64,000 nucleotides of DNA from Nodosilinea sp. FACHB-131 (lineage in GTDB: Bacteria > Cyanobacteriota > Cyanobacteriia > Phormidesmidales > Phormidesmidaceae). Shown here one piece after another: positions 1-64,000 of the stretch. Position 1 is the first letter of the stretch, and every line of letters begins with the position of its first letter. The stretch spans positions 1 to 64,000 of the forward strand of contig NZ_JACJOF010000022.1 in NCBI RefSeq assembly GCF_014695395.1. Reading direction: 5' to 3'. The notes beneath the pieces are model-generated. The model did not search any database, was not told where the DNA came from, and saw nothing but the letters and a program-made list of their open reading frames with translations. A program made the position numbers and the translations under genes.

Positions 1-1372
1 ATTGCTGGTGTAGGCTTTACTCATCGCTCTCACGGGGCTGTAGTCTTCGTAATCTCAGCCTAGACCGTGTGAGCTTTTTTACTATTTAGCCGACTTCTCA
101 AACGCCCTCTAAGCATTATCGAGCGATTGCGACCCGCTACGATAAGCTCGCAGAAACCTTTCTTAGCTCGATTTACATGGCGGCTGTCGTGATTTGATTT
201 AATTGATGACACTTCCTAGAGATTATCCAGACTATCTCTTTGGTTACTTCAGATAACTTCATGTGGTTCACTCAAAGCACAGGTTAAATGGAGTATATAG
301 CCTTTACCGATCAATATCCCTCTTGTGACAGCCCAGGAGATTTGACGATTTTGTGGCAATTCAGCCTGTGAGAATCAAGGTTTCATTCGGGTTAATAGAA
401 GAGGTTTAGATCTGTTCAGCTTGAAGGCCATTTTGCCTTTAAAGGTGTATTCAGTCATAACCTGGGCCGTTTTTGAGGCAAAATTCTTTGCATTTCGGGT
501 TTTTACTCCTTTAATTAGGTTGCAAAGTGCTGCCCGCGATGTAGAACTAAAGGAATTTATCAGTTGCTTCTCCAGCCTTTCCCGTTTTCCAAGCAAGATG
601 CTCTTTAAAGAACATCAAGTATTCAAAAGATTTTCATCAAAGAAGATTTTGAATTTGCATTTAAAACTTAGGAATGCATTGCCAAACGCGATCTTGACTT
701 AATAGGAACTTGTGCTGACTTCCCTTGAATGATTAAACGCTATGGTGTTTGTATTCATGGGCCATTCCTAGGAGCTCGGATGGCTTTTAGCATTTTTAAC
801 AAAATAATTTATTTCTTAAGGATGCTTATACCTTCGTCTTGAGGAGTGTTTTTCGAGTTAAAAATTGAAAAGTTTTTAGTTTTTTCGGGCAATTGGATTG
901 ACAATCAGATCGTGTGCCCTTGTGGTGAAGTATTGCTAGAGACTTGTCAGGGAAGCAGAAAAATTTCCTCATAATCTAGGAATAATAGGCAATACCAAAT
1001 TTTAGAATCTCTTGATTCAAGAGATGAGTAACTTTTTGTCTCGTGTTTTCAGGCTAGTCAGGCTACCGAGGGATATCGCTAAAGTAGCCTTAACAGCTTT
1101 GCCTTTCTGTTTGAGTCACTCTATGCATCTGCTGCTGGCTGGTTCAAATGCTCTGCATAGAGTCATTTGTCTTGGAGGCTTTTACTTTTAGCAAGTCATT
1201 ATCTGTAAGTTATTTATCCTTAGTGATTGGCTCTATTCTCCCGTGGAAATTTCTTCTAGGAAGTTGAGCCTGTGTCAATGGCTCTATCTCCGATGAGTGC
1301 TCTACTTCATAGGACTAAATCCTGTACGAAACAGTTTTCTGCCCGTCTGTTCTCGAGTTTTGGACTTAAATT
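1..1372. other. Gene-poor AT-richer region upstream of the giant-protein operon
   Basis: No convincing coding sequence is visible. The two short overlapping antisense reading frames around 375-702 have no ribosome-binding site, no recognisable motif and an unlikely composition, so I leave them out. The stretch is visibly more AT-rich than the rest of the window and I see no HIP1 octamer in it. An inverted repeat ACTCTATGCA (1118-1127) / TGCATAGAGT (1154-1163) could form a hairpin. The promoter of the downstream operon should lie in this region; a TTGACA hexamer at 898-903 is present but has no good -10 box at the usual spacing. Confidence 0.6.
1118..1163. repeat. Inverted repeat, possible hairpin
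   Basis: Arms ACTCTATGCA and TGCATAGAGT are perfect complements separated by 26 bases. There is no T-run after either arm, so it is not a typical terminator. It lies about 210 bases upstream of the first giant gene and could be a leader structure or a chance repeat. Confidence 0.35.
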
Positions 1373-4300
1373 ATGCCCTTTAATTTGTCACTGCTCGATC
1401 TGGTCTTACCCTACGTGGTGAAAGGCGAAAACTTAGGGGCGAACCATGCACCTTTTTCCATAATCCGAGTCACGACCTTTGAAACGGCATCCGCCGCCTT
1501 TGGGGTGGTGATTCGAGGGCAGTGTGAATTTAACGGACGAGCCCGTATTGACATTGGCCAAGGGCGACTGGACGTAGAGGCCGAGGTGGATGAGGCCGAG
1601 CCTCCCTTCGACCCCAGCCGTCGGGCCCCGATTTTTGACCTGAAGGAAACCACCCTCGATTTTGAGCTGGTGGTGCCGCGGGTGGGGTCAGCCATCATTG
1701 CCGCTGGGGTCGACACCATCAGTGCCGACGGTTTTGATGCCACCCAAGCGGTGCTGGATGTGTGGGATGTGCTCCCCCTGGAAACGCCCCTGTCGGACTT
1801 CCCCTCTAGCGGCTTCCGGCTGGATCTAATCCTGAATGCGCCCTCGGTGCGTCCGCCCTTTCTGCATCCGGCCCAGATGTTGCCAAACGGTTTGCTGGTG
1901 CCCGACCCAGCCTACCAGGAGGTGTCGATTCGATTGCCCCGGCTGCGGTTTCGGTTTGCCCAAGGCAATTCTGTTGGCAGCACCCTAAGCTTTGAGCTGA
2001 TTTCCGCCGGGGTTTCGGGGCTGGACGATCCGGGGGATATCGCTGTGGCAGAGCTGGTGTCAATGGAGCCTCCCTATGCCTTTGTGGGTGGCCCCCGCGA
2101 TCGCACCGTGGGCTTTGCCTTCCGCAAGGCAGTGCTGGATTTAGCCGACGGCTACACTCCCCCAGCGGTAACCGCCAAATTCGGTTTTGGGGATGACTGG
2201 GGCGGCCTCTACCTGCCGGAAGTGCGATTCTTTCTGGCCCCGGAGGGAGCTAAGGACTTTGCCTTCGAGGCAGGGGTGGAAGATCTGCTGATCGGCTTTG
2301 GGGACGATGCTGGGGTGTCTGGAGACTTTGATCTGGCCCTGATCAACCAGGGGTCTGGGGAACTCAAGCTCTCGGCTCGGTTCTTCGACGCCGATGGCAA
2401 GGTGTATAGCCTGGAGCTTACCGGCGATACTACCGCCACCGCTCGCCTGCCGGAGCTGACCCGCATGGTGGTGGATATTGAGGGGGGCCGGGTGCCCTAC
2501 GCAACCACGGTACGAATTGATGGCGGCAGCCCTATCCAGGACCAGCCCCTGGTGGATATCGACCTGAGCGGGGCGGCGTCTCGTCAGATTGAGATTGAGG
2601 TAGTCGACTCCAGCTACCAAACCCCCATTGCGGCCAGCCTGACCATTACCGCCCAGCGGCGCATAGCCCAGGCCAGTCTGCCTACGCCGGGAGTATTCCC
2701 GGCCCCTGTCTTCCCCGCCACCCTAACACCGGACCCCGCTAATCCGATTCGGGTGGTGATGGCCAGCCAGACCGACCAGGCTGTCATTCTCACCACCGAT
2801 CCGCCGGATGCCACCCTGCGATGGAGTCTGGATGGCGATTCACCAGGCTCTCCCCGCACCAGCTTTTTGGTGCCGGTTGGGCCTGGAGTAAGCCGTACGG
2901 TGCAGGTGCGCCGTCCCGGTAGCATGGTGCCCGATGAGGTGGATTTCCACTTTTTCTATGAAGAGCCCAGGGATGTTGATCAGTCGGATGAAGCGCGACT
3001 GCTGCTTGAATACGGCAAAGCTTCCCGGGCCAGTGGGCGCAATGTGTCTACGGCCAAAGCAGCCAGCAACCTGCCCAGCGCCAATCGGGAGGGGCTGGAT
3101 CAGAACCCCCTGGTGGCCTACGATGCCTCTTTCCAGCTCGTTCCACCCCTGTCAACCCTACAGATTGTCGGGGAGGCCAGCTACGAAGATATCGACAGTA
3201 AGGACGTCTATAACTACCTGCTGGCTCGTCGCCGCGCCATTACGGTGCGGGAACTGTTGCGGGAGCGATATCCCGACAAGAACTTCGATTTAGTGATTGA
3301 CCCTGAGCCCCGTAACCCCGCTGCATATAACGGCTTTCGCGGCAATTTCACGGATTGGAAAGACAATTGGAGTAAACACGGTGCCCTCAAACAGCGGGAC
3401 TGGTGGAAGGCTACGGTAGTGCTGCCCCCGGGGTTAAATCAGCAGGAACAGCAGGCAGAAGTCACAGTACAACGCCCCGCTGCGCCGCCGCCGCCAGACC
3501 CGATTATTCCGGTGGTCGATCCGCCGCCCGTCAATCCGCCCCAGCCGCCAGGCTGGTTCCGCTCTGCCAGGCTCAAGGTGCGCATCGTGCGAGATGTGCT
3601 GATCGCAGGGGAGTTGGAAGGGGAAGTGGACCTGCAGACCTTCGCGGAAGATCATCTGCAGGCGAGTGGCCAACCGGGGGGCGAGTCGGCCCCGGAGGTG
3701 CGCACCCTGGAAGCGGGAACTCCGGTTCCGGAGGGGAACCCTGCCGATGGCATTACCAAAATTCGGCTGCTGGCCCAGGCTGACCAGGCCACCGGACGCG
3801 TCACCACCCTGATTACCCTGGGGGCCGACCCCGCCGACAAGGACGGGCTGGCGGTAGCAGGCTGGCTACCGGGCGAAGACCCAGAAGATAAGAACCTGGG
3901 GCTAACGCTGCTGGGGTCTTACCTATCCTTCTGGCCACTGCTGGTCGCCGCGACGGAATCTAACCAGGGCCGCGTGGCCGACTGGGCCTTAACCGGAACC
4001 ACCCTGGCGATTCCCGGCGCGATCGCAGCTTTGCCCTGGTTCCAAATTGAGCGGGTGATCTGGTACGGCGGGGAGTTTTTGCAGCGCGATCGCAACGGCG
4101 AGCTGGAAGCTTTTCTGCTGGCCGACCTGCGGATGGATTGTTCGGTCAACATCGGCATCGGCAGCAACTCGTCGTTGATTCGCATTCCTCAAGAAAAGCC
4201 TTTAAAGATCCGCTACAAGGCCATCGGTTTACGGTTCGGCAGCCGCGAAGACGGCAGCGAGCAGTTCAGCCTACGTCCGGTGTTCGACTCCTCCCGGGGG

Positions 4301-7300
4301 TATGACATTGACCTGATGGATGGCAGTGCCCTGGAGGTGGCCGAACCCTTCGGCAATATCCTGCGGGTGCTGGGAGCCCGGCTGTCGCGCACCAACCCCC
4401 TCACCTTTGAGGTAGACCTGGGGCTGGCTATCGACCTGGGGGTAGTCACCTTCGATCGCGCCCGGGTACGGGTTTACCTGCCCAGCTCCCCCGGAGAAGA
4501 CCTGCGGGCTCCCGAGCTCACGGCTTTAGGGGCCAGCGTGGATATTCCTGGTGCCCTGGCCGGCCAGGGGTATCTGGAAATTAACGACGGCGGCATTGCC
4601 GGCCAGATTGACCTGACCATTCGCCCGGTAAATCTGCGGGTGGCCGCTGCGATCGCCATTCAGCAGATTCCGGCGGCAGCGGGGGGTCCGGCTACTGCTG
4701 TATATGTCTCCCTCAACGTGGTGCTGCCGGTGGGCATTCCCCTGGGCAGCTCGGGCTTAGGCATTTTCGGCTTCCGGGGCATTTTCGGCATGCACTACCA
4801 GCGCAACCTGGCCATTGGGGCTGGCAGCAGCGCCCCGGCCCTGGTCTGGCTAGTGGAGTCGGACGGCCAACCCCAGGAACTGTTCGCCCCCAGCGGCACG
4901 CCCCTGTGGGTAGCCCAGATCAACCAGTGGGCCTTCGGCATCGGCATCCTGATCGGCACCATGGAAGGCGGCGTGATCATGAATCTGGACGGCACCTTCC
5001 TGCTGGAGCTGCCGGGGCCCCGGGTGGTGATCATCCTCAATGCCCGCATTCTATCGCCGCCGCCTGCGCTGGATGACATGGGTGGGGCCGGGGGCATTCT
5101 GGCCATTATCGAAATTACCCCCGAGCACTTCCTAATCGGCATTCTGGCCACCTACGAAATTCCCCAGCTGCTGACGGTCAAAATTCCGGTGGAGGCGGTT
5201 TTCCCCTTCGGTACCCCCAGCAACTGGCACATCTATCTGGGCCAGCGATCGGACTACGGCGAACCCATCGAGGTGAACGTGCTGGGGCTCGTGCGGGGCA
5301 CTGGCTACCTGATGCTGCGGGGTAACGGCCTGAATGCCTTTGACGCCAAGGGACTGCCGGAAATCGAAGGGTTTGCCATCGGCATAGGGGCTGCCGCCGC
5401 CTATGTCTGGGGCAATGTGGATGCCGGGCTGTACCTGCGGGTGGGCGGCAGTTTGGATGCCGTGGTCGGCTTTGACCCCTTTATTCTGGGGGGCACCTTC
5501 GAACTCAGCGGTGAGCTGCGGCTGTTCATTATTTCTATTGGGGCTTCGGCCTCTCTGACAGTAATCGTGCGTCAGACCAGCGAAGACAGCACCGACCTAC
5601 AAACCTACATCAAGGGAGAGGCCTGCGGCCATATCGACTTCTTCTTCTTTGAGGTGGAGGGCTGTGTCTCTATCGAAATTGGCTCTGAAGAGCCCGCCCT
5701 GCCGCCGCCCGCCCTGGTGAAAAAACTCTCCCTCAAGAGCCGCACTCCGGCCCTGGTGCAAGGAACCGCCGTCGATCGCCCGGTAGACGGCAGCCTGGGG
5801 GATGGTCTGGAAAGCAACAACGCACCCACGGGGAATGCCCTGAACAACCTGGTAACGGTGCCCATCGACGCCATTCCCATCCTGTCGATGATCATGCCTC
5901 CCGTAGCTACTGGTCTGACCTTTTTAGGAGAAACCGTGCCCGACCTGTCTGGGGTGCCCGCCGATGGGTTCATTCCTCGGGGCGAAGAGCGCTACCGCTA
6001 CGACCTCACCGCAGTCACCCTGGAACGGATGGAGGAATTGGGCGGCGACGTCATCGGCAGCGGCACCCCCGCCCGCTGGTGGACGTTGAGAAACACCACC
6101 GAACCCAACGAAACCGCCCAGCTGGCCCTGCTCACCTGGGAACCCACTCCCGCCACCAAAGCCATCGAAAAGAGCGAGGTGCTGAAGGAATCCATTGAGC
6201 ACCACTGGGGCACCGCCTGTCAGAACGCGGCTCCCCCAACTCCGGTGCTGTGGACCTTCCTCTACGAACCCCTGGGACCATCCCCCGTCGGTTGGGAGCT
6301 GGAAGGCATTGCCCTGCCCGATCCACCCGATACCCGCCGTTCCACCGACCCCGATACTACCCTGCATGTGACGGAACGCTGGCGCTCTGGTAATCCTCAA
6401 ATTGACAACTGGCGCGGCATTCCTCCGGCGGTGGTGATCGGAGCGCTGGTGCCCTGCAAGCCGAATCTCACCCCAGAACCGTCGACACCGCCGCCCATGA
6501 TTCCCTCGGTGATCGGTATCCCTGACCTGGTGGTGGGGGGTCGCGGTCCCATTGGCCTTACCCCCGGCCCAATACCGGGTAGTCGAGTGGATCGCGCCGA
6601 TCCGGTCTTTACCCGACTGGTGCCCGATAACCAGGTGACCCCGTTCCGCATTACTCCCCGGCTCCATGAAAAGGTCGCCAAAACCCAGCCCATGACTGCC
6701 GAACCCCTTGACCTCACCCAGTTAGACCGGCTCAGGGCCAGGGGACAGTCCCTCAGTCGGGCGGCGCTGGTGCAGGCTACCCAGACATTCCCGACTCCCA
6801 CAGCGCGAGCTGTGGGGGTGACCCAGCCGCAATGCGATGTCCGCATCCTGGCTGCCCCCGTTTTCGACGATGGCCGCCCGGTAGTCTTTGGCGACCAGAG
6901 CCGCAGTCAGGAAATTGCCGAGGCGCTAGAGGCAGCCGGGGTGACCCACGGCCCCCTGAACAACGTGGTCAGGCTGCACACCGGCCCCTTCCAGGAAACG
7001 ACCCTACTGCTGTTGGTGCAGCGGGTCTTCCTGGTGCAGAAGCGGTTCATTGTGCGCACAGCGGATGCGGAGGGCCATGAGCTGACTCGGGTAGTTCCGA
7101 CCCCCAGCGATTGGATTAATGTCAAACCCCTGCCCGCCCTTTGGACCGACCCCTCCAGCCCCTGGAGCAATTCCATTGCCCACTTGCAAACCTACCTGTC
7201 GACCCTACCGGGGCTAGCGATCGTGGTTTCCATCAATGGGGCTGGGGCTGACCATATTGAACTGGGCCTTCTGCCTCGCGATCAAACGGCTAAGGAACCC

Positions 7301-8587
7301 TTTGCCCCGCCCTACTATGTGGCGGCGATCGAGAGCCTGCGCCGGTCGGAAGTGGAGCGCCACGATTGGGACAATTCCCAGATCAGCCAGGAGCGGGAGG
7401 TGATTACCTCCATTCTGGGACCCGACAGCACCACCAATGCCCTGCTGCATCCCAGTTCTCTGTATCGGGTCAGCGCCACCTGGACCGGCCAGCGAGCCAG
7501 CGGCGGCGAGGAGTCTGATACCCAGCATTTCTGGTTCCGCACCGATGCTGAAGCTCCCCGTCGGCTCGACCCCTGGATGCTATTGACCCTGCCCAATGAC
7601 GGAGAGCCGTTTGTCTTCGGGGCCGAACCCCTGCGCCTGGTGTTCAACACCCACGATGTCGATCGCATCTATGCCGCCTACGGCAAGGCGCTGCGAATTC
7701 GGCTGCAGGCGGCATCGGCCCACCATCCCCAGCCGCAACCAACGGTGCCCCATCCCTTCCCAATTAATCCCCTGACGTTGCAGCCCATTGCGGCCGCCAT
7801 TCTTTCCCCTTGGGAAGAGCTGCTGGAGGAAGTCGTTAAAGAAACCGGCCCCTGCATTCCCATCGATGAGAACCGTACCCGCCACAGCTCCGTGACGGTG
7901 CCCATTCCCCTCGACCCTTACACGGGCTACATCCTGGATGTGGAGATGGTGGATACCGGTGCCCCTGAGGATGAGGCGGGCGTCAGCGTCTACCGTCGCC
8001 ACTTCAGTACCGGGGCCTACGCCACCCTCGAGGAGTTTGCGGCTTCTCTGCGGGCGGTGAAGGACAGTGGTCGGGCTGTGGCTCCCGGCAGTATGGCCGC
8101 CATTCTTGGCTACTTCGGCGGACGCCACCCCCAGGGGCCAGAGCTGGATGAACAACTGCGCAGCCATGGGCTAGAAGCCATGCCAGCCCCCACCCGTCCC
8201 CGCATCATCACGTTCTGGGAGCAGGTGGGGAACAATCCCCCCCAGCCTACGGCGGTGCTGGTAGATGCGGCAGAACCCCTGTGGCGCACCCGGCTCTACC
8301 CTGCCCAGGTGGTCGATGACACTAGCCTTATTACGTCAGAACGCTGGCAGTACGAGCCCCAGGAATGGCTGCAACTGGAGGCGACTTCCGGCTCCCTGGT
8401 ACCGGCGGGCATGATTCGGGCTCCTGGTCTGCAGCGGGCCCTGGTGGTGCTGCCCCCCAACAGTCGCAGCCAGCGCTTGCGGCTGGATCTGGTCACTCCC
8501 GAATTTCCCGAACCTTATTTAGACCTGCCGGAGCGGCGGCACACCGTTGTGGACATCACCTTTGTTAAAGCGCCTTGGGAAGAGTAA
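1373..8587 (+). CDS. Giant beta-rich protein with OmpA-like segment (2404 aa), unknown function
   Basis: Not recognised as a named protein. There is no signal peptide or N-terminal membrane segment. Residues about 1-470 are rich in alternating hydrophobic/acidic strands. Residues about 460-530 look like an Ig/chitobiase-C-type fold (DPPDATLRWSLDG). Residues about 580-690 resemble an OmpA/MotB peptidoglycan-binding domain (IVGEASYEDIDS, then YLLARRRAITVRELL), followed by a proline-rich linker at about 703-728. The central third (about 1030-1460) is a long series of glycine-rich beta segments such as LGIFGFRGIFGMHY, reminiscent to me of the DUF6603 family of large beta proteins; that assignment is from memory and unproven. 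It is first in a tandem set with the next two genes, 12 bases before the second. HIP1 sites inside the gene suggest long residence in the host. The ATG at 1373 has no clear Shine-Dalgarno sequence, so the start is tentative. Confidence 0.85.
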   Translation: MPFNLSLLDLVLPYVVKGENLGANHAPFSIIRVTTFETASAAFGVVIRGQCEFNGRARIDIGQGRLDVEAEVDEAEPPFDPSRRAPIFDLKETTLDFELVVPRVGSAIIAAGVDTISADGFDATQAVLDVWDVLPLETPLSDFPSSGFRLDLILNAPSVRPPFLHPAQMLPNGLLVPDPAYQEVSIRLPRLRFRFAQGNSVGSTLSFELISAGVSGLDDPGDIAVAELVSMEPPYAFVGGPRDRTVGFAFRKAVLDLADGYTPPAVTAKFGFGDDWGGLYLPEVRFFLAPEGAKDFAFEAGVEDLLIGFGDDAGVSGDFDLALINQGSGELKLSARFFDADGKVYSLELTGDTTATARLPELTRMVVDIEGGRVPYATTVRIDGGSPIQDQPLVDIDLSGAASRQIEIEVVDSSYQTPIAASLTITAQRRIAQASLPTPGVFPAPVFPATLTPDPANPIRVVMASQTDQAVILTTDPPDATLRWSLDGDSPGSPRTSFLVPVGPGVSRTVQVRRPGSMVPDEVDFHFFYEEPRDVDQSDEARLLLEYGKASRASGRNVSTAKAASNLPSANREGLDQNPLVAYDASFQLVPPLSTLQIVGEASYEDIDSKDVYNYLLARRRAITVRELLRERYPDKNFDLVIDPEPRNPAAYNGFRGNFTDWKDNWSKHGALKQRDWWKATVVLPPGLNQQEQQAEVTVQRPAAPPPPDPIIPVVDPPPVNPPQPPGWFRSARLKVRIVRDVLIAGELEGEVDLQTFAEDHLQASGQPGGESAPEVRTLEAGTPVPEGNPADGITKIRLLAQADQATGRVTTLITLGADPADKDGLAVAGWLPGEDPEDKNLGLTLLGSYLSFWPLLVAATESNQGRVADWALTGTTLAIPGAIAALPWFQIERVIWYGGEFLQRDRNGELEAFLLADLRMDCSVNIGIGSNSSLIRIPQEKPLKIRYKAIGLRFGSREDGSEQFSLRPVFDSSRGYDIDLMDGSALEVAEPFGNILRVLGARLSRTNPLTFEVDLGLAIDLGVVTFDRARVRVYLPSSPGEDLRAPELTALGASVDIPGALAGQGYLEINDGGIAGQIDLTIRPVNLRVAAAIAIQQIPAAAGGPATAVYVSLNVVLPVGIPLGSSGLGIFGFRGIFGMHYQRNLAIGAGSSAPALVWLVESDGQPQELFAPSGTPLWVAQINQWAFGIGILIGTMEGGVIMNLDGTFLLELPGPRVVIILNARILSPPPALDDMGGAGGILAIIEITPEHFLIGILATYEIPQLLTVKIPVEAVFPFGTPSNWHIYLGQRSDYGEPIEVNVLGLVRGTGYLMLRGNGLNAFDAKGLPEIEGFAIGIGAAAAYVWGNVDAGLYLRVGGSLDAVVGFDPFILGGTFELSGELRLFIISIGASASLTVIVRQTSEDSTDLQTYIKGEACGHIDFFFFEVEGCVSIEIGSEEPALPPPALVKKLSLKSRTPALVQGTAVDRPVDGSLGDGLESNNAPTGNALNNLVTVPIDAIPILSMIMPPVATGLTFLGETVPDLSGVPADGFIPRGEERYRYDLTAVTLERMEELGGDVIGSGTPARWWTLRNTTEPNETAQLALLTWEPTPATKAIEKSEVLKESIEHHWGTACQNAAPPTPVLWTFLYEPLGPSPVGWELEGIALPDPPDTRRSTDPDTTLHVTERWRSGNPQIDNWRGIPPAVVIGALVPCKPNLTPEPSTPPPMIPSVIGIPDLVVGGRGPIGLTPGPIPGSRVDRADPVFTRLVPDNQVTPFRITPRLHEKVAKTQPMTAEPLDLTQLDRLRARGQSLSRAALVQATQTFPTPTARAVGVTQPQCDVRILAAPVFDDGRPVVFGDQSRSQEIAEALEAAGVTHGPLNNVVRLHTGPFQETTLLLLVQRVFLVQKRFIVRTADAEGHELTRVVPTPSDWINVKPLPALWTDPSSPWSNSIAHLQTYLSTLPGLAIVVSINGAGADHIELGLLPRDQTAKEPFAPPYYVAAIESLRRSEVERHDWDNSQISQEREVITSILGPDSTTNALLHPSSLYRVSATWTGQRASGGEESDTQHFWFRTDAEAPRRLDPWMLLTLPNDGEPFVFGAEPLRLVFNTHDVDRIYAAYGKALRIRLQAASAHHPQPQPTVPHPFPINPLTLQPIAAAILSPWEELLEEVVKETGPCIPIDENRTRHSSVTVPIPLDPYTGYILDVEMVDTGAPEDEAGVSVYRRHFSTGAYATLEEFAASLRAVKDSGRAVAPGSMAAILGYFGGRHPQGPELDEQLRSHGLEAMPAPTRPRIITFWEQVGNNPPQPTAVLVDAAEPLWRTRLYPAQVVDDTSLITSERWQYEPQEWLQLEATSGSLVPAGMIRAPGLQRALVVLPPNSRSQRLRLDLVTPEFPEPYLDLPERRHTVVDITFVKAPWEE

Positions 8588-8599
8588 GGAGAGACGATC

Positions 8600-11500
8600 A
8601 TGGCCAGAATTATTGACCCCGACCGGCTAATGCTCATGGGCGCTGTGGTGGATTGGTCCACAGTGCGGCGGCGGCAGGTTCAGTCTCCCCGGGCAGAAGC
8701 CATTGCCGGACAGCGAAATATTTTCGACTGGCAGGGCAAAATTACCACCCGACTGGTGCAGTTGCGGTGGCTGGTGAATCCCAAGGAGGCGGGCTACCCA
8801 ACGGAGCCTTTTCGAGTGTGGCGGCGACCGGCGATTCCCATGGCGAAGGAACGGGAGATTACGCCCCAGGTGCTGAATGCCACCGGTTTTCGGGTGATTA
8901 CCTGGGACGAACCTCAAGCCATGATTCGTGCCAGGTTTGACGTACTAAACATCAATGGTCTGGTGTATGGCTACGCTGGAGCACCGTTGACCTCTGCCCT
9001 GGTTGGCTTTGCCCCCCTGCAACCCGGCACCCGTACCGTAAAGTTTAGCGGCCCGGCGGTCCAGTCCCTGGTAGTATCCCCCAGCGTTAATCTACTGTCC
9101 CTGGTCGGCATTAAAGACGATGCCGCCAATGACGACACTTGGCAGCTCGTAGAAACCGTGGGGTTGCCCACCGGTAGCTCCTGGAACGGAGTGTTTGACC
9201 TAGACCAGCCCCAGGGTTTAGTGGGCAACCTGATGTCGCCTCCCCAGGCCGCCCTGGATCGCTTCCGGCGGGGGGCCCCCTTCTATGGCTGGGAGCTGGA
9301 AATGGCCCCAGGAGTTACAGCACCCCCTTGGCAGCTGGCCGACCCCAACGCCCTGCTGACCACCCTGCAGGATAACCTGATGGACCCCCTGCGGCAAATG
9401 ATTCAGACTCTGCCGCCCCGCCGCCATCACACCTTTGAGCTGCTTCAAGATTTGCGGTTGCAGGGCATCGGGCAACCCGCCACTACCCGGTTTTCGCCCA
9501 TGCAGACCCTGACCCTGGGGGCGGCTACCGACCCGCTACTGTCTTTAATGACTGGCTTTGGCACCGCCCTGGAGGATCTGGACCTGCCACCCCTTTTAGA
9601 TGGGCAGTACTTTAGTGATCCTCTACGTAGTGATGTCGACTACATGGTGACCGCTCGCTATGAGGGAGGTCTGAGTGGCCGGGGCCGAGCAGTAGAATAT
9701 GCCGCCATCCTGTTTGCCCCATTCATTGCCGGTACGCCGCTGCCTCCCACCAATCTCAAGGCCTCCAGCGACGGGTTGCGGGCTCCCAATACGGTGGATC
9801 AGCCCTGGCGGGGAGTGGTGCGCCTGAGCTGGGATAAAATTCCTGACAACATCCCTCTGCGGGTGAGCAGCTACGCTCTGGCCCGCCAGCAGCAGGTACC
9901 GGCGGGGGGCGTCGTCGCCTTGATGGAACCCCGGCAGAACGATACCGCTCTACAGCCGATCAGCGCCACCACCAGCCCTGAAAAAGAACAAACTACCGGG
10001 CAAATTCAGGCTTTGGATGAAACTTACCCGATCGCCAGCAGCGCCAGCCCTAACAGCCTGCGGTATGGGGTAGCCCACCAGGATTTGTTTGGAGTATGGA
10101 GCTCCTGGACTGTGGCCGGGCAAAATCTGCAGGAACCAGCCGTACAAAAGGTGACGATTCTCTCTGCCCGGCTGGACATGGAACTGCCTGCCAGCGGTTC
10201 AATTTGCCCCGCCACCCTGGTAATTGACCTGAGCTGGGACTGGTCGGTGCGATCGCTGGAACGACTGGAGCTGGTCGGGCGGCTCTACCCCCAGGCGAAA
10301 CGAGGCGACAACCCGCCCCCTGGCCCCCTACCGGGAAATCTGCAAAAGGCTTTGGGGGATGCCATGGCCGGGCTCTATAGCATCATCTTTGGCGGCAGCA
10401 GCAGCGGCACGGTTCCCCCCGGCGACACGGTCAATTACCTGGCGGAGGACGGTAAAACCTTCCTGTCTGGGCCTTCTGTGCTGTCGGGTCCTCGCCGCTA
10501 CCGGATTATCATCACCAGCTTTAACCTCAACTTCGCCGCCACCGGGCACATCGGGCTGGCCCTGTGGGTACGGGGGGTAGAACATCGGGCTCCCCAGCGG
10601 GTCGGGGCTTGGTCGTCAGAACCCCTAGTGGTTTCGGCTTCTGACCCCCGTCCTCCGATAATCGACATCCAGCATGAAAATGTGCTGCTCACCAGCGTGG
10701 CCGACGCTAGCGGCGAACACCATGCCCGTCTTATCTGGCCGACGGTGGCTGGGGCGACGGGCTACTTTATCTACATGACCAGCGAGGCAAAGCTGAGGAG
10801 CGATCGCAACCTGCCCCAGCCCCTGCTCAGCCAAACCCTGTCGGAACGACTGGTAGAACTGCGGGATGCCTTTGGGGCCAATCCACTCGCCTGCCGTCAA
10901 TCCTTTACTCGCCTGAATGATCAGCCCATAACCGGCACCAGCACCCAGATCACCCTGCCCCGGGGTACCAAAGAAATCTACCTTTACATAGTGATGGGTA
11001 TCAGTGCCGGTCAGGTGGAATCGGACTGGCCCAGTCTGGCCGAACCGCTGGAGACCCGACGACGGCGACCGATCGCCTATGCCGCTCCCCAAATCGCCGC
11101 TCCCGCCCCCCCCATTCTGGAGGTACGACGCCTGCTGGATGACAGCGTCACCCCGCCTGTCTACCGGGCTGGGGTACAGATTCAAACCCGTCCTGGAGCG
11201 GTGGTATCCCAGGTTGACCTGCATCGAGTGTGGGTACCGGAAGCCTCCCTAGAGCTGGATACCATGGGACCTGCCGTGGCCACCATTACCGGTTCCGTTG
11301 CCTCCTGGATGGTTTCCCCTACCGTCAGCGATGCCCCCGGAGAAGCCCAACCCATTGGCATTGTCAGCGGTACCGATAGTCCCGGCGGCTCCTGGCGTCC
11401 CGTGTTTTACCGGGCCGTCACCTGGTCCGTCGACGATTTCACCCGGGGGATTTATCAGGGCCGCTCTTTACCCAGCGCTGCCCAGCAGCTGGTGTTGCCC

Positions 11501-12283
11501 CCCGCCAACCCGCCCGATCTGTCGGCACTAAGCAGTGCCTTTTCGGGCGGAGCTAGCAGCGTAGACATCACCTGGCTCAGCGCTGCTCCCCTGGAACCAA
11601 CCCCCCTAGGAGCCCACCGCCTGCAGGTCGAAGCCAAACTGGTGGATGAGGACAGCAGCTTAACGTCACTGCTGAGCTTCCCGACCGTTCCCGGAGAAAA
11701 TACCCTGCTCCAGGTGCCATCCTCTCCCTCTGCCGCTTTCAATACCCTCTGGCGAGAACCCGGCCCCAACGGCACGACCCGCTACACCCTGCGGCTGCGG
11801 CGAATCGACATCTCTGATGCCATCAGAGTTAGGGTGCTGCTCAACGACCCCCTGGGCCGGGCCAGCGAGGAAACCCTGACGGTGGCTCCCGTCGAACTCT
11901 TGCCGAAGCCCGTAATTTTGTCACCCCAGGTTACAGAGCTACGGAGTAATCGCTTCCAATTCAGCTTTCAAACCTCGGTTCCCCTGGAGACTAACCAGGG
12001 TCCCTACATCGTTGAGGCCACGCTACGCCCCGAGTTACAGATACCCCAAGGACAGCGCAGCCTTCTGGCCAGCACAGGTACAGAACTGGCCCTGAACAAG
12101 ATTCCGATTGAAAGTCAGAACGACAATCCCTGGAGCGATCGCGCCGCCATCCCCATGCGCCGCAGCCGCCCCGCCCGAGGTAATACTACGCTCACCCTCT
12201 ACATCAAGAGTCCCGGACAGTTGAGGGTGATACTCCGCTCCCCCGATGGCCGCACCGCCACCCACGGTAGGAGGTTGTCGTAG
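8600..12283 (+). CDS. Large fibronectin-III-like repeat protein (1227 aa), unknown function
   Basis: Not recognised by name. The ATG follows an AGGAGAG ribosome-binding site and lies 12 bases after the stop of the 2404-aa gene, so the two are almost certainly co-transcribed and probably coupled. There is no signal peptide and no transmembrane segment. Several stretches have the Trp/Tyr spacing of fibronectin type III modules, for example around residues 390-440 (VVRLSWDKIP then SYALARQQ), about 685-740 (ARLIWPTVAGATGYFIYMT) and about 980-1030 (VDITWLSAAPLEP). This suggests a multi-domain binding or scaffold protein. Similar composition and codon use to its neighbours point to a common history. 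Confidence 0.85.
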   Translation: MARIIDPDRLMLMGAVVDWSTVRRRQVQSPRAEAIAGQRNIFDWQGKITTRLVQLRWLVNPKEAGYPTEPFRVWRRPAIPMAKEREITPQVLNATGFRVITWDEPQAMIRARFDVLNINGLVYGYAGAPLTSALVGFAPLQPGTRTVKFSGPAVQSLVVSPSVNLLSLVGIKDDAANDDTWQLVETVGLPTGSSWNGVFDLDQPQGLVGNLMSPPQAALDRFRRGAPFYGWELEMAPGVTAPPWQLADPNALLTTLQDNLMDPLRQMIQTLPPRRHHTFELLQDLRLQGIGQPATTRFSPMQTLTLGAATDPLLSLMTGFGTALEDLDLPPLLDGQYFSDPLRSDVDYMVTARYEGGLSGRGRAVEYAAILFAPFIAGTPLPPTNLKASSDGLRAPNTVDQPWRGVVRLSWDKIPDNIPLRVSSYALARQQQVPAGGVVALMEPRQNDTALQPISATTSPEKEQTTGQIQALDETYPIASSASPNSLRYGVAHQDLFGVWSSWTVAGQNLQEPAVQKVTILSARLDMELPASGSICPATLVIDLSWDWSVRSLERLELVGRLYPQAKRGDNPPPGPLPGNLQKALGDAMAGLYSIIFGGSSSGTVPPGDTVNYLAEDGKTFLSGPSVLSGPRRYRIIITSFNLNFAATGHIGLALWVRGVEHRAPQRVGAWSSEPLVVSASDPRPPIIDIQHENVLLTSVADASGEHHARLIWPTVAGATGYFIYMTSEAKLRSDRNLPQPLLSQTLSERLVELRDAFGANPLACRQSFTRLNDQPITGTSTQITLPRGTKEIYLYIVMGISAGQVESDWPSLAEPLETRRRRPIAYAAPQIAAPAPPILEVRRLLDDSVTPPVYRAGVQIQTRPGAVVSQVDLHRVWVPEASLELDTMGPAVATITGSVASWMVSPTVSDAPGEAQPIGIVSGTDSPGGSWRPVFYRAVTWSVDDFTRGIYQGRSLPSAAQQLVLPPANPPDLSALSSAFSGGASSVDITWLSAAPLEPTPLGAHRLQVEAKLVDEDSSLTSLLSFPTVPGENTLLQVPSSPSAAFNTLWREPGPNGTTRYTLRLRRIDISDAIRVRVLLNDPLGRASEETLTVAPVELLPKPVILSPQVTELRSNRFQFSFQTSVPLETNQGPYIVEATLRPELQIPQGQRSLLASTGTELALNKIPIESQNDNPWSDRAAIPMRRSRPARGNTTLTLYIKSPGQLRVILRSPDGRTATHGRRLS

Positions 12284-12380
12284 TTGCACTGCGGCCAACA
12301 GCTAGAATCTAGCGGATTTTGCTGGGCCTGGTGCCGCGAATGCACCTTCCCAAAAGCACTCACCCCCAAAAACCCCACTC

Positions 12381-15300
12381 ATGGTCAACATCATTCCCCC
12401 CCAAACCATCCTCACCCCCGCTGGAGCTGCCGAAGAACTGCAGGCCGAGGGGCTTGATGCCCTGGGCTTGACGGTACCCAACCTGAGCCCTGCCTGGGCC
12501 GAGGCAACCCCCACTACGGGAGACTATGACGACACTGCCCTGACCCTGACGTTGACCAACGTGTTGGCTCCCTTTCGCGGCATTCGCACCTACGAACTCA
12601 CCCCCAGTTTCTGGAGCGACAGCAGCGGTGCTCCCCTACCCGGTCCGATTGCCGTCCTGAAGCTACATCCCGAAGCGGCTCGTCGGCTGGAACGGTTGGT
12701 AGCTGCCCGCTACGGCAATCCGGCAATCCGCCCGGTGCCCGTAGCGATGGTGCTGCAGGGTATTACGCCCCCCGCGTCTTTGCCGGTGCCCGACTGGTTT
12801 CTGGCCGGAGAACAGATGCTCGCGGGCACCGCCACCGTCTCCTTTCACGATGGCCGGGGCCTGCCCGTTGACCCTATTGCCGTAGCCGCTATGGCCCTCG
12901 ACCTGCTGACCTGGCGGCCGGCCCTGCAACTTGCCGCTGCCGGTGCCCCAGCCGTGGATCAACCCGGCGGATTGAACGGCATTGCCACTCTGGCCAACGG
13001 CATCCGTTGCCACGTGATTAACCCCCACGGCTGGGGCTATCAACCCACCCAACCCACCGGTCGCTTGAAGGTCATCGATGCAGGCAGCAGCGAAATCGCC
13101 CAGGTACCCGATGGCGGCCTGATTGATTGGCAGGCCGATCAGCGCCTGGGCCGCTCTGACACCGATGAAGCGGCCGATGAGGCCAAACCTCTCTACTGGG
13201 GCTGGGCCACCAACGGGGAGTTGACTCGGGAGCCACTGTCTCCGCCTGCCGGGGGTTCCCTGAGCCGGCAGTTTTTGCGGGTAATGGCGGTGGAACTCGA
13301 CTGGCATCTGCTGGGCAACCGCAGCGACAGTCCAGTGGCCACTATTCCCCCCGACGACGGCACCACTCCCGACTTTTTACTGCCCACAGTACGGCCTGCT
13401 GTGCCCAACTTTGACTACCTGGCGGATGGCATGGATGTGCTGGGAGCCACTGCCGAAATTGCCGCCGGGTTTCCAGCTCCATCTCGGGCTGGAGTCTTTG
13501 CCCTGGCAGTTTCTCCCGCCCTTGACCAATCCCTGGCCGTCCCTGGTGGAACAGGGGGCATAGGTCGTTGGCCAACGTTCCCACCGCCCAACACCAACGC
13601 CGCCCTGCCCGCTAATCTTGACCCCATTGCCGTCCTCACCGGCACCTGGCGAGACGGCGGTGATGGTCCGGAGGCCGATCTGGATGTGATTCTCACCCTC
13701 CCCGCCAATACCCTGCCGGAGGGCACTCACCTGCGTATCTATCCCCGTCGCTTTCTCGAAATTCAGGCCATCAGTGGTGAGCAGCCCTCCTTTGTGCGGG
13801 CCGATGGCGGTGCGGCTCTTGCTGTTTCTGGCACCCCTATCCAGGTGCTCCTGACGAATCCGTTTAACCTGGAACCCGCCGAAGCCAAACCTAACTCCGC
13901 CCGGTTAGACATAGACCTGGTGCTGACCAGCCGCACCGGCCAGCGACGGTTGTTTTCCGTAGTCAGCGTCACTCTGACGGACCCACCCGCTCCGTGGACC
14001 AGCAATCTGGGCACTTTTGGCGGCTTGGAGCTACTGAATCAACCCGCATTCACGGCTCTGTTTAGCGCCTTCAGCACCCGCGCCGTTGCCCCTACTCCGC
14101 TGTTTGGCATTCCCCGCACCTTCGTCCCCCCTTCGGGTGATCCAGCTAACATCGCAGACCTGGCTCGCCGTTTAGCCAGCGAAACCCAACCCCGCCAGGG
14201 GCCCAGACTACCCACCCAGGCTCGGTTCGAAACCATTCTGGCCCTAGGCACTTCCCCCGCAGTCGATGCTCAGCTTGACTGGCAGGCGGTGCTGACCGGG
14301 GCCCGCTGGCAGTGGGAAAGCCGCTGTTCCCATCCAGAACTGGGCAATCCTGGTAATCCTGCCGGACCCGATGTCCATGCCACCGGCATTCGAGCCGATG
14401 GTCGACTGGCCTACGATCTGGCCCTCCACGCCCTAAAACGATCTCAGGCAATAATTCCCACCGCCCCCGATTCCCCCGGTTGGATTGTTACCGCCGGGGG
14501 CGACAACTGGAATGCCCCCCCGGCCGACACCATCGGCACGGTAGCCGCCGCTATGCTGGAAACCATTGCCCCCTTCACCGACACGCCGGAATTAGGCTTG
14601 GGTTTCATTCCTATCCCTCAGCCCGGTGACTCGGTACAGAACACCGTCAACCAGATTGCCAATGACCTTGGGCTGACTCCGCCCACCGTAACCGTGGGCA
14701 ACGAAGAAGAGATTCGCCCCCGGGTGCAGCGGGAAATCATTACCGCCAAGTTCGGCCAGCGGGATGCGCTCTGGGCTTTGCGTCGGGCTCTGGGGCAGGC
14801 GCGGGAATTCATCTATATTGAAAGCCCCATGTTTGCCAGCACGGCTCGATCCGATGGGCCTCCTCTGGCCCACGAAATTGACCTGGTGGAGGTCATCCGT
14901 CAGGGACTACAGGACAATTCCCGCCTGAAAGTGATCCTTTGCCTGCCGCGACTGCCCGATTTCGATTCCGCCCGAGCCAACTGGGTGCGCACTGCCCTGG
15001 CCCATCGCCGAGAAGCCATTGAAACGCTAACGACTCAAGCCCAGCAGCGGGTAGCGGCGTTTCACCCCATCGGCTTTCCGGGGCGCTCGGCGGTCCTGCG
15101 CTCGACGACCGTGATTGTGGACGATATCTGGTGCCTGGTGGGAACCAGTCACTTTCGGCGGCGGGGCATGACCTTCGACGGCGGGGTGGATGTGGTGAGT
15201 ATGGATCGCTCGATTGCTGAGGGATATTCCGCTGGCATCAGCCGTTTTCGGCAGGAACTGATGGCGGCCAAGCTGGGCATCGATGTGCCCACTGTCCCGG

Positions 15301-15527
15301 ATCTGGCCTCGGCTCTGTGGCTGCGCCTGCAGCAGCCGGAAGCCGCCTTTGACGCCGTTGTCGATCTCCTGCGACAGGGTGGATTGGGACGGTGTACTCC
15401 AATCTGGGTCGGTCCCAATGATACAACCGTCATTCCTCAAGACGCTGATGTGGCTGACCCTGATGGGGTGGATGAGGACGGTAGTAATCTGCTGGCTCTG
15501 TTGGGACAACTGCTCCTGGAGGGGTAG
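12381..15527 (+). CDS. Large protein with degenerate phospholipase-D-like C-terminus (1048 aa)
   Basis: Third gene of the tandem set, 97 bases after the second, with no good Shine-Dalgarno before the ATG. Residues 1 to about 780 are beta-rich and unrecognised. Residues about 783-990 resemble a PLD/Cls-like lobe: FIYIESPMF corresponds to the usual IEN-x-YF strand, and VIVDDIWCLVGTSHFRRRG matches the strand and GS-x-N loop after an HKD motif. At the HxKxxxxD position (about residue 907) the sequence is R-S-T-T-V-I-V-D, so the catalytic His and Lys are replaced by Arg and Thr and only the Asp remains. No second HKD is evident. It is therefore probably not an active phosphodiesterase, but a binding or structural derivative. 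No signal peptide is visible. Confidence 0.85.
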   Translation: MVNIIPPQTILTPAGAAEELQAEGLDALGLTVPNLSPAWAEATPTTGDYDDTALTLTLTNVLAPFRGIRTYELTPSFWSDSSGAPLPGPIAVLKLHPEAARRLERLVAARYGNPAIRPVPVAMVLQGITPPASLPVPDWFLAGEQMLAGTATVSFHDGRGLPVDPIAVAAMALDLLTWRPALQLAAAGAPAVDQPGGLNGIATLANGIRCHVINPHGWGYQPTQPTGRLKVIDAGSSEIAQVPDGGLIDWQADQRLGRSDTDEAADEAKPLYWGWATNGELTREPLSPPAGGSLSRQFLRVMAVELDWHLLGNRSDSPVATIPPDDGTTPDFLLPTVRPAVPNFDYLADGMDVLGATAEIAAGFPAPSRAGVFALAVSPALDQSLAVPGGTGGIGRWPTFPPPNTNAALPANLDPIAVLTGTWRDGGDGPEADLDVILTLPANTLPEGTHLRIYPRRFLEIQAISGEQPSFVRADGGAALAVSGTPIQVLLTNPFNLEPAEAKPNSARLDIDLVLTSRTGQRRLFSVVSVTLTDPPAPWTSNLGTFGGLELLNQPAFTALFSAFSTRAVAPTPLFGIPRTFVPPSGDPANIADLARRLASETQPRQGPRLPTQARFETILALGTSPAVDAQLDWQAVLTGARWQWESRCSHPELGNPGNPAGPDVHATGIRADGRLAYDLALHALKRSQAIIPTAPDSPGWIVTAGGDNWNAPPADTIGTVAAAMLETIAPFTDTPELGLGFIPIPQPGDSVQNTVNQIANDLGLTPPTVTVGNEEEIRPRVQREIITAKFGQRDALWALRRALGQAREFIYIESPMFASTARSDGPPLAHEIDLVEVIRQGLQDNSRLKVILCLPRLPDFDSARANWVRTALAHRREAIETLTTQAQQRVAAFHPIGFPGRSAVLRSTTVIVDDIWCLVGTSHFRRRGMTFDGGVDVVSMDRSIAEGYSAGISRFRQELMAAKLGIDVPTVPDLASALWLRLQQPEAAFDAVVDLLRQGGLGRCTPIWVGPNDTTVIPQDADVADPDGVDEDGSNLLALLGQLLLEG

Positions 15528-15541
15528 AACCTGAGTAACTG

Positions 15542-15563
15542 AGAATTCTAATTTTAGGATTCT
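15542..15563. terminator. Weak hairpin between convergent genes
   Basis: AGAATTCTAA and TTAGGATTCT form an imperfect stem with a very short loop between the end of the 1048-aa gene and the end of moaE. A long T-run is absent, so terminator activity for either side is only plausible. Confidence 0.4.
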
Positions 15564-15586
15564 AATGCTTGGGGAAACTTACTTTC

Positions 15587-16051
15587 CTATTCACAGCTGC
15601 CAATACTCACCCAGCTGGTAGAGCCATCTACCCATATCTCTTTCTTCCAAATCGGGGCGTTGTGTTTGAGGGTGTCGATCGCATACTGGCAGGCCGCAAA
15701 CGCCTCAGCCCGGTGGGGGCAGCCCACCGCTACCAGCACGCTGATGTCGCCCACGGCCAGTTTGCCAGTGCGGTGGTGAATCACTACGCGGGTGGCATCG
15801 GCCCAGGTGTCGCGAATTTGGACAGCGATCTGCTTAAACACTTCCAGAGCCATGGGTTCATAGGCCTGGTATTCCAACGCCACAACGGCTTTGCCCTCGC
15901 TGTTGTTGCGCACCATGCCGCTCATCACCACCACGGCACCGTTGGCGGGGTCATCGGCCAGACCATAGACCTCGTCGAGGGACAGAGGGGCAAAGGTCAC
16001 CCGCAGGCTGTCAGCGGGTGCTACCACAGATTTCGGCGTAGCAAGCGGCAT
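15587..16051 (-). CDS. moaE: Molybdopterin synthase catalytic subunit MoaE
   Basis: MoaE, with MoaD-thiocarboxylate, inserts the two dithiolene sulfurs into precursor Z to give molybdopterin in the cytoplasm. At 154 aa it has normal length. The family signatures are present: GAVVVMSGMVRNN near the N-terminus, LEYQAYEPMA, VGCPHRAEAF and the C-terminal HNAPIWKKE with the active-site lysines. moaD is not adjacent. It converges with the giant-protein operon and diverges from the ydcF-like gene. Confidence 0.96.
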   Translation of the reverse strand: MPLATPKSVVAPADSLRVTFAPLSLDEVYGLADDPANGAVVVMSGMVRNNSEGKAVVALEYQAYEPMALEVFKQIAVQIRDTWADATRVVIHHRTGKLAVGDISVLVAVGCPHRAEAFAACQYAIDTLKHNAPIWKKEIWVDGSTSWVSIGSCE

Positions 16052-16256
16052 AAAGAATTCATAAATAACAACAGAGACGGCACCGGCTTAACAAAAATTC
16101 GTCTACCGTAGCTGTCGGTTACAGTGTGCAGCCATCCTAAGCAGGGCAGCCAATCGGGGCGGGCCATCCAGTATTGGGGCCGACATCCCCTGCGGCCAAT
16201 GACTTGCATTATAGGGTGGGCATCCTTGCATCTACAGTCTAAGCCGGAGGTATACC

Positions 16257-17018
16257 GTGGTTGATCTATCGGCCTGTCACATTACAGCAGCGGGTGACTT
16301 GACGCGATCGCTCTGGCGACTGCTCAATCTGCTCCTACAGCCAACCCTCATCCTGCCAATCCTGGCTGTGATGGTTGCCGCCCCCTGGATCGTGCGCCCC
16401 CGTCGGTGGAAGCGCCGGATTAGTCTGGCCGGGGTGCTGCTGGTGCTGCTCTATAGTCTGAGCCTATCTCCCCTAGGGACTCAGCTGGGTGGGAAAGGAC
16501 TGGCGCTGCTGATTCCCCAAGATGGCGGCCAGCCTGCCGATGCCATTGTGGTGCTAGGGCGCGGGGCAGACTTTCGCCCCAGTCGGGTACAGGTGGCCGC
16601 CGAGCTGTGGCGACAGCAGCGGGCACCCCTAATCTTTGCCAGCGGTCGCAGCGACGCCACCGAAATTGGCCAACTGCTAGAGGCGGCTGGGCTGCCAGCA
16701 GAGGCGATTGACGGCGAACCCTGCTCGGCCACCACTAACGAAAACGCTTTATTTACAGCGGCACTGCTGCAACCTCAGGGCATTCGACGGCTCATTTTGG
16801 TCACCGACCCACCCCATATGGCGCGATCGCTGCTCACCTTCCGCAGCTTGGGATTCGAGGTCACGCCCCACCCCAGCCCCGTTCCACAAAGTCTAGACAA
16901 TCGCAAACGCCAGTTTCTAGTACTGCGAGAATGGGCCGGACTGATCGGCTACGGCGTGATGGGCCGATATTTTGCGCGAGAAACGGGGGAGCCGGGGTTT
17001 GGGGTGAGGGCTGGGTAG
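16257..17018 (+). CDS. YdcF/DUF218-family membrane protein
   Basis: 253 aa with two hydrophobic segments near the N-terminus (about residues 20-45 and 52-70) followed by a DUF218/YdcF/SanA domain: DAIVVLGRGADFRPSR, the conserved SATTNENA motif and LILVTDPPHMARS. Members of this family are linked to cell-envelope integrity, but the substrate is not established. The start is GTG at 16257, supported by a GGAGG sequence seven bases upstream. The 3' end runs into a G-rich tandem repeat. Confidence 0.85.
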   Translation: MVDLSACHITAAGDLTRSLWRLLNLLLQPTLILPILAVMVAAPWIVRPRRWKRRISLAGVLLVLLYSLSLSPLGTQLGGKGLALLIPQDGGQPADAIVVLGRGADFRPSRVQVAAELWRQQRAPLIFASGRSDATEIGQLLEAAGLPAEAIDGEPCSATTNENALFTAALLQPQGIRRLILVTDPPHMARSLLTFRSLGFEVTPHPSPVPQSLDNRKRQFLVLREWAGLIGYGVMGRYFARETGEPGFGVRAG

Positions 17019-17066
17019 GTGAGTGGGCGGGTAGGTGAGTGGGCGGGTGGATGGGTGGATGGGTGG
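17016..17066. repeat. G-rich short tandem repeat (GGGTGGAT/GGGTAGGTGAGT type)
   Basis: Degenerate tandem copies of GGGTAGGTGAGTGGGCG and GGGTGGAT run from the stop codon of the ydcF-like gene toward the end of pyrB. Related arrays occur at 53325-53434 and, within a reading frame, at about 61850-61906. Confidence 0.75.
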
Positions 17067-17088
17067 TTGTCACCTTGCCCATCTACTC

Positions 17089-18099
17089 TCATCCCCCCTT
17101 GTCCCCTACTCCCATTAGGTACAGCAGCGCCATGCGTACGGCGACGCCGCTAGTAACTTGATCGCTGATTAGACTTAGGGCGGGGTCATCCATCAGGTCA
17201 GAGCTGATTTCGACGCCACGGTTGACGGGGCCGGGGTGGAGAACTTTGACGGTGGGTTGACAGGATTGGATGCGATCGCGCGTCACTCCAAACCCCTGAT
17301 GATATTCCCGCAGGCTGGGCAGCAGGTGCTGGGCCATGCGCTCTTTTTGCAGGCGCAGGGTCATGACAAAGTCAGCTCCGTCTAGGGCTGGGGCCAGGGT
17401 GCTGTGCTGCACGATGGCGCGGGGAATGTCGATGGGCGACTGGGTAATGAAGGCATCGGCAAAACCGGGAGGTAGCAGGGTGGGTGGGGCCGCCAGGTGG
17501 ACCTCAGCACCGCAGGCCGTTAAACACCAGAGGTTCGAGCGAGCGACGCGGGAGTGGAGGATATCACCGACTAGGGCAATTTTCTTGCCTGCCACCAGCG
17601 ATGCCGTCGGTTGTTCCGGATCAAGGGTCAGCCCCAGCGTGAATAGATCGAGCAGGGCTTGGGATGGGTGGGCATGGAGCCCGTCGCCGCCATTGAGCAC
17701 GCCGACCCCAGTGTTTAGCCGGTCCATTTCGGCGGCGATCGCCCCTGGCACCCCCGCCTCCTGGTGGCGAATCACCATTAAGTTAGTGCCCATGGCCAGG
17801 TAGGTCTTGGCGGTATCTAGAATGGTCTCACCCTTAGTGAGCGACGAGGTACCGGGGGCAAAGTTGAGCACATCCGCTGACAGGCGCTTGGCTGCTAGCT
17901 CAAAGCTGCTGCGGGTGCGAGTTGAGGGTTCAAAAAACATGTTGGTGACCACCAACCCCTGCAGGGCAGGCACCTTACGAGTGCGGCGCGACAGCACCTG
18001 CCAAAAGCTCACCGCCGTCTCCATCACCGTTTCAAACTCCGCCGCCGTAAAATCAGCCAGCGACAGCACATGTCGTCGATTCCAGGAAGCACTTGCCAT
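17089..18099 (-). CDS. pyrB: Aspartate carbamoyltransferase PyrB
   Basis: Catalyses carbamoyl phosphate + aspartate to N-carbamoylaspartate, the second step of pyrimidine synthesis. The carbamoyl-phosphate loop [13 protein letters not shown] is intact, as are [24 protein letters not shown] and [12 protein letters not shown] choose the ATG at 18099 (336 aa), which gives the usual N-terminus [10 protein letters not shown]; a longer open frame to 18375 has no homology. This start shares bases with the start of the divergent lipoprotein gene. No pyrI-like regulatory gene is adjacent. Confidence 0.96.
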
Positions 18100-18754
18100 G
18101 GTCCGTTGTCTCAACCTTGAATACCGTCCCCACCATACCTGGCTCAGAGCCTCCGGGATAATCTCCGGGGTGATTTCCCTGGCGCTGCTGGGTCTGCTGG
18201 GAGGTTGCGCTAGGGATGAGGTTGGGTCAGAAATGGCCCAGCCAGCCCCTACCCAGCCATCTACCGCCACCGCTAGCTCCAGCGAAGCACTGGGCGAAGA
18301 ACCCTCAGGCCCGATGACAACCTTGCCTGACCCCACCAATGCTCTGGTCGCCGCCAATCGCCTGATGCAGGCCAAGGCCCGGCGGCTGGTAGTGCCTGCC
18401 GACCCAGTCGCCGTTGACCTCTACACCCTCGACAATCGCTGCGAGGGCTATCAAACAGAGCCTATCCAGGTGCCCCGCCTTCAGAGCATGGAGAATACCG
18501 TTGCCCTGATTATGGCGGAGCAAAGAATTTCAGAACTGACGCTTTCGGGCTACCGCACTAGCTTTGACCCAGAAACCAGCACCGTTACCATCGACCTGCG
18601 AGTAGCTCGCGACTCGCGTCGGGTGCTGCAATCGCTATCGGTGTGCGAGCAAAAAGCCCTGCTGGGCAGCCTGCGAGAAACCTTGATCAATCAGCCCGAT
18701 TGGAAAATTGAGGCTGTGACATTCACCAACCGGGGTAATCCCCTGGTGCTGTAA
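18098..18754 (+). CDS. Lipoprotein, possibly GerMN-like (218 aa)
   Basis: The ATG at 18098 is preceded by AGGAAG at a usable distance and begins a lipoprotein signal: basic N-region, hydrophobic core and lipobox LLGGC ending at about residue 37. A Thr/Ser/Pro/Ala linker follows, then a globular domain ([18 protein letters not shown] onward) whose layout resembles GerMN domains; that match is weak. Its start codon overlaps the divergent pyrB start in a CCATGG palindrome. Probably anchored on the periplasmic face of a membrane. Confidence 0.75.
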
Positions 18755-19085
18755 ACCTATAACAAAGCACAAAAGATTGAGCACAAATGGATGGAAACAC
18801 CTAACGAGCTCAACCTATGACACTCCGGATCGTCCTAACCCGTCTGTCATAGCCGCGTTTGATACAGTCAAAACTCCTGTTCTGCCGTTGCTAGGTTTGA
18901 TACTGCACCAACGAGATCGCGTCTTTTAAGAGAATTTTGGTAGAGAAGTTTCCTTAACCCAAGCTGACGTTTTCATCAGCATTAAAACTTTAAAGTCTCA
19001 TACCTAAGCTGGTTGTGGCACCCATCATATTCTCCTGATATCAATTGTTTTAGCAATATCGTATCGGTGACTAAAAGATTAAAAC
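18755..19085. other. Intergenic region, no gene seen
   Basis: No reading frame of interest. An inverted repeat CTATGACA (18815-18822) / TGTCATAG (18845-18852) lies 60 bases after the lipoprotein stop and may form a terminator-like hairpin without a clear T-run. It separates two genes whose 3' ends face each other. Confidence 0.5.
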
Positions 19086-19604
19086 CTAGGCAGGTTCAGA
19101 GGATTTGGATAAGAGTTCAACCTCTAGGCTGCTGTCGTTGGGTACTACCATAGTTGGGCAAGGGGCATGCTTTGCCACATAGTCACTTACGCTACCCGAA
19201 GCAAGCTTCTTCAAGCCCTTTTTGCCGCTGTTGCCCATCACAATTACATCGGCGGCCCAGGTTTTAGCGAGATGGCAGATAAAGGAACCAGGGTCAGCCA
19301 TTTCGCAGACAAAATTTGCTGATACATTGCGGTTTAGAGCCTCAGCGCGCAGATGTTCCAGCCATTGTCGGACCTCCTGAACTTGCTGTAGCTGGGCAGT
19401 TTCCTCGTCGTGCTGCATATTGGCAGAGGTTTGCAGACCGACTCCAGCATCAATTAGCTTCCCCAGGTTGTCGGTTTTGACATCAAGGCTGTGAACCAGC
19501 TGCAGCTCCCCCTGAGAAGACTGGGCTAGTTCTAGGGCATAGTCGAAGACGCGGTCGGAGGCGGCAGTGCGATCGAGGGCTACCAGAATTTTTTGATAGC
19601 TCAT
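19086..19604 (-). CDS. Universal stress protein, ATP-binding type
   Basis: 172-aa single UspA domain. The N-terminus YQKILVALDRT is typical, and the C-terminal ATP-binding signature G-x2-G-x9-G-S is intact (GNSGKKGLKKLASGSVSDYV). The start is preceded by an AGGAGG-type sequence. A second, more divergent Usp-like gene lies about 220 bases upstream on the same strand. Cytoplasmic; the stress that induces it cannot be told from sequence. Confidence 0.92.
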   Translation of the reverse strand: MSYQKILVALDRTAASDRVFDYALELAQSSQGELQLVHSLDVKTDNLGKLIDAGVGLQTSANMQHDEETAQLQQVQEVRQWLEHLRAEALNRNVSANFVCEMADPGSFICHLAKTWAADVIVMGNSGKKGLKKLASGSVSDYVAKHAPCPTMVVPNDSSLEVELLSKSSEPA

Positions 19605-19824
19605 AGTTTCCTCCTTAAGTAGAGTTGGCTAAATTGCTCGAAGTGTTTGATGGGATTACTCAAAGGGGTGGCAGCAAGCGCGATCGCCCATTACCACCCA
19701 CCGGCAGACTGAGGTTACAACACCTAGACCAGAGGTTTTGCAGGACCGCGATGATCCGACAAAGCATGACGCACTACCGTTTGAGAGGCTGACACCTGCT
19801 GATCCAGGCCGGAAGGCGGTCGAT

Positions 19825-20400
19825 CTACTTGGGTAGCCCTAGCACAGAGCATGGGGTCTGAGTATCTAGCTGCTGCACCAGTCGGTGCTTAGTCGTATGA
19901 CAACCCACCAGCAGCACCTCAGCCCCGATCTCCTTAGCCACCTGGCTAAGCTCCGTCGCGACCTGGCCGACCCGGAGGTGGGCGTTGAGCGAGCCGCGCC
20001 ACTCGCTAGCTAGGCAGCGAGCTTGCCACAAAATGCGATCGGCATTGGCAATAGTTTTAGGGCGAGTTTTATCGACCACATAAACCACATGCACCAGCAC
20101 AGGGTTTGGCTTAGCCAAACGGGTTTGGTGCGCTACACACAAGGCCAAATCGAGGGCCGCCTGGCTGTGGGCTGAGCCACTGTAGCCAACCACAAAATTG
20201 ATCGTTTGCTCGTCTACATTGGAGCCTTGAATAGGGGGCTTTGGCCGCAGCAGCAAAACAATATTCTTAGCGAGATCGCGACGACCTAGGGCCGCCTCTA
20301 AACGCATGATCATGGGCTTAATTGCCGCCTCGGGAGAAACCTGAGGTGCATTTGAAAATGGCTGCCTTAACGGGGCAGTAGTGCGCGATTTGAGCTGCAT
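19825..20400 (-). CDS. Divergent universal stress protein-like protein
   Basis: The Usp fold is indicated by NFVVGYSGSAHSQAALDLAL, VHVVYVVD and GAEVLLVGCH, but the G-x2-G-x9-G-S/T nucleotide loop is absent, so it probably does not bind ATP in the standard way. An N-terminal tail of about 60 residues precedes the domain. I choose the ATG at 20400 (191 aa) because AGGAGGG lies seven bases upstream; the ATG at 20424 has no such site. Tandem with the ATP-binding Usp gene. Confidence 0.8.
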   Translation of the reverse strand: MQLKSRTTAPLRQPFSNAPQVSPEAAIKPMIMRLEAALGRRDLAKNIVLLLRPKPPIQGSNVDEQTINFVVGYSGSAHSQAALDLALCVAHQTRLAKPNPVLVHVVYVVDKTRPKTIANADRILWQARCLASEWRGSLNAHLRVGQVATELSQVAKEIGAEVLLVGCHTTKHRLVQQLDTQTPCSVLGLPK

Positions 20401-20984
20401 GAGACCCTCCTGGAGCCTAGTCATGAACAGCGAACAAGCCGTGTTAACACGACTTAGGACACTGAAACAATCAACGCATTAGCGTAAATGGTGATAGTTC
20501 AGTCTCCCTCAACGCCGACGAGGTTAGCTGACGGGCTAGGGTTGAGAGATACCCTTTTCCGATTACCCTTCATGGGGGTTTAAGAACTCGGAAACACGCC
20601 CCTTTACTGGTTCCCCCGCTCTAGCCGCTAGGGCCGACTAGATTAGGCTGACTTGTTCGACTTCTAAATTGTAGAAGGGAAAAATGAAAACCGTCAACAC
20701 AATCCTTGCGTTATGTGACTATTTGTATCTCGCGATACACCTGGATAATAAAACAATAGTTTTTTATTTTTTGGGTGAATTTGCTGACTTAAAATAAAGT
20801 GCAAATCAAGACAAAAAATATTCTTAAGAAAATCATTTTTTTCTAATTAAACATCTTCCGTTAGAAGGATTCTTTGGCTTTGAAGCGATAGAGGATAGGC
20901 CGCGATCGCCACCTATCCTCCCCTCCAAGCCTAGCGATAACCGTAGGCTGACTGGCCCGAGCGCAGCCTATCCGCCCTGCAAGC
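20401..20984. other. AT-rich intergenic region with small repeats
   Basis: No gene seen. The part from about 20640 to 20880 is strikingly AT-rich. It holds the hairpin at 20891-20920 and a 14-base direct repeat CAAGCCTAGCGATA at 20926-20939 and 20980-20993. The second copy overlaps the last codons of the aldo/keto reductase, so the first is a short duplication of that gene's end. Confidence 0.55.
20891..20920. terminator. Hairpin downstream of aldo/keto reductase gene
   Basis: GAGGATAGG (20891-20899) pairs perfectly with CCTATCCTC (20912-20920); the loop contains a HIP1 octamer. It lies 65 bases beyond the stop of the minus-strand reductase. No T-run follows, so factor-independent termination is uncertain. 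Confidence 0.4.
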
Positions 20985-21959
20985 CTAGCGATAGTCCTGA
21001 GTCAGCTGACTTAACTGGTCGCGTTCATCTACGGTCAGTTGCCAACCCAGGGCTCCAGCGTTTTGGGCAGCCTGGCGGGCGTTTTTAGCGCCAGGGATAG
21101 GCAGCACATTGCCCTGGGCCACTAGCCAGTTGAGGGCCACTTGGGCGGAGGTGCGTTCATGCTTCTCCCCAATTTCCTTCAGCGCCTGAATCAAGGGCTT
21201 GAGCTTGGTTAAGTTCCCCTGGCTAAAGCTAGGGCTAATGCGTCTAGCGCCAGTGGGTTTGAGGTCGGTCTCGGGGGTGTATTTGCCCGTGAGCAACCCC
21301 TGAGCCAGGGGGCTATAGGCGAGAATGGTGACGCCCAGTTCCCGCGCCGTTTCCATCACGCCACTGGTTTCGATTTTGCGGTTGAGTAGAGAATATGGTA
21401 CCTGGTTAACGGCGAGGGGAATGCCATACTCAGCTAAATAACCGTGGGCTTCACGCATTTGGCTGGCCGGATAGTTACTTACCCCGATGGCACCGATGCG
21501 GCCCTGCTTCACCTCCGCCGCTAGGGCCTGCATAAGGTTCTTTTGGCTGAGCAAGAAACTCAGCGGTTGGTGCACCTGATAGAGGGCTACCGAGGGGACC
21601 TGGAGGCGATCGAGGCTAGCCGCCAGCGCGTCAACCACCGACTGCTGAGAAAATCGCCAAGGCAGTGGGAAATACTTGGTAGCAATCAAAGCCTGCTGAG
21701 GACGCTGCTGCATAAACCGGCCCAGCAGTCGCTCCGACTGACCAAAACCATAGATCTCAGCGGTGTCAAACAGAGTTAGACCGGCATCGAGCCAGGCTTC
21801 AAAGGCAGCATGCAGGTCGCTGTCGCTGTAGGCTTTGCCGTAATCCCAAAATAGGGAGTCGCCCCAGGCCCAGGTACCCACTCCCAACGCTGGTACAGTG
21901 GGGCCGTCAGGGCCGAGGGTAAGGGTCTGTAGGTCAGTGATTGGAGAAGTCGGAGACAT
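20985..21959 (-). CDS. Aldo/keto reductase
   Basis: 324-aa NAD(P)H-dependent oxidoreductase of the AKR superfamily, (beta/alpha)8 barrel. Catalytic residues are visible: Asp and Tyr in FDTAEIYGFGQSE, Lys in LIATKYF and His in YQVHQPLS. The C-terminal IPGAKNARQAAQNAGALGW is the usual cofactor-phosphate region. The substrate is not predictable; cyanobacterial homologues are general carbonyl reductases. Stands alone with its own promoter region shared with the divergent prxQ. Confidence 0.93.
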   Translation of the reverse strand: MSPTSPITDLQTLTLGPDGPTVPALGVGTWAWGDSLFWDYGKAYSDSDLHAAFEAWLDAGLTLFDTAEIYGFGQSERLLGRFMQQRPQQALIATKYFPLPWRFSQQSVVDALAASLDRLQVPSVALYQVHQPLSFLLSQKNLMQALAAEVKQGRIGAIGVSNYPASQMREAHGYLAEYGIPLAVNQVPYSLLNRKIETSGVMETARELGVTILAYSPLAQGLLTGKYTPETDLKPTGARRISPSFSQGNLTKLKPLIQALKEIGEKHERTSAQVALNWLVAQGNVLPIPGAKNARQAAQNAGALGWQLTVDERDQLSQLTQDYR

Positions 21960-22121
21960 CGTAAAGGTTCCTTGAAGGGAGCGGCGGCTGACCTAAGGAC
22001 GGGACAGCTATATTGTAAACTTTGGTTAAAAAGCTTTCAGAAACCTCTAGCGATCGGAGGATTTGAAGCTTGAATGTTCCCGTTTTTTCCATAAATTTTC
22101 TATTTCCAGGACTGGATTTCT

Positions 22122-22673
22122 ATGAATCGCCGTCGCTTGCTTCGGGCCGCGTTGGGTCTTTGTCTGGCCTGGCTGAGCTGGGTCATGTCTCCTGCCCCTG
22201 CCCTAGCCCTGGGGGGTGCCCAAATTCCTTTAGGAGAGCCAGCTCCAGAATTTACCCTGCCGACCAACGCTGGCGATGGGGAGTTGTCACTGGCTGACTT
22301 TCGCGACCAGTGGGTAGTGCTGTATTTTTACCCCCGCGACTTTACCTCGGGCTGCACCATTGAAGCCCAGCGCTTTGAGCGCGACATTGCTGAGTACAAA
22401 GCCCGCAATGCTCAAATAATTGGCGTTAGTGCCGACAGTGTTGAGTCCCATGCCGAGTTTTGCGATTCGGAGGGGCTGGAGTTTCCGTTGCTATCTGACC
22501 CAAAAGGAAAGGTGAGTAAAGCCTACGGCTCGTGGCTGGGGGCAATGTCGATGCGGCATACCTACATCATTGGCCCCGACGGCACGATGCGGGCCCGTTT
22601 TTTGGGAGTGCAGCCAGTGATTCATAGCAAAGAGGTGCTGGCGACGCTGGATGAGTTGCAGCAGGGAGTGTAG
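22122..22673 (+). CDS. Peroxiredoxin PrxQ/Bcp with signal peptide
   Basis: Thiol peroxidase reducing hydroperoxides. Residues 1 to about 30 form a signal peptide (MNRRRLLRAALG then a hydrophobic core ending APALALG), so the enzyme likely acts in the thylakoid lumen or periplasm. The peroxidatic Cys is in PRDFTSGCTIEAQRF. The resolving Cys that PrxQ usually carries five residues later is replaced by Gln; a Cys in HAEFCDSEG could substitute, or the protein may be a 1-Cys type. Length 183 aa. Confidence 0.92.
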   Translation: MNRRRLLRAALGLCLAWLSWVMSPAPALALGGAQIPLGEPAPEFTLPTNAGDGELSLADFRDQWVVLYFYPRDFTSGCTIEAQRFERDIAEYKARNAQIIGVSADSVESHAEFCDSEGLEFPLLSDPKGKVSKAYGSWLGAMSMRHTYIIGPDGTMRARFLGVQPVIHSKEVLATLDELQQGV

Positions 22674-23127
22674 GAAATAGGTGGCTCGATCTGGTTGGCT
22701 GGGCAGGGGTAGAGCCAATCCCAAAATTCTTTGCTGCCTGTGGGTCTAGCGGCCTGTCGAGCCCAGTTTATGGCTGGGTAGCCCGATCGCAGAACCCAAC
22801 AAGACTTACTGCTGTTAGGTTCCGCTCCGCTGCACCCAACCTACGCGAACCCTAATTCTTAGCTTTGACACTGCACTAGAGTGTGGGTGGCGCGAAAGCA
22901 GGCCTTGAGACGGTGGGCTACATCTTCTAGCACGCGATCGCCCCCTCAGTTTGAAGTCTGCCCCTCCCGACCACTTGTGATCTGCCCGACAGGCAAAAAC
23001 GCCCCTGGGGGTCTACACCATTACAAGATCCCTAAGGCAGCGCCTCGCACTGCCCTGGGGAAATAGACTCTGAAGTGATACAGTAGTCGATCTTTGTTTT
23101 GGGCCAACTCTAAGGGGGAAAGGGCGC
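22674..23127. other. Intergenic region with palindromic repeat
   Basis: No gene seen. GTTAGGTT (22814-22821) and CCCAACCTAC (from 22835) make an imperfect palindrome of a kind widespread between cyanobacterial genes. One HIP1 site is present near 22935. The end of the region should carry the promoter of the polyamine fusion gene; AAGGGGGAAAGG just before 23128 is its ribosome-binding site. Confidence 0.5.
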
Positions 23128-24411
23128 ATGAATTCGCTCGGACGACATATTTTGGTTGAGTTCTTTGGCTGCTCGTCAGACATTCTCAACGACGTACCGC
23201 TAATTGAGAGCAGCATGGTGGGGGCTGCTGCCGATGCTGGAGCCACAGTAATTAGCTCAGTGTTTCACCATTTTTCGCCCTTTGGGGTGTCGGGGGTAGT
23301 GGTCATTCAAGAGAGCCACTTGGCCATCCACACCTGGCCTGAGTACCGCTATGCGGCGGTCGATCTGTTTACCTGCGGCGACACCGTCAACCCCTGGATC
23401 TCCTTCGACAAACTCAAGGTCGCTTTCAAAGCTGACTACGGCTCAGCTTTGGAGATGAACCGGGGCCAGCTCGAACTGCTGGAGCGCATCGACGTCGATC
23501 TGGGCGAACTGCGCGATGAGATCACCAATAAGCTGGTCACCCCAAAACAGAGCCGCAGCGTCTGGTTCACCGATAAAAACGACGACATTGCGCTGTCGAT
23601 TCGTCACAAGGGCGATCGCATTTTCCGCGAAAAATCGCCCTACCAAACCGTCGAAATCTTTGACACCTTTGCCTACGGCAAAATGCTCACCATCGACAAC
23701 ATGGTGATGTGCAGCGAAAAGGATGAAAACGCTTACCACGAGATGATCATCCACGTGCCCATGCTGCTAAATCCCACCTTTAAAAATGTGTTGGTGATTG
23801 GCGGCGGCGACGGCGGCAGCGTGCGCGAAATTCTGCGCCATCCCCAGGTCGAGAAAGTCACCATGGTCGAAATCGACGAAGCTGTGGTGCGGGCCTCGAA
23901 GGAATTCTTGCCCTCGCTGTCGGGGGCGCTAGAAGACTCTAAACTCGACCTGCGCATTGAAGACGGTATTGCCTTTGTCGCCAATGCCCCCGATGCCAGC
24001 TACGACCTCATTGTGATCGACTCTTCTGACCCCGTAGGACCTTCGGAGGGGCTGTTTAGCACGGCATTTTATCAGCAAGTGAATCGTATCCTTAAACCCG
24101 GTGGGGCGATCACAGCCCAGAGTGAGTCGCCCCGATTTAACCAGCGGGCTTTTGTGGATATTCACCATTGTTTAGAAGGCATTTTTGGCGACGAAAATGT
24201 GTACTGCTATCTGGCGTTTATCCCCACCTACCCAACAGGCATGTGGAGCTTTAACTACGCTACTAAGGGCGCGGCCCACCCGACCCAGGGCATGGATGCG
24301 GCTAGGTCTGAATCGTTTGCCGCTGAGCACAACTTGCAGTACTACAACGTGGGCATGCACCAAGCGGCTTTTGCCCTTCCCACCTTTGTACAAAACATGC
24401 TGAAGGCTTAA
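23128..24411 (+). CDS. Fused S-adenosylmethionine decarboxylase / spermidine synthase
   Basis: Two enzymes in one 427-aa chain. Residues 1 to about 125 are a complete class 1B AdoMet decarboxylase (SpeH): self-cleavage Ser63 in [12 protein letters not shown], His68 and Cys83 are all present. Residues about 140-427 are an aminopropyltransferase (SpeE): VWFTDKN start, [14 protein letters not shown] cofactor loop and [14 protein letters not shown] with the catalytic Asp. Decarboxylated AdoMet made by the first domain is the aminopropyl donor for the second, giving spermidine (or a related polyamine) plus methylthioadenosine. Self-cleavage at Glu62-Ser63 would leave a free beta chain and a pyruvoyl chain still carrying SpeE. 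Confidence 0.95.
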
Positions 24412-24482
24412 CGTCTTAAACTAGGAGATAGGGGACTAGCAGGGAATGCTTCTCCTATCTCCCTTCTACGGAGCAGTGTGGA

Positions 24483-24839
24483 TTGCCGTTCTTAGGTCAA
24501 GCTAGCGTGGCTGTTGCTCAGATTGAAATACCAATAGAACAGATTGCTGAATTTTGCGATCGCTGGCAAGTCACAGAATTTGCTCTGTTTGGCTCTGCTT
24601 TACGTGATGACTTTCACGACAGCAGCGATGTAGATGTGATGGTGCAATTTCATCCAGAAGCCCATCCGACCTTCCGCACCCTCGATCAAATGGAAGCAGA
24701 ACTAAAGGTTTTGTTTCGCCGAGAGGTGGATCTGATCACTCGTCAAGGCGTTGAAACCAGCCTTAACTACCTGCGCCGCCACGAAATCATCTCCTCTGCC
24801 CAGGTAATCTATGCAACGGGATCTTCAATTCCTGCTTGA
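24483..24839 (+). CDS. MNT-type nucleotidyltransferase antitoxin
   Basis: 118-aa minimal nucleotidyltransferase. The GS-x10-D-x-D signature is present: FGSALRDDFHDSSDVDVMVQF without gaps in the spacing, and VDLITRQGVE carries the third acidic residue. In characterised HepT/MntA pairs this protein AMPylates the HepT toxin and neutralises it. The start is unclear: TTG at 24483 or GTG at 24507. Its last 29 bases overlap the HepT-like gene. Confidence 0.88.
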   Translation: MPFLGQASVAVAQIEIPIEQIAEFCDRWQVTEFALFGSALRDDFHDSSDVDVMVQFHPEAHPTFRTLDQMEAELKVLFRREVDLITRQGVETSLNYLRRHEIISSAQVIYATGSSIPA

Positions 24840-25149
24840 TATGTTGCAATCAGCAGAGTTAATTACTGCCTATACAAAGCAGTGTTCTGAATCCGAGTTT
24901 GCTAAGAATATTCAGCTTCAGGATGCCGTTATCCGTCGCATACTAGTGATTGCCGAAGCTGCAAGGCGGGTTTCAGACTCCACTCGCCAGGCATTACCCA
25001 ACATTGCTTGGCCAGAAATAAACGGCATGCGAAATCGCCTGGTACATGGCTATGACGACATTGATATCGGCGTTGTCTGGAACGTGGTTCAAGCCGAAAT
25101 TCCTCCCTTGATTGCAGAGCTGACATCACATATTCCGCCAAAAAATTAA
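24811..25149 (+). CDS. HepT-like toxin (HEPN ribonuclease family)
   Basis: 112-aa all-helical HEPN protein with the R-x4-H-x-Y motif in MRNRLVHGYDDID, the RNase catalytic site and the Tyr that MntA modifies. Overlaps the nucleotidyltransferase gene, the usual order of MNT/HepT toxin-antitoxin modules. It ends seven bases before the agmatinase-family frame, so the module sits inside the polyamine locus. Confidence 0.9.
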   Translation: MQRDLQFLLDMLQSAELITAYTKQCSESEFAKNIQLQDAVIRRILVIAEAARRVSDSTRQALPNIAWPEINGMRNRLVHGYDDIDIGVVWNVVQAEIPPLIAELTSHIPPKN

Positions 25150-25155
25150 GCGGCC

Positions 25156-26235
25156 ATGTTTAGACAGGCCCGAAAACCAAGCAAAATCCAACTCGCTATG
25201 ACCACCTCAACCGCTAATTTGCAAACCTTTGACCCCAGCGGTGTCGGCCTCGACAACGGCAACCTCTACGGCTTGCCCTGCGACTACGACACAGCGGGCA
25301 TCGTCATCTTTGGCGTGCCCTGGGAAGTGACGGTGTCGTACCACCAGGGCACCGCCCAGGGGCCTCAGCGGGTGCTAGAGGCCTCTCCCCAGCTCGATCT
25401 GTACGATCGCGACAATCCCGATGGCTGGCGTCAGGGAATCTATATGCCGCCGATTCCCCAGCATTTGTTCGAGCTCAATCAGCAGGTGCGGGAGGCGGCG
25501 AATCGCGTTATTCAGGCAACGGAGGAGGGCGTAGCGATCGCCACCCAGCCCCTGCTACAAACCGACCTAGACAACGTCAACTACGCCTGCGAACAGATGA
25601 CCGGCTGGCTCTACGCCCAGACCGCCGCCGCCCTCGACCAGGGCAAGCGGGTGGGGGTGATTGGTGGCGACCACAGCGTGCCCCTGGGTTACCTACAGGC
25701 CTTGGCCGAGCGCCACCCTGACTTTGGCGTGCTGCACATCGACGCTCACGCCGACCTGCGCCACGGCTACCAGGGCTTTCGCTACTCCCACGCGTCAATT
25801 ATGTACAACCTGCTGGAGCTGCCCCAGGTGAGTAAGCTGGTGCAGGTGGGCATTCGCGACCTGTGCCACGACGAGGTAGCGCTGATCAAACAGTCGGGGG
25901 GGCGCGTTGTCACCCACTACGACTCGGTGGTGAAAGAAAATACCTATCGGGGCATTCCCTGGATGCAGCAGTGTGAGGCGATCGCGGCGGCCCTGCCCGA
26001 GAAAGTCTACGTCAGCTTCGATGCCGATGGCCTCGACCCCAAGCTTTGCCCCAACACCGGCACCCCCGTTCCCGGCGGGCTGGAACTGGAAGAGGTATTT
26101 TGTCTGCTGCGTCAGGTGGTGCGCAGCGGGCGACAGATTGTTGGCTTTGACCTCTGTGAGGTAGGCGACGGTGAGTGGGACGGCAATGTGGGCGCTCGGG
26201 CCGTCTACAAGCTGTGCTGCCTAATGGGGCTATAG
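25156..26235 (+). CDS. Agmatinase-family ureohydrolase
   Basis: Arginase/agmatinase fold, binuclear metal enzyme. Metal ligands are all visible: [19 protein letters not shown] and SFDADGLDP, followed by NTGTPVPGG. Position next to the AdoMetDC-SpeE fusion argues for agmatine to putrescine + urea. The family in cyanobacteria also includes nickel-dependent guanidine hydrolases long annotated as agmatinases; no hypA/hypB-like metal chaperone genes are adjacent here, but sequence alone does not settle it. The start may be ATG 25156 (359 aa) or ATG 25198 (345 aa); the latter fits the family better, though neither has a strong Shine-Dalgarno. Confidence 0.88.
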
Positions 26236-26347
26236 ACGGTCTTCAGCAAAAATCTTGCCCCTTGGAGCAGCAAGACGTTTAAGCGGGGAAACGCCGTGGC
26301 ATTATGATAAAAATAGCTGTGTTGTTTTGAGTCTTAAGAAAGCACCT

Positions 26348-26437
26348 ATGGACATCTTGTCGTTCGGCTGGGTTTCGCTACTGGTCGTCTTTACCTTCTC
26401 TCTGTCGATGGTGATCTGGGGTCGCAACGGTTTCTAA
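26348..26437 (+). CDS. petN: Cytochrome b6f complex subunit PetN
   Basis: 29-aa single-helix thylakoid protein, [20 protein letters not shown] followed by a stretch ending WGRNGF, a near-invariant PetN sequence. It is the smallest subunit of the cytochrome b6f complex that links photosystem II to photosystem I. No strong Shine-Dalgarno; the ATG is fixed by homology. Confidence 0.96.
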
Positions 26438-26454
26438 ACCCAGCGTCTATAGCT

Positions 26455-26643
26455 ATGGAAGCAACTGTACAAGCTCAAGCCTTTGGCATTTTGGCCACCA
26501 TTGCTCTGGTGCTAATGGTCGTCGTGACTGGCGGCGTGGTCTATCTAACTGCCGCCGACTGGCGCGATCGCCGCCGCCGCAAAAACGATGAGCAGACCGC
26601 CAAGCGCGATCGGCAGAGCTCCAAGCGGCGCGCAAAATCTTAG
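26455..26643 (+). CDS. Small single-helix membrane protein (62 aa)
   Basis: 17 bases after petN, same strand. Residues about 10-31 form one hydrophobic helix (FGILATIALVLMVVVTGGVV), followed by a very basic cytoplasmic tail (DWRDRRRRKNDEQTAKRD). No named family recognised. Probably co-transcribed with petN and rsmB; its end overlaps the longest version of rsmB. Confidence 0.7.
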   Translation: MEATVQAQAFGILATIALVLMVVVTGGVVYLTAADWRDRRRRKNDEQTAKRDRQSSKRRAKS

Positions 26644-28015
26644 CTTGGCTAAAATCGTAACTACTCGGACTGCTGCACCGTCTGGAGCACGGCAACTGGC
26701 CTTGAATGTGCTGCTTCAGGTGCAGGCGGGAGCCTACGCCGATGTAGCTCTGCACCGCACGTTGAGTCAGACCAAGTTGAGCGAAAGCGATCGCGCCTTT
26801 GCCACCGAGCTGGTCTATGGCACCGTTCGCCGCCAGCGCACCCTAGATGCTCTCATTGACCAGCTGGGCACTCGCCCTGCGGATAAACAGCCCCCGGTGC
26901 TGCGCCTCGTGCTGCACCTGGGGCTTTATCAGTTGCGCTACCTCACCGCCGTGCCCGACTCGGCGGCAGTGAATACCAGCGTTGATCTGGCTAAGGCGAA
27001 CGGGTTAGATAAGCTTTCTGGGGTGGTGAATGGCCTGCTGCGCCAGTACATCCGTCAATCCGAGCAGGACACAGACCCCTTACGGCTACCGGATCAGCCC
27101 GCGATCGCCTTAGGCATTCGTCACAGCTACCCTGACTGGCTGATCGAGCTGTGGCTCGACCAGCTTGGCGCAGCAGAAACCGACCGGCTCTGTCAGTGGT
27201 TTAACCAGGTGCCCGCCATCGATTTGCGGGTCAACCGCCAGCAGACCACGGTCGAAGCGGTGAAAACTGCCTTTGCCGCCGCCGATATTGCGATAGAACC
27301 GATCCCTGGGGTTCCCTGGGGGCTGCGCCTGGTGAACCACCAGGGAGCCCTCACCAACCTGCCTGGCTACGAAGCAGGCTGGTGGAGTGTGCAGGATGCC
27401 AGTGCCCAGCTGGTGGGGTTACTGCTCGACCCACAGCCGGGCGAAACGGTGCTGGATGTGTGTGCGGCACCGGGGGGCAAGGCAACGCAGATGGCAGAGA
27501 TAGTAGGGGAAGGTGGCCAGGTGTGGGCCTGCGATCGCGCCCCCTCTCGCCTCAAAAAAATTACCGCCAACGCCAATCGACTGGGCCTGACCAACCTGCA
27601 CACCCACGCGGGCGATAGCACCGACTTGACCCAGTTCCATCACCAAGCCGACCGCGTTCTGGTCGATGCTCCCTGCTCGGGGCTGGGCACCCTACACCGC
27701 CACGCCGATGCCCGCTGGCGACAAACTCCAGATAGCATAACGACGCTAGCCGAACTGCAAAGTGCTCTACTGAGCGAGGCGGCCCGCTGTATTAAACCCG
27801 GTGGCACTTTGGTCTACGCCACCTGCACACTACACCCAGCCGAAAACGAGGCTGTGATTGAAGCGTTTTGTCGCGCCCATCCCACCTGGCAAGTGCAGCC
27901 GCCTGCCCCCGGCTTTGGTGACGGGTTAGAGGTTGCCCCCGCTGGCTGGGTGCGCGTCTGGCCCCACCGCCAAAGCATGGACGGGTTCTTTATGGTGAGG
28001 CTTCAGCAGGCCTGA
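26588..28015 (+). CDS. rsmB: 16S rRNA m5C967 methyltransferase RsmB
   Basis: Methylates C967 of 16S rRNA. N-terminal NusB-like RNA-binding domain (ARQLALNVLLQVQAGAYADV onward) and C-terminal Rossmann methyltransferase: VLDVCAAPGGKATQMAE, VLVDAPCSGLGTL with the PC catalytic motif and YATCTLHPAENE with the second Cys (TC). The start is uncertain. ATG 26588 overlaps the upstream gene by 56 bases; TTG 26645 begins just after that gene's stop and gives a more usual N-terminus. Confidence 0.93.
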   Translation: MSRPPSAIGRAPSGAQNLSLAKIVTTRTAAPSGARQLALNVLLQVQAGAYADVALHRTLSQTKLSESDRAFATELVYGTVRRQRTLDALIDQLGTRPADKQPPVLRLVLHLGLYQLRYLTAVPDSAAVNTSVDLAKANGLDKLSGVVNGLLRQYIRQSEQDTDPLRLPDQPAIALGIRHSYPDWLIELWLDQLGAAETDRLCQWFNQVPAIDLRVNRQQTTVEAVKTAFAAADIAIEPIPGVPWGLRLVNHQGALTNLPGYEAGWWSVQDASAQLVGLLLDPQPGETVLDVCAAPGGKATQMAEIVGEGGQVWACDRAPSRLKKITANANRLGLTNLHTHAGDSTDLTQFHHQADRVLVDAPCSGLGTLHRHADARWRQTPDSITTLAELQSALLSEAARCIKPGGTLVYATCTLHPAENEAVIEAFCRAHPTWQVQPPAPGFGDGLEVAPAGWVRVWPHRQSMDGFFMVRLQQA

Positions 28016-28034
28016 TATGACTCTCAGAAAACTG

Positions 28035-28280
28035 TTATTCTGACGCCTCAAGCTTTTCGCGCGAATCGCCCCAGTAGGCGCTCACGGTAATCACTTCCTG
28101 GTTGCCCTTGATCTCCGACGTCCAGCGGTAGACGGTGTTTTTAGGGTTCACCCCCACCTCTAGCAGCTTCGCTCCCATGTAATATTCCATCGAGTCACGG
28201 GTGCGCTTTTTGAAGAATTCAGACTGATCTTTGGGCACCGTGCGCGACAGGTGGGCCTGGGTATGTTTGGGCTGGGGCAT
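28035..28280 (-). CDS. Small conserved-looking protein (81 aa), unknown
   Basis: Basic N-terminus, then a compact core (MEYYMGAKLLEVGVNPKNTV and VITVSAYWGDSREKLE). Good coding composition and an isolated position between convergent neighbours make it a likely real gene, but I recognise no family. No signal peptide or membrane segment. Cytoplasmic by default. Confidence 0.65.
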   Translation of the reverse strand: MPQPKHTQAHLSRTVPKDQSEFFKKRTRDSMEYYMGAKLLEVGVNPKNTVYRWTSEIKGNQEVITVSAYWGDSREKLEASE

Positions 28281-28517
28281 GGACTTTCAACAGAAAGAGT
28301 GGGCTGCTTTTTCATAATATAGCGTTGGCCACTGCGCTTAGAACTAGAGTCACTACCACTGGCAAAAGCTGGGGTGGCGCACTGGTATGGCGATTGCTCT
28401 AAGGGGTTGTGCAAAACGCTCTAACCGCTCTGGTAATAGTGATAACTCGAGAAAGCAACCCGCTACAGAGCCAATCGCTACGACTTGGCAGAGAGGCAAA
28501 GGCGCATCTCAACCTGG

Positions 28518-29813
28518 TTAGAACCCCCAGGTGCGCTTGGGGCCAGTATCAAGGTGAATGATGTTGGGGATATTGCTGTAGATGCCCATGCCCCCCGGCC
28601 AGCTCAGCATCAGCGCGTTGGCTACCTGGCGACCGCTGAGCCCCTGTACCTGAATATCGGCGGCGCGACCAAACAGATGCTGGCTCCGAGAAGCCCCACC
28701 CACCGCTGCATTCACCGCTGGGGGCCGATACCAGGAGGTAATTTGAAAGGGGCGGTTGAGGCGATCTCGCGCGCCCTGGAGCGCCCGAGCCAGGCCAATA
28801 ATGTTGTCAACGATCGCCTGGGTTTCAGGAATCCGCGTGGCATCCCGTGTGGCTTCGCCCCAGGTAAAGCTACCGCCAGGAATGATCGGCTGATCGGTGT
28901 AGAACGTAGACGTGTTTCCCGGCAGGAGAAAGGGGCGACCCGAGTACTGTGGCGGCGGGGTTGGGGGCGGGGTTGTCGGGGGCGGGTATACCACGACTCC
29001 GGCCCGCTCGACCCGCGCATGGGCCTGGAACACGTACCAGGTGTTGAGCCCGTTGATGTCGTCCTTGACGTATTTGATCGCAAAGCGAATGTGGCCGTTA
29101 AACGACCCTTGAGCATTGGCAAAGGCATAGCTGCTCAGCACGATAGTAGTGCCGGGAGAGGCAGCAACCTGTTCATTGGGGGCCAGTTGGCCGCTGTCAA
29201 CCGGGCGTCGCTTGAATAGAGTGTTTTGGGTGACCCGCAGCACAAAGGCATTGGGGTCTGGGCGCGGAAACACCACTTCGTTGTCGAGGGCGACAAAGGC
29301 GTGGGGGGTATAGACAAACCAGGTGCTCAGCCCATTGACAAAGTCTTCGGGGTTGCGGATAGCGATTTTGATGTGGTTGTTAAAGTTGCCCTGGCTGTCG
29401 GCAAAGGCGTAGGAGTGCAAGTTATAAGATTGGCCCCGAGACACGGCTACGGTTTCGTTGGGGTTGAGCAGACCTGAGTCGAGGGGGCGGCGCTTTAGCA
29501 GGGTGCTGGTATTAATCCACAGCACGGGCATGCCCTCTTGATCTTCTTGGGGGTAGACCACAACGCCATCCGACTCTACCTGGGTATCGCGACTGGGCAC
29601 AAACCAGGTGTTAAAGCCGTTGGGGGCGCTGTCGCGAAAGGCCACTTTGATATGGCCGTTAAACCCGCCGTTAATATCGGCGTAGGCGTAGGATTGCAGC
29701 GGGTAGACGCTACCAGCGGCGATCGCCACCTGCTCGTTAGCGGCTAACTGCCCCGGCGGCTCTGGCCTCAGCACCAGCACCGTAGCCCGGTTGACGCGTA
29801 AGACTTGATTCAC
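28518..29813 (-). CDS. M15-type peptidase with three N-terminal repeats (431 aa)
   Basis: C-terminal about 130 residues form a Peptidase_M15_3-like D,D-/L,D-peptidase domain: FQITSWYRPPAVN, SQHLFGRAADIQ (His and Asp zinc ligands) and IIHLDTG (third ligand). N-terminal residues about 3-275 are three copies of an about 90-residue unit built around N-x-x-T-x-L-K/F-x-R-R-P-x-D-S-G, the SYA(F/Y)AD-x-x-G-x-F-N-x-H-I core and N-T-W-(F/Y)-V. A proline-rich linker joins the parts. The GTG at 29813 is chosen because GGGGAAGGTAG precedes it and repeat 1 starts at once; the longer frame upstream has no support. No signal peptide is visible, odd for a wall enzyme. Confidence 0.82.
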   Translation of the reverse strand: MNQVLRVNRATVLVLRPEPPGQLAANEQVAIAAGSVYPLQSYAYADINGGFNGHIKVAFRDSAPNGFNTWFVPSRDTQVESDGVVVYPQEDQEGMPVLWINTSTLLKRRPLDSGLLNPNETVAVSRGQSYNLHSYAFADSQGNFNNHIKIAIRNPEDFVNGLSTWFVYTPHAFVALDNEVVFPRPDPNAFVLRVTQNTLFKRRPVDSGQLAPNEQVAASPGTTIVLSSYAFANAQGSFNGHIRFAIKYVKDDINGLNTWYVFQAHARVERAGVVVYPPPTTPPPTPPPQYSGRPFLLPGNTSTFYTDQPIIPGGSFTWGEATRDATRIPETQAIVDNIIGLARALQGARDRLNRPFQITSWYRPPAVNAAVGGASRSQHLFGRAADIQVQGLSGRQVANALMLSWPGGMGIYSNIPNIIHLDTGPKRTWGF

Positions 29814-30098
29814 CCTACCTTCCCCACTCTCGCCACGGCCTATCATATAGCACCATCTTTCTACCCTAAGACATCCGCCCAGGGAGGGGTGCGGGTCACT
29901 GGTTTTCACAGACTCAGCCTAATAGCCTCCAGTTCCAAGTTAAGGGCGGCGTCTCTGTCGGTCCTTAGGTAATGTAAAGATGGCCTTCTCCCTTATGCTG
30001 AGACTGCCGCTGACTATGGCAACCCTACTGCCTGATCTCAGTACCACGCCTTAAAATGTAAGCCCCTGCGCTGAGCCCATCACGGCCAGATACCCATC

Positions 30099-30968
30099 AT
30101 GACTGTCTGGCAAGCCGATCTCCACCGTCCACCCCTGACCAGCCCCAGCGGCGAACGCCTTTGGGAAATTTTGCTGTGCAGCGACGATTTTGCCTTTAGC
30201 TACGGGGCCATGACTTCCCAGTCGTCGGTGAACAAAGCCTGGGTGAGTGAGCAGATAGACATTGCGTTAGAAAAAGCCGCTGCCCGCCCCGAGAAAATTC
30301 AGGTGTTTCGTCCCCAGGCGCTATCGCTGCTAACCGTTAGCTGTGAGTCGCTGGGGATTGCGGTTGAGCCGACCCGCCATACGCTTGCCCTGCATCAGTG
30401 GCTCCAGCAGCGGGCCAAGTGGTACCCCACCCAACCCAACGCCGTCCCCATTCCCTACAACCCGCTACACATCGAGTCGCCGCCCCCTATTCCTCTACCC
30501 GAAAATCTTTGGGGCGATTCCTGGGGCTTCACGGCGCTATCTGCCTACGACTTCGAGCAAACCCTGCCCTACGAACCCATTCCCCTACGCCACCTGCCAT
30601 CGAGCTTGATGCCCTCCCGCCTGGGCCTAGCCAGCACCACACCCATTCCTGGGGTGGTGGTGGATGCGGGGCGGCAGGCGATGGCTCTGACCCAGTGGAT
30701 TCAGACTAACAATCCCGCCTGGTTGAGTTATGTGCGAGGGGAACCGGATGGGCTGATTTTAGAGGCGGGGCTGTGCGATCGCTGGGTCTTCACCACCTTC
30801 AGCGACCCCGATGTGGCCGCCGCTGGTCAACGCTTCGAGCAGCGCAAACGCGAGAGCCAAGGCCTTCACTTTCTGCTGGTGCGCCCCGACGACTCAGGCA
30901 TGACCAGCACCGGCATCTGGCTCTTGCAGCAGCCAGGTATGATAATGCAGTCCAGCACTAGACAGTAA
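30099..30968 (+). CDS. Tab2/Atab2-family photosystem translation factor
   Basis: 289-aa DUF1092/Tab2 protein. Signatures: [59 protein letters not shown] and the C-terminal [20 protein letters not shown]. In algae and plants Tab2 homologues bind photosystem I mRNA (psaB) and are needed for its translation. Ends 5 bases before mtnP on the same strand. Confidence 0.9.
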
Positions 30969-30973
30969 CCACC

Positions 30974-31855
30974 ATGGCGGCACAGGCACAGATTGGCATC
31001 ATCGGCGGCAGCGGCCTCTACCAAATGGAAGCCCTCACCGACATCGAAGAAGTTCGCGTTGACACCCCCTTTGGCAGCCCCTCCGACGCCATTATTCTCG
31101 GCACGCTAGATGGCACCCGCGTGGCGTTTTTGGCTCGCCACGGGCGTGGACACACCTTGATGCCCACTGAGCTGCCCTTTCGCGCCAACATCTACGCGAT
31201 GAAGTCCCTTGGAGTAGAGTACCTGATCTCTGCCTCCGCCGTCGGTTCGCTTAAAGAAGCCGCCAAGCCGCTAGATATGGTAGTGCCCGATCAATTTATC
31301 GATCGCACCCGCAACCGAGTCAACACCTTCTTTGGCGAGGGTCTAGTGGGCCACATCACCTTTGGCGACCCGGTTTGCCCAGCCCTGGCGCAAGTGCTGG
31401 CCGATGCGGTCGAAAGCCTGGAGCTGCCGGATGTTGATTTGCACCGAGGCGGCACCTACGTCTGCATGGAAGGGCCAGCCTTCTCAACCAAGGCCGAGTC
31501 AGAGCTGTACCGCAGCTGGGGCGCGACCATCATCGGCATGACCAATCTACCTGAGGCCAAGCTGGCCCGCGAAGCCGAAATTGCCTACGCCACCCTAGCC
31601 CTAGTTACTGACTACGACTGCTGGCACCCCGACCATGACAGCGTCACCGTCGAAATGGTGATCGGCAATCTACAAAAGAACGCCGTCAACGCCCAGCGGG
31701 TGATACGCGAAGTGGTGAACCGCATTGCCGCCAACCCGCCTGAGTCGGAAGCCCACTCGGCGCTGAAGTATGCCATCATCACCCCGTTTGATAAGGCCCC
31801 TGCCGCAACGCTCGACAAACTTAGCCTGCTGCTGAAAAAGTATTTGCCTCAGTAG
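30974..31855 (+). CDS. mtnP: S-methyl-5'-thioadenosine phosphorylase
   Basis: 293 aa, cleaves methylthioadenosine with phosphate to adenine and methylthioribose-1-phosphate, starting methionine salvage and clearing the by-product of spermidine synthesis made by the fused enzyme at 23-24 kb. Visible: [45 protein letters not shown] and [16 protein letters not shown] with the adenine/MTA-binding residues. Immediately follows the Tab2-family gene. Confidence 0.95.
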
Positions 31856-31888
31856 GTCGAGGGGAATGCAAGGGGGTTTAGGGTGCGG

Positions 31889-31938
31889 GGTGTAGGGTCT
31901 ACGGCAAGCCTTACACCTTAAACCCTATACCCTACACC
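31889..31938. terminator. Hairpin between convergent mtnP and TIR-SUMF1 genes
   Basis: GGTGTAGGGT (31889-31898) pairs with ACCCTACACC (31929-31938). The intervening bases contain further partial copies of the same motif, so alternative pairings exist. TTCTTTCC follows on the plus strand. Likely a shared terminator. Confidence 0.55.
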
Positions 31939-31969
31939 TTCTTTCCTGCCCGCCCGCATGAGATACCAC

Positions 31970-33670
31970 TCACCCTTCGCTCACAATGCGAAAGCCAACC
32001 TCATTGCTGCGGGTATCGGCTTTGAGACCCGATCGATAGGCCGAACGGCACTGCTGGGGCGGGCTTTGCCATGAGCCACCCCGCACTACTCGCCAGGCAT
32101 CGTTAGGAGCTGTGTCTCGGTTGGGGGAGCACCATTCCAGCACGTTGCCGTGCATGTCGTAGAGGCCAAAGTCGTTGGCTTTGCCAAAGGCTCCAACAGC
32201 TGTAGTGGTACCGCGAAACTGGCCAACAGGTTCTTGGCGGTAGGGTTTGGTGCCGTTGTAGTTAGCCAGGTCGGTGGTGAGGGTTTGGCCCGTGTGGAAG
32301 GGGGTGGTGGTTTTGGCGCGGCAGGCGTATTCCCACTCGGTCTCGGTGGGCAGGCGGTAGCGCCGCAGACCGGGCTGATCGGGCTGGGTTTTAATGAGTT
32401 CGTTGAGCCGATCGCAGAATTCCACCGCCTCCGGCCACGACACCTGCTCGACCGGGCGATCGTTGCCGGTGAAGTAGGCCGGGTTGGGGTCGAGGTTGCG
32501 GTTAACGGTAGGCAGCAGCGCCACCGCTCGCCACTGCCCCTGGGTGATGGGGTGCACACTCATCCAAAACGAATCTACAGTAGCAATGGTTTGGGGCGGC
32601 TGCGAGGGGTCATGGCCCAGCTCGGTGGCGGGGGCACCTAGCACAAACTGGCCCCCGACAATCGATACCAACCGTAGGGTGACTGGGCCTATGGGTGTCT
32701 CTAGACGCAGGGCTTTGTGGGATGGGGTGGAAAACTTAATCTGCGATCGCCCCATGCCATACTCATCGACACTCACCGATTCATAGCTGTAGAGCTCACC
32801 CGAATCCAGTGCCTCTAGGGTAGGTATCTCTGGCTCAGGAGTCGCTACCTCGGAGAGCTCCATAGAGGATTCTAGGCCTAGTGGCTCTGGGGCAGGGCTT
32901 TCCCCTTGCTCTAGGGCCTGTTGCAGGCGATCGGGTAGAGCGGCCAGCTTGGGCATGGCTTGAGAAATATTTCCAGGGGTTAGGGTCTGTAGGGCTGGCA
33001 CCTGCTGACGCACCGCCATCGCCGTGCCGCCCCCTAGTAACCCTAGACCCGCCATGCGTAGCCAGCGTCGTCGGCCCATAGGCCGAGCACTAACCACCAG
33101 AGCTGGTTTATTAGCGGTGGCCAAGGCAGCGGCCTGCTTATTGGTTGGGATAACAACTGGCGGCGGCGACGGGGACGGGGAACTACCCACAGCCAAACTG
33201 CTGAATACGCCCTCAATGCGATGAATCAGCCGATCCAGATCGCGGTGAAAGTCGGGGTCGCAGCGCACCACTGCGCTCTGGCGATGCACCAGCCCCCTCA
33301 GCCCCTCGGGTAGGGCAGCATCTTCGGGAAGCGTAGCCCCGTTCACCAGCACTGGAATGACGAGGCGATCGCGTCGCAGAGCCGCCTCAATTTCTACCCG
33401 CACCCAGTCGGAGGGATTCGCTAGTTTGGGCTTACCGTGGTCATCGGTAACCTTTAACCACTGGGGGTCAATAATCGCTAGCAGCACGGGGCAATGGCTG
33501 ACTTCTTGCTCTAAATGGTGGCGAAAATCCACTCCAAAGGGAATTGAATCTACATCCTTAAAGACACTGTTTTCGCCAAAATGAGCCACTAAACGGTCAT
33601 AAATTCGTCCTGTGATGTCGATACTGGTTATTCGACGGTAGGAAATGAAAATAGACTTGGCGTTAGGCAT
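31970..33670 (-). CDS. TIR domain - SUMF1/FGE-like fusion protein (566 aa)
   Basis: Residues 1 to about 140 are a bacterial TIR domain: KSIFISYRR, then VFKDVDSIPFG and WVRVEIEAALRRDR, whose Glu is at the position of the NADase catalytic residue. A variable linker leads to RRRWLRMAGLGLLGGGTAMA (about 198-217), a Tat-like or membrane-anchor stretch. Residues about 327-566 are a SUMF1/formylglycine-generating-enzyme-like domain: YRLPTETEWEYACRA, DMHGNVLEWC, RVVRGGSWQS and GFRIV. The paired Cys of true copper FGEs is not evident (only one, in QQCRSAYR), so this domain is more likely a lectin-like sensor. The ATG at 33670 starts the TIR domain. Confidence 0.88.
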   Translation of the reverse strand: MPNAKSIFISYRRITSIDITGRIYDRLVAHFGENSVFKDVDSIPFGVDFRHHLEQEVSHCPVLLAIIDPQWLKVTDDHGKPKLANPSDWVRVEIEAALRRDRLVIPVLVNGATLPEDAALPEGLRGLVHRQSAVVRCDPDFHRDLDRLIHRIEGVFSSLAVGSSPSPSPPPVVIPTNKQAAALATANKPALVVSARPMGRRRWLRMAGLGLLGGGTAMAVRQQVPALQTLTPGNISQAMPKLAALPDRLQQALEQGESPAPEPLGLESSMELSEVATPEPEIPTLEALDSGELYSYESVSVDEYGMGRSQIKFSTPSHKALRLETPIGPVTLRLVSIVGGQFVLGAPATELGHDPSQPPQTIATVDSFWMSVHPITQGQWRAVALLPTVNRNLDPNPAYFTGNDRPVEQVSWPEAVEFCDRLNELIKTQPDQPGLRRYRLPTETEWEYACRAKTTTPFHTGQTLTTDLANYNGTKPYRQEPVGQFRGTTTAVGAFGKANDFGLYDMHGNVLEWCSPNRDTAPNDAWRVVRGGSWQSPPQQCRSAYRSGLKADTRSNEVGFRIVSEG

Positions 33671-33799
33671 AGGAGTTAGCTGCCAAAAGTAGAGTGCACA
33701 CCTGGTAGCCAAGATAATGGACGGCAACCAAAAGATTCCAGTTCCAGCAGCGTTGTTCAATTCATTACACGATAGGCCTTACAACATGAATTTTTAACA

Positions 33800-33830
33800 G
33801 TTAGATAAGGGGTCTCACCCCTTATCTAAC
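33800..33830. terminator. Strong hairpin, 13-bp stem
   Basis: GTTAGATAAGGGG (33800-33812) and CCCCTTATCTAAC (33818-33830) form a perfect stem with a five-base loop, between the minus-strand orphan gene and the minus-strand TIR-SUMF1 gene. It probably ends the orphan's transcript and makes the two separate units, although the T-run is poor. Confidence 0.6.
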
Positions 33831-33904
33831 GTCTAGGTCACCACTTCACAGATTAGATACATTCAAAAACTAACTGCTGCCAACAAAAATCCCTCTTCTT
33901 GGAC

Positions 33905-34351
33905 TCAATCAATAAATTCTTTAATCAATTCATTAAGTGCATTAATACAGATTTCTATGTCGGCAATTCGAGAAAGATTGCGTTTTTCATTAATGTCATC
34001 AATACCGTGATAAATTGCTCCGCCCAATGCCTCAACATTCTTCTCTACGCCGCCTACAACTAAGCCAGCAAGAGCAGTAAGAGGATTAGCTTTCAAACCT
34101 TTTGCAGTAGTATCCAATACTTTGACAGTTCCGTCAAAAGCAATTTCTGTAATTTTTGACCCAGTTTCTGTATTACGGTAGCGTTTAGTATACTTAGCCT
34201 TTTGCGTTTCCAAGGCTCTGACTACAGCTCCAGCCTCTTCCACCGTCATAAATATACCTTTCCAAAATATAGGGGGTTTTCCTGCCGCATAATTTGATTC
34301 TTTTTGCACAGATCTAATAGCATTTTCTGCAATCTTTATATAGTCAAACAT
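33905..34351 (-). CDS. AT-rich orphan protein (148 aa), unknown
   Basis: No family recognised. The ATG at 34351 is preceded by AGAGGAAAGGA, which decides it over the upstream ATG at 34402. The protein starts MFDYIKIAENAIRSVQ, has a basic centre (KAKYTKRYRNTETGSKI) and a hydrophobic glycine-rich stretch at about residues 90-112 (NPLTALAGLVVGGVEKNVEA) that could insert in a membrane. Base composition is clearly lower in GC than neighbouring genes, suggesting recent acquisition. It lies beside a TIR protein. Confidence 0.7.
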   Translation of the reverse strand: MFDYIKIAENAIRSVQKESNYAAGKPPIFWKGIFMTVEEAGAVVRALETQKAKYTKRYRNTETGSKITEIAFDGTVKVLDTTAKGLKANPLTALAGLVVGGVEKNVEALGGAIYHGIDDINEKRNLSRIADIEICINALNELIKEFID

Positions 34352-34575
34352 GTTTATTCCTTTCCTCTTAAACGATTTAAGTTTGCTTTGTTGAATGATC
34401 ATTATTCCCTTTGACTGATGGCTGATCTCTCAAGAATTCAAAGAATCTTATGGAGTAGGGTCAACGTTGATACATTGAACATTTCCGAGTGCTATGGCAC
34501 TTGTTCTTGCAATAGCCTGAGCAGCTATCCCCCTTTACACTGGGATGATGCCGATATCTTTATTTAATCAGCCCT

Positions 34576-37137
34576 GTGACATCTGACCCGCGCCTTATCC
34601 CTATCACCCAATACTTCGCCACCCGTGGCTGGCAGCCCCTTACCTTTCAGGCTGAAACCTGGGCCGCTTATCTCGATGGCCGTAGCGGGCTGGTGCAGGT
34701 GCCTACCGGGTCGGGCAAAACCTATGCGGCGGTGATGGGAGCGATCGCCGAGATGATTGCCACCCCACCCGAAGGATTGCAGCTGCTCTACATCACCCCC
34801 CTGCGCGCCCTGTCACGGGACATTGAGCAGGCGATCAAAGCCCCGATCGAGGCGATGGGGTGGGGCATTACCGTCGAGTCGCGCACGGGAGACACCAGTT
34901 CTGCGCGCAAGACCAAACAGCTCAAGAACATGCCCAATATCCTCATCACCACGCCGGAGTCGCTGGCGGTGATGCTGTCTTACAAAGACGGGGCCAAGCG
35001 ATTTAGCAATTTGCAGGCAGTGGTGCTGGATGAGTGGCACGAGCTGATGAGTTCGAAGCGGGGCACCCAGGCCGAGCTGTGTTTAGGGCATCTGCGATCG
35101 CTCCAACCCACCCTGCGCACCTGGGCGATCTCAGCCACCTTAGGAAATTTGGAAGAAGCGGCTCAAACCGCTGTGGGTCTAAGCGCAGAGCCCGTGATCA
35201 TTCGCTCAAATCTGAAGCGCGACACGGTGATCAAAAGCATTCGCCCTGAGTCGGTAGATACCTTTCCCTGGGCGGGGCATCTGGGCCTGCGCATGTTTGA
35301 AACCCTGGTCGAGGCGCTAGATATTGAGAAATCTACGCTGATTTTTACCAACACCCGCAATCAGGCAGAGCGATGGTACCAGGCGCTAAACTTTGCCCTA
35401 CCCGAGGCGACCGATCGCATTGCTCTGCACCACGGCTCGATCGATGTCAAAGAGCGGGAAGCGATCGAGGCTGGGGTGAAATCTGGCGACATCAAGTGGG
35501 TGGTGTGTACGTCATCGCTGGATCTGGGCGTCGATTTTCAGCCAGTGGAGCGAGTGGTGCAAATCGGTAGCGCAAAGAATCTGGCGCGGCTGCTACAGCG
35601 GGCGGGGCGCAGCGCCCACGTGCCGGAAGGTACTTCGGAAGTGTTCTTTTTGCCCACCAACGCCTTGGAACTGCTCGAAATCTCTGCCTTTCGCCGAGGG
35701 TTAGAACTGGGCGATATGGAAACCCGTCGCCCCCAGTACAAGCCCTACGACGTGCTGGTTCAGCACCTGGTTACCCTAGCCTGCGGCGATGGGTTTGAGC
35801 CGCAAAAGACTCTGGAAAATTTGCGCCAAACCGTCGCCTACACCGACCTCACCAACGAAGAATACCAGTGGATTTTAGACTTTATCGAAAACGGTGGTCA
35901 GTGTCTGGGAGCCTATCCCCGCTACAAAAAAGTGGTGCGAGAAGACGGACTTTTCAAAATTAGTGACGCGAAGTTAGCCCGCATTCACCGCATGGGCATT
36001 GGCACTATCACCTCCAACACGCCGGTCAAAATTGTCTACACCAACCGCAAAGAAATTGGCACTGTAGAAGAGTCGTTTGTGTCGCGGCTAAAGCAGGGGG
36101 ATGTGTTCTTTTTCGCCGGACGGCAGCTGGAATATTTTCAGATGAAGGACATGGTGCTCTACGTCAAGGGCACCCGTAAAAAATCTACAGTGACCCCCAC
36201 CTGGGGGGGCGGGCAGCTGGCGATTTCGGATACGCTCAGCCACCATTTGCGCCGTGAGGTGGAGCGGGTGCGAGCGCTCCTCAGCGCCTCCGCCAACGCA
36301 GTCTCTCTCAGACCGGTGGCAGCCTCCGCTAGCGAGACTAGATCTCCTCAATCCCTTGCCGCAGAAACTCCGTCTGCCACTCCTCTTTTTGAGGGGAGCA
36401 GGGGGGGGTCTCAAGCGATCGCCAACGACGAAATTCTCACCATTAAGCCCATTCTTGAAGCTCAACAGCGCCTCTCAACACTGCCTAGTGCCGATGAATT
36501 GTTGGTAGAAAGCTGCAAAACTCGCGAGGGCCAACACCTCTATGTTTTCCCTTTTGAGGGTCGCTTTGTCCACGAGGGGCTAGGGTTTCTTTGGGGCTAT
36601 CGGTTTGCTAAGCAAAAGACAGCCACGTTTACCATTTCGGTCAACGACTACGGCTTTGAGATTCTTGGCCCCAAGGGTTATCCTTACCAGGATCTATTCT
36701 CCAGCGACTTCTTTAGTCTAGAGAATTTGGAGGACGATATTCGCGCCAGCCTCAACATTTCGGAGCTGACCCAGCGCAAGTTTCGCGGCGTGGCCCAGGT
36801 AGCGGGGCTGGTGTTTAAGGGCTATCCAGGGTCGCGCAAAACGTCGAGCCAGCTCCAGGTCAGCACATCGCTGCTGTACGAAGTATTCACCAAATATGAG
36901 CCAGACAATTTGCTGCTCAAGCAGGCCGAGCGGGAGGTGCTGCAAGACCAGCTTGAGACTCATCGATTGGCCAAAACGCTGAGTCGGCTGGATCAGCGAT
37001 CGGTCGTGTGGAAAAACACCCAGCGCCCCTCACCTTTGGCTTTCCCATTACTGGTAGAACGGCTGAATTCGCGCATGTCGAATGAGACGCTGCTGGAGCG
37101 CATTCAGCGTATGAAAGAGCAGTGGGATAGGAAGTGA
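34576..37137 (+). CDS. Lhr-like DEXH helicase (ligase-associated type)
   Basis: 853-aa superfamily 2 helicase resembling the ligase-associated DNA-damage-response DEXH helicases (Lhr core). Walker A VPTGSGKTYA at about residue 42, YITPLRALSRD (motif Ia), VVLDEWHELM (motif II), WAISATLGN (motif III) and LARLLQRAGRSAHVP (motif VI), then winged-helix and Lhr-core regions. Residues about 567-615 are a low-complexity Ser/Ala/Thr insertion at a repeat-like DNA segment. Start is GTG 34576. The partner ligase, exonuclease and phosphoesterase of other bacteria are not in this window. Confidence 0.9.
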   Translation: MTSDPRLIPITQYFATRGWQPLTFQAETWAAYLDGRSGLVQVPTGSGKTYAAVMGAIAEMIATPPEGLQLLYITPLRALSRDIEQAIKAPIEAMGWGITVESRTGDTSSARKTKQLKNMPNILITTPESLAVMLSYKDGAKRFSNLQAVVLDEWHELMSSKRGTQAELCLGHLRSLQPTLRTWAISATLGNLEEAAQTAVGLSAEPVIIRSNLKRDTVIKSIRPESVDTFPWAGHLGLRMFETLVEALDIEKSTLIFTNTRNQAERWYQALNFALPEATDRIALHHGSIDVKEREAIEAGVKSGDIKWVVCTSSLDLGVDFQPVERVVQIGSAKNLARLLQRAGRSAHVPEGTSEVFFLPTNALELLEISAFRRGLELGDMETRRPQYKPYDVLVQHLVTLACGDGFEPQKTLENLRQTVAYTDLTNEEYQWILDFIENGGQCLGAYPRYKKVVREDGLFKISDAKLARIHRMGIGTITSNTPVKIVYTNRKEIGTVEESFVSRLKQGDVFFFAGRQLEYFQMKDMVLYVKGTRKKSTVTPTWGGGQLAISDTLSHHLRREVERVRALLSASANAVSLRPVAASASETRSPQSLAAETPSATPLFEGSRGGSQAIANDEILTIKPILEAQQRLSTLPSADELLVESCKTREGQHLYVFPFEGRFVHEGLGFLWGYRFAKQKTATFTISVNDYGFEILGPKGYPYQDLFSSDFFSLENLEDDIRASLNISELTQRKFRGVAQVAGLVFKGYPGSRKTSSQLQVSTSLLYEVFTKYEPDNLLLKQAEREVLQDQLETHRLAKTLSRLDQRSVVWKNTQRPSPLAFPLLVERLNSRMSNETLLERIQRMKEQWDRK
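36270..36420. repeat. Low-complexity, repeat-like insertion within helicase gene
   Basis: The DNA contains CTCTTTTTGAGGGGAGCAGG, a close relative of the polypyrimidine/polypurine palindromic repeat common between cyanobacterial genes. It is in frame and encodes a Ser/Ala/Pro-rich loop with no family conservation that I know of. Confidence 0.5.
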
Positions 37138-37146
37138 GGAGACGGA

Positions 37147-37213
37147 AAAAGAACGAAGAATAAAGTTCGAAAAACGTGCGATTTACTTTTTGAGTTTAAT
37201 TCTTCGTTCTTTT
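37147..37213. terminator. Bidirectional terminator, 15-bp stem
   Basis: AAAAGAACGAAGAAT (37147-37161) and ATTCTTCGTTCTTTT (37199-37213) are perfect complements between the helicase stop and the stop of the convergent flavin reductase gene. The arms supply A/T tracts on both sides. Confidence 0.75.
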
Positions 37214-37242
37214 GTGATCCACGACGCTTTGCATTGATGCAC

Positions 37243-37761
37243 CTAGACTTGAGCCGGAACGCTTTCGTAGGCAGATTCGAGGGCGGCGAGCTGGCTGACG
37301 AGGGCGGCGATCGCCTCGGGGTTGGCCGCCTTTTGCGAGCTGCTTTGCACCTCGCGGCCCAGTACCGTACAGCCCAGGTGCGAGAGCTGCTGCCGAATGG
37401 CCAGCATGACTTTTTGCCCACCGCCGCCGCTGTGGGTAGCCAGGGCCACGGGCCGCGAGTTGAACAATGCCCGAAAGTCGTCGGTGCTGACCGAGAGCCA
37501 GGCGATCGCATTGCTCAGCACCGGGGGAATGGAGCCGTTGTACTCGGGCGCGCAGATGACTAGGCTCTTGTGTTGCCGCATGGCTTGGGCCAGCTTGAGC
37601 AGTCCATCGCCAGCACTGCTGCTCCCCAGGGAGTCGTAAAGCGGTATCTGCAACTCAGGCAAGCTAATGACCTCTGCGGCTACCCCGCTGTTGGTGGCTT
37701 CGGCGGCAAAGGCGTGGGCCAGATCCAGGTTTTTACCGTTGGTGGCAGATAAGATCAGCAT
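37243..37761 (-). CDS. NADPH-dependent FMN reductase family protein
   Basis: 172-aa flavodoxin-fold reductase. Start ATG 37761 gives the normal N-terminus MLILSATNGKN; the longer frame to 37827 is unsupported. FMN site motifs: SATNGKN (phosphate), APEYNGSIPPVLSNAIAWLS (isoalloxazine) and ALATHSGGGGQKVM. Family members reduce flavins, quinones, azo dyes or metals with NAD(P)H; the substrate here is unknown. Confidence 0.9.
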   Translation of the reverse strand: MLILSATNGKNLDLAHAFAAEATNSGVAAEVISLPELQIPLYDSLGSSSAGDGLLKLAQAMRQHKSLVICAPEYNGSIPPVLSNAIAWLSVSTDDFRALFNSRPVALATHSGGGGQKVMLAIRQQLSHLGCTVLGREVQSSSQKAANPEAIAALVSQLAALESAYESVPAQV

Positions 37762-37842
37762 TGTTCTCAGAAGGTGAGGGGGCAACGGAAACGCTTTCAA
37801 TTTACCACTGCCGTCATGTCTCTTCATCAGCTCAGAGGTGGG

Positions 37843-39738
37843 TCAGCGGGTGTCGTACTGCCCCAGATAGTGCTCAACCCGCTGGCGGGTGTCGGCGATC
37901 GCCAGCCCCTGGCTCCAGTATTCGACCATAGCGTGGCCAAAGGCCCAGGCGGCGCGATCGGGCTGGTCGTTGTGGTCGAGCAGTAGCGGCCAGAGGGCGA
38001 GCAAATCGAGCTGCACCTGGTCGGGGCCAATCACCTTAAACAGGTCGTAGGCGAGCTGCAGCTTGCCCAGCACCACGGGCAGCTGCTCGACCGGAATCTG
38101 CTCGGCCAGCAGGTAAGCTAGGGCCGGGGAGCCAGTGGTGAGAGTAGCGAGAAACTTTAGCACCGGGCTTTTGAGAAAGGCGGTGAGCCCCTGGGTGGTG
38201 CTCATCTGCAAGCGGTAGCGGTTGATCAGGCGGGCGGCGGCGGTGATTTTGGTCTCGCGATCGCGCAAAAACCGCGCCAGCCGCAGTTCTTTAGCGGGGT
38301 CGATCAGCTCGACTAGAGCAGTGGACAGAGCCTCGACATTCCACCCAGGGCGTTCGGCGTTGCGGGTGACCAGGGGCAGGATGCGATCGCACAGTTCACC
38401 CAGCTGTTCTTGCCGGTAGCGGGTGGCCTCGCGGATGGAGACTTCCTTAGGGCGACTGCCCCACTGCCAGTCGTAGGGGGGCTGCCACTCCCGCAGGGGC
38501 CGCAGCCGATCGATCTGGGTTAGAGCAGTAATGGCGGGCAGATCGGGCACCTCCTCGCGCATGTCGCGCAGCAGATCGGCGTCCATTTGCAGGGCCGGGT
38601 CAAGGGCGGGGGTGACCAGCAGCAGCAGGTCGGCCTCGCGGGCGCAGTCGAGCAACTGATCGCGGTAGTCGGTGCGATCTACCTGCTCGTAGCCCGGAGA
38701 GTCCCACAGGGTGAGAGTTTCGCCCCCGTCACCCTGCCAGCGGTAGGTGCTGATGGTATCGGTGCTGGGCAGCACATCGACCTCGGCGCGATCGCTGTCA
38801 AACAGCGTGTTGATCACGCTACTCTTGCCCGCCCCAGTGCGCCCCACCAGCAAAATGTTGACGGGCTTTTCGGCCACCGCATTCACCGGCTCGGCCTGGT
38901 CGAGAATCTCCCGCAGGGTTTGAGTTTGAGCGGTGGGCAGCGGTTTTTTGGGACTAGGCAGGGTCGGCAGTTCGCCGCTGTAGAGCGCTACCGACTGGCG
39001 GTACAGGTTCCGCAGGGTGGCCTCTCGCAGCAGCGCATTCAAATTGCCCAGCAGCTGCTGGTTGGCCAGGGCGTTGGTGGGTTCGCTGAGGGTGCGGGCG
39101 GCGGCGGCGGCGGGGTTGATCAGCCACTGCGCCCAGTTCCACGCCTGCCAGAGCTTGCGGGCCGAGGGTTCGACTTGGCGGTAGACCTCATAGCCCTGCA
39201 CCGCCTGGCCCACGGTCACCTGGCCCAGCACCGGGGTGAGGGTGTCAATCCAGCGATCGACATCATCCACGGTGCCCCGCAGCAGGCCGTAGGCATCGGG
39301 TAGATAGATGTTGAGCAGCGGGTATTTCACGCCGGGATGGTGGGCCTGAGCTACCGCCGTCACGACCTCGCGACAGCGCTCCCAGAAGGGGTTCCAGTCT
39401 TCCCACAAGGGAGGGTCTTGCTGGGCAGCAACGAGAATGTCTTCCAGTGCCGCAGCGGCGGACCCGACGTTAGGAATGCCGACCGGGGCTTCTGCTTCGG
39501 TTACCTCATCCAGCTCCTGCTGAACCTGTTCTAAGGCCGCTTCCATTTGCTTAAAAACGGGCTTGGTCCAGCGGGCCAGCAGCCCTCGCCACAGCACCAG
39601 CATCAGGACGATTACGCCCCAGATCCAGTTCAGCCCCCAGGCGTGAATTTGTGCGCCTGCTGCCGTCAAAATGAATCCGACGATCGCCACCAGAGGCAGC
39701 GCCAGCACCGCCCACTGCCAGGGTTGAAGTCGCACCAT
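37843..39738 (-). CDS. Membrane-anchored GTPase (631 aa)
   Basis: Two N-terminal transmembrane helices (residues about 9-31 and 36-54), then an acidic coiled-coil (about 60-82) and a helical region, and an Era/Der-like G domain: G1 LVGRTGAGKSSVI at about 297, G3 WDSPGYEQ, G4 LTQIDRLRP. The C-terminal about 150 residues are helical with hydrophobic stretches. Related cyanobacterial proteins are annotated as 50S-binding or dynamin-like GTPases; neither role is shown. Directly upstream of, and co-directional with, the flavin reductase gene. Confidence 0.85.
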   Translation of the reverse strand: MVRLQPWQWAVLALPLVAIVGFILTAAGAQIHAWGLNWIWGVIVLMLVLWRGLLARWTKPVFKQMEAALEQVQQELDEVTEAEAPVGIPNVGSAAAALEDILVAAQQDPPLWEDWNPFWERCREVVTAVAQAHHPGVKYPLLNIYLPDAYGLLRGTVDDVDRWIDTLTPVLGQVTVGQAVQGYEVYRQVEPSARKLWQAWNWAQWLINPAAAAARTLSEPTNALANQQLLGNLNALLREATLRNLYRQSVALYSGELPTLPSPKKPLPTAQTQTLREILDQAEPVNAVAEKPVNILLVGRTGAGKSSVINTLFDSDRAEVDVLPSTDTISTYRWQGDGGETLTLWDSPGYEQVDRTDYRDQLLDCAREADLLLLVTPALDPALQMDADLLRDMREEVPDLPAITALTQIDRLRPLREWQPPYDWQWGSRPKEVSIREATRYRQEQLGELCDRILPLVTRNAERPGWNVEALSTALVELIDPAKELRLARFLRDRETKITAAARLINRYRLQMSTTQGLTAFLKSPVLKFLATLTTGSPALAYLLAEQIPVEQLPVVLGKLQLAYDLFKVIGPDQVQLDLLALWPLLLDHNDQPDRAAWAFGHAMVEYWSQGLAIADTRQRVEHYLGQYDTR

Positions 39739-39884
39739 GGCTCCGTTCCTACATAGCTAACGTCTTCAGTGTAAGCAGGGTTCGCCCCAACCTGAAGCAC
39801 AGCCAATCATCCCTAGCCGCTGACCGGGGCTTTGGCACTGGCATCCTAGCGTTTCAACAAGACCTGTCCAGCAACTTCTCAGAA

Positions 39885-40412
39885 TTATCTGGACGGCTGC
39901 GACGCGTAGTAGAGCAGCGGGCGGTCGTCTACCACAGCTCGACCCGTTGGCACCATACCCAACCCTTCTAGCACGTGAATGGATGCTGTGTTGGGCTCAT
40001 CCACGTCGGCTACCACTTGGTCCAACCCCAAATCGTAAAAGACATAGTGCAAAATCGCTGCCGTTGCCTCCTTGGCGTAGCCTCGGCCCCAGAGCGGCGG
40101 TCGGGTGCCAAATACCACGCTGGGGGACTGGTCGGGAACGGACATCAGACCTGAAAAACCAGCGATGGTTGACGACTGGCCTCCAGAGGCATCCCCCGAT
40201 CGCTCAAAAAACAGCCACAGCCCATAGCCCTGTTGGACGAAGCTCTCGTTGCTAGCCGCCAAGAAGTCGCTGGCCTCCTGGCGGGAAAGAGTGCGATCGT
40301 CGAAGAGAAATTGCCGTATGTCTGGGTCAGTCCACAGCTCATGCACTGCGTCGAGGTCGGCCAGGGTGCAGGGCCGCAGCATCAGGCGCTCGGTGTGCAG
40401 AATCTGGGACAT
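39885..40412 (-). CDS. GNAT acetyltransferase, RimJ/RimL type
   Basis: 175 aa. Begins with the family's TERLMLRPCTLADLDAV, has the acetyl-CoA loop LWGRGYAKEATAAI and the C-terminal NTASIHVLEGLGMVPTG. Acetylates an amine, typically a protein N-terminus; the target is unknown. Starts 15 bases after the stop of the upstream methyltransferase gene, so the two form an operon. Confidence 0.92.
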   Translation of the reverse strand: MSQILHTERLMLRPCTLADLDAVHELWTDPDIRQFLFDDRTLSRQEASDFLAASNESFVQQGYGLWLFFERSGDASGGQSSTIAGFSGLMSVPDQSPSVVFGTRPPLWGRGYAKEATAAILHYVFYDLGLDQVVADVDEPNTASIHVLEGLGMVPTGRAVVDDRPLLYYASQPSR

Positions 40413-40427
40413 GACCTAGGTGATGTT

Positions 40428-41297
40428 TTAGGCGGGTTGGGCAAAGGGAAGGTCAGCGGACTCGCGCTCGCCCTCTGGCTGCTCAGTGCGCTCCGCCACT
40501 GGCAGCGGCTTGCGGCCATAGCTCAGCTGGTTGAGCCAAAACACATCCTCGGTGCGCACTCGCTCAAACCCGGCGTAGCCCAACCAGGCATCCACATTGC
40601 CCTGACCGTAGTCGCGAATAAAGGGTTCCTCAAAAATGGTGCTGAGCCAGTCGCTAGCCCGCAGAGTGCGCTGGTTGCCGTCGAGCACCAGCATTTGCCC
40701 ACCGGGCGTCAGCAGCCGAAACGCCTCTGAGAGAATGGTTTTAGCCACCGCTGGGGGCGTTTCGTGGAACAGCAGCGTGGCGCACACCACATCAAAGGAG
40801 GCCGCAGGTAGCCCCGTGGCCATGGCATTGCCGTGGCGAAAGGTCACATCCACCGCCGCCGCTTGGGCTTTGTAATCGGCCATCACCAACATCTGGGGCG
40901 ACAGGTCGAGGCCAATCACCTCGGCATTGGGGAAGTGTCGCTTCAGCATCAGCGTGGTGGTGCCCGTGCCACAGCCCAGGTCTAAAATCCGCCGAGGCTC
41001 ACCGTGAATGGCTTTGACCAGACTCTCGCGCACCCAGGTTTCGCCGGGGGGCAGCACGTACTGGGTAATGGGGTCGTAGGTGAGGGCGGCATCGACATTC
41101 AGGTAGCCGTTCTTAATGCCGTGGAAGTTGCTGACCTTATAGTAGTTGGGATATACCACCTGGGGATTGGTGAACTGGCTCACCCCAGATTCCCAGTCAA
41201 TACTGTCGCGCAGCCGCAGCAGGGCATCGCGATCGACCAAGTGCGACAAGATCGGCGCAAAGAACTGCTCAAACAGGGTTTTAGACTGAGATGCCAT
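40428..41297 (-). CDS. Class I SAM-dependent methyltransferase
   Basis: 289 aa with an N-terminal helical part of about 90 residues, then the Rossmann core: ILDLGCGTGTTTLMLKRHF (motif I), VIGLDLSPQML, ATLLFHETPP and LLTPGGQMLVLDG. Resembles small-molecule methyltransferases; substrate unknown. First gene of a two-gene unit with the acetyltransferase. Confidence 0.9.
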   Translation of the reverse strand: MASQSKTLFEQFFAPILSHLVDRDALLRLRDSIDWESGVSQFTNPQVVYPNYYKVSNFHGIKNGYLNVDAALTYDPITQYVLPPGETWVRESLVKAIHGEPRRILDLGCGTGTTTLMLKRHFPNAEVIGLDLSPQMLVMADYKAQAAAVDVTFRHGNAMATGLPAASFDVVCATLLFHETPPAVAKTILSEAFRLLTPGGQMLVLDGNQRTLRASDWLSTIFEEPFIRDYGQGNVDAWLGYAGFERVRTEDVFWLNQLSYGRKPLPVAERTEQPEGERESADLPFAQPA

Positions 41298-41467
41298 AGG
41301 TCAATACCAACGCCGCGCAAACTCTCCTCAGGGTAACAAGTTCGTTTCTCTCTCGCCAAGAAAAAAGGAGCGATCGCCAATTCTTCAACCCAAGCAAATT
41401 AGCTTAGGGGAGCAATTATTGCCAAGCCCTAGAGCAGCGACAGCACGCACTATCTATCAACTGCCCT

Positions 41468-42034
41468 ATGGAGTGTGTAACTGTACCGCCCACAATAGAT
41501 AGGCCAATGTTCAAGAATGGGGCAAACACGATGAATCACGAGGGCAAAGCAGTCCTGTTTACATTGCCGGGTTATAGACTACGCTCTGGCTCCACCCGCG
41601 ATCGCGCCACCGTAGTCAAGTTTATGGAGCGCACCTATGGCGAGCTTGACCCCCAGCAGCCCACAGGCCACATTGCTGTCACGGTCGATCGCTTCCTCGG
41701 TCGAGAGACGCCCCTCTGGTGGGTGGATGTGGATTCTACCGCTGCTCCGGTGGGGGCAATCTGGTTAGGGCAAGCGACCGATCAGCGTAGCGGCGTTCTG
41801 CATCCCTACGTGCTGATGCTCTACGTCGCTCCCGAGCATCGGCGGCAAGGCATCGCCACGGCTCTACTGGCGGTGGCCCATCATTGGGCGCAGCAGCAGG
41901 GGCACAGGCAGATTAGCCTGCAAGTGTTTAGCGACAACCAGGCAGCTCAAGCGCTCTACGCTAGCCTGGGCTACCAACCCGAGGCAGTATTGATGAAGAA
42001 AGAGTTATCTCAGCAAAAGGCAGAAAAAAATTGA
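41468..42034 (+). CDS. GNAT acetyltransferase
   Basis: A single GNAT domain with VLMLYVAPEHRRQGIATALL (acetyl-CoA binding Q/R-x-x-G-x-A) and DNQAAQALYASLGYQPEAV. The start may be ATG 41468 (188 aa) or ATG 41531 (MNHEGKAVLF, 167 aa); the first 20 residues look non-conserved and the later start is likely. Substrate unknown. Confidence 0.88.
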   Translation: MECVTVPPTIDRPMFKNGANTMNHEGKAVLFTLPGYRLRSGSTRDRATVVKFMERTYGELDPQQPTGHIAVTVDRFLGRETPLWWVDVDSTAAPVGAIWLGQATDQRSGVLHPYVLMLYVAPEHRRQGIATALLAVAHHWAQQQGHRQISLQVFSDNQAAQALYASLGYQPEAVLMKKELSQQKAEKN

Positions 42035-42081
42035 ATCTACCTTTTTGCGATCGCCTAACTCATCTGCATTACAAGAACGAG

Positions 42082-42480
42082 TCAATCAGTATTCATTTGC
42101 CCTTCTGCCAAAGCCTCACGTATTTTCTTGTGAGAATTCCCAGCCTTACGAGCTAGGTCAATATTTTCAATTAAATAACTCGTGATCGGCCTACAGGCGG
42201 GGATTAATTGAAGTAGCTTATCGTTGAATTCTTTATTAGGCTGTTTTGACAGAATCTCAAAGTCCTCAGGCGATAAAGAATAGCTGCCATCGTTACTCGA
42301 ACAGTATTCAAGATCACGACTTAAGTGTTTGACTCGCAATAAACTAGCTTCTTTATTTGATATGACCCTCTGCGAATCCCACACAGCTCTTTCGGAATCG
42401 TTCATCAGTATCATTGGATCGCTGCATCCTAATGTGACAATCGCCAATGAAAATATGACCGAGGCTGGAAGAAAACTCAC
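42082..42480 (-). CDS. Small putative lipoprotein (132 aa)
   Basis: GTG start at 42480. Residues 1-19 are a lipoprotein signal ending in the lipobox TLGC. The mature part is hydrophilic and helical with three further Cys. No family recognised. AT-richer than its neighbours. Confidence 0.6.
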   Translation of the reverse strand: MSFLPASVIFSLAIVTLGCSDPMILMNDSERAVWDSQRVISNKEASLLRVKHLSRDLEYCSSNDGSYSLSPEDFEILSKQPNKEFNDKLLQLIPACRPITSYLIENIDLARKAGNSHKKIREALAEGQMNTD

Positions 42481-42582
42481 TATTGATAGGGATAGACTGG
42501 GTGAAGTAAGGTGTGACTCAACACTAGATTAAGTTGTGTTGAGTTTCGCTAGCGCACTACTCAGCTTAATGATTAATTCCGT

Positions 42583-42617
42583 CAATCCAAAATCGGCAGT
42601 CCAAAATCTAAAATCCT
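42583..42617. repeat. Short tandem repeat, TCCAAAATC type
   Basis: Three degenerate copies of TCCAAAATC/TCTAAAATC lie just beyond the ruvC stop. This sequence family is a well-known short tandem repeat of cyanobacterial intergenic DNA. Confidence 0.6.
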
Positions 42618-42618
42618 C

Positions 42619-43119
42619 CTACCGCTGATACCAAGCTGCCAGCGCCAAGGCCAGTCCATCTGCCGCATCGTCGGGGCGGGGAATGCGCTCTAGGTCCAGC
42701 TCTCGGGCCACCGCCTGCTGCACCTCAGACTTATCGGCATTGCCGTAGCCCGTCAGCGCCTGCTTCACCTGAGCCGGGGTAAACTCCACAAAGGGCAGGT
42801 TGTGCTGGGCCAGCACCAGCATCACTACCCCCCGCGCCTGGGCTACCAAAATCGTATTGCCCATGCGATAGAAAAAGAACTTTTCGATCGCCACTAAATC
42901 CGGCTTGTACAGCTCTAGCAGGCTGTGCAGGTCGGTGTAGATAGTGCACAGGCGATCGCCCACCGGAGTCTTGGCCGGGGTTTCAATCACGCCAAAATCG
43001 ACCACCGCTGCCTCGGCGTGGGTGCCAGAGGCAGCGGTGGCCGAGAGATCGGCCCCGTCGATTACCCCAAATCCCAGAATGGCTAACCCTGGGTCAAGCC
43101 CGAGAATGCGCTGACCCAC
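42619..43119 (-). CDS. ruvC: Crossover junction endodeoxyribonuclease RuvC
   Basis: 166-aa Holliday-junction resolvase, acts with RuvAB in recombination. First catalytic Asp in [14 protein letters not shown]; Glu in [11 protein letters not shown]; the C-terminal acidic pair in [16 protein letters not shown]. Start is GTG 43119, eight bases after the chlI stop, so it is the distal gene of a chlI-ruvC operon. Confidence 0.96.
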
Positions 43120-43127
43120 AGTAATGC

Positions 43128-44258
43128 TTACCGCGCCCCCACCGGCTGGCGACCGTTGACCGCCGCTTCGTCGGGGTCGGCCAGCCCAAACACCTTGCAG
43201 AAAACCTTCTCGACCTTATAGCCCGAGTCGATGCTCTCTAGCGGATCTTTGCGCAGGCGGTGGCGCAGGCAGAGCACAATCACCCGCTTGATGTCGTCGA
43301 GGGTGACTTCGGTGCGGCCCTCGTAGGCGGCGATCGCCTTGGCCGCCCGGTTAGTGACAATGTCACCCCGCAGCCCGTCCACATCTAGCTCTGAGCACAC
43401 CTCAGAGATGCGCACCCGGTCTTCGTAGTCGAGGTTGACCGAGGCCAGCCGCTGCTGCGCCTCCACCAGTTTGACCTGGAGTGCTTCCTGCTCGGCCTGG
43501 TGCTTGGTCAGGTAGGCGGCGGGGTCGGCGTCAAACTCAGAGCGCTGCTCCACAATCTGCACCCGCAGCTCGGGGTCGCGCACGGTGCGAATCTCGGCGT
43601 GCATACCAAAGCGATCGAGCAGTTGGGGCCGCAGTTCCCCTTCCTCGGGGTTGCCGGAACCGACTAGCACAAACTGGGCCGGGTGGCGAATGGAGATGCC
43701 TTCGCGCTCCACGGTGTTCCAGCCCGAGGCGGCGGAGTCGAGCAGCACATCGACGAGGTGGTCGTCGAGCAGGTTGACCTCGTCTACATAGAGAATGCCG
43801 CGATTGGCCTTGGCCAACAGGCCCGGTTCAAAGGCTTTAACACCTTCGGAAAGGGCTTTTTCAATATCAATGGTGCCACAGACTCGGTCTTCGGTAGCTC
43901 CCAGGGGCAGATCGACCATGGGCACTTTCTTAAGCGCCACGGGCAGGTCGTCGGTGCCGCGCTCAGCCCACACGTCGCGATCCTGGGGCGAGCGGCTAAA
44001 GGGGTCATCGGCCACAACCTCGATTTCGGGCAGCAGGTCGGCCAGGGCGCGAATGGTGGTGGATTTGCCGGTGCCGCGATCGCCCATGATCATCACCCCG
44101 CCAATTTTGGGGTCGATGACGTTGAGCAGCAGGGCCAGCTTCATGTCGTCTTGGCCAATCACGGCGGTGAAGGGAAATACCGCGCGGCGAGCGGGGGCAA
44201 AGGTGGCCGAGGGGGTCGCAACAGTAGAATTCACAGGCGTTTCAAAAGATGACGGCAA
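43128..44258 (-). CDS. chlI: Magnesium chelatase ATPase subunit ChlI
   Basis: 376-aa AAA+ ATPase that, with ChlD and ChlH, inserts Mg2+ into protoporphyrin IX, the first committed step of chlorophyll synthesis. Visible: [19 protein letters not shown], Walker [10 protein letters not shown] at about residue 59, the ChlI-specific insert, Walker [17 protein letters not shown] and sensor 1 [20 protein letters not shown]. Full length. Transcribed with ruvC. Confidence 0.97.
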
Positions 44259-44582
44259 AATTTAAGAGTGTCTTCCATTGTGCCACAGTACCTGCGCTCC
44301 TTTGGCTGAGCACGATGTAAAAGAGCGATTCTCGCTAGCTCCTGGCTAATGATGCGCAAAGTCAGGAGACTGGGGTGTGCTTGATAAAGGGACATACTGC
44401 TCTATTAGTACTGCTTAGCATTGATGGAAGATGAGAGTAGCTTAGAGCTGAAGATGCAAGTATATGGACCTAACATAAAGTTCTGGCGAAAGTATTGCTT
44501 AAGCCGATGGTGCCCGTGAAAATACGGACTGTGCATTTGCATCTACCAGAGTTTAGACACTTTAGATGCAAGGGAATTCATT
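44259..44582. other. Intergenic region between divergent chlI and PTPA-CTERM gene
   Basis: About 320 bases with no gene. It must carry the divergent promoters of chlI and the PTPA-CTERM protein. I cannot point to reliable promoter boxes. Confidence 0.5.
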
Positions 44583-45296
44583 GTGAGTATTCAAACAGTT
44601 TCAGGTTTAAGATCAGTACTGCAAGCAGCAGTTGTCATCGCCGCAGTTTCAGCAGTTGCGGCTCCTGCACAGGCAATAACGTTCAATTTAGGTGGAATAT
44701 CTGTCCCTGGCGAGGGAGTTAAATCTTCTGTCGCTGGGAGCACTACGATCGACTTCAACGGCGCGCCTCTTGGCTCAAGCAATGGTTACACCAGTGGCAT
44801 TGCTTCGTTCCTTGGTCAAGGCAGTATTGTTAACGGTACTGTGGAAGGTCGCTATATTGCTCCGTCTCCCGATGACATTTCTAACTACCTAACGCTAGGA
44901 GCGCCTGAAGAACCCGGGCCAGTAAGTATCAAGTTCAACAGCTTGTTAAACTATCTCGGCGTGTTTGTAGGATCGATTAACAACTTCAATAGATTAGAGT
45001 TTTATCAGAATGGCTCTTTTGTCCATGAAGCTTTGTTTGCGGGAGATGGTAGTCCTAATAGCTTCGTGTACGTTAATTTCTTCTCGCAGGGTTCAACAGA
45101 CTTGTTTGATGAAGTAAGGCTGTTTTCTAGCGAAGCTGCCTTTGAAGTTGACAACATTGCATACAGAACTGAATTTCCATCAACAACGCCAGTCCCCACT
45201 CCAGCCCTTCTCCCCGGATTGATTGGAATGGGTATTGCAGCTTACCGCAAGCGAAAGCCTCAATCGCTCGCACAGCCTGAGACAGCAAACCTGTAG
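44583..45296 (+). CDS. PTPA-CTERM exported protein
   Basis: 237 aa, GTG start. Signal peptide at residues 1 to about 32 (hydrophobic core AAVVIAAVSAVAAPAQA). The mature domain is beta-rich and resembles PEP-CTERM-family cargo (FNSLLNYLGVFVGSINNF, LFDEVRLFSSEAAFEVDNIAY). The C-terminus is a sorting signal of the cyanobacterial PTPA-CTERM type: PTPALLPGLIGMGIAAYRKR, a motif, one hydrophobic helix and a basic tail. Likely cell-surface or extracellular; the cognate sorting enzyme is not in the window. Confidence 0.88.
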   Translation: MSIQTVSGLRSVLQAAVVIAAVSAVAAPAQAITFNLGGISVPGEGVKSSVAGSTTIDFNGAPLGSSNGYTSGIASFLGQGSIVNGTVEGRYIAPSPDDISNYLTLGAPEEPGPVSIKFNSLLNYLGVFVGSINNFNRLEFYQNGSFVHEALFAGDGSPNSFVYVNFFSQGSTDLFDEVRLFSSEAAFEVDNIAYRTEFPSTTPVPTPALLPGLIGMGIAAYRKRKPQSLAQPETANL

Positions 45297-45319
45297 CGGT
45301 CGAGATTCTTATACACATG

Positions 45320-45355
45320 ACAAATGCCCCTAACCATGCCGTTAGGGGCATTTGT
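45320..45355 (+). terminator. Intrinsic terminator of the PTPA-CTERM gene
   Basis: ACAAATGCCCCTAAC (45320-45334) and GTTAGGGGCATTTGT (45341-45355) make a perfect 15-bp stem with a six-base loop, 24 bases beyond the stop codon. The stem is GC-rich in the centre with a short T-tract built into its outer arm. Confidence 0.85.
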
Positions 45356-45366
45356 CTTGATTGGTA

Positions 45367-45423
45367 GGGCGATCGCATTCTCAAAATATTCATTCTGCCA
45401 ATTGGGCGATCGCATTCTCAAAA
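45367..45423. repeat. 20-bp direct repeat containing HIP1
   Basis: GGGCGATCGCATTCTCAAAA occurs at 45367-45386 and 45404-45423, a period of 37 bases with a 17-base spacer. Each copy contains a HIP1 octamer. Only two copies exist. Confidence 0.8.
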
Positions 45424-45463
45424 CTCTGTTACGCATTGAAACCTGAATAGGTATAGTCGTCCC

Positions 45464-45622
45464 GATTTTCTCTGGGGAGTCGCCACCGCATCCTACCAAG
45501 TTGAGGAAGCCTGTCAGCAGGATGGCAAAGGCCCGTTAATCTAGGACATCTACTCTCATCTGCTTAGCACAACCTACAAAGGCACCAACGGAGACATTGC
45601 GGCAGACCATTACAGTAAATAG
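45464..45622 (+). pseudogene. Remnant of a GH1 beta-glucosidase N-terminus
   Basis: Reading GAT at 45464 in frame gives DFLWGVATASYQVEEACQQD, then GKGPLI, a TAG stop where the family has Trp, then DIYSHLLSTTYKGTNGDIAA and DHYSK before a second stop. This matches the conserved GH1 start (FLWG-x-ATASYQ-x-EGA ... DG-x-G-x-SIWD-x-F/Y ... G-x-x-AxDHY). The rest of the enzyme, including both catalytic glutamates, is missing. A clear decayed gene fragment with two stops and no start codon. Confidence 0.85.
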
Positions 45623-45625
45623 AAA

Positions 45626-45655
45626 GGGTGCGTAATGTGGACCATTGACGCACCC
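45626..45655. terminator. Hairpin downstream of the ParM/RHH pair
   Basis: GGGTGCGT (45626-45633) pairs with ACGCACCC (45648-45655). It lies about 40 bases past the stop of the minus-strand RHH gene and could end that operon. Confidence 0.5.
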
Positions 45656-45693
45656 GATGAGTGAACTAAGTTTTTGCTAGCGTTCCAACAAAT

Positions 45694-46032
45694 TTAAAGT
45701 GCCAAGAGCTGATCTAATGCATCTAGCGCTTCACACTTGGGTGGGGCTGGATGCGATCGCCTGGTCTGAGCAAGTTGTGCTTCACCGTAGCTAGGTAGAG
45801 CAGTTTCCCGAGCAGCAAAACTGTCTCCCCCTTCAGAAGGGCGACCATAAAGGTAGTCATCGCAATAGCGGCGAAACACGGCCTCTACAGCAGCGCGGGC
45901 GTTCTTAAGCCCCCACTCAGCGGCAATCAGCTCGGCTTTTTCGAGCACATCCTGACTTAGGCGAACCTTGTTGTCGTGGCGAGTGGGGCGATCCGAGTTG
46001 GGAACGGGCTGGGTTATTTGGTGGTCATGCAT
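45694..46032 (-). CDS. RHH-like small protein, probable ParR-type partner
   Basis: 112 aa. Residues about 20-55 (KVRLSQDVLEKAELIAAEWG and ARAAVEAVFRRYCDDYL) look like a ribbon-helix-helix DNA-binding unit; the remainder is polar. Its start overlaps the end of the actin-like gene by 19 bases, the arrangement of parM-parR. By analogy it would bind a centromere-like site and link it to the filament; this is inference from context. Confidence 0.7.
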   Translation of the reverse strand: MHDHQITQPVPNSDRPTRHDNKVRLSQDVLEKAELIAAEWGLKNARAAVEAVFRRYCDDYLYGRPSEGGDSFAARETALPSYGEAQLAQTRRSHPAPPKCEALDALDQLLAL

Positions 46033-47069
46033 AGTTGGGTATCCCCGGTCATCAAGAACAAGCCGCGAACGTTGGCAAATTGAGGGTCGCCCATGACCGC
46101 GAATAGATCGTGCCCTTGCAGGCGATCGGCGATCAGGTGAGAACCCCCACCTGTCACCAAAAAGCGCGTCACCCTGGGCATATAGGGGGTGTACTGGGCT
46201 TTCACGGTCTGAAAGATGCCCTTAAACCACGGGTCTAAATATTCATCGAGCCAGTCAGCCCAGGCCAAGCCCGTATCAGCGTAGACATGGTCAGTGCGAA
46301 AGCCATCCATGACGATGCAGGGATCGGCGCTGCTGCCCAAGAGATCGGTGAGACGATGGTCAAAGCTGATGGCGGTAGCCAATTCGTAAGTGCCGCCGCG
46401 ATCCATGATGTTTTCGTCAATCACTTCGCCGTCGGCATCCACTAGGCGGGTGAGCCAGGTGCCGCCGCCAATATCGACCACAATGGTGTAGCCCTGGCCG
46501 GGGATAATGCCCTGAGCCTTAGCATAGTGGTAGGACCCCATGCCCTCACGGCCTACCTCTACCGATTCGACCTTGACGCGAAACTCAACGTCGTTGCGAA
46601 TGAACTCGTGGACACCGAGCAGCTGAGCCTGAATATCTTCGCCGTTGCGGGCCGGGTCGGGGGTAGAAACATGGAGATCGAGGCTGTAGTCGGCCACGTT
46701 GCCAGCTAAGGGCTCAAGGCAGGCATAGAGGTGCAGCTTGGCCAGTTCTACCTTATTTTCAATGACGGTTTGCTGCTGGCGACGGTATTTGTAGGCCTGG
46801 GCGCCAAAGTGATAGCGACGGCCATCGGGCAGCTCGATCAGGGGAGAGGCCTCTGAAAAACTGACGGCATCGCGCCCTAGGGGCAGCTGGTAGCGCACCG
46901 AGCGAATGGCCTTGGGGTGGCCACTGCCGGCAAAGAATTTGAGGTCGTAGTTGCCGGCATCGAGGGCAAGCACCGGGGTGGTGGCGCTGGCCGCCTGGGT
47001 GCCGCGAGCCTTGGCCGAACGAGTCGCACCAGCGGCGGAGCGGCTGCGGGAGGCGGTAGTCGTGGTCAT
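46014..47069 (-). CDS. ParM/StbA-like actin-family ATPase
   Basis: 351 aa. After a Ser/Ala/Arg-rich tail of about 30 residues comes an actin/Hsp70-type ATPase: phosphate-1 loop VLALDAGNYDLKFF, phosphate-2 loop TIVVDIGGGTWLTRLVD and adenosine motif VTRFLVTGGGSHLI. Resembles ParM-like segregation ATPases of plasmids. Paired with an overlapping small RHH-like gene. Located among chromosomal genes, next to a decayed gene, so it may be domesticated or a plasmid-integration remnant. Confidence 0.85.
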   Translation of the reverse strand: MTTTTASRSRSAAGATRSAKARGTQAASATTPVLALDAGNYDLKFFAGSGHPKAIRSVRYQLPLGRDAVSFSEASPLIELPDGRRYHFGAQAYKYRRQQQTVIENKVELAKLHLYACLEPLAGNVADYSLDLHVSTPDPARNGEDIQAQLLGVHEFIRNDVEFRVKVESVEVGREGMGSYHYAKAQGIIPGQGYTIVVDIGGGTWLTRLVDADGEVIDENIMDRGGTYELATAISFDHRLTDLLGSSADPCIVMDGFRTDHVYADTGLAWADWLDEYLDPWFKGIFQTVKAQYTPYMPRVTRFLVTGGGSHLIADRLQGHDLFAVMGDPQFANVRGLFLMTGDTQLCMTTK

Positions 47070-47300
47070 AGGAAACTCTCGTGGGGGATATCAGGTCAGC
47101 GGTGCGTTAGGCTACCGTCACAGCAAAGTTGGGAACGGTTGTACCCATAAGTACGCATGAACTAACACTAATGCATTTGTACTGTCCTGACAAGGGTATC
47201 GTTCAGGAGCCAGAGGGGGCAGACATTCCTTAAAATTTGTGGGATCTTTGTTTGGGCTTAGGGCGATCGCCCTACAGTCTCTAAGTAGCAAACTCGTCGG

Positions 47301-47705
47301 ATGGAGACCCGGGTTATGGATGGGTGCACAGTCACAGATCTAACAGTCCACGGACAGCGCAACTGCTTTCAGTTTGGCCCTGAGCAGATGGAAGCGCTGC
47401 AGCGAACCGGGGTTTCGGTACAGCTAGAGCCGGGTACCAATATTGTCAAAATTCGCTCGGGCTCCTTTGGCTATGGAGCCGATTCTCTGCGCAATGAGCC
47501 GGTGGTAGTGCTGTGGATCTACGGCGGTCAGGTGATCAACCAAAAGACCAATGTGCCGGTGAATGCCACCTGGGTATCACTCAACGGCTACGACGATGCC
47601 CTAGTCATGGAGGTGGTGGAGCCCGCTACCCTTTGCGCCTTTTTCTTTGATACCTATTTAGAAGACAACGACGAAGAACTGACCCTCTCGATCGTGCGAA
47701 TTTAG
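47301..47705 (+). CDS. Protein of unknown single domain shared with the next gene
   Basis: 134 aa from ATG 47301, or 129 aa from ATG 47316, which has GGAG 11 bases upstream and seems better. The whole protein is one beta-rich domain: VTDLTVHGQRNCFQFGPEQM, GTNIVKIRSGSFGYG, VVLWIYGGQVINQKTNVPVN and ATLCAFFFDTYLEDN. The same domain forms the C-terminus of the following protein. No signal peptide, so probably cytoplasmic. Family unknown to me. Divergent from the parM-like gene and 22 bases before the next gene. Confidence 0.8.
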   Translation: METRVMDGCTVTDLTVHGQRNCFQFGPEQMEALQRTGVSVQLEPGTNIVKIRSGSFGYGADSLRNEPVVVLWIYGGQVINQKTNVPVNATWVSLNGYDDALVMEVVEPATLCAFFFDTYLEDNDEELTLSIVRI

Positions 47706-47727
47706 CGGAGCGGTTAGAGATATTACC

Positions 47728-49362
47728 ATGGCAACTCAATTACCTTCTCTGGCTCGGGCCGTGGCGCTGCTGCTGGCCACAGCGGCGATTTCTCCGATCG
47801 CCGCCGATCGCCTCCTAGCCCAAGCCCCAGGCACCCTGCCCGACAAAGTCTTGATCCCCACTGAGCTGCGGGCGGATGCAGTGCTGCGCCTCGATGGCTC
47901 TAGCAGTATGGTGCTGGTTAACGAAGGCCTGCGCGATCGCTTCCTCAAACGCTTCCCCAATGCCTCAGTGGAAATGGGGGCCAGCCGCACCGACGACGCG
48001 CTGAGGGCGTTGATCGATGGCGAGCTAGATGTCGTGGCCGCCGGGCGACCGTTGACTGCCGCCGAGCGCAGTCAAGGTCTGGTGGAAGTGCCCATTGAGC
48101 GCGAAAAAATTGCCGTGATTGTCGGCCCCGAAAACCCCTTCAACGGCAGCCTCAGCTTTGATCAGTTTGCCCAAATGTTTCGCGGCGAAATTAGGAACTG
48201 GGCGGAGGTCGGCGGTACCCCAGCCCGCATTCGCGTGATCGATCGCCCCAACTACAGCGATACCCGCATCGCCCTGAGCCGCTATGCCGCCTTTGACGGG
48301 GCCTTCTTTGGCACTGGCTCCACCGCCGACCCCATCGATGACGATGACACCGAGGCCGTAATCAATGCCTTGGGCGCTGACGGCATTGGCTACGCGGTAG
48401 CATCTCAGGTGCTAGGCCGCAGCGATGTGCGGGTTTTAGCCCTGCACCAAACGCTGCCCAACGACCCCCGCTACCCCTACTCCCAGCATCGGGCCTACGT
48501 CTATAACGCTGAAGACCCCACCCCCGCCGCCCTGGCCTTGCTCGGTTTTTTCATGAAGGTGCCCGGGCCAACTAGCGCTGCCGCCGCCGAGACCAAGGCA
48601 GTAGAACCGACAGCAACACCCTCGCCTAAAACTACTGCCGCGATCGCAACTTCAGCCCCAACTGCAGCCCTTGAATCCACCGCTACCTCTCAGCAGGACA
48701 CCGCTTTAGCACCCTCCGCTGGCACCACAACAGAGACAGCTTCATCAGGACGTTTTCCCTGGTGGCTGTTGGGCATTCCTGTTTTGGGCGGGCTGCTGTG
48801 GTGGCTGCTCAAGGGTAAGAGCAAACCGACAGCGCCACCCGCAGCAGCCCCGGTAATGGCGCCGGTAGCGGCTCCAGTAGCAGTCCCGGTGGACGATCTG
48901 GCCATAGCCCCTGTGCTCAGCCCAGAAACAGCTCAGCCCGCCCCTGTAAGAGACGTCGCTGCTGTTGTCTCTAAAACTTGCGCAGTTCAAACCATAACCG
49001 TGCACAGTCGCCGCAACGCCGTCCTGCTCAGGGGTGACCAGATGCAGTACCTACAGGATCAGGTCGCCGCCACCGACAGCCTCGATCCTGGCTCCTACAT
49101 CCTTCGCATTAAAGCAGGCACCTTTAACTACGGTAACGACACCAAACCTGGCGAACCCTGGGTACTGCTGTGGATCTACGGCGGCCGAGTCTCAAATTTG
49201 AAAACTGGCGTCTGGGTCAACGGCACTTGGTCTACCCTCAATGGCTACGCCGACACCCTTTCCCTAGAGGTCGATGAACCGGCTCAGCTCTGTGCCTTTT
49301 TTATCGACACCTTTCCCGAAAACAACACCAGCGCCATCACTCTGTCGATTATCCGACTTTAA
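47728..49362 (+). CDS. PstS-like binding protein with TM and unknown C-terminal domain
   Basis: 544 aa. Signal peptide 1 to about 31; phosphate-binding-protein-like domain about 40-275 (LRLDGSSSMVLVNEGLRDRF, FDQFAQMFRGEIRNWAEVGG and GIGYAVASQVLGR); Ala/Thr-rich linker; transmembrane helix about 345-362 (WWLLGIPVLGGLLWWLL); Pro/Ala linker; and a C-terminal domain about 416-544 homologous to the preceding gene (ILRIKAGTFNYGND, VLLWIYGGRVSNLKTGVWVN, AQLCAFFIDTFPENN). The helix would place the ligand-binding domain outside and the shared domain inside, a receptor-like layout. Confidence 0.85.
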   Translation: MATQLPSLARAVALLLATAAISPIAADRLLAQAPGTLPDKVLIPTELRADAVLRLDGSSSMVLVNEGLRDRFLKRFPNASVEMGASRTDDALRALIDGELDVVAAGRPLTAAERSQGLVEVPIEREKIAVIVGPENPFNGSLSFDQFAQMFRGEIRNWAEVGGTPARIRVIDRPNYSDTRIALSRYAAFDGAFFGTGSTADPIDDDDTEAVINALGADGIGYAVASQVLGRSDVRVLALHQTLPNDPRYPYSQHRAYVYNAEDPTPAALALLGFFMKVPGPTSAAAAETKAVEPTATPSPKTTAAIATSAPTAALESTATSQQDTALAPSAGTTTETASSGRFPWWLLGIPVLGGLLWWLLKGKSKPTAPPAAAPVMAPVAAPVAVPVDDLAIAPVLSPETAQPAPVRDVAAVVSKTCAVQTITVHSRRNAVLLRGDQMQYLQDQVAATDSLDPGSYILRIKAGTFNYGNDTKPGEPWVLLWIYGGRVSNLKTGVWVNGTWSTLNGYADTLSLEVDEPAQLCAFFIDTFPENNTSAITLSIIRL

Positions 49363-49640
49363 GAGCCGGTTCCTAATATAAGGTCAGACGATTTCGACCT
49401 TAGCGAGTTCACCGATTAGGCTCTAATCTATGCGTCCCACTGCCCCTCAGCCCCCGCCGCCCTGCCCTCGGCTGAGGCCTACCCTATAGGGATCATTTAA
49501 AACCGCTGGCGTGTTCCAAGTCACATTCCGCCACAATATTTTCGTCAACCCCTTGTCAAGCGGTACCCTCAGGCTCACACTGGAAATGTGAAACAGACGG
49601 TGTAAAACGAGCCAGTTTGTGGGCTTATTGAGGGAATCTT

Positions 49641-50930
49641 GTGAAATCAGTTCTGGCCATAATTCTAGGGGGCGGTGCCGGCACTCGCCTTTATCCATTA
49701 ACTAAATTTCGGGCTAAGCCAGCGGTTTCTTTGGCCGGTAAATATCGCTTAATTGATATTCCCGTAAGTAACTGCATCAACTCCGAAATCCACAAAATTT
49801 ACGTACTGACCCAGTTCAACTCCGCCTCGTTGAACCGACATATTGGTCGTGCCTACCAATTTTCGCAATTTACTGAAGGCTTTGTGGAGGTGCTGGCGGC
49901 CCAGCAAACCCCTGAGAGCCCCAGCTGGTTTCAGGGCACCGCCGACGCCGTGCGCAAATACCTGTGGCTGTTCGACTCCTGGAATGTAGAGGACTTCATC
50001 ATCCTCTCCGGAGATCACCTCTACCGCATGGACTACAGCCTATTTGTCCAGCGCCACCGAGCCACCAACGCCGACATTACCCTATCGGTAGTGCCCATCG
50101 GCTACAAGCAAGCCTCCGACTTTGGCCTAATGAAGGTCGATAGCACCGGACGCGTGGTCGACTTCAGCGAAAAGCCCAAGGGCGAAGCCCTAGAGCAGAT
50201 GAAGGTTGACACCACTTCCTTGGGTCTGAGCCCCGAGCAGGCCGAAGACAAGCCCTTCATTGCCTCGATGGGCATCTACGTGTTCAAAAAGCAGGTGCTG
50301 ATCGACCTGCTGCGCAAGAACCTTGACCAAACCGATTTCGGCAAAGAAATCATCCCGGCCTCGTCGCGCGATTACAACGTGCAGGCCTACCTATTCGACG
50401 GCTATTGGGAAGATATCGGTACCATCGAAGCCTTCTACGAGGCAAACCTGGCGCTGACTCGGCAGCCCTATCCCGACTTCAGCTTTTACCACGAAGACGC
50501 ACCCATCTACACCCGCGCCCGCTACCTGCCGCCCAACAAGCTGCAAGACTGCCAAATCACGCAGTCAAGCATCACCGAGGGCTGCATTCTCAAAAATTGC
50601 CGCATTCACCACTCGGTGGTAGGGCTACGCCAGCGCATCAACGCCGACTGTGTGATCGAAGACTCGTTGCTGATGGGAGCCGACTACTACGAGCCGCTGT
50701 CGGAGAGCAGCCAACACCTCACCCGGGGCAAGATTCCCATGGGCATTGGTGAAGGATCAGTGATTCGCCGTGCCATTATCGACAAAAACGCCCGCGTTGG
50801 CCGCAATGTGCAGATCGTCAACAAAGACGATGTGCAGGAGGCGGAGCGCGAAGACCTGGGCTTTTACATCCGCAGCGGCATTGTCGTGGTGCTGAAGAAT
50901 GCGGTGATTCCCGACGGCATGATCATCTAA
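49641..50930 (+). CDS. glgC: Glucose-1-phosphate adenylyltransferase GlgC
   Basis: 429 aa, makes ADP-glucose from ATP and glucose-1-phosphate, the controlled step of glycogen synthesis. GTG start. Nucleotidyl-transfer motif [17 protein letters not shown], then [30 protein letters not shown] and FSEKPKGEA, and the C-terminal left-handed beta-helix. In cyanobacteria the enzyme is activated by 3-phosphoglycerate. The 278 bases upstream carry no gene. Confidence 0.97.
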
Positions 50931-50943
50931 GGCCGGGCATCCG

Positions 50944-51483
50944 GTGACGCGAGATCAAATCCCTGTGCCCCTGTTGATGCTGGTGGGTATTCCCGGCAGC
51001 GGTAAATCAAGCTGGGCCAGGGATTTTGTCTTGACACATCCTCGCTACCGCATTGTGTCCACCGATAACCTTCGCGCCCAGCTCTATGGTGACGAAGCTA
51101 TTCAGGGCGACTGGCTACGGATCTGGCATCAGGTGGTTACCCAGTGGCAGCAGGGGGTCGCGGCCATTCACCGGCGAGAGCTAGAGGGCGTGATCTACGA
51201 CGCCACTAACGTGCGGCGGCGGCACCGGCGAGAGGCGATCGCAACCGCCCGCCAAACCGGCTTTACCCCCATCACTCTGGTCTGGTTTGATCTGCCCCTA
51301 AGTTTGGCGCTGGAGCGAAACCGGGGGCGATCGCGCCAAGTCCCCGCCAACATTATTGCCACTATGCACCGCCAGCTTCAGGGAGCACCACCATCCTTGC
51401 CGGAGGGGGTAGATAGGGTGCTGGTTTTGAGGCCAGATCTGTATCCTGCTTTACCATCTCAATCTGCTGACCCGCTACGCTAA
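50944..51483 (+). CDS. P-loop kinase of the polynucleotide-kinase/zeta type
   Basis: 179 aa from GTG 50944, 13 bases after glgC, probably co-transcribed. Walker A LMLVGIPGSGKSSWARDF, then STDNLRAQLYGDE, VIYDATNVRRRHRREAI and a lid with RNRGRSRQVP. Such AAA_33 proteins phosphorylate small molecules or nucleic-acid ends; the substrate is unknown. Confidence 0.85.
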   Translation: MTRDQIPVPLLMLVGIPGSGKSSWARDFVLTHPRYRIVSTDNLRAQLYGDEAIQGDWLRIWHQVVTQWQQGVAAIHRRELEGVIYDATNVRRRHRREAIATARQTGFTPITLVWFDLPLSLALERNRGRSRQVPANIIATMHRQLQGAPPSLPEGVDRVLVLRPDLYPALPSQSADPLR

Positions 51484-51595
51484 TGCCTGGGGATCGTGGG
51501 ATCGCTAGGGCTAGGGCCATCGTAGTGCAACCCTGTCCGTAAGCCTCGCTTCGCATCTAACCCCCGCCGATTTTCAGGATTCTATTGAGTTGCCC

Positions 51596-53317
51596 ATGAA
51601 CGTTCGTGCGATCGCCGCTGCTGGTCTCTGTTTGCTGCTGTTTAGCGGGTGCCGGGCACCGGAGAGTCCTCAAGCTGAAACTAGTACCAACACCGCCGCC
51701 GCTGACGACACCCTGCGGCTGCTCTACTGGCAGGCTCCCACCATTCTCAACCCCCACTTTTCCAGCGGATTTAAAGACGCCGAGGCTAGCCGCATTACCC
51801 TCGAACCTCTGGCCAGCTTTGACGCCGATGGCAACATGGTGCTGTTCTTAGCCGCCGAAGAGCCCACCCTCGACAACGGCGGCGTCGCCGCAGACGGCAC
51901 CTCCGTCACCTGGAAACTTAAAGAAGGCCTTACCTGGTCAGACGGCACCCCCTTTACCGCCGAGGATGTAGCTTTTACCTACGAGTTTATTGTCAACCCC
52001 GAGGTGGCTACGGTCAACGCGGGCACCTATGAGCTGGTGGAACGGGTAGAGGCGATCGACGACACCACCGTGCAGATTACCTTTAAGGAGCCGAACCCTG
52101 CCTGGTATCTGGTGTTTACCGGCACCGAGGGGATGGTGCTGCCCAAGCATGTGTTTGAAGCCTACAACGGCCCCAACGGCCGTGAGGCCCCTGCCAACAC
52201 CATGCCCGTGGGCACCGGCCCCTACCGGGTGACCAGCTTTACCCCCGGCGATGTGATTGTCTACGAAGCCAACCCCAACTACCGCGACGCCGACCAGCTC
52301 GCCTTTAGCCGCGTAGAGCTGAAGGGCGGCGGCGACGCTACCTCGGCAGCGCGGGCGGTGCTACAAACCGGGGATGTCGACTACGCCAACAACCTCCAGG
52401 TCGAAGCCGCCATTCTCGAACAGCTAGAGGCGGCAGGCCAGGGCGAGGTGGTAGCCAACTTTGGCTCGCTGGTTGAGCGGGTCATCATCAACTTCACCGA
52501 CCCCAACCAGGCCACCGCCGACGGCGAAACCTCCAGCACCGAGTTTCCGCACCCCTTCTTTAGCGATCGCCTAGTGCGCCAGGCTATTAATCTGGCCCTC
52601 GATCGCGACACCATTGCCGCCCAGCTCTATGGCCCCACTGGGAAAGCCACCGCCAATTTTCTAGTTGCCCCCGGCCCCTTTGCCTCGGGCAACACCAGCT
52701 ACGACTACGATCCTGAAGCCGCTGCAGCCCTGCTCGATGCGACGGGCTGGGTTGACAGCAACAACAACGGCACCCGCGATAAAAACGGGCAAGAAATGCA
52801 GGTAGTCTTTCAAACCTCGGTGAACCCGGTGCGCCAGAAAACCCAGGAGATTGTCAAACAATCCCTGGAGCAAATCGGCATCGGCGTAGAGCTAAAAAGC
52901 ATCGACGCCAGCGTCTATTTCTCGGGCGACCCAGCTAGCCGCGAAACCCTCGAGCGTTTCTCCGCCGACCTGCAAATGTTTGTGACCGGCAACACTAACC
53001 CCGACCCTGGCGCCTACATGCAGACCTACACCTGCGACGAGATTGCCCAAAAGGCCAACAACTGGTCGGGCAGCAACTACGCCCGCTACTGCAACCCCGA
53101 GTACGACGCCCTCTGGCAGCAGGCCGCCGCCACCCTCGACCCCGAAGAACGGCAAGACCTGTTCATTCAAATGAACGATTTGCTGATTGAAGATGCCGCC
53201 GTCATGCCCATCGTCCACCGCGCCGATGCCTCCGGCGTCAGCAACCGCCTCACCGGCATCAACCTCACCCCCTGGGATCTGAGCACCTGGAACATTGCTG
53301 AGTGGAGGCGACCCTAG
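51596..53317 (+). CDS. Peptide-type ABC transporter substrate-binding lipoprotein
   Basis: 573 aa from ATG 51596; the TTG six bases earlier is possible but needless. Lipoprotein signal ends in lipobox LFSGC. The family 5 solute-binding fold is clear: LRLLYWQAPTILNPHFSSG, VTWKLKEGLTWSDGTPFTAEDVAFTYEF without interruption, GTGPYRVTSFTPGDVI and LVRQAINLALDRDTIA. Binds oligopeptides or similar in the periplasm for an ABC permease whose genes are not nearby. Confidence 0.94.
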   Translation: MNVRAIAAAGLCLLLFSGCRAPESPQAETSTNTAAADDTLRLLYWQAPTILNPHFSSGFKDAEASRITLEPLASFDADGNMVLFLAAEEPTLDNGGVAADGTSVTWKLKEGLTWSDGTPFTAEDVAFTYEFIVNPEVATVNAGTYELVERVEAIDDTTVQITFKEPNPAWYLVFTGTEGMVLPKHVFEAYNGPNGREAPANTMPVGTGPYRVTSFTPGDVIVYEANPNYRDADQLAFSRVELKGGGDATSAARAVLQTGDVDYANNLQVEAAILEQLEAAGQGEVVANFGSLVERVIINFTDPNQATADGETSSTEFPHPFFSDRLVRQAINLALDRDTIAAQLYGPTGKATANFLVAPGPFASGNTSYDYDPEAAAALLDATGWVDSNNNGTRDKNGQEMQVVFQTSVNPVRQKTQEIVKQSLEQIGIGVELKSIDASVYFSGDPASRETLERFSADLQMFVTGNTNPDPGAYMQTYTCDEIAQKANNWSGSNYARYCNPEYDALWQQAAATLDPEERQDLFIQMNDLLIEDAAVMPIVHRADASGVSNRLTGINLTPWDLSTWNIAEWRRP

Positions 53318-53324
53318 AGGGGTA

Positions 53325-53434
53325 GACGGGTGGATGGGTGGATGAGTAAAGACCCCTGACCACCCATCTCTGCCTTTAAAATCCGTCGCTCCCTCCCTAC
53401 CCATCCACCCCCTACATCTTACCCATCCACCCCT
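53325..53434. repeat. Inverted arrays of the GGGTGGAT repeat
   Basis: Two forward copies of GGGTGGAT (from about 53328) face two reverse blocks ACCCATCCACCCC (53396-53408 region and about 53420-53433). The arrays can fold into a long hairpin between the substrate-binding-protein gene and the next gene. Same family as the arrays at 17 kb and 61.9 kb. Confidence 0.75.
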
Positions 53435-53722
53435 ATGCCCGAAATTCGCTTCCAAATCCAGTGGCCCGACGGCAACCAGGAAACCTGCTACTCCCCCTCG
53501 CTGGTGGTGAAGGACTACTTCGCGCCCGCCACCAGCTACCCGCTGACGGATTTTGTCGAGCGATCGCGCACTGCCTTGACCATCGCTAGCGATCGCGTAC
53601 AGGCCAAGTACGGCATGCCCTGTAGTTTGGCCTTGGGCCAGCTGCGCCAGATCGAGGCCACCGCCAGCCGCTACGACCACCTATCCACCCCTGCGGTGAC
53701 CGTGATTCAGTTCCTGGAATAA
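53435..53722 (+). CDS. MSMEG_0570-family nitrogen starvation response protein
   Basis: 95 aa, matching the small MSMEG_0570 family: [40 protein letters not shown] and [16 protein letters not shown]. Elsewhere the family is a member of the conserved Nit1C cluster around a nitrilase; none of the other members is adjacent here. Function unknown. The repeat array ends right at its start codon. Confidence 0.88.
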
Positions 53723-53808
53723 TCGAGTTCAAAGAGAATTTTAGAAATTCTGCCAAGTCGTTTGACAAAAGCCCCCCCAAGCCGCAATATAGAGATTGCC
53801 TAAGCCAT

Positions 53809-53882
53809 GGGCCTGTAGTTCAACTGGTTAGAGCACCGCCCTGTCACGGCGGAAGTTGCGGGTTCGAATCCCGTCAGGCCCG
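53809..53882 (+). tRNA. tRNA-Asp (GTC)
   Basis: Cloverleaf is clear: acceptor GGGCCTG / CAGGCCC, D arm with GTTCAACTGGTTAGAGC, anticodon stem CCGCC / GGCGG with loop CTGTCAC (anticodon GTC), T arm GCGGGTTCGAATCCCGT. Discriminator G. CCA is not encoded. Variable loop is short. Confidence 0.97.
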
Positions 53883-53897
53883 TTCTAGTTAAATCCT

Positions 53898-53936
53898 CCT
53901 TTTGCCCCACGAATCAAACATTCGTGGGGCAAAAGG
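53898..53936. terminator. Strong hairpin after tRNA-Asp
   Basis: CCTTTTGCCCCACGAAT (53898-53914) and ATTCGTGGGGCAAAAGG (53920-53936) form a perfect 17-bp stem with a five-base loop. It sits 15 bases after the tRNA and separates it from ftsH. Confidence 0.85.
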
Positions 53937-54045
53937 TATCTATGCTGGGCGGTCATTTCAGGACGAGGGGGTTAGACTAGTGAACAGCCCATCCGGTATC
54001 TGGCGATACTAGCGTCGGGTAAAGTTTCGCTGAGTTAAACCGTCT

Positions 54046-55956
54046 ATGACCCTACGTTTCCCTGGCAAGCAGGCTGCCCTCCGCCCCCGCACTGGCGCAA
54101 CCGCCACGGGTGTCATGACTATTGGCTGGTTTTTGCTGCAAACCTTGATGCCGCTGCCCCCCGCCCTGGCCCAGGCTGAGGCCGAGCCGGAGGGGTTGAC
54201 CTACGGGCAGTTTTTAGAAAAAATTGAGCAGGGCCAGGTCGAACAGGTTGACTTAGACGAAACCCGAGGCATTGCCTACGTCACCCTAGAGGGTGCTGCC
54301 GAAGACGCCGAACCTGAACAGGTGGCGCTGTTTGCCGGTGAGCGCAACGCTGAGCTGATTCGCCGCCTGCGCGCCAACGATGTCGATGTTGAGATTCGCG
54401 ACTCGTCGAGCAGCGGTGCCCTAGCCTGGTTGGCCACCAACTCGCTGCTGGCGCTGATTCTGATTTTTGGGTTACTGCTGCTGCTGCGGCGATCGGCGGC
54501 GGGGGCGGGCAACGCCATGAGCTTTGGCAAGTCAAAGGCCCGCTTTCAGATGGAGGCCAAAACCGGCGTCGTGTTCGACGATGTGGCCGGTATCGAAGAA
54601 GCCAAGGAAGAACTGCAAGAGGTAGTCACCTTCCTCAAGAGCCCAGAGAAGTTTACGGCCATTGGGGCACGCATTCCCAAAGGGGTGCTGTTGATTGGTC
54701 AGCCCGGTACTGGTAAGACTTTGTTGGCCAAGGCGATCGCAGGCGAGGCCGCCGTTCCCTTCTTCAGCATTTCGGGCTCCGAATTTGTCGAAATGTTTGT
54801 GGGCGTGGGCGCATCGCGGGTGCGCGACCTGTTCCGCAAAGCCAAAGAGAATGCCCCCTGCATTGTGTTTATCGACGAGATTGATGCCGTGGGTCGCCAG
54901 CGGGGCGCAGGCATTGGCGGCGGCAACGACGAGCGTGAGCAGACCCTCAACCAGCTGCTCACCGAGATGGATGGCTTTGAGGGCAACAGCGGCATCATCG
55001 TGATTGCCGCTACCAACCGGGTAGATGTGCTCGACCTGGCGCTGCTGCGTCCGGGCCGCTTTGACCGCCAAGTGGTGGTTGACCTGCCCACCTACAAGGG
55101 GCGACTGTCGATTTTAGAAGTGCACGCTCGCAACAAAAAAATTGAGCCCGAGGTTTCCCTGGAGGCAGTGGCGCGGCGCACCCCTGGATTTTCTGGGGCG
55201 GAGCTGGCTAACCTGCTTAACGAAGCAGCCATTCTCACCGCCCGCCGCCGCAAAGAGTCAATGGGCATGACCGAGATTGAAGATGCGATCGATCGCATCA
55301 CCATTGGCCTTAGCCTCACCCCCCTGCTCGACAGCAGCCGCAAGCGTATGACCGCCTACCACGAGGTCGGCCACGCCCTGCTCACCACCTTGCTGACCCA
55401 CTCCGACGAGCTGAACAAGGTGACAATTATTCCGCGATCGGGCGGCATTGAGGGCTTTACCCAGTCGCTGCCCAACGAGGACATCATCGACAGCGGCCTC
55501 TACACCCGCAACTGGCTGATCGATCGCATTACGGTGGCCCTGGGGGGCTTTGCCGCCGAGGCAGAAGTATTTGGCGACGACGAAACTACCACCGGAGCCA
55601 GCGGCGATATTCAGCAGGTGAGCAACCTAGCGCGGCAGATGGTAACCCTCTACGGCATGTCTGAGCTTGGCCCTGTCGCCCTAGAGAGCATGGACAACCA
55701 GGTGTTTTTGGGCCGCAACCTGATGCCCCGCAGCGAGGTGTCAGAGGAAATGGCCAGCAAGATCGACGCTCAGGTGCGCGGCATTGCCCTAACCTGCCTC
55801 GATCGCGCCCGCAGCCTGCTGCGCGAGCATCGCGTACTGATGGATCACCTGGTGGACGTGCTGCTGGAGCGTGAAACTGTGGACGGCGAAGAATTTCGCC
55901 AGATTGTCAGCGAGTACACTCAGATTCCTGAGAAGTTCCTGGTGAAGGCGGGCTAA
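54046..55956 (+). CDS. ftsH: ATP-dependent zinc metalloprotease FtsH
   Basis: 636-aa membrane AAA+ protease that degrades damaged membrane proteins, in cyanobacteria notably photosystem II D1. Two transmembrane helices (about 25-43 and 127-149) flank a lumenal/periplasmic domain. Walker [16 protein letters not shown] at about 217, Walker [16 protein letters not shown], second region of homology [19 protein letters not shown] and zinc site [11 protein letters not shown] at about 437. Which cyanobacterial FtsH paralogue this is cannot be fixed without an alignment. Confidence 0.96.
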
Positions 55957-56064
55957 GGCGGTTTAGCACAGAACCTATTGCTCTGACGCTGTTGGCTGGG
56001 AGTAGCGCGGTAAACTAGGAGGGTTTTCTCCTGGAGCTGGCTGCCCCAGCCAGCGGTGTTTTTT

Positions 56065-56874
56065 ATGGCCCTTGCGATCGCAGATCTGATCTCTAAACTC
56101 GAAGCCTGGGCTAACCCCGCCTGGCAAGAAGACTGGGACAACTGCGGCTGGCAGGTGCAGCCCGGCCTGCTCGACGAACCGGCCCACGTGCTGGTGTGCC
56201 TCACCCCAACTTTGGCGGTGATGGCCGAAGCCCTCAAACTCCGTCAGCAGGGCGTAGGTGTCAATCTGATTTTGGCCCACCATCCGCTGATCTTTAGCCC
56301 GCTTAAGCGCGTTACCCAGGGCGACCCAGTAGGGGATATGGTGCGCCAGGCGATCGCCCACAACATTGGCATCTACACCGCCCACACCAACTTTGACCAG
56401 GTGCAAGACGGCACCGCCGACCTGCTGGCCCAGGTGCTGCACCTGCAAAACTCTCAGCCCGTGGTGCCCACCCAACCCGGCATTGGCTACGGGCGCGTGG
56501 GTGATCTCAGCCCCACCCTCGATCTGCAAGGGCTGCTGGACCTGATTCAAGCTAGGCTCTCACCGCCACGATTAATCTATTCCCCCGCCGCCGATCTAAC
56601 TCAGAGGATCGATCGCTTAGCCGTTCTGGGCGGCAGCGGGGCCAGCTTTATGGGGGCGGTGGCCAAAACTGGGGCGCAGGCCTACCTGACCTCAGACTGC
56701 AAGTTTCACCAGTTTCAGGAAGGGCGCGATCGCGACCTGATTCTCATTGACGCAGGTCACTACGCCACTGAACGTCCTGCCTGCGCCCGACTGGCGGAAA
56801 TTGTGCAGCAGTGGGGTGCCCCCTGGGCACAGCTCAGCGACCAAGACGAAGACTTTCGCCAGTTTTGGGGCTGA
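56065..56874 (+). CDS. Nif3-like dinuclear metal centre protein
   Basis: 269 aa from ATG 56065; a GTG nine bases earlier is also possible. NIF3/YbgI family, hexameric toroid with two metals. DNCGWQVQPG at the start, ILAHHPLIFSPLKRV and YTAHTNFDQVQDGTAD supply His/Asp ligands; LTSDCKFHQFQ and IDAGHYATERPA complete the site. Often annotated as GTP cyclohydrolase 1 type 2, but the physiological role is unsettled. Confidence 0.93.
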   Translation: MALAIADLISKLEAWANPAWQEDWDNCGWQVQPGLLDEPAHVLVCLTPTLAVMAEALKLRQQGVGVNLILAHHPLIFSPLKRVTQGDPVGDMVRQAIAHNIGIYTAHTNFDQVQDGTADLLAQVLHLQNSQPVVPTQPGIGYGRVGDLSPTLDLQGLLDLIQARLSPPRLIYSPAADLTQRIDRLAVLGGSGASFMGAVAKTGAQAYLTSDCKFHQFQEGRDRDLILIDAGHYATERPACARLAEIVQQWGAPWAQLSDQDEDFRQFWG

Positions 56875-57096
56875 GACTCTAGTCAAAGGAAGCCGCCCAG
56901 CCTGCTAGGCAAAAAGTTCTTCCAGTCGGCATCCAATTCGCGCTTCCGCAACGCTCATGCAGCAATGCCCAAAGTGCTATACCAAGAGAGAAACTCTGTA
57001 AGTTTAGGCCACAGACGACACCTGCGCCTCTTGGAACCCCGCCGAAGGATGCGGTAGTATCGGCAATAAACTTAAACCGCAAGGGAGGCTAGGCTC

Positions 57097-57324
57097 ATGT
57101 TCCATCTGTACTTTGGGGCGTTTGATATCGTGCTCTATTTGGCGGGCATCTATGCTGCTATGGCCGTTTCCAAAGCCCTTTGCGATCAAATGGATGAAGC
57201 CGAAGCCGCCCAGAACGTGACCACCACGGCACCTCAGGTTGCTCCCATGCAGGCGATCGCACCTCATCTAGTAGCCCCCGCGCCCAAGCGCGAGGAAGTC
57301 AGCGTCAAAGTATCGGCAAACTGA
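57097..57324 (+). CDS. Small membrane protein (75 aa), unknown
   Basis: ATG preceded by AAGGGAGG at good spacing, so the start is firm. Residues about 5-26 are a hydrophobic helix (YFGAFDIVLYLAGIYAAMAV), followed by a soluble acidic then Pro/Ala/Val-rich tail. No family recognised. Confidence 0.7.
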   Translation: MFHLYFGAFDIVLYLAGIYAAMAVSKALCDQMDEAEAAQNVTTTAPQVAPMQAIAPHLVAPAPKREEVSVKVSAN

Positions 57325-57691
57325 CGCTAGCTAAAGTCATCCACAAAAGCAGCTACATCTTTGCAGCCCGCCCGGCAACTAAGTGCGCCAGGGCGAAATT
57401 TTGCAGCTCTTTTTTTCCTGTAGATGCCCTGCACCACTTGTAATAGAGGGGAAACTGCCACAGTAGATCGTCTTTGCCGATAGGGATTTGACAGTATGGA
57501 GCTGTAAGAGCTGGGAGCAAGCCCTGGCCGCCTAAGGGCATTGGCGTTCGTGAAACGTTTCGAAGGAAAGCTTCTCTGAAAGAGAATCGCCCCAAAACTG
57601 AACAATTTTGTCCTTTGGTGCTCTACTTTTTTTGTTTTGTGCCACTGTAGGTAGCTGGCACAACCCTTAGCGAACAAATAGGGTCGGTAGA
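57325..57691. other. Intergenic region, no gene seen
   Basis: About 370 bases between two plus-strand genes. The open frame on the opposite strand has no coding features. I see no convincing RNA or hairpin. Confidence 0.5.
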
Positions 57692-58714
57692 ATGAGGAGA
57701 CAACTGGCGCGGTTAGAGCATTGGCGACGCGCATGGTCACTGGCACACCAATGGATCAACAGTGCGGCTATGCTCGATTTTTTTAAGTATCGAGTGGGGC
57801 AGTCGGCGTGGACCAAGCTGATTGGCCGCACCCTGATGAAGTGGCAGCAAGACGATTGCCTTGAGATGGGTGCCGCCCTAGCCTACTACGCCCTCTTTTC
57901 AATGTTTCCGATGATTTTGGTGTCGTTGAGCATTGTGGGCTTTCTAATTGGCCCCAGCACCGATGCCTACAACGCCGTGCTCCACTTTGCCCAAGAGGCT
58001 CTGCCTCCCGACGCCTTCCCCCTGGTGCAGGCCACCCTCATCGAGTTTCACAACGGCAGCACTAGCGCCAGCATCGTTGGTTTTGGCATTTTGCTATTTA
58101 CCTCCAGCGGTTTTTTTGGCGCCCTCAGCCGCTCCTTTGACAAAATTTGGCACACCAAGCCCAGCCATCACCGCTTCGGCGGCGTGGGGGAAGTGGCGTT
58201 TATCTTTCTGTGGCGCCGGTTTCTGGCGTTTTTGCTGGTGATTGGGGCCACCAGCCTGATCTTTGTGTCGCTGCTCTCCAACATTGCCATCGGCACCATC
58301 ACCAAGATTTTGGAAGGGGTGAACGAGTGGGTGACGGTGCTGGCGATCGATCAGGTGCAGCTGCTGTCATGGCTGCGGCTGGGCATCTCGTTTGTGACGC
58401 TGACGCTGGTGGTAATGGTGCTCTACAAAACCCTGCCCAGCACCCGTGTGGCTTGGCGAGATGTGTGGCTGGGGGCACTGCTGACCGCCATTCTGTGGCT
58501 GATTTTGCAGCAGTTAATCAGTAACAGTGTGATTAGCCTGGGCAGCCAGTTTCGCTCCTACGGGGTGGTAGGCGGGGTGATGGTGCTGATGCTGTGGATT
58601 TACCTTACCAGCCAGATTTTCTTTTTGGGGGGCGAGTTTACCTACGTCTACGCCCACCAATTTGGCAGCCGCAAGGGGCAGAAAAAGCTAATGACTAAGG
58701 TAGGGGGCCAGTAA
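57692..58714 (+). CDS. YihY/BrkB-family integral membrane protein
   Basis: 340 aa (or 314 aa from ATG 57770). Six hydrophobic segments with the family signature LEMGAALAYYALFSMFPMIL near the start, then LFTSSGFFGALSRSFDKIW and VVGGVMVLMLWIYLTSQIFF at the end. Formerly mislabelled ribonuclease BN; the true function is unknown, possibly transport across the inner membrane. Precedes cysC by 37 bases. Confidence 0.9.
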   Translation: MRRQLARLEHWRRAWSLAHQWINSAAMLDFFKYRVGQSAWTKLIGRTLMKWQQDDCLEMGAALAYYALFSMFPMILVSLSIVGFLIGPSTDAYNAVLHFAQEALPPDAFPLVQATLIEFHNGSTSASIVGFGILLFTSSGFFGALSRSFDKIWHTKPSHHRFGGVGEVAFIFLWRRFLAFLLVIGATSLIFVSLLSNIAIGTITKILEGVNEWVTVLAIDQVQLLSWLRLGISFVTLTLVVMVLYKTLPSTRVAWRDVWLGALLTAILWLILQQLISNSVISLGSQFRSYGVVGGVMVLMLWIYLTSQIFFLGGEFTYVYAHQFGSRKGQKKLMTKVGGQ

Positions 58715-58751
58715 GTGGTTTAATTTATAGAGCAGTTTACGGAATGGGCCA

Positions 58752-59303
58752 ATGGCGACAGCGCAGCGTGGAGTAACAATCTGGTTTACGGGGTTGAGCG
58801 GGTCGGGTAAATCGACCATCGCTCGCGCTCTGGAGGCCGAACTGCGCCAGCGGGGTTGCCAGCTTGAGGTGCTCGACGGCGATGTTGTGCGCACTAACTT
58901 GACCAAGGGCCTGGGCTTTAGCAAAGAAGACCGGGACGAAAACATTCGCCGCATTGGCTTTGTATCGCACCTGCTGACCCGCAATGGCGTGATGGTGCTG
59001 GTGTCGGCAATTTCGCCCTACCGCGAAGCGCGAGATACGGTGCGCGATCGCATCGGTGACTTCGTCGAAGTCTTTGTTGACGCTCCCCTCAGCGTCTGCG
59101 AAGACCGCGACGTCAAAGGTCTCTACAAAAAAGCTAGGGCTGGCGAAATCAAGCAGTTTACCGGCATTGACGATCCCTACGAAGCGCCCCTCAACCCAGA
59201 GGTGCACTGCCACACCGATCAGCAATCCGTCGAAGAAAGCGTGGCCCAGGTAATTGGCCAGCTCGAAGCCATGGGCTACTTGGCAGTGGCAGCCGTGGCC
59301 TAG
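58752..59303 (+). CDS. cysC: Adenylylsulfate kinase CysC
   Basis: 183 aa, phosphorylates adenosine phosphosulfate to PAPS. Walker [37 protein letters not shown], the helix [21 protein letters not shown], and the lid [20 protein letters not shown]. Stand-alone kinase, not fused to sulfate adenylyltransferase. Confidence 0.97.
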
Positions 59304-59410
59304 CCTCCGTAACCAGTGAGCTATCGGTGGCGCTGCCTTTAGCCTGATCCCAGCCCGGTGGAAGGCGCTCCCCCAGCCTCTGGGCCGATCGCTCTACCGC
59401 TATAGCAGTA

Positions 59411-59440
59411 ATGCCCACTATTCTTCAGAACAGTGGGCAT
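59411..59440 (+). terminator. Hairpin downstream of cysC
   Basis: ATGCCCACT (59411-59419) pairs with AGTGGGCAT (59432-59440). Lies about 110 bases after cysC and just before the converging small frame. T-run weak. Confidence 0.5.
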
Positions 59441-59459
59441 CAGTATTAGAAAGGTTAGA

Positions 59460-59741
59460 TTACTCTACTTTAGAGACTTCTTCTACAGCGTCCTTCCGGG
59501 TGACAACCCAAAAGATACCAGCATTGCCTGGGGCTCTGAGCTTGCAAGCCGGACATTCGCAGGTTGCGCCACCGGCAACAAGGGTGAGATATTTAATTTC
59601 AGCCTGAATAGAGAATTCGCTAATTGGTAGTCCCAGCATCTTTTTGATGTGAGATTCTAAGGGCCGACAGGCTCGTCTTGCGTAGCCTTGCCCTGCTCGT
59701 TCAGAGTAAATAACGTAATCCGAAAGCCAAGTGTCATTCAT
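59460..59741 (-). CDS. Possible small protein (93 aa), unknown
   Basis: Starts at ATG 59741 (MNDTWLSDYVIYSE) or at ATG 59768, before which a G-rich stretch may serve as ribosome-binding site. Composition looks coding, and a C-E-C-P-A-C motif with the preceding Gly-rich turn hints at a small metal site or just chance. No family recognised. The flanking 59304-59459 and 59769-59921 hold nothing else I can support. Confidence 0.4.
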   Translation of the reverse strand: MNDTWLSDYVIYSERAGQGYARRACRPLESHIKKMLGLPISEFSIQAEIKYLTLVAGGATCECPACKLRAPGNAGIFWVVTRKDAVEEVSKVE

Positions 59742-59921
59742 ATGCAACTCTATCAGGCAACTTTGCATCCCCCTAAAGGAATAGATTAAGAATACGCCTT
59801 AAGGTAGATATAAATCAATGGTGCCCAAAACAGACTGGACGTTCTCACCTGGTAAGACAGTTCGAATTTCTACCAATTTCATATTGCTGCCTGCGCCCGT
59901 GGAGAAGCTAGGCGTTTAGCG

Positions 59922-62654
59922 TTATCCCAGTACTTGACTGCGCCGCAGCTTGTTGACCAAGCGCGCAGGCGGTTCCCGGCGGGCGTAGCTAACCAGGTAG
60001 TCATGCACCAACTGGTAGCGATCGATGGGGATATCGGGCAGCAAAAACACCAGACCCGAGCCCACCAGAATATCCAGTACTAGGTCGAGTTGGTCTGACT
60101 GATAGACAGCACCGCGCAGTTTGATCTCTTCTTCAATGTCTTCTCGGCTTCTTTGGGGACGATAGGGGCGGCTGTCGCGATCGATATCGGTGAGCAGGTA
60201 AAGCACCAGGCGGGCCAAATCCGCATTTTCAGCGCCGCAGTCGTCAACCACAGTGCCCAAGAAATTTTGCACCAGGGTTTCTTTGGGATGGCTGCCCAGG
60301 TCGAGGTATTCGGCCAGGGTGTTGATCTCTTGGCGCTGGAGCTGAGCCCCCACCACCTGAAGCTCAATCGGGCGCACCTCACCGATGGAGGTAGATAGGT
60401 CGGCCACCAGCTGATCGATCAGGGCCGTTTCGAGGTAAAAGTGAGCGTCGTCGGTGAGGCGACGAATTAAAAATTTGGCGTCGGTGGCCTTAAAATTGCC
60501 CAAATAATAGCGGTAGTCTCGGCTGAGAATGTCGTTGTTGAGAATGTCGAGATCAAAGCCGCGCTCAATTTCGAGCAGGTGGTGGAGGTAGTCTTCGCGC
60601 AGGGACAGCACCACTTTGAGGTAGGGCGTATTGAGGCAGTCGAGCAAGAAAGCGTAGAAGTCGCGGCGCTGGGTCAGCTCTACGGCATCGACGAAAAATT
60701 CTTCAAACTGATCAAAAATCAGCACGATTTGTCGATAGCTTTGCTCGGTGAGGCGTTTGAGGCGATCACTCAGGTCGATGGGGTCGATAGGGGCGGCTGG
60801 GGGAATGCCGTCGGCCTCGCTGAGCTGTTGCAGGGCGCGGGCCAAAGCCTGGTTGACCTCATCGGGCCAATCGCGGTAGCCCTTGACCAACACCGCCAAA
60901 GTCGATCGCCCCTCAGGAAACGACTTAGCCAGGGCGGGCATCAGCCCGGCATAAAGGATGGAGCTTTTGCCTACCCCCGACGGCCCGTGGATAATCACCA
61001 GCGGATAGCGGGCCTGCTCAAGGCGATCGGTGAGAGCCTCAACATCGGCCTGGCGACCCGAGGACTGAATCTCGGTAGCCAGCAGCGCTTGGCTGGAGCC
61101 CTCACCACCACCCCGCCAGGACTCCTGGGGCTGAATTTCGCTGGCCCCGATGAAGGCTCGCAGCTTAAAGCGAGTGTCGACCTGGCGCTGCTTGATCTTG
61201 ACCCCAAAGGCGGCGCGGTATTTTTTTTGCTGGTAATACTGCTGTTGCAGCGTTTGCAGAATGTTGCGGTAGAGGGGCAGATCAGTTGTGGGGTCGGTGT
61301 AGGTGTACGCCGCTTCAAGCAGGGTAGTAGCCGCCTCGGGTTGAACCTGAGCAATATATACTCGCCCCAACAGGAAGAGGTACCAGCCCCGCTGATACTG
61401 GTTAGCCATCGCTAGGGCAGAGCGGGAGGATTCGGCATCAGGTTCGCCGGAGGCACTGGCAGTGACGGCCCCGGCGATCGCCAGAATATTCAATGCCCGC
61501 TCGGCGTTAGTTTTAGCGGTGGCGGCATCGTCCTGGGCCAGAGCTACCTCTGCCAGATAGCCGTAATTGCGGGCCAGGCGAATGGGGTCTTGGCGATGTA
61601 GGGTCAGCCCCTCCTGGGCGGTGCGGGCCAGGGCGGACCAGGCCCCCAATTTTTGCTGCACCTCCGCCAGGGCATGGATGAATTTGCCCACCAGATCAGG
61701 CTCCTCGAGGTCGCGAAAAATGCGCAGGCAGGCGGTGAAGTAGCTCTCGGCCTTGTGCAGCATGAGATCATAAACCACCCGCTGCAGAATGGCCTGGCTG
61801 CGGCAGGTCGCCCCCAAGTAGAAGAGGAGGACAGCTTGTTTTTGGCGAGGGGTGGGGGGTGGGGGGGTAAGTAGGGGAGTGGGCGGGTGGGCGGGTGGGG
61901 GGGTGGATTTTTGCCAGTAGTTCAGGCTTTGCTCGAAGTGGTAGCGGGCCACGTCGAGATCGTTGCGGCTAAAGGCGTCGCGGCCCTTGAGAAAGTCGAG
62001 GCTGGCCTTGAGTTCACTGCCAAGGGTGGCTTGGGTTTGAGCTATGTCGGTCAGGGCAAACTCTAGCTCGGTGCGCAGGGCCGACCCCGGTTGAAAATCG
62101 GCGGCTTCAGTGGGGTGAGGGCTGCTATCGCCCAACGAGAGCATGGTAGCGAATAGGTCGTTGGCGCTGGCGTGGAGTGAGTCGATCAGCTCGCCGGGGG
62201 GGTACTCAAAGGGAATGGGGGCGGCAGCAAAGCTCTTAAAGTCGGGAGCGTGGCGGTTGAGAATGGTCAGGGTGCGATCGCTCATCCACAGCACTACCGG
62301 AAACGGCAGCGCCTGTGGAAAGGCGTTTCGTCCCAAGTTGGCGGCCTTAAACACTGCCGCCGCGTTTTGCAACTGCTCTAGGCCGGTTACCATCAGGGCG
62401 GTTGGCGGTGGAGAGTCAGCGGGCAAGGTCAAAGCCTGAAGCAGGGTCGTGACATGAGCGGGCAGCGATCGCTCTACCAGGGGCGTATAGGTCTGCAAAT
62501 GATCGACCATCAGCTGCTGCAAACGCGAGTAGTTGCACCGGGCCAGCACCAGCGAAAAGCGGTTGGGTCTGAGGGTGATCGCCCGCTTGAGCTCAGTTAG
62601 GGCCGCTTGGTTGTGGGCCACAATATCGCTGGTTCCCAGACGCTGGCCGCTCAT
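59922..62654 (-). CDS. TPR / nSTAND NTPase (910 aa)
   Basis: I start it at ATG 62654, whose A-T-G-A overlaps the stop of the upstream ATPase gene; the longer frame to 62837 reads through that gene in another frame. Residues about 1-190 are a domain common before TPRs in such proteins (FSLVLARCNYSRLQQLMVDH, FPVVLWMSDRTLTILNRHAP). Residues about 250-268 are Pro/Thr-rich and encoded by the G-rich tandem repeat. TPR-like helices span about 270-520. The STAND NTPase follows: Walker A IIHGPSGVGKSSILYAG at about 556, Walker B IVLIFDQFEEFF, and a helical arm to the C-terminus. Likely an NTP-switched sensor or scaffold. No obvious effector domain. Confidence 0.88.
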   Translation of the reverse strand: MSGQRLGTSDIVAHNQAALTELKRAITLRPNRFSLVLARCNYSRLQQLMVDHLQTYTPLVERSLPAHVTTLLQALTLPADSPPPTALMVTGLEQLQNAAAVFKAANLGRNAFPQALPFPVVLWMSDRTLTILNRHAPDFKSFAAAPIPFEYPPGELIDSLHASANDLFATMLSLGDSSPHPTEAADFQPGSALRTELEFALTDIAQTQATLGSELKASLDFLKGRDAFSRNDLDVARYHFEQSLNYWQKSTPPPAHPPTPLLTPPPPTPRQKQAVLLFYLGATCRSQAILQRVVYDLMLHKAESYFTACLRIFRDLEEPDLVGKFIHALAEVQQKLGAWSALARTAQEGLTLHRQDPIRLARNYGYLAEVALAQDDAATAKTNAERALNILAIAGAVTASASGEPDAESSRSALAMANQYQRGWYLFLLGRVYIAQVQPEAATTLLEAAYTYTDPTTDLPLYRNILQTLQQQYYQQKKYRAAFGVKIKQRQVDTRFKLRAFIGASEIQPQESWRGGGEGSSQALLATEIQSSGRQADVEALTDRLEQARYPLVIIHGPSGVGKSSILYAGLMPALAKSFPEGRSTLAVLVKGYRDWPDEVNQALARALQQLSEADGIPPAAPIDPIDLSDRLKRLTEQSYRQIVLIFDQFEEFFVDAVELTQRRDFYAFLLDCLNTPYLKVVLSLREDYLHHLLEIERGFDLDILNNDILSRDYRYYLGNFKATDAKFLIRRLTDDAHFYLETALIDQLVADLSTSIGEVRPIELQVVGAQLQRQEINTLAEYLDLGSHPKETLVQNFLGTVVDDCGAENADLARLVLYLLTDIDRDSRPYRPQRSREDIEEEIKLRGAVYQSDQLDLVLDILVGSGLVFLLPDIPIDRYQLVHDYLVSYARREPPARLVNKLRRSQVLG
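61850..61906. repeat. G-rich tandem repeat inside the nSTAND gene
   Basis: GGGCGGGTGG-type copies matching the arrays at 17.0 and 53.3 kb. They encode a proline-rich linker on the minus strand, so the repeat was tolerated in frame. Confidence 0.7.
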
Positions 62655-63964
62655 GGGCGGCTCTGCTGAGCCAGCCAGCTGCGGTAGCGATCGGTCTCGG
62701 CCAGCAGGGGATTGAGGCCAAACCAGCGACCCTGAGCATCTCGATATTCGTACAAAAACAGGCTGCGCACCAAAATGTTGTAGTCTTCGTCGCCCTGCAC
62801 ATCCTGGCGGGAGACGGCCTGGAGCAGCAGATCCCACTCGTGGTCGCTGACTAGACCCATGAGGCTGTCGCGCTCGTTGCGAATCACAGCCTCCAGGGTG
62901 TCGCGCAAAAAAGGCGGGTCTTGCTTGCGTAGGCAGCCATCCAGCAGGCGAATCAGGTTGCGCATGTGGCCACCACTCACCTGACAGAGGCGATCGAGGG
63001 TGGCTATCTCGTCGAAGATTTCTCCTACCGCATCAATGCGCTGGTTCACGTTGAAATCGGGAAAGGCGCGAATCAACACCATCTGTCGCAGCAGCGCCAT
63101 ACCCGCCTCGTCGGTGTTGCCCTTGCGGTCCTGCATCGGCACCATGGGCAGCACCATGGGGTTAGTACCAAACCGGTTCGACAGCCGCACCAGGTCATTC
63201 GAAAACATCAGCTCCAGGGGAATGGTGTAGACCATGTGGCAGTCAAGCTGCCTGAGCTGCTCACCCCGGTCGACAAAAATGTACTCCGACTGGAGCCGTC
63301 CCTGGGAGCGAGGGGCGCTGTCGATGCGATCGAGGTTATCCATAATCACCACCAGGCGATTTTTGCCCTGGGACTGTAGTCGATCGTTGGCTGGAGTCAG
63401 CAGCTCGTCGTTGATGGCGGTAATAATGCTGCGGGTGCGCGGCTCTAAATACTGTCTGAGCTGGCTGCGCATGTCAGGGCTCTGCTTGGCCGAGGCCGTA
63501 ATGCTGGCAATGCCCGCCGAAAAGCTCACATCGGAGATTTCCATCGGGGTGCGCAGGGTGTCGGCCAGGTTCTGAAACAGGCCTTGCAGATAAGTGGGCT
63601 TAGTCGCAATGCCAATTTTGTCGAGGTGCTCGCTGATGTTGTGGGCAATGCTGAGCAAAATATCAGAGATTTCGACATCGGCCATCTCTAAGTCGCGGTC
63701 TGACTCAAAGTAAACCACCTCGCAGTTACGCTGGGTCAGCTTGTTCTGCAAACGAAAGAGTTCCGTCGATTTGCCGCAGCCAATATGGCCGGTAAACAGC
63801 TGGGTAGTGGGGCGATTGCGGGCCAGGCGAGCAATTTTGCGCTCTAGCTCTTGGACAGTGTCGCCACCGCGCACGGTGGAGAAATCGATGTAGTAGCGCT
63901 TGCCCCGCAGCGGCTGGGTGGGGTCGCAGGCATCGTAAAACTGCTGTAGATCCAGCATAGGCAA
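62651..63964 (-). CDS. P-loop ATPase partner of the nSTAND protein (437 aa)
   Basis: AAA/STAND-like ATPase. Walker A QLFTGHIGCGKSTELFRL at about residue 57, Walker B RLVVIMDNLDRID at about 203, then an arginine-finger-like region (VRLSNRFGTNP) and a winged-helix-like C-terminus (VSGGHMRNLIRLLDGCL). No transmembrane or effector domain is visible. Its stop overlaps the next gene's start (ATGA), so the two are made in fixed proportion. The start lies 36 bases from the window edge; anything upstream is not seen. Confidence 0.88.
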   Translation of the reverse strand: MPMLDLQQFYDACDPTQPLRGKRYYIDFSTVRGGDTVQELERKIARLARNRPTTQLFTGHIGCGKSTELFRLQNKLTQRNCEVVYFESDRDLEMADVEISDILLSIAHNISEHLDKIGIATKPTYLQGLFQNLADTLRTPMEISDVSFSAGIASITASAKQSPDMRSQLRQYLEPRTRSIITAINDELLTPANDRLQSQGKNRLVVIMDNLDRIDSAPRSQGRLQSEYIFVDRGEQLRQLDCHMVYTIPLELMFSNDLVRLSNRFGTNPMVLPMVPMQDRKGNTDEAGMALLRQMVLIRAFPDFNVNQRIDAVGEIFDEIATLDRLCQVSGGHMRNLIRLLDGCLRKQDPPFLRDTLEAVIRNERDSLMGLVSDHEWDLLLQAVSRQDVQGDEDYNILVRSLFLYEYRDAQGRWFGLNPLLAETDRYRSWLAQQSRP

Positions 63965-64000
63965 TGGTTGTAGGATTGCCCTCAGGGTAGCGCAAGGGCC

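What the first reader, a model, noticed from the sequence alone, without database searches (positions are those of the whole stretch)
1373..15527. Uncharacterised three-gene locus of giant leaderless beta-rich proteins
Three genes of 2404, 1227 and 1048 aa, all on one strand with gaps of 12 and 97 bases, fill 14 kb. None has a signal peptide; they combine an OmpA-like segment, Ig/FnIII-like modules and a dead PLD-like lobe. There are no phage, transposase, secretion or polyketide genes beside them. HIP1 octamers inside the genes argue for long residence rather than a fresh import. The set looks like parts of one large assembly, perhaps a surface or wall-associated particle or an intracellular scaffold, and I know of no described system with this composition.
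Basis: partly seen in the sequence, partly recalled or inferred. Interest (0 to 1): 0.75.

Follow-up and report, generated by a model that had tools for sequence, protein, structure and literature searches.

The report
Conserved three-gene giant protein cassette
Three very large genes lying side by side in this bacterium turn up together in unrelated bacteria too, so they very probably build one shared, mobile and still undescribed protein assembly, in which part of a phospholipase-type enzyme survives only as a degenerate fragment.

Summary
Genes A (2404 aa), B (1227) and C (1048) are there, with gaps of 12 and 97 bases; none matches Pfam or NCBIfam above cut-off, or PHROGs or PADLOC at E up to 1.

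A-B-C in order recurs in a Rhodospirillales MAG and on a Rhizobium tropici megaplasmid; A+B without detectable C in Paracoccus aminophilus.

A's core is a remote DUF6603 relative with an OmpA-like insert. C ends in a lone second phospholipase-D lobe whose HKD motif is replaced alike in four of four copies; in Mycetohabitans and G805 that place is held by two-lobed PLDs that keep the catalytic H and K.

Mechanism is inferred: an A-B scaffold with an exchangeable third part, probably acting at or outside the envelope. Both structure predictions failed.

The parts
1..110 (-). end of a repeated element carrying a transposase-like gene whose start codon maps to window position 24; the contig begins inside it
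   Evidence: 96% match to G000:C37:31793-31902, where a 265-codon transposase-like ORF follows; three weaker copies (74-75%) at the ends of contigs C13, C43, C44. That the ORF is a transposase is read by eye, not tested with Pfam.
1373..8587 (+). gene A, 2404 aa, giant
   Evidence: homologues in L004, L006, L007, L005
3158..3376 (+). A: OmpA-like segment (residues about 596-668)
   Evidence: profile of A1 against PDB sequences: OprF 5u1h E 1.6e-4, then PA0833, YiaD, Pal and others; Pfam OmpA below cut-off in L006 and L007 A, no hit in window and L004 A; GEAS in place of the usual G-x-x-D in 3 of 4
4127..5743 (+). A: remote DUF6603-like core (residues about 919-1457)
   Evidence: hhalign A4 vs seven DUF6603 domains of the host's phylum, probability 85.4, E 5.8e-6, 365 columns in order; A1 vs A proteins of Mycetohabitans/G805 probability 99.8, E 1.3e-28 over 476 columns
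8588..8591 (+). GGAG, ribosome-binding-site-like, in the 12-base A-B gap
   Evidence: read from sequence
8600..12283 (+). gene B, 1227 aa
8762..8830 (+). B: N-terminal module LRW...GYPTEPFRVWRR (residues 55-77)
   Evidence: HMM searches in a pool of 2291 ORFs
12381..15527 (+). gene C, 1048 aa
13596..13991 (+). C: Ig/FnIII-like beta-sandwich (residues about 406-537), tentative
   Evidence: best-modelled stretch of a poor model (block pLDDT 25-74), best Z 6.1, rmsd 3.1, 90 aligned
14772..15290 (+). C: lone second PLD lobe (residues about 798-970)
   Evidence: hhalign probability 99.4, E 4.5e-21; lobe-2 HMM E 9.1e-24, no lobe-1 match
15099..15125 (+). C: degenerate HKD motif RSTTVIVDD (H to R907, K to T909, D914 kept)
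   Evidence: same replacement in L004, L006 and the L005 fragment

Best explanation
A, B and C are the subunits of one multi-protein assembly encoded by a rare, horizontally moving cassette. Shown: the genes travel together and keep their order in distant bacteria; A and B form the recurring pair; the third gene varies (dead-PLD giant here, a two-lobed PLD in Mycetohabitans and G805, a protein without match in Azospirillum oryzae, none seen in Paracoccus aminophilus and G789). Inferred: A (DUF6603-like core plus OmpA-like segment) is the scaffold, B the long adaptor that docks through its conserved N-terminal module, and the third protein the working end. In this lineage a PLD was fused to a new N-terminal part of about 780 residues, lost its first lobe and the catalytic His and Lys of the second, and now binds or braces rather than cuts. 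As none has an evident signal peptide and I saw no secretion genes in the neighbourhoods examined, the assembly most likely forms in the cytoplasm and acts at the envelope or after release by lysis or a transporter encoded elsewhere.
For: Same trio and order in L004 (52/44/57% identity) and R. tropici pRtrCIAT899c (29/26/32%); A+B in P. aminophilus. B-PLD-A order in Mycetohabitans L014, L015 and B-PLD-PLD-A in G805; B-A in G789; A-B in both Azospirillum. B-type neighbour at 10 of 12 A loci. N-terminal HMMs link the two B groups, E 0.001-0.09 one way, 0.009-0.37 the other. Homology of A across groups E 1.3e-28. C holds a PLD second lobe, E 4.5e-21; its H and K are replaced alike in 4 of 4 C copies, while 10 of 10 standalone PLD rows, 4 of them from cassettes (two 98% identical), keep H-x-K in both lobes and a full second HKD. 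In DUF6603 loci of the host's phylum, 3 of 8 hold a tail-collar, S74 or LamG protein, that is likely binding parts.
Against: No interaction, transcript, location or activity was tested. Both AlphaFold runs failed (pLDDT 30.2 and 33.1). B homology across groups rests on a short module and one weak stretch (hhalign A3 vs A10 E 0.0014, probability only 17.9). In the HMM test a spurious ORF outranked L016, the first HMM did not reach Mycetohabitans or A. thermophilum B, and the second did not reach the window's own B (E up to 1); the A. thermophilum B call rests on the motif by eye. The four cassette PLDs lack the first-lobe Asp at its usual place, so their activity is not certain. Giants beside DUF6603 genes of the host's phylum were not shown to be B. 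The OmpA segment lacks its usual Asp in three of four.
Confidence: 0.45

Rival explanations
1. The cassette is a toxin or effector module carried by a contractile injection system or similar phage-tail-like device encoded elsewhere in the genome; the third gene is the payload or tip.
For: No own secretion genes seen; PLD as third gene; tail-collar and S74 domains in some DUF6603 loci of the host's phylum. A phage-sheath gene is present in the window's genome and in 3 of the 4 other A-bearing genomes tested, against 43 of 194 sampled genomes of the host phylum.
Against: Sheath genes are on other contigs than the cassette. Among host-phylum genomes with A or DUF6603 the count is 4 of 8, p about 0.07 on an approximate table. 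A sheath may be a prophage. The background in the other phyla was not measured. In the window's own lineage the PLD is dead.
Confidence: 0.15
2. A cytoplasmic or periplasmic scaffold or storage body with no role outside the cell.
For: No evident signal peptides; very large chains; no secretion genes among the annotated or scanned neighbours.
Against: PLD, LamG, tail-collar and S74 proteins beside relatives point to contact with lipids, glycans or other cells. Patchy spread fits an accessory, niche-related trait.
Confidence: 0.2
3. A lipid-handling machine: A's long beta-rich core binds or bridges lipids and the PLD (or its dead remnant) senses or trims phospholipid.
For: A PLD or a PLD-derived lobe is the commonest third part; alternating hydrophobic residues in A's core (read by eye).
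Against: No fold evidence; no lipid-transfer structure among the 19 PDB sequences matched by A; the PLD substrate is unknown.
Confidence: 0.12
4. Three unrelated large genes that happen to be neighbours, or decaying relics.
For: L005 carries only a broken, fused remnant.
Against: Order kept in three genomes and A-B pairing at ten of twelve loci; long open frames at 26-57% identity; the dead motif itself is conserved. L005 has 2.66x coverage in its title and may be misassembled.
Confidence: 0.03

Closest known systems
DUF6603 (Pfam PF20248), function unknown
   Same: A's core aligns in order with seven DUF6603 domains of the host's phylum, E 5.8e-6; two of four Mycetohabitans records annotate the A homologue as DUF6603
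   Different: No direct Pfam match at E up to 1 for the A proteins, nor for the Mycetohabitans protein itself; the DUF6603 model finds nothing in the host, and the A-core profile finds none of the seven DUF6603 genomes; larger, with OmpA-like insert
Phospholipase D superfamily, two-lobed HKD enzymes (PDB PLD1, PLD2, PLD alpha 1)
   Same: C residues 798-970 are a second lobe; two-lobed PLDs hold the third-gene place in Mycetohabitans and G805, and the M. endofungorum one matches PLD1 at E 4.8e-14
   Different: C has no first lobe and its His and Lys are replaced, so it cannot be a standard PLD enzyme
OmpA/Pal peptidoglycan-binding domain (PF00691)
   Same: sequence profile match over about 70 residues
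   Different: sits inside a giant without evident leader, below Pfam's cut-off or unseen by it, usual Asp missing in 3 of 4
Contractile injection systems and tailocins
   Same: leaderless subunits and the idea of an exchangeable tip or payload; tail-collar and S74 parts in some distant DUF6603 loci
   Different: no phage family in the trio and no sheath or baseplate family among ten downstream ORFs

Membership tests
DUF6603 (PF20248) | score above Pfam's cut-off of 27 bits | tested here: not met
   no hit at E up to 1 for A of the window, L004, L006, L007; no match in G000
DUF6603 (PF20248) | collinear remote homology over most of the domain | tested here: met
   hhalign probability 85.4, E 5.8e-6, 365 columns; shallow alignments, Neff about 2.5
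Phospholipase D superfamily | two lobes | tested here: not met
   lobe-2 HMM E 9.1e-24 in C; lobe 1 not found (only C_L006 at E 0.42, at residues 838-897, inside the lobe-2 region)
Phospholipase D superfamily | HxKxxxxD catalytic motif | tested here: not met
   R-x-T-x4-D in window, L004, L006 and L005
OmpA-like peptidoglycan-binding domain | family score and binding Asp/Arg (roles recalled) | tested here: inconclusive
   profile match to OprF E 1.6e-4; Pfam 18.9 and 13.8 bits against 27.2 in L006, L007, none in window and L004; Asp kept only in L007, an Arg follows in all four
Contractile injection system | sheath, tube and baseplate genes in the locus | tested here: not met
   no PHROGs match in the trio; ten ORFs within 15587-28012 hit other families; sheath genes lie on contig C7. 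Upstream of the contig end is unseen.
Tc-type toxin complex (considered for the three sizes) | RHS/YD repeats and TcA/TcB domains (recalled) | tested here: not met
   no such Pfam or NCBIfam family at E up to 1 in A, B, C
Fibronectin type III / Ig giants | recognisable FnIII or Ig domains | tested here: inconclusive
   no Pfam hit; one Ig-domain PDB sequence for B at E 0.73; beta-sandwich in C with best Z 6.1; B not folded

The most novel reading that the evidence does not exclude
A previously undescribed class of self-contained, leaderless three-part protein machine, moving between phyla, with a DUF6603-like scaffold, a giant adaptor and a swappable working end, in which one lineage has turned a phospholipase D into a conserved dead binding part.
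Probability: 0.25. Interest if true: 0.85.

Novelty: categorically new. Interest (0 to 1): 0.6.

Why it matters
DUF6603 proteins have no known function (Pfam name; no paper in the searched library holds the term). A cassette that joins a DUF6603-like scaffold to a phospholipase D, or to its dead remnant, and is kept together in distant bacteria gives a concrete partner, an activity to assay and named isolates (Rhizobium tropici CIAT 899, Paracoccus aminophilus JCM 7686) in which to test what these giants do.

Tried and rejected
AlphaFold of A residues 728-1457 and of C with three-row alignments gave pLDDT 30.2 and 33.1; no fold claim is made from A. The VIA comparison of C speaks only for residues 406-537 and gives generic beta-sandwiches.

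tblastn of the A. oryzae A homologue against phages found nothing; viral contigs gave no relatives with A1 or A5. tblastn of B against plasmids found nothing at E 0.01, although R. tropici B is a relative in a direct comparison, so B searches are insensitive; R. tropici B found only itself. C found no relative in genome contigs, although L004, found there with A, encodes one at 57%; so these scans miss relatives and the rarity figures are lower bounds.

The hit for A in G101 (38%, residues 184-272, one stop inside) was set aside as chance; the ORFs around it are not A-like.

Idea that giants beside DUF6603 genes of the host's phylum are B: not supported (hhalign E 0.64 and 0.27). PLD hits in Shinella, Paracoccus, Roseomonas, Streptomyces and Rhizobium acidisoli are standalone PLDs without A- or B-sized neighbours in the six loci opened; the other plasmid PLD records were not opened.

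Rfam at 1-17000: no match. Promoter scan of 900-16300: none found; terminator-like sites no more than in shuffles. Literature: six searches, nothing on these genes; only listings and abstract starts were seen, no paper was opened.

Full report
WHAT IS THERE. Three long genes on the + strand, A 1373-8587, B 8600-12283 and C 12381-15527, with gaps of 12 and 97 bases. None reaches a curated cut-off in Pfam or NCBIfam, and none has a PHROGs or PADLOC match at E up to 1. No N-terminus looks clearly like a signal peptide on a hydropathy scan, though A's first 45 residues (2.03) are not far below a signal-like neighbour (2.30). The ten downstream ORFs scanned, 15587-28012, hit ordinary families (MoaE, DUF218, aspartate/ornithine carbamoyltransferase, Usp twice, aldo/keto reductase, AhpC/TSA, spermidine synthase, arginase, RsmB); the rest of the window was not scanned. 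The host is taken to be a cyanobacterium from its 55 HIP1 octamers in 48 kb (meaning of HIP1 recalled); no tool names it.

UPSTREAM END. The window begins at base 1 of contig C15. Bases 1-110 recur at contig C37 (96%) and, at 74-75%, at the ends of contigs C13, C43 and C44. At C37 the repeat leads into a transposase-like ORF (by eye) whose start codon maps to window base 24. So a probable insertion sequence lies about 1.3 kb before A, and anything beyond it is unseen.

THE SET IS CONSERVED. A found two loci among the genome contigs, L004 (Rhodospirillales MAG) and L005 (Dehalococcoidia MAG), and R. tropici CIAT 899 pRtrCIAT899c and P. aminophilus pAMI4 among plasmids. L004 holds A, B, C in order at 52, 44 and 57% identity; R. 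tropici holds A, B, C in order at 29, 26 and 32%; P. aminophilus holds A and B but no C detectable at E 0.001. L005 holds a frameshifted A cut off at residue 1849 and directly followed by C residues 740-1047; its title gives 2.66x coverage, so decay and misassembly cannot be told apart.

A WIDER FAMILY. The P. aminophilus A found giant proteins in four Mycetohabitans records (best E 2e-7; annotated DUF6603 in two) and an Azospirillum oryzae protein (E 2e-4). In M. endofungorum and M. rhizoxinica the genes stand as 1322-aa giant, phospholipase D, A homologue. The A-core profile found 3 of 151 genomes in the phylum of the Dehalococcoidia MAG (that MAG, G805 with two loci, G789), 1 of 349 in the phylum of L004 (L004's own genome), 1 of 386 in the host's phylum (the host itself) and 1 of 82 in the order of G805 (G805 itself). 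G805 has giant, PLD, PLD, A in a row; G789 has a B-type giant and A. Both Azospirillum plasmids have A followed by a B-type gene; in A. thermophilum A is annotated as two CDSs. Counting loci with an A homologue (window, L004, L005, L006, L007, L014, L015, L016, L047/L052, L048, L049, L054), a B-type neighbour is present in 10 of 12; L005 is the remnant and L048 starts 1.1 kb before A at a contig end. The B calls at L016 (weak HMM score) and L054 (motif by eye) are the softest. Two further Mycetohabitans records were not opened and are not counted.

HOMOLOGY ACROSS GROUPS. A: hhalign of A1 against the Mycetohabitans/G805 proteins gives probability 99.8, E 1.3e-28 over 476 columns. B: an HMM from the N-terminal modules of window, L004, L006 and L007 B, run on 2291 ORFs from 28 loci (ORFs with over 30% X dropped), ranks after its own members L049 (E 0.0012), L052 (0.012), one spurious ORF overlapping A (0.016) and L016 (0.088); it does not reach L014, L015 or L054 at E up to 1. 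An HMM from L014, L052, L049, L016 and L054 ranks, after its members and L015, L004 (0.009), L006 (0.36) and L007 (0.37); it does not reach the window's B. The rest of B is barely alignable (hhalign E 0.0014 at probability 17.9), with BLAST of L004 B against the M. rhizoxinica giant at E 2.8e-6 over 169 residues. So B homology is likely, not proven. C: only its PLD lobe is shared with the third genes of Mycetohabitans and G805.

DOMAINS OF A. Positions 597-668 match OmpA/Pal domains (5u1h E 1.6e-4); Pfam OmpA hits L006 and L007 below its cut-off and the window and L004 not at all. The usual peptidoglycan-binding Asp is replaced in window, L004 and L006 (GEAS) and kept in L007 (GRCD) (role recalled). 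The core, residues about 919-1457, is a remote DUF6603 relative: probability 85.4, E 5.8e-6, 365 columns in order against seven DUF6603 domains, while direct Pfam scans of A and even of the Mycetohabitans homologue, and the DUF6603 search of the host, find nothing.

DOMAINS OF C. Residues 798-970 equal the second lobe of phospholipase D (probability 99.4, E 4.5e-21). The first lobe is missing, and H and K of the second HKD are R and T in window, L004, L006 and L005. Ten of ten standalone PLD rows aligned keep H-x-K in both lobes and the second HKD complete; four are from cassettes (L014 and L015 98% identical, two from G805), and these four lack the first-lobe Asp at its usual place, as does L011. 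They are probably, not certainly, active. A replacement kept in C copies that are 32-66% identical to the window's is not random decay: the dead lobe has a kept role (inference). A weakly modelled beta-sandwich lies at 406-537.

MOBILITY AND AGE. Copies sit on plasmids of R. tropici, P. aminophilus, Mycetohabitans and Azospirillum; but these were found by searching a plasmid collection, so the share on plasmids is biased upward. Transposase genes lie near those of R. tropici (ISL3 family, 278 bases from A), Mycetohabitans, A. oryzae (by eye) and the window. The three genes have GC 62.1% against 57.0% for the rest of the window, GC3 within the range of seven other local genes, 7 HIP1 sites (about 0.3 expected) at 0.49 per kb against 1.13, and none in C. 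This fits an import old enough to be partly adapted (inference).

DISTANT COUSINS. Canonical DUF6603 genes occur in 7 of 386 genomes of the host's phylum. Of eight loci opened (L025-L032), three hold a giant of about 1330 aa (L029, L030, L031), six a protein of about 630-670 aa that looks alike by eye, and three a tail-collar (L030), S74 (L028) or LamG (L027) protein; neighbours in L026, L031 and L032 were not scanned with Pfam. The giants are not demonstrably B, so this is a parallel, not membership.

INJECTION SYSTEM LINK. A phage-sheath gene is found in the host (contig C7) and in G386, G387 and G805 but not G789; 3 of 7 canonical DUF6603 genomes have one; the background in the host's phylum is 43 of 194, the host included. 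The excess is small and unlinked in position, so the idea stays a rival.

HOW IT MOST LIKELY WORKS. Shown: co-inheritance, order, dead second PLD lobe, varying third gene. Inferred: A and B are scaffold and adaptor, the third protein the working end, which in this lineage binds rather than cuts; assembly in the cytoplasm, action at or outside the envelope. The claim 'one system' is strong (my estimate 0.9); the mechanism is weak (0.45 for the whole statement, less for location).

NOVELTY. No described system with this make-up was found. The claim rests on the four protein-family libraries and on six searches of open-licence papers, which hold no paper with the terms DUF6603 or PF20248. Subscription papers and preprints were not searched. 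'Categorically new' is said of the gene set; a known kind of function could still emerge once a structure or location is known.

Noticed in passing
window 1-110: The contig starts inside a multi-copy transposase-like element, about 1.3 kb upstream of gene A.
   Followed up: yes
L005 10001-16353: The Dehalococcoidia MAG copy is a frameshifted A joined directly to the end of C, with B and most of C gone; either a decayed cassette or a low-coverage misassembly.
   Followed up: partly
L025-L032: Canonical DUF6603 genes of the host's phylum sit beside giants of about 1330 aa (3 of 8 loci), a protein of about 650 aa (6 of 8, by eye) and tail-collar, S74 or LamG proteins (3 of 8); possibly a cluster type of its own.
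   Followed up: partly
L053 (G000 contig C7, 1-20000): The host genome holds two phage-sheath genes with a large baseplate-like gene (the latter by eye), as in contractile injection systems.
   Followed up: partly
L016 21265-23622: The third gene of the Azospirillum oryzae set (786 aa) matches no Pfam family and none of the C or PLD proteins compared.
   Followed up: partly
L054 21018-23957: In Azospirillum thermophilum a gene annotated as a calcium-binding protein follows the A-B pair on the same strand.
   Followed up: no
L006 36347-37267: A Rhizobium tropici ISL3-family transposase gene begins about 280 bases from the likely start of A, on the opposite strand.
   Followed up: no
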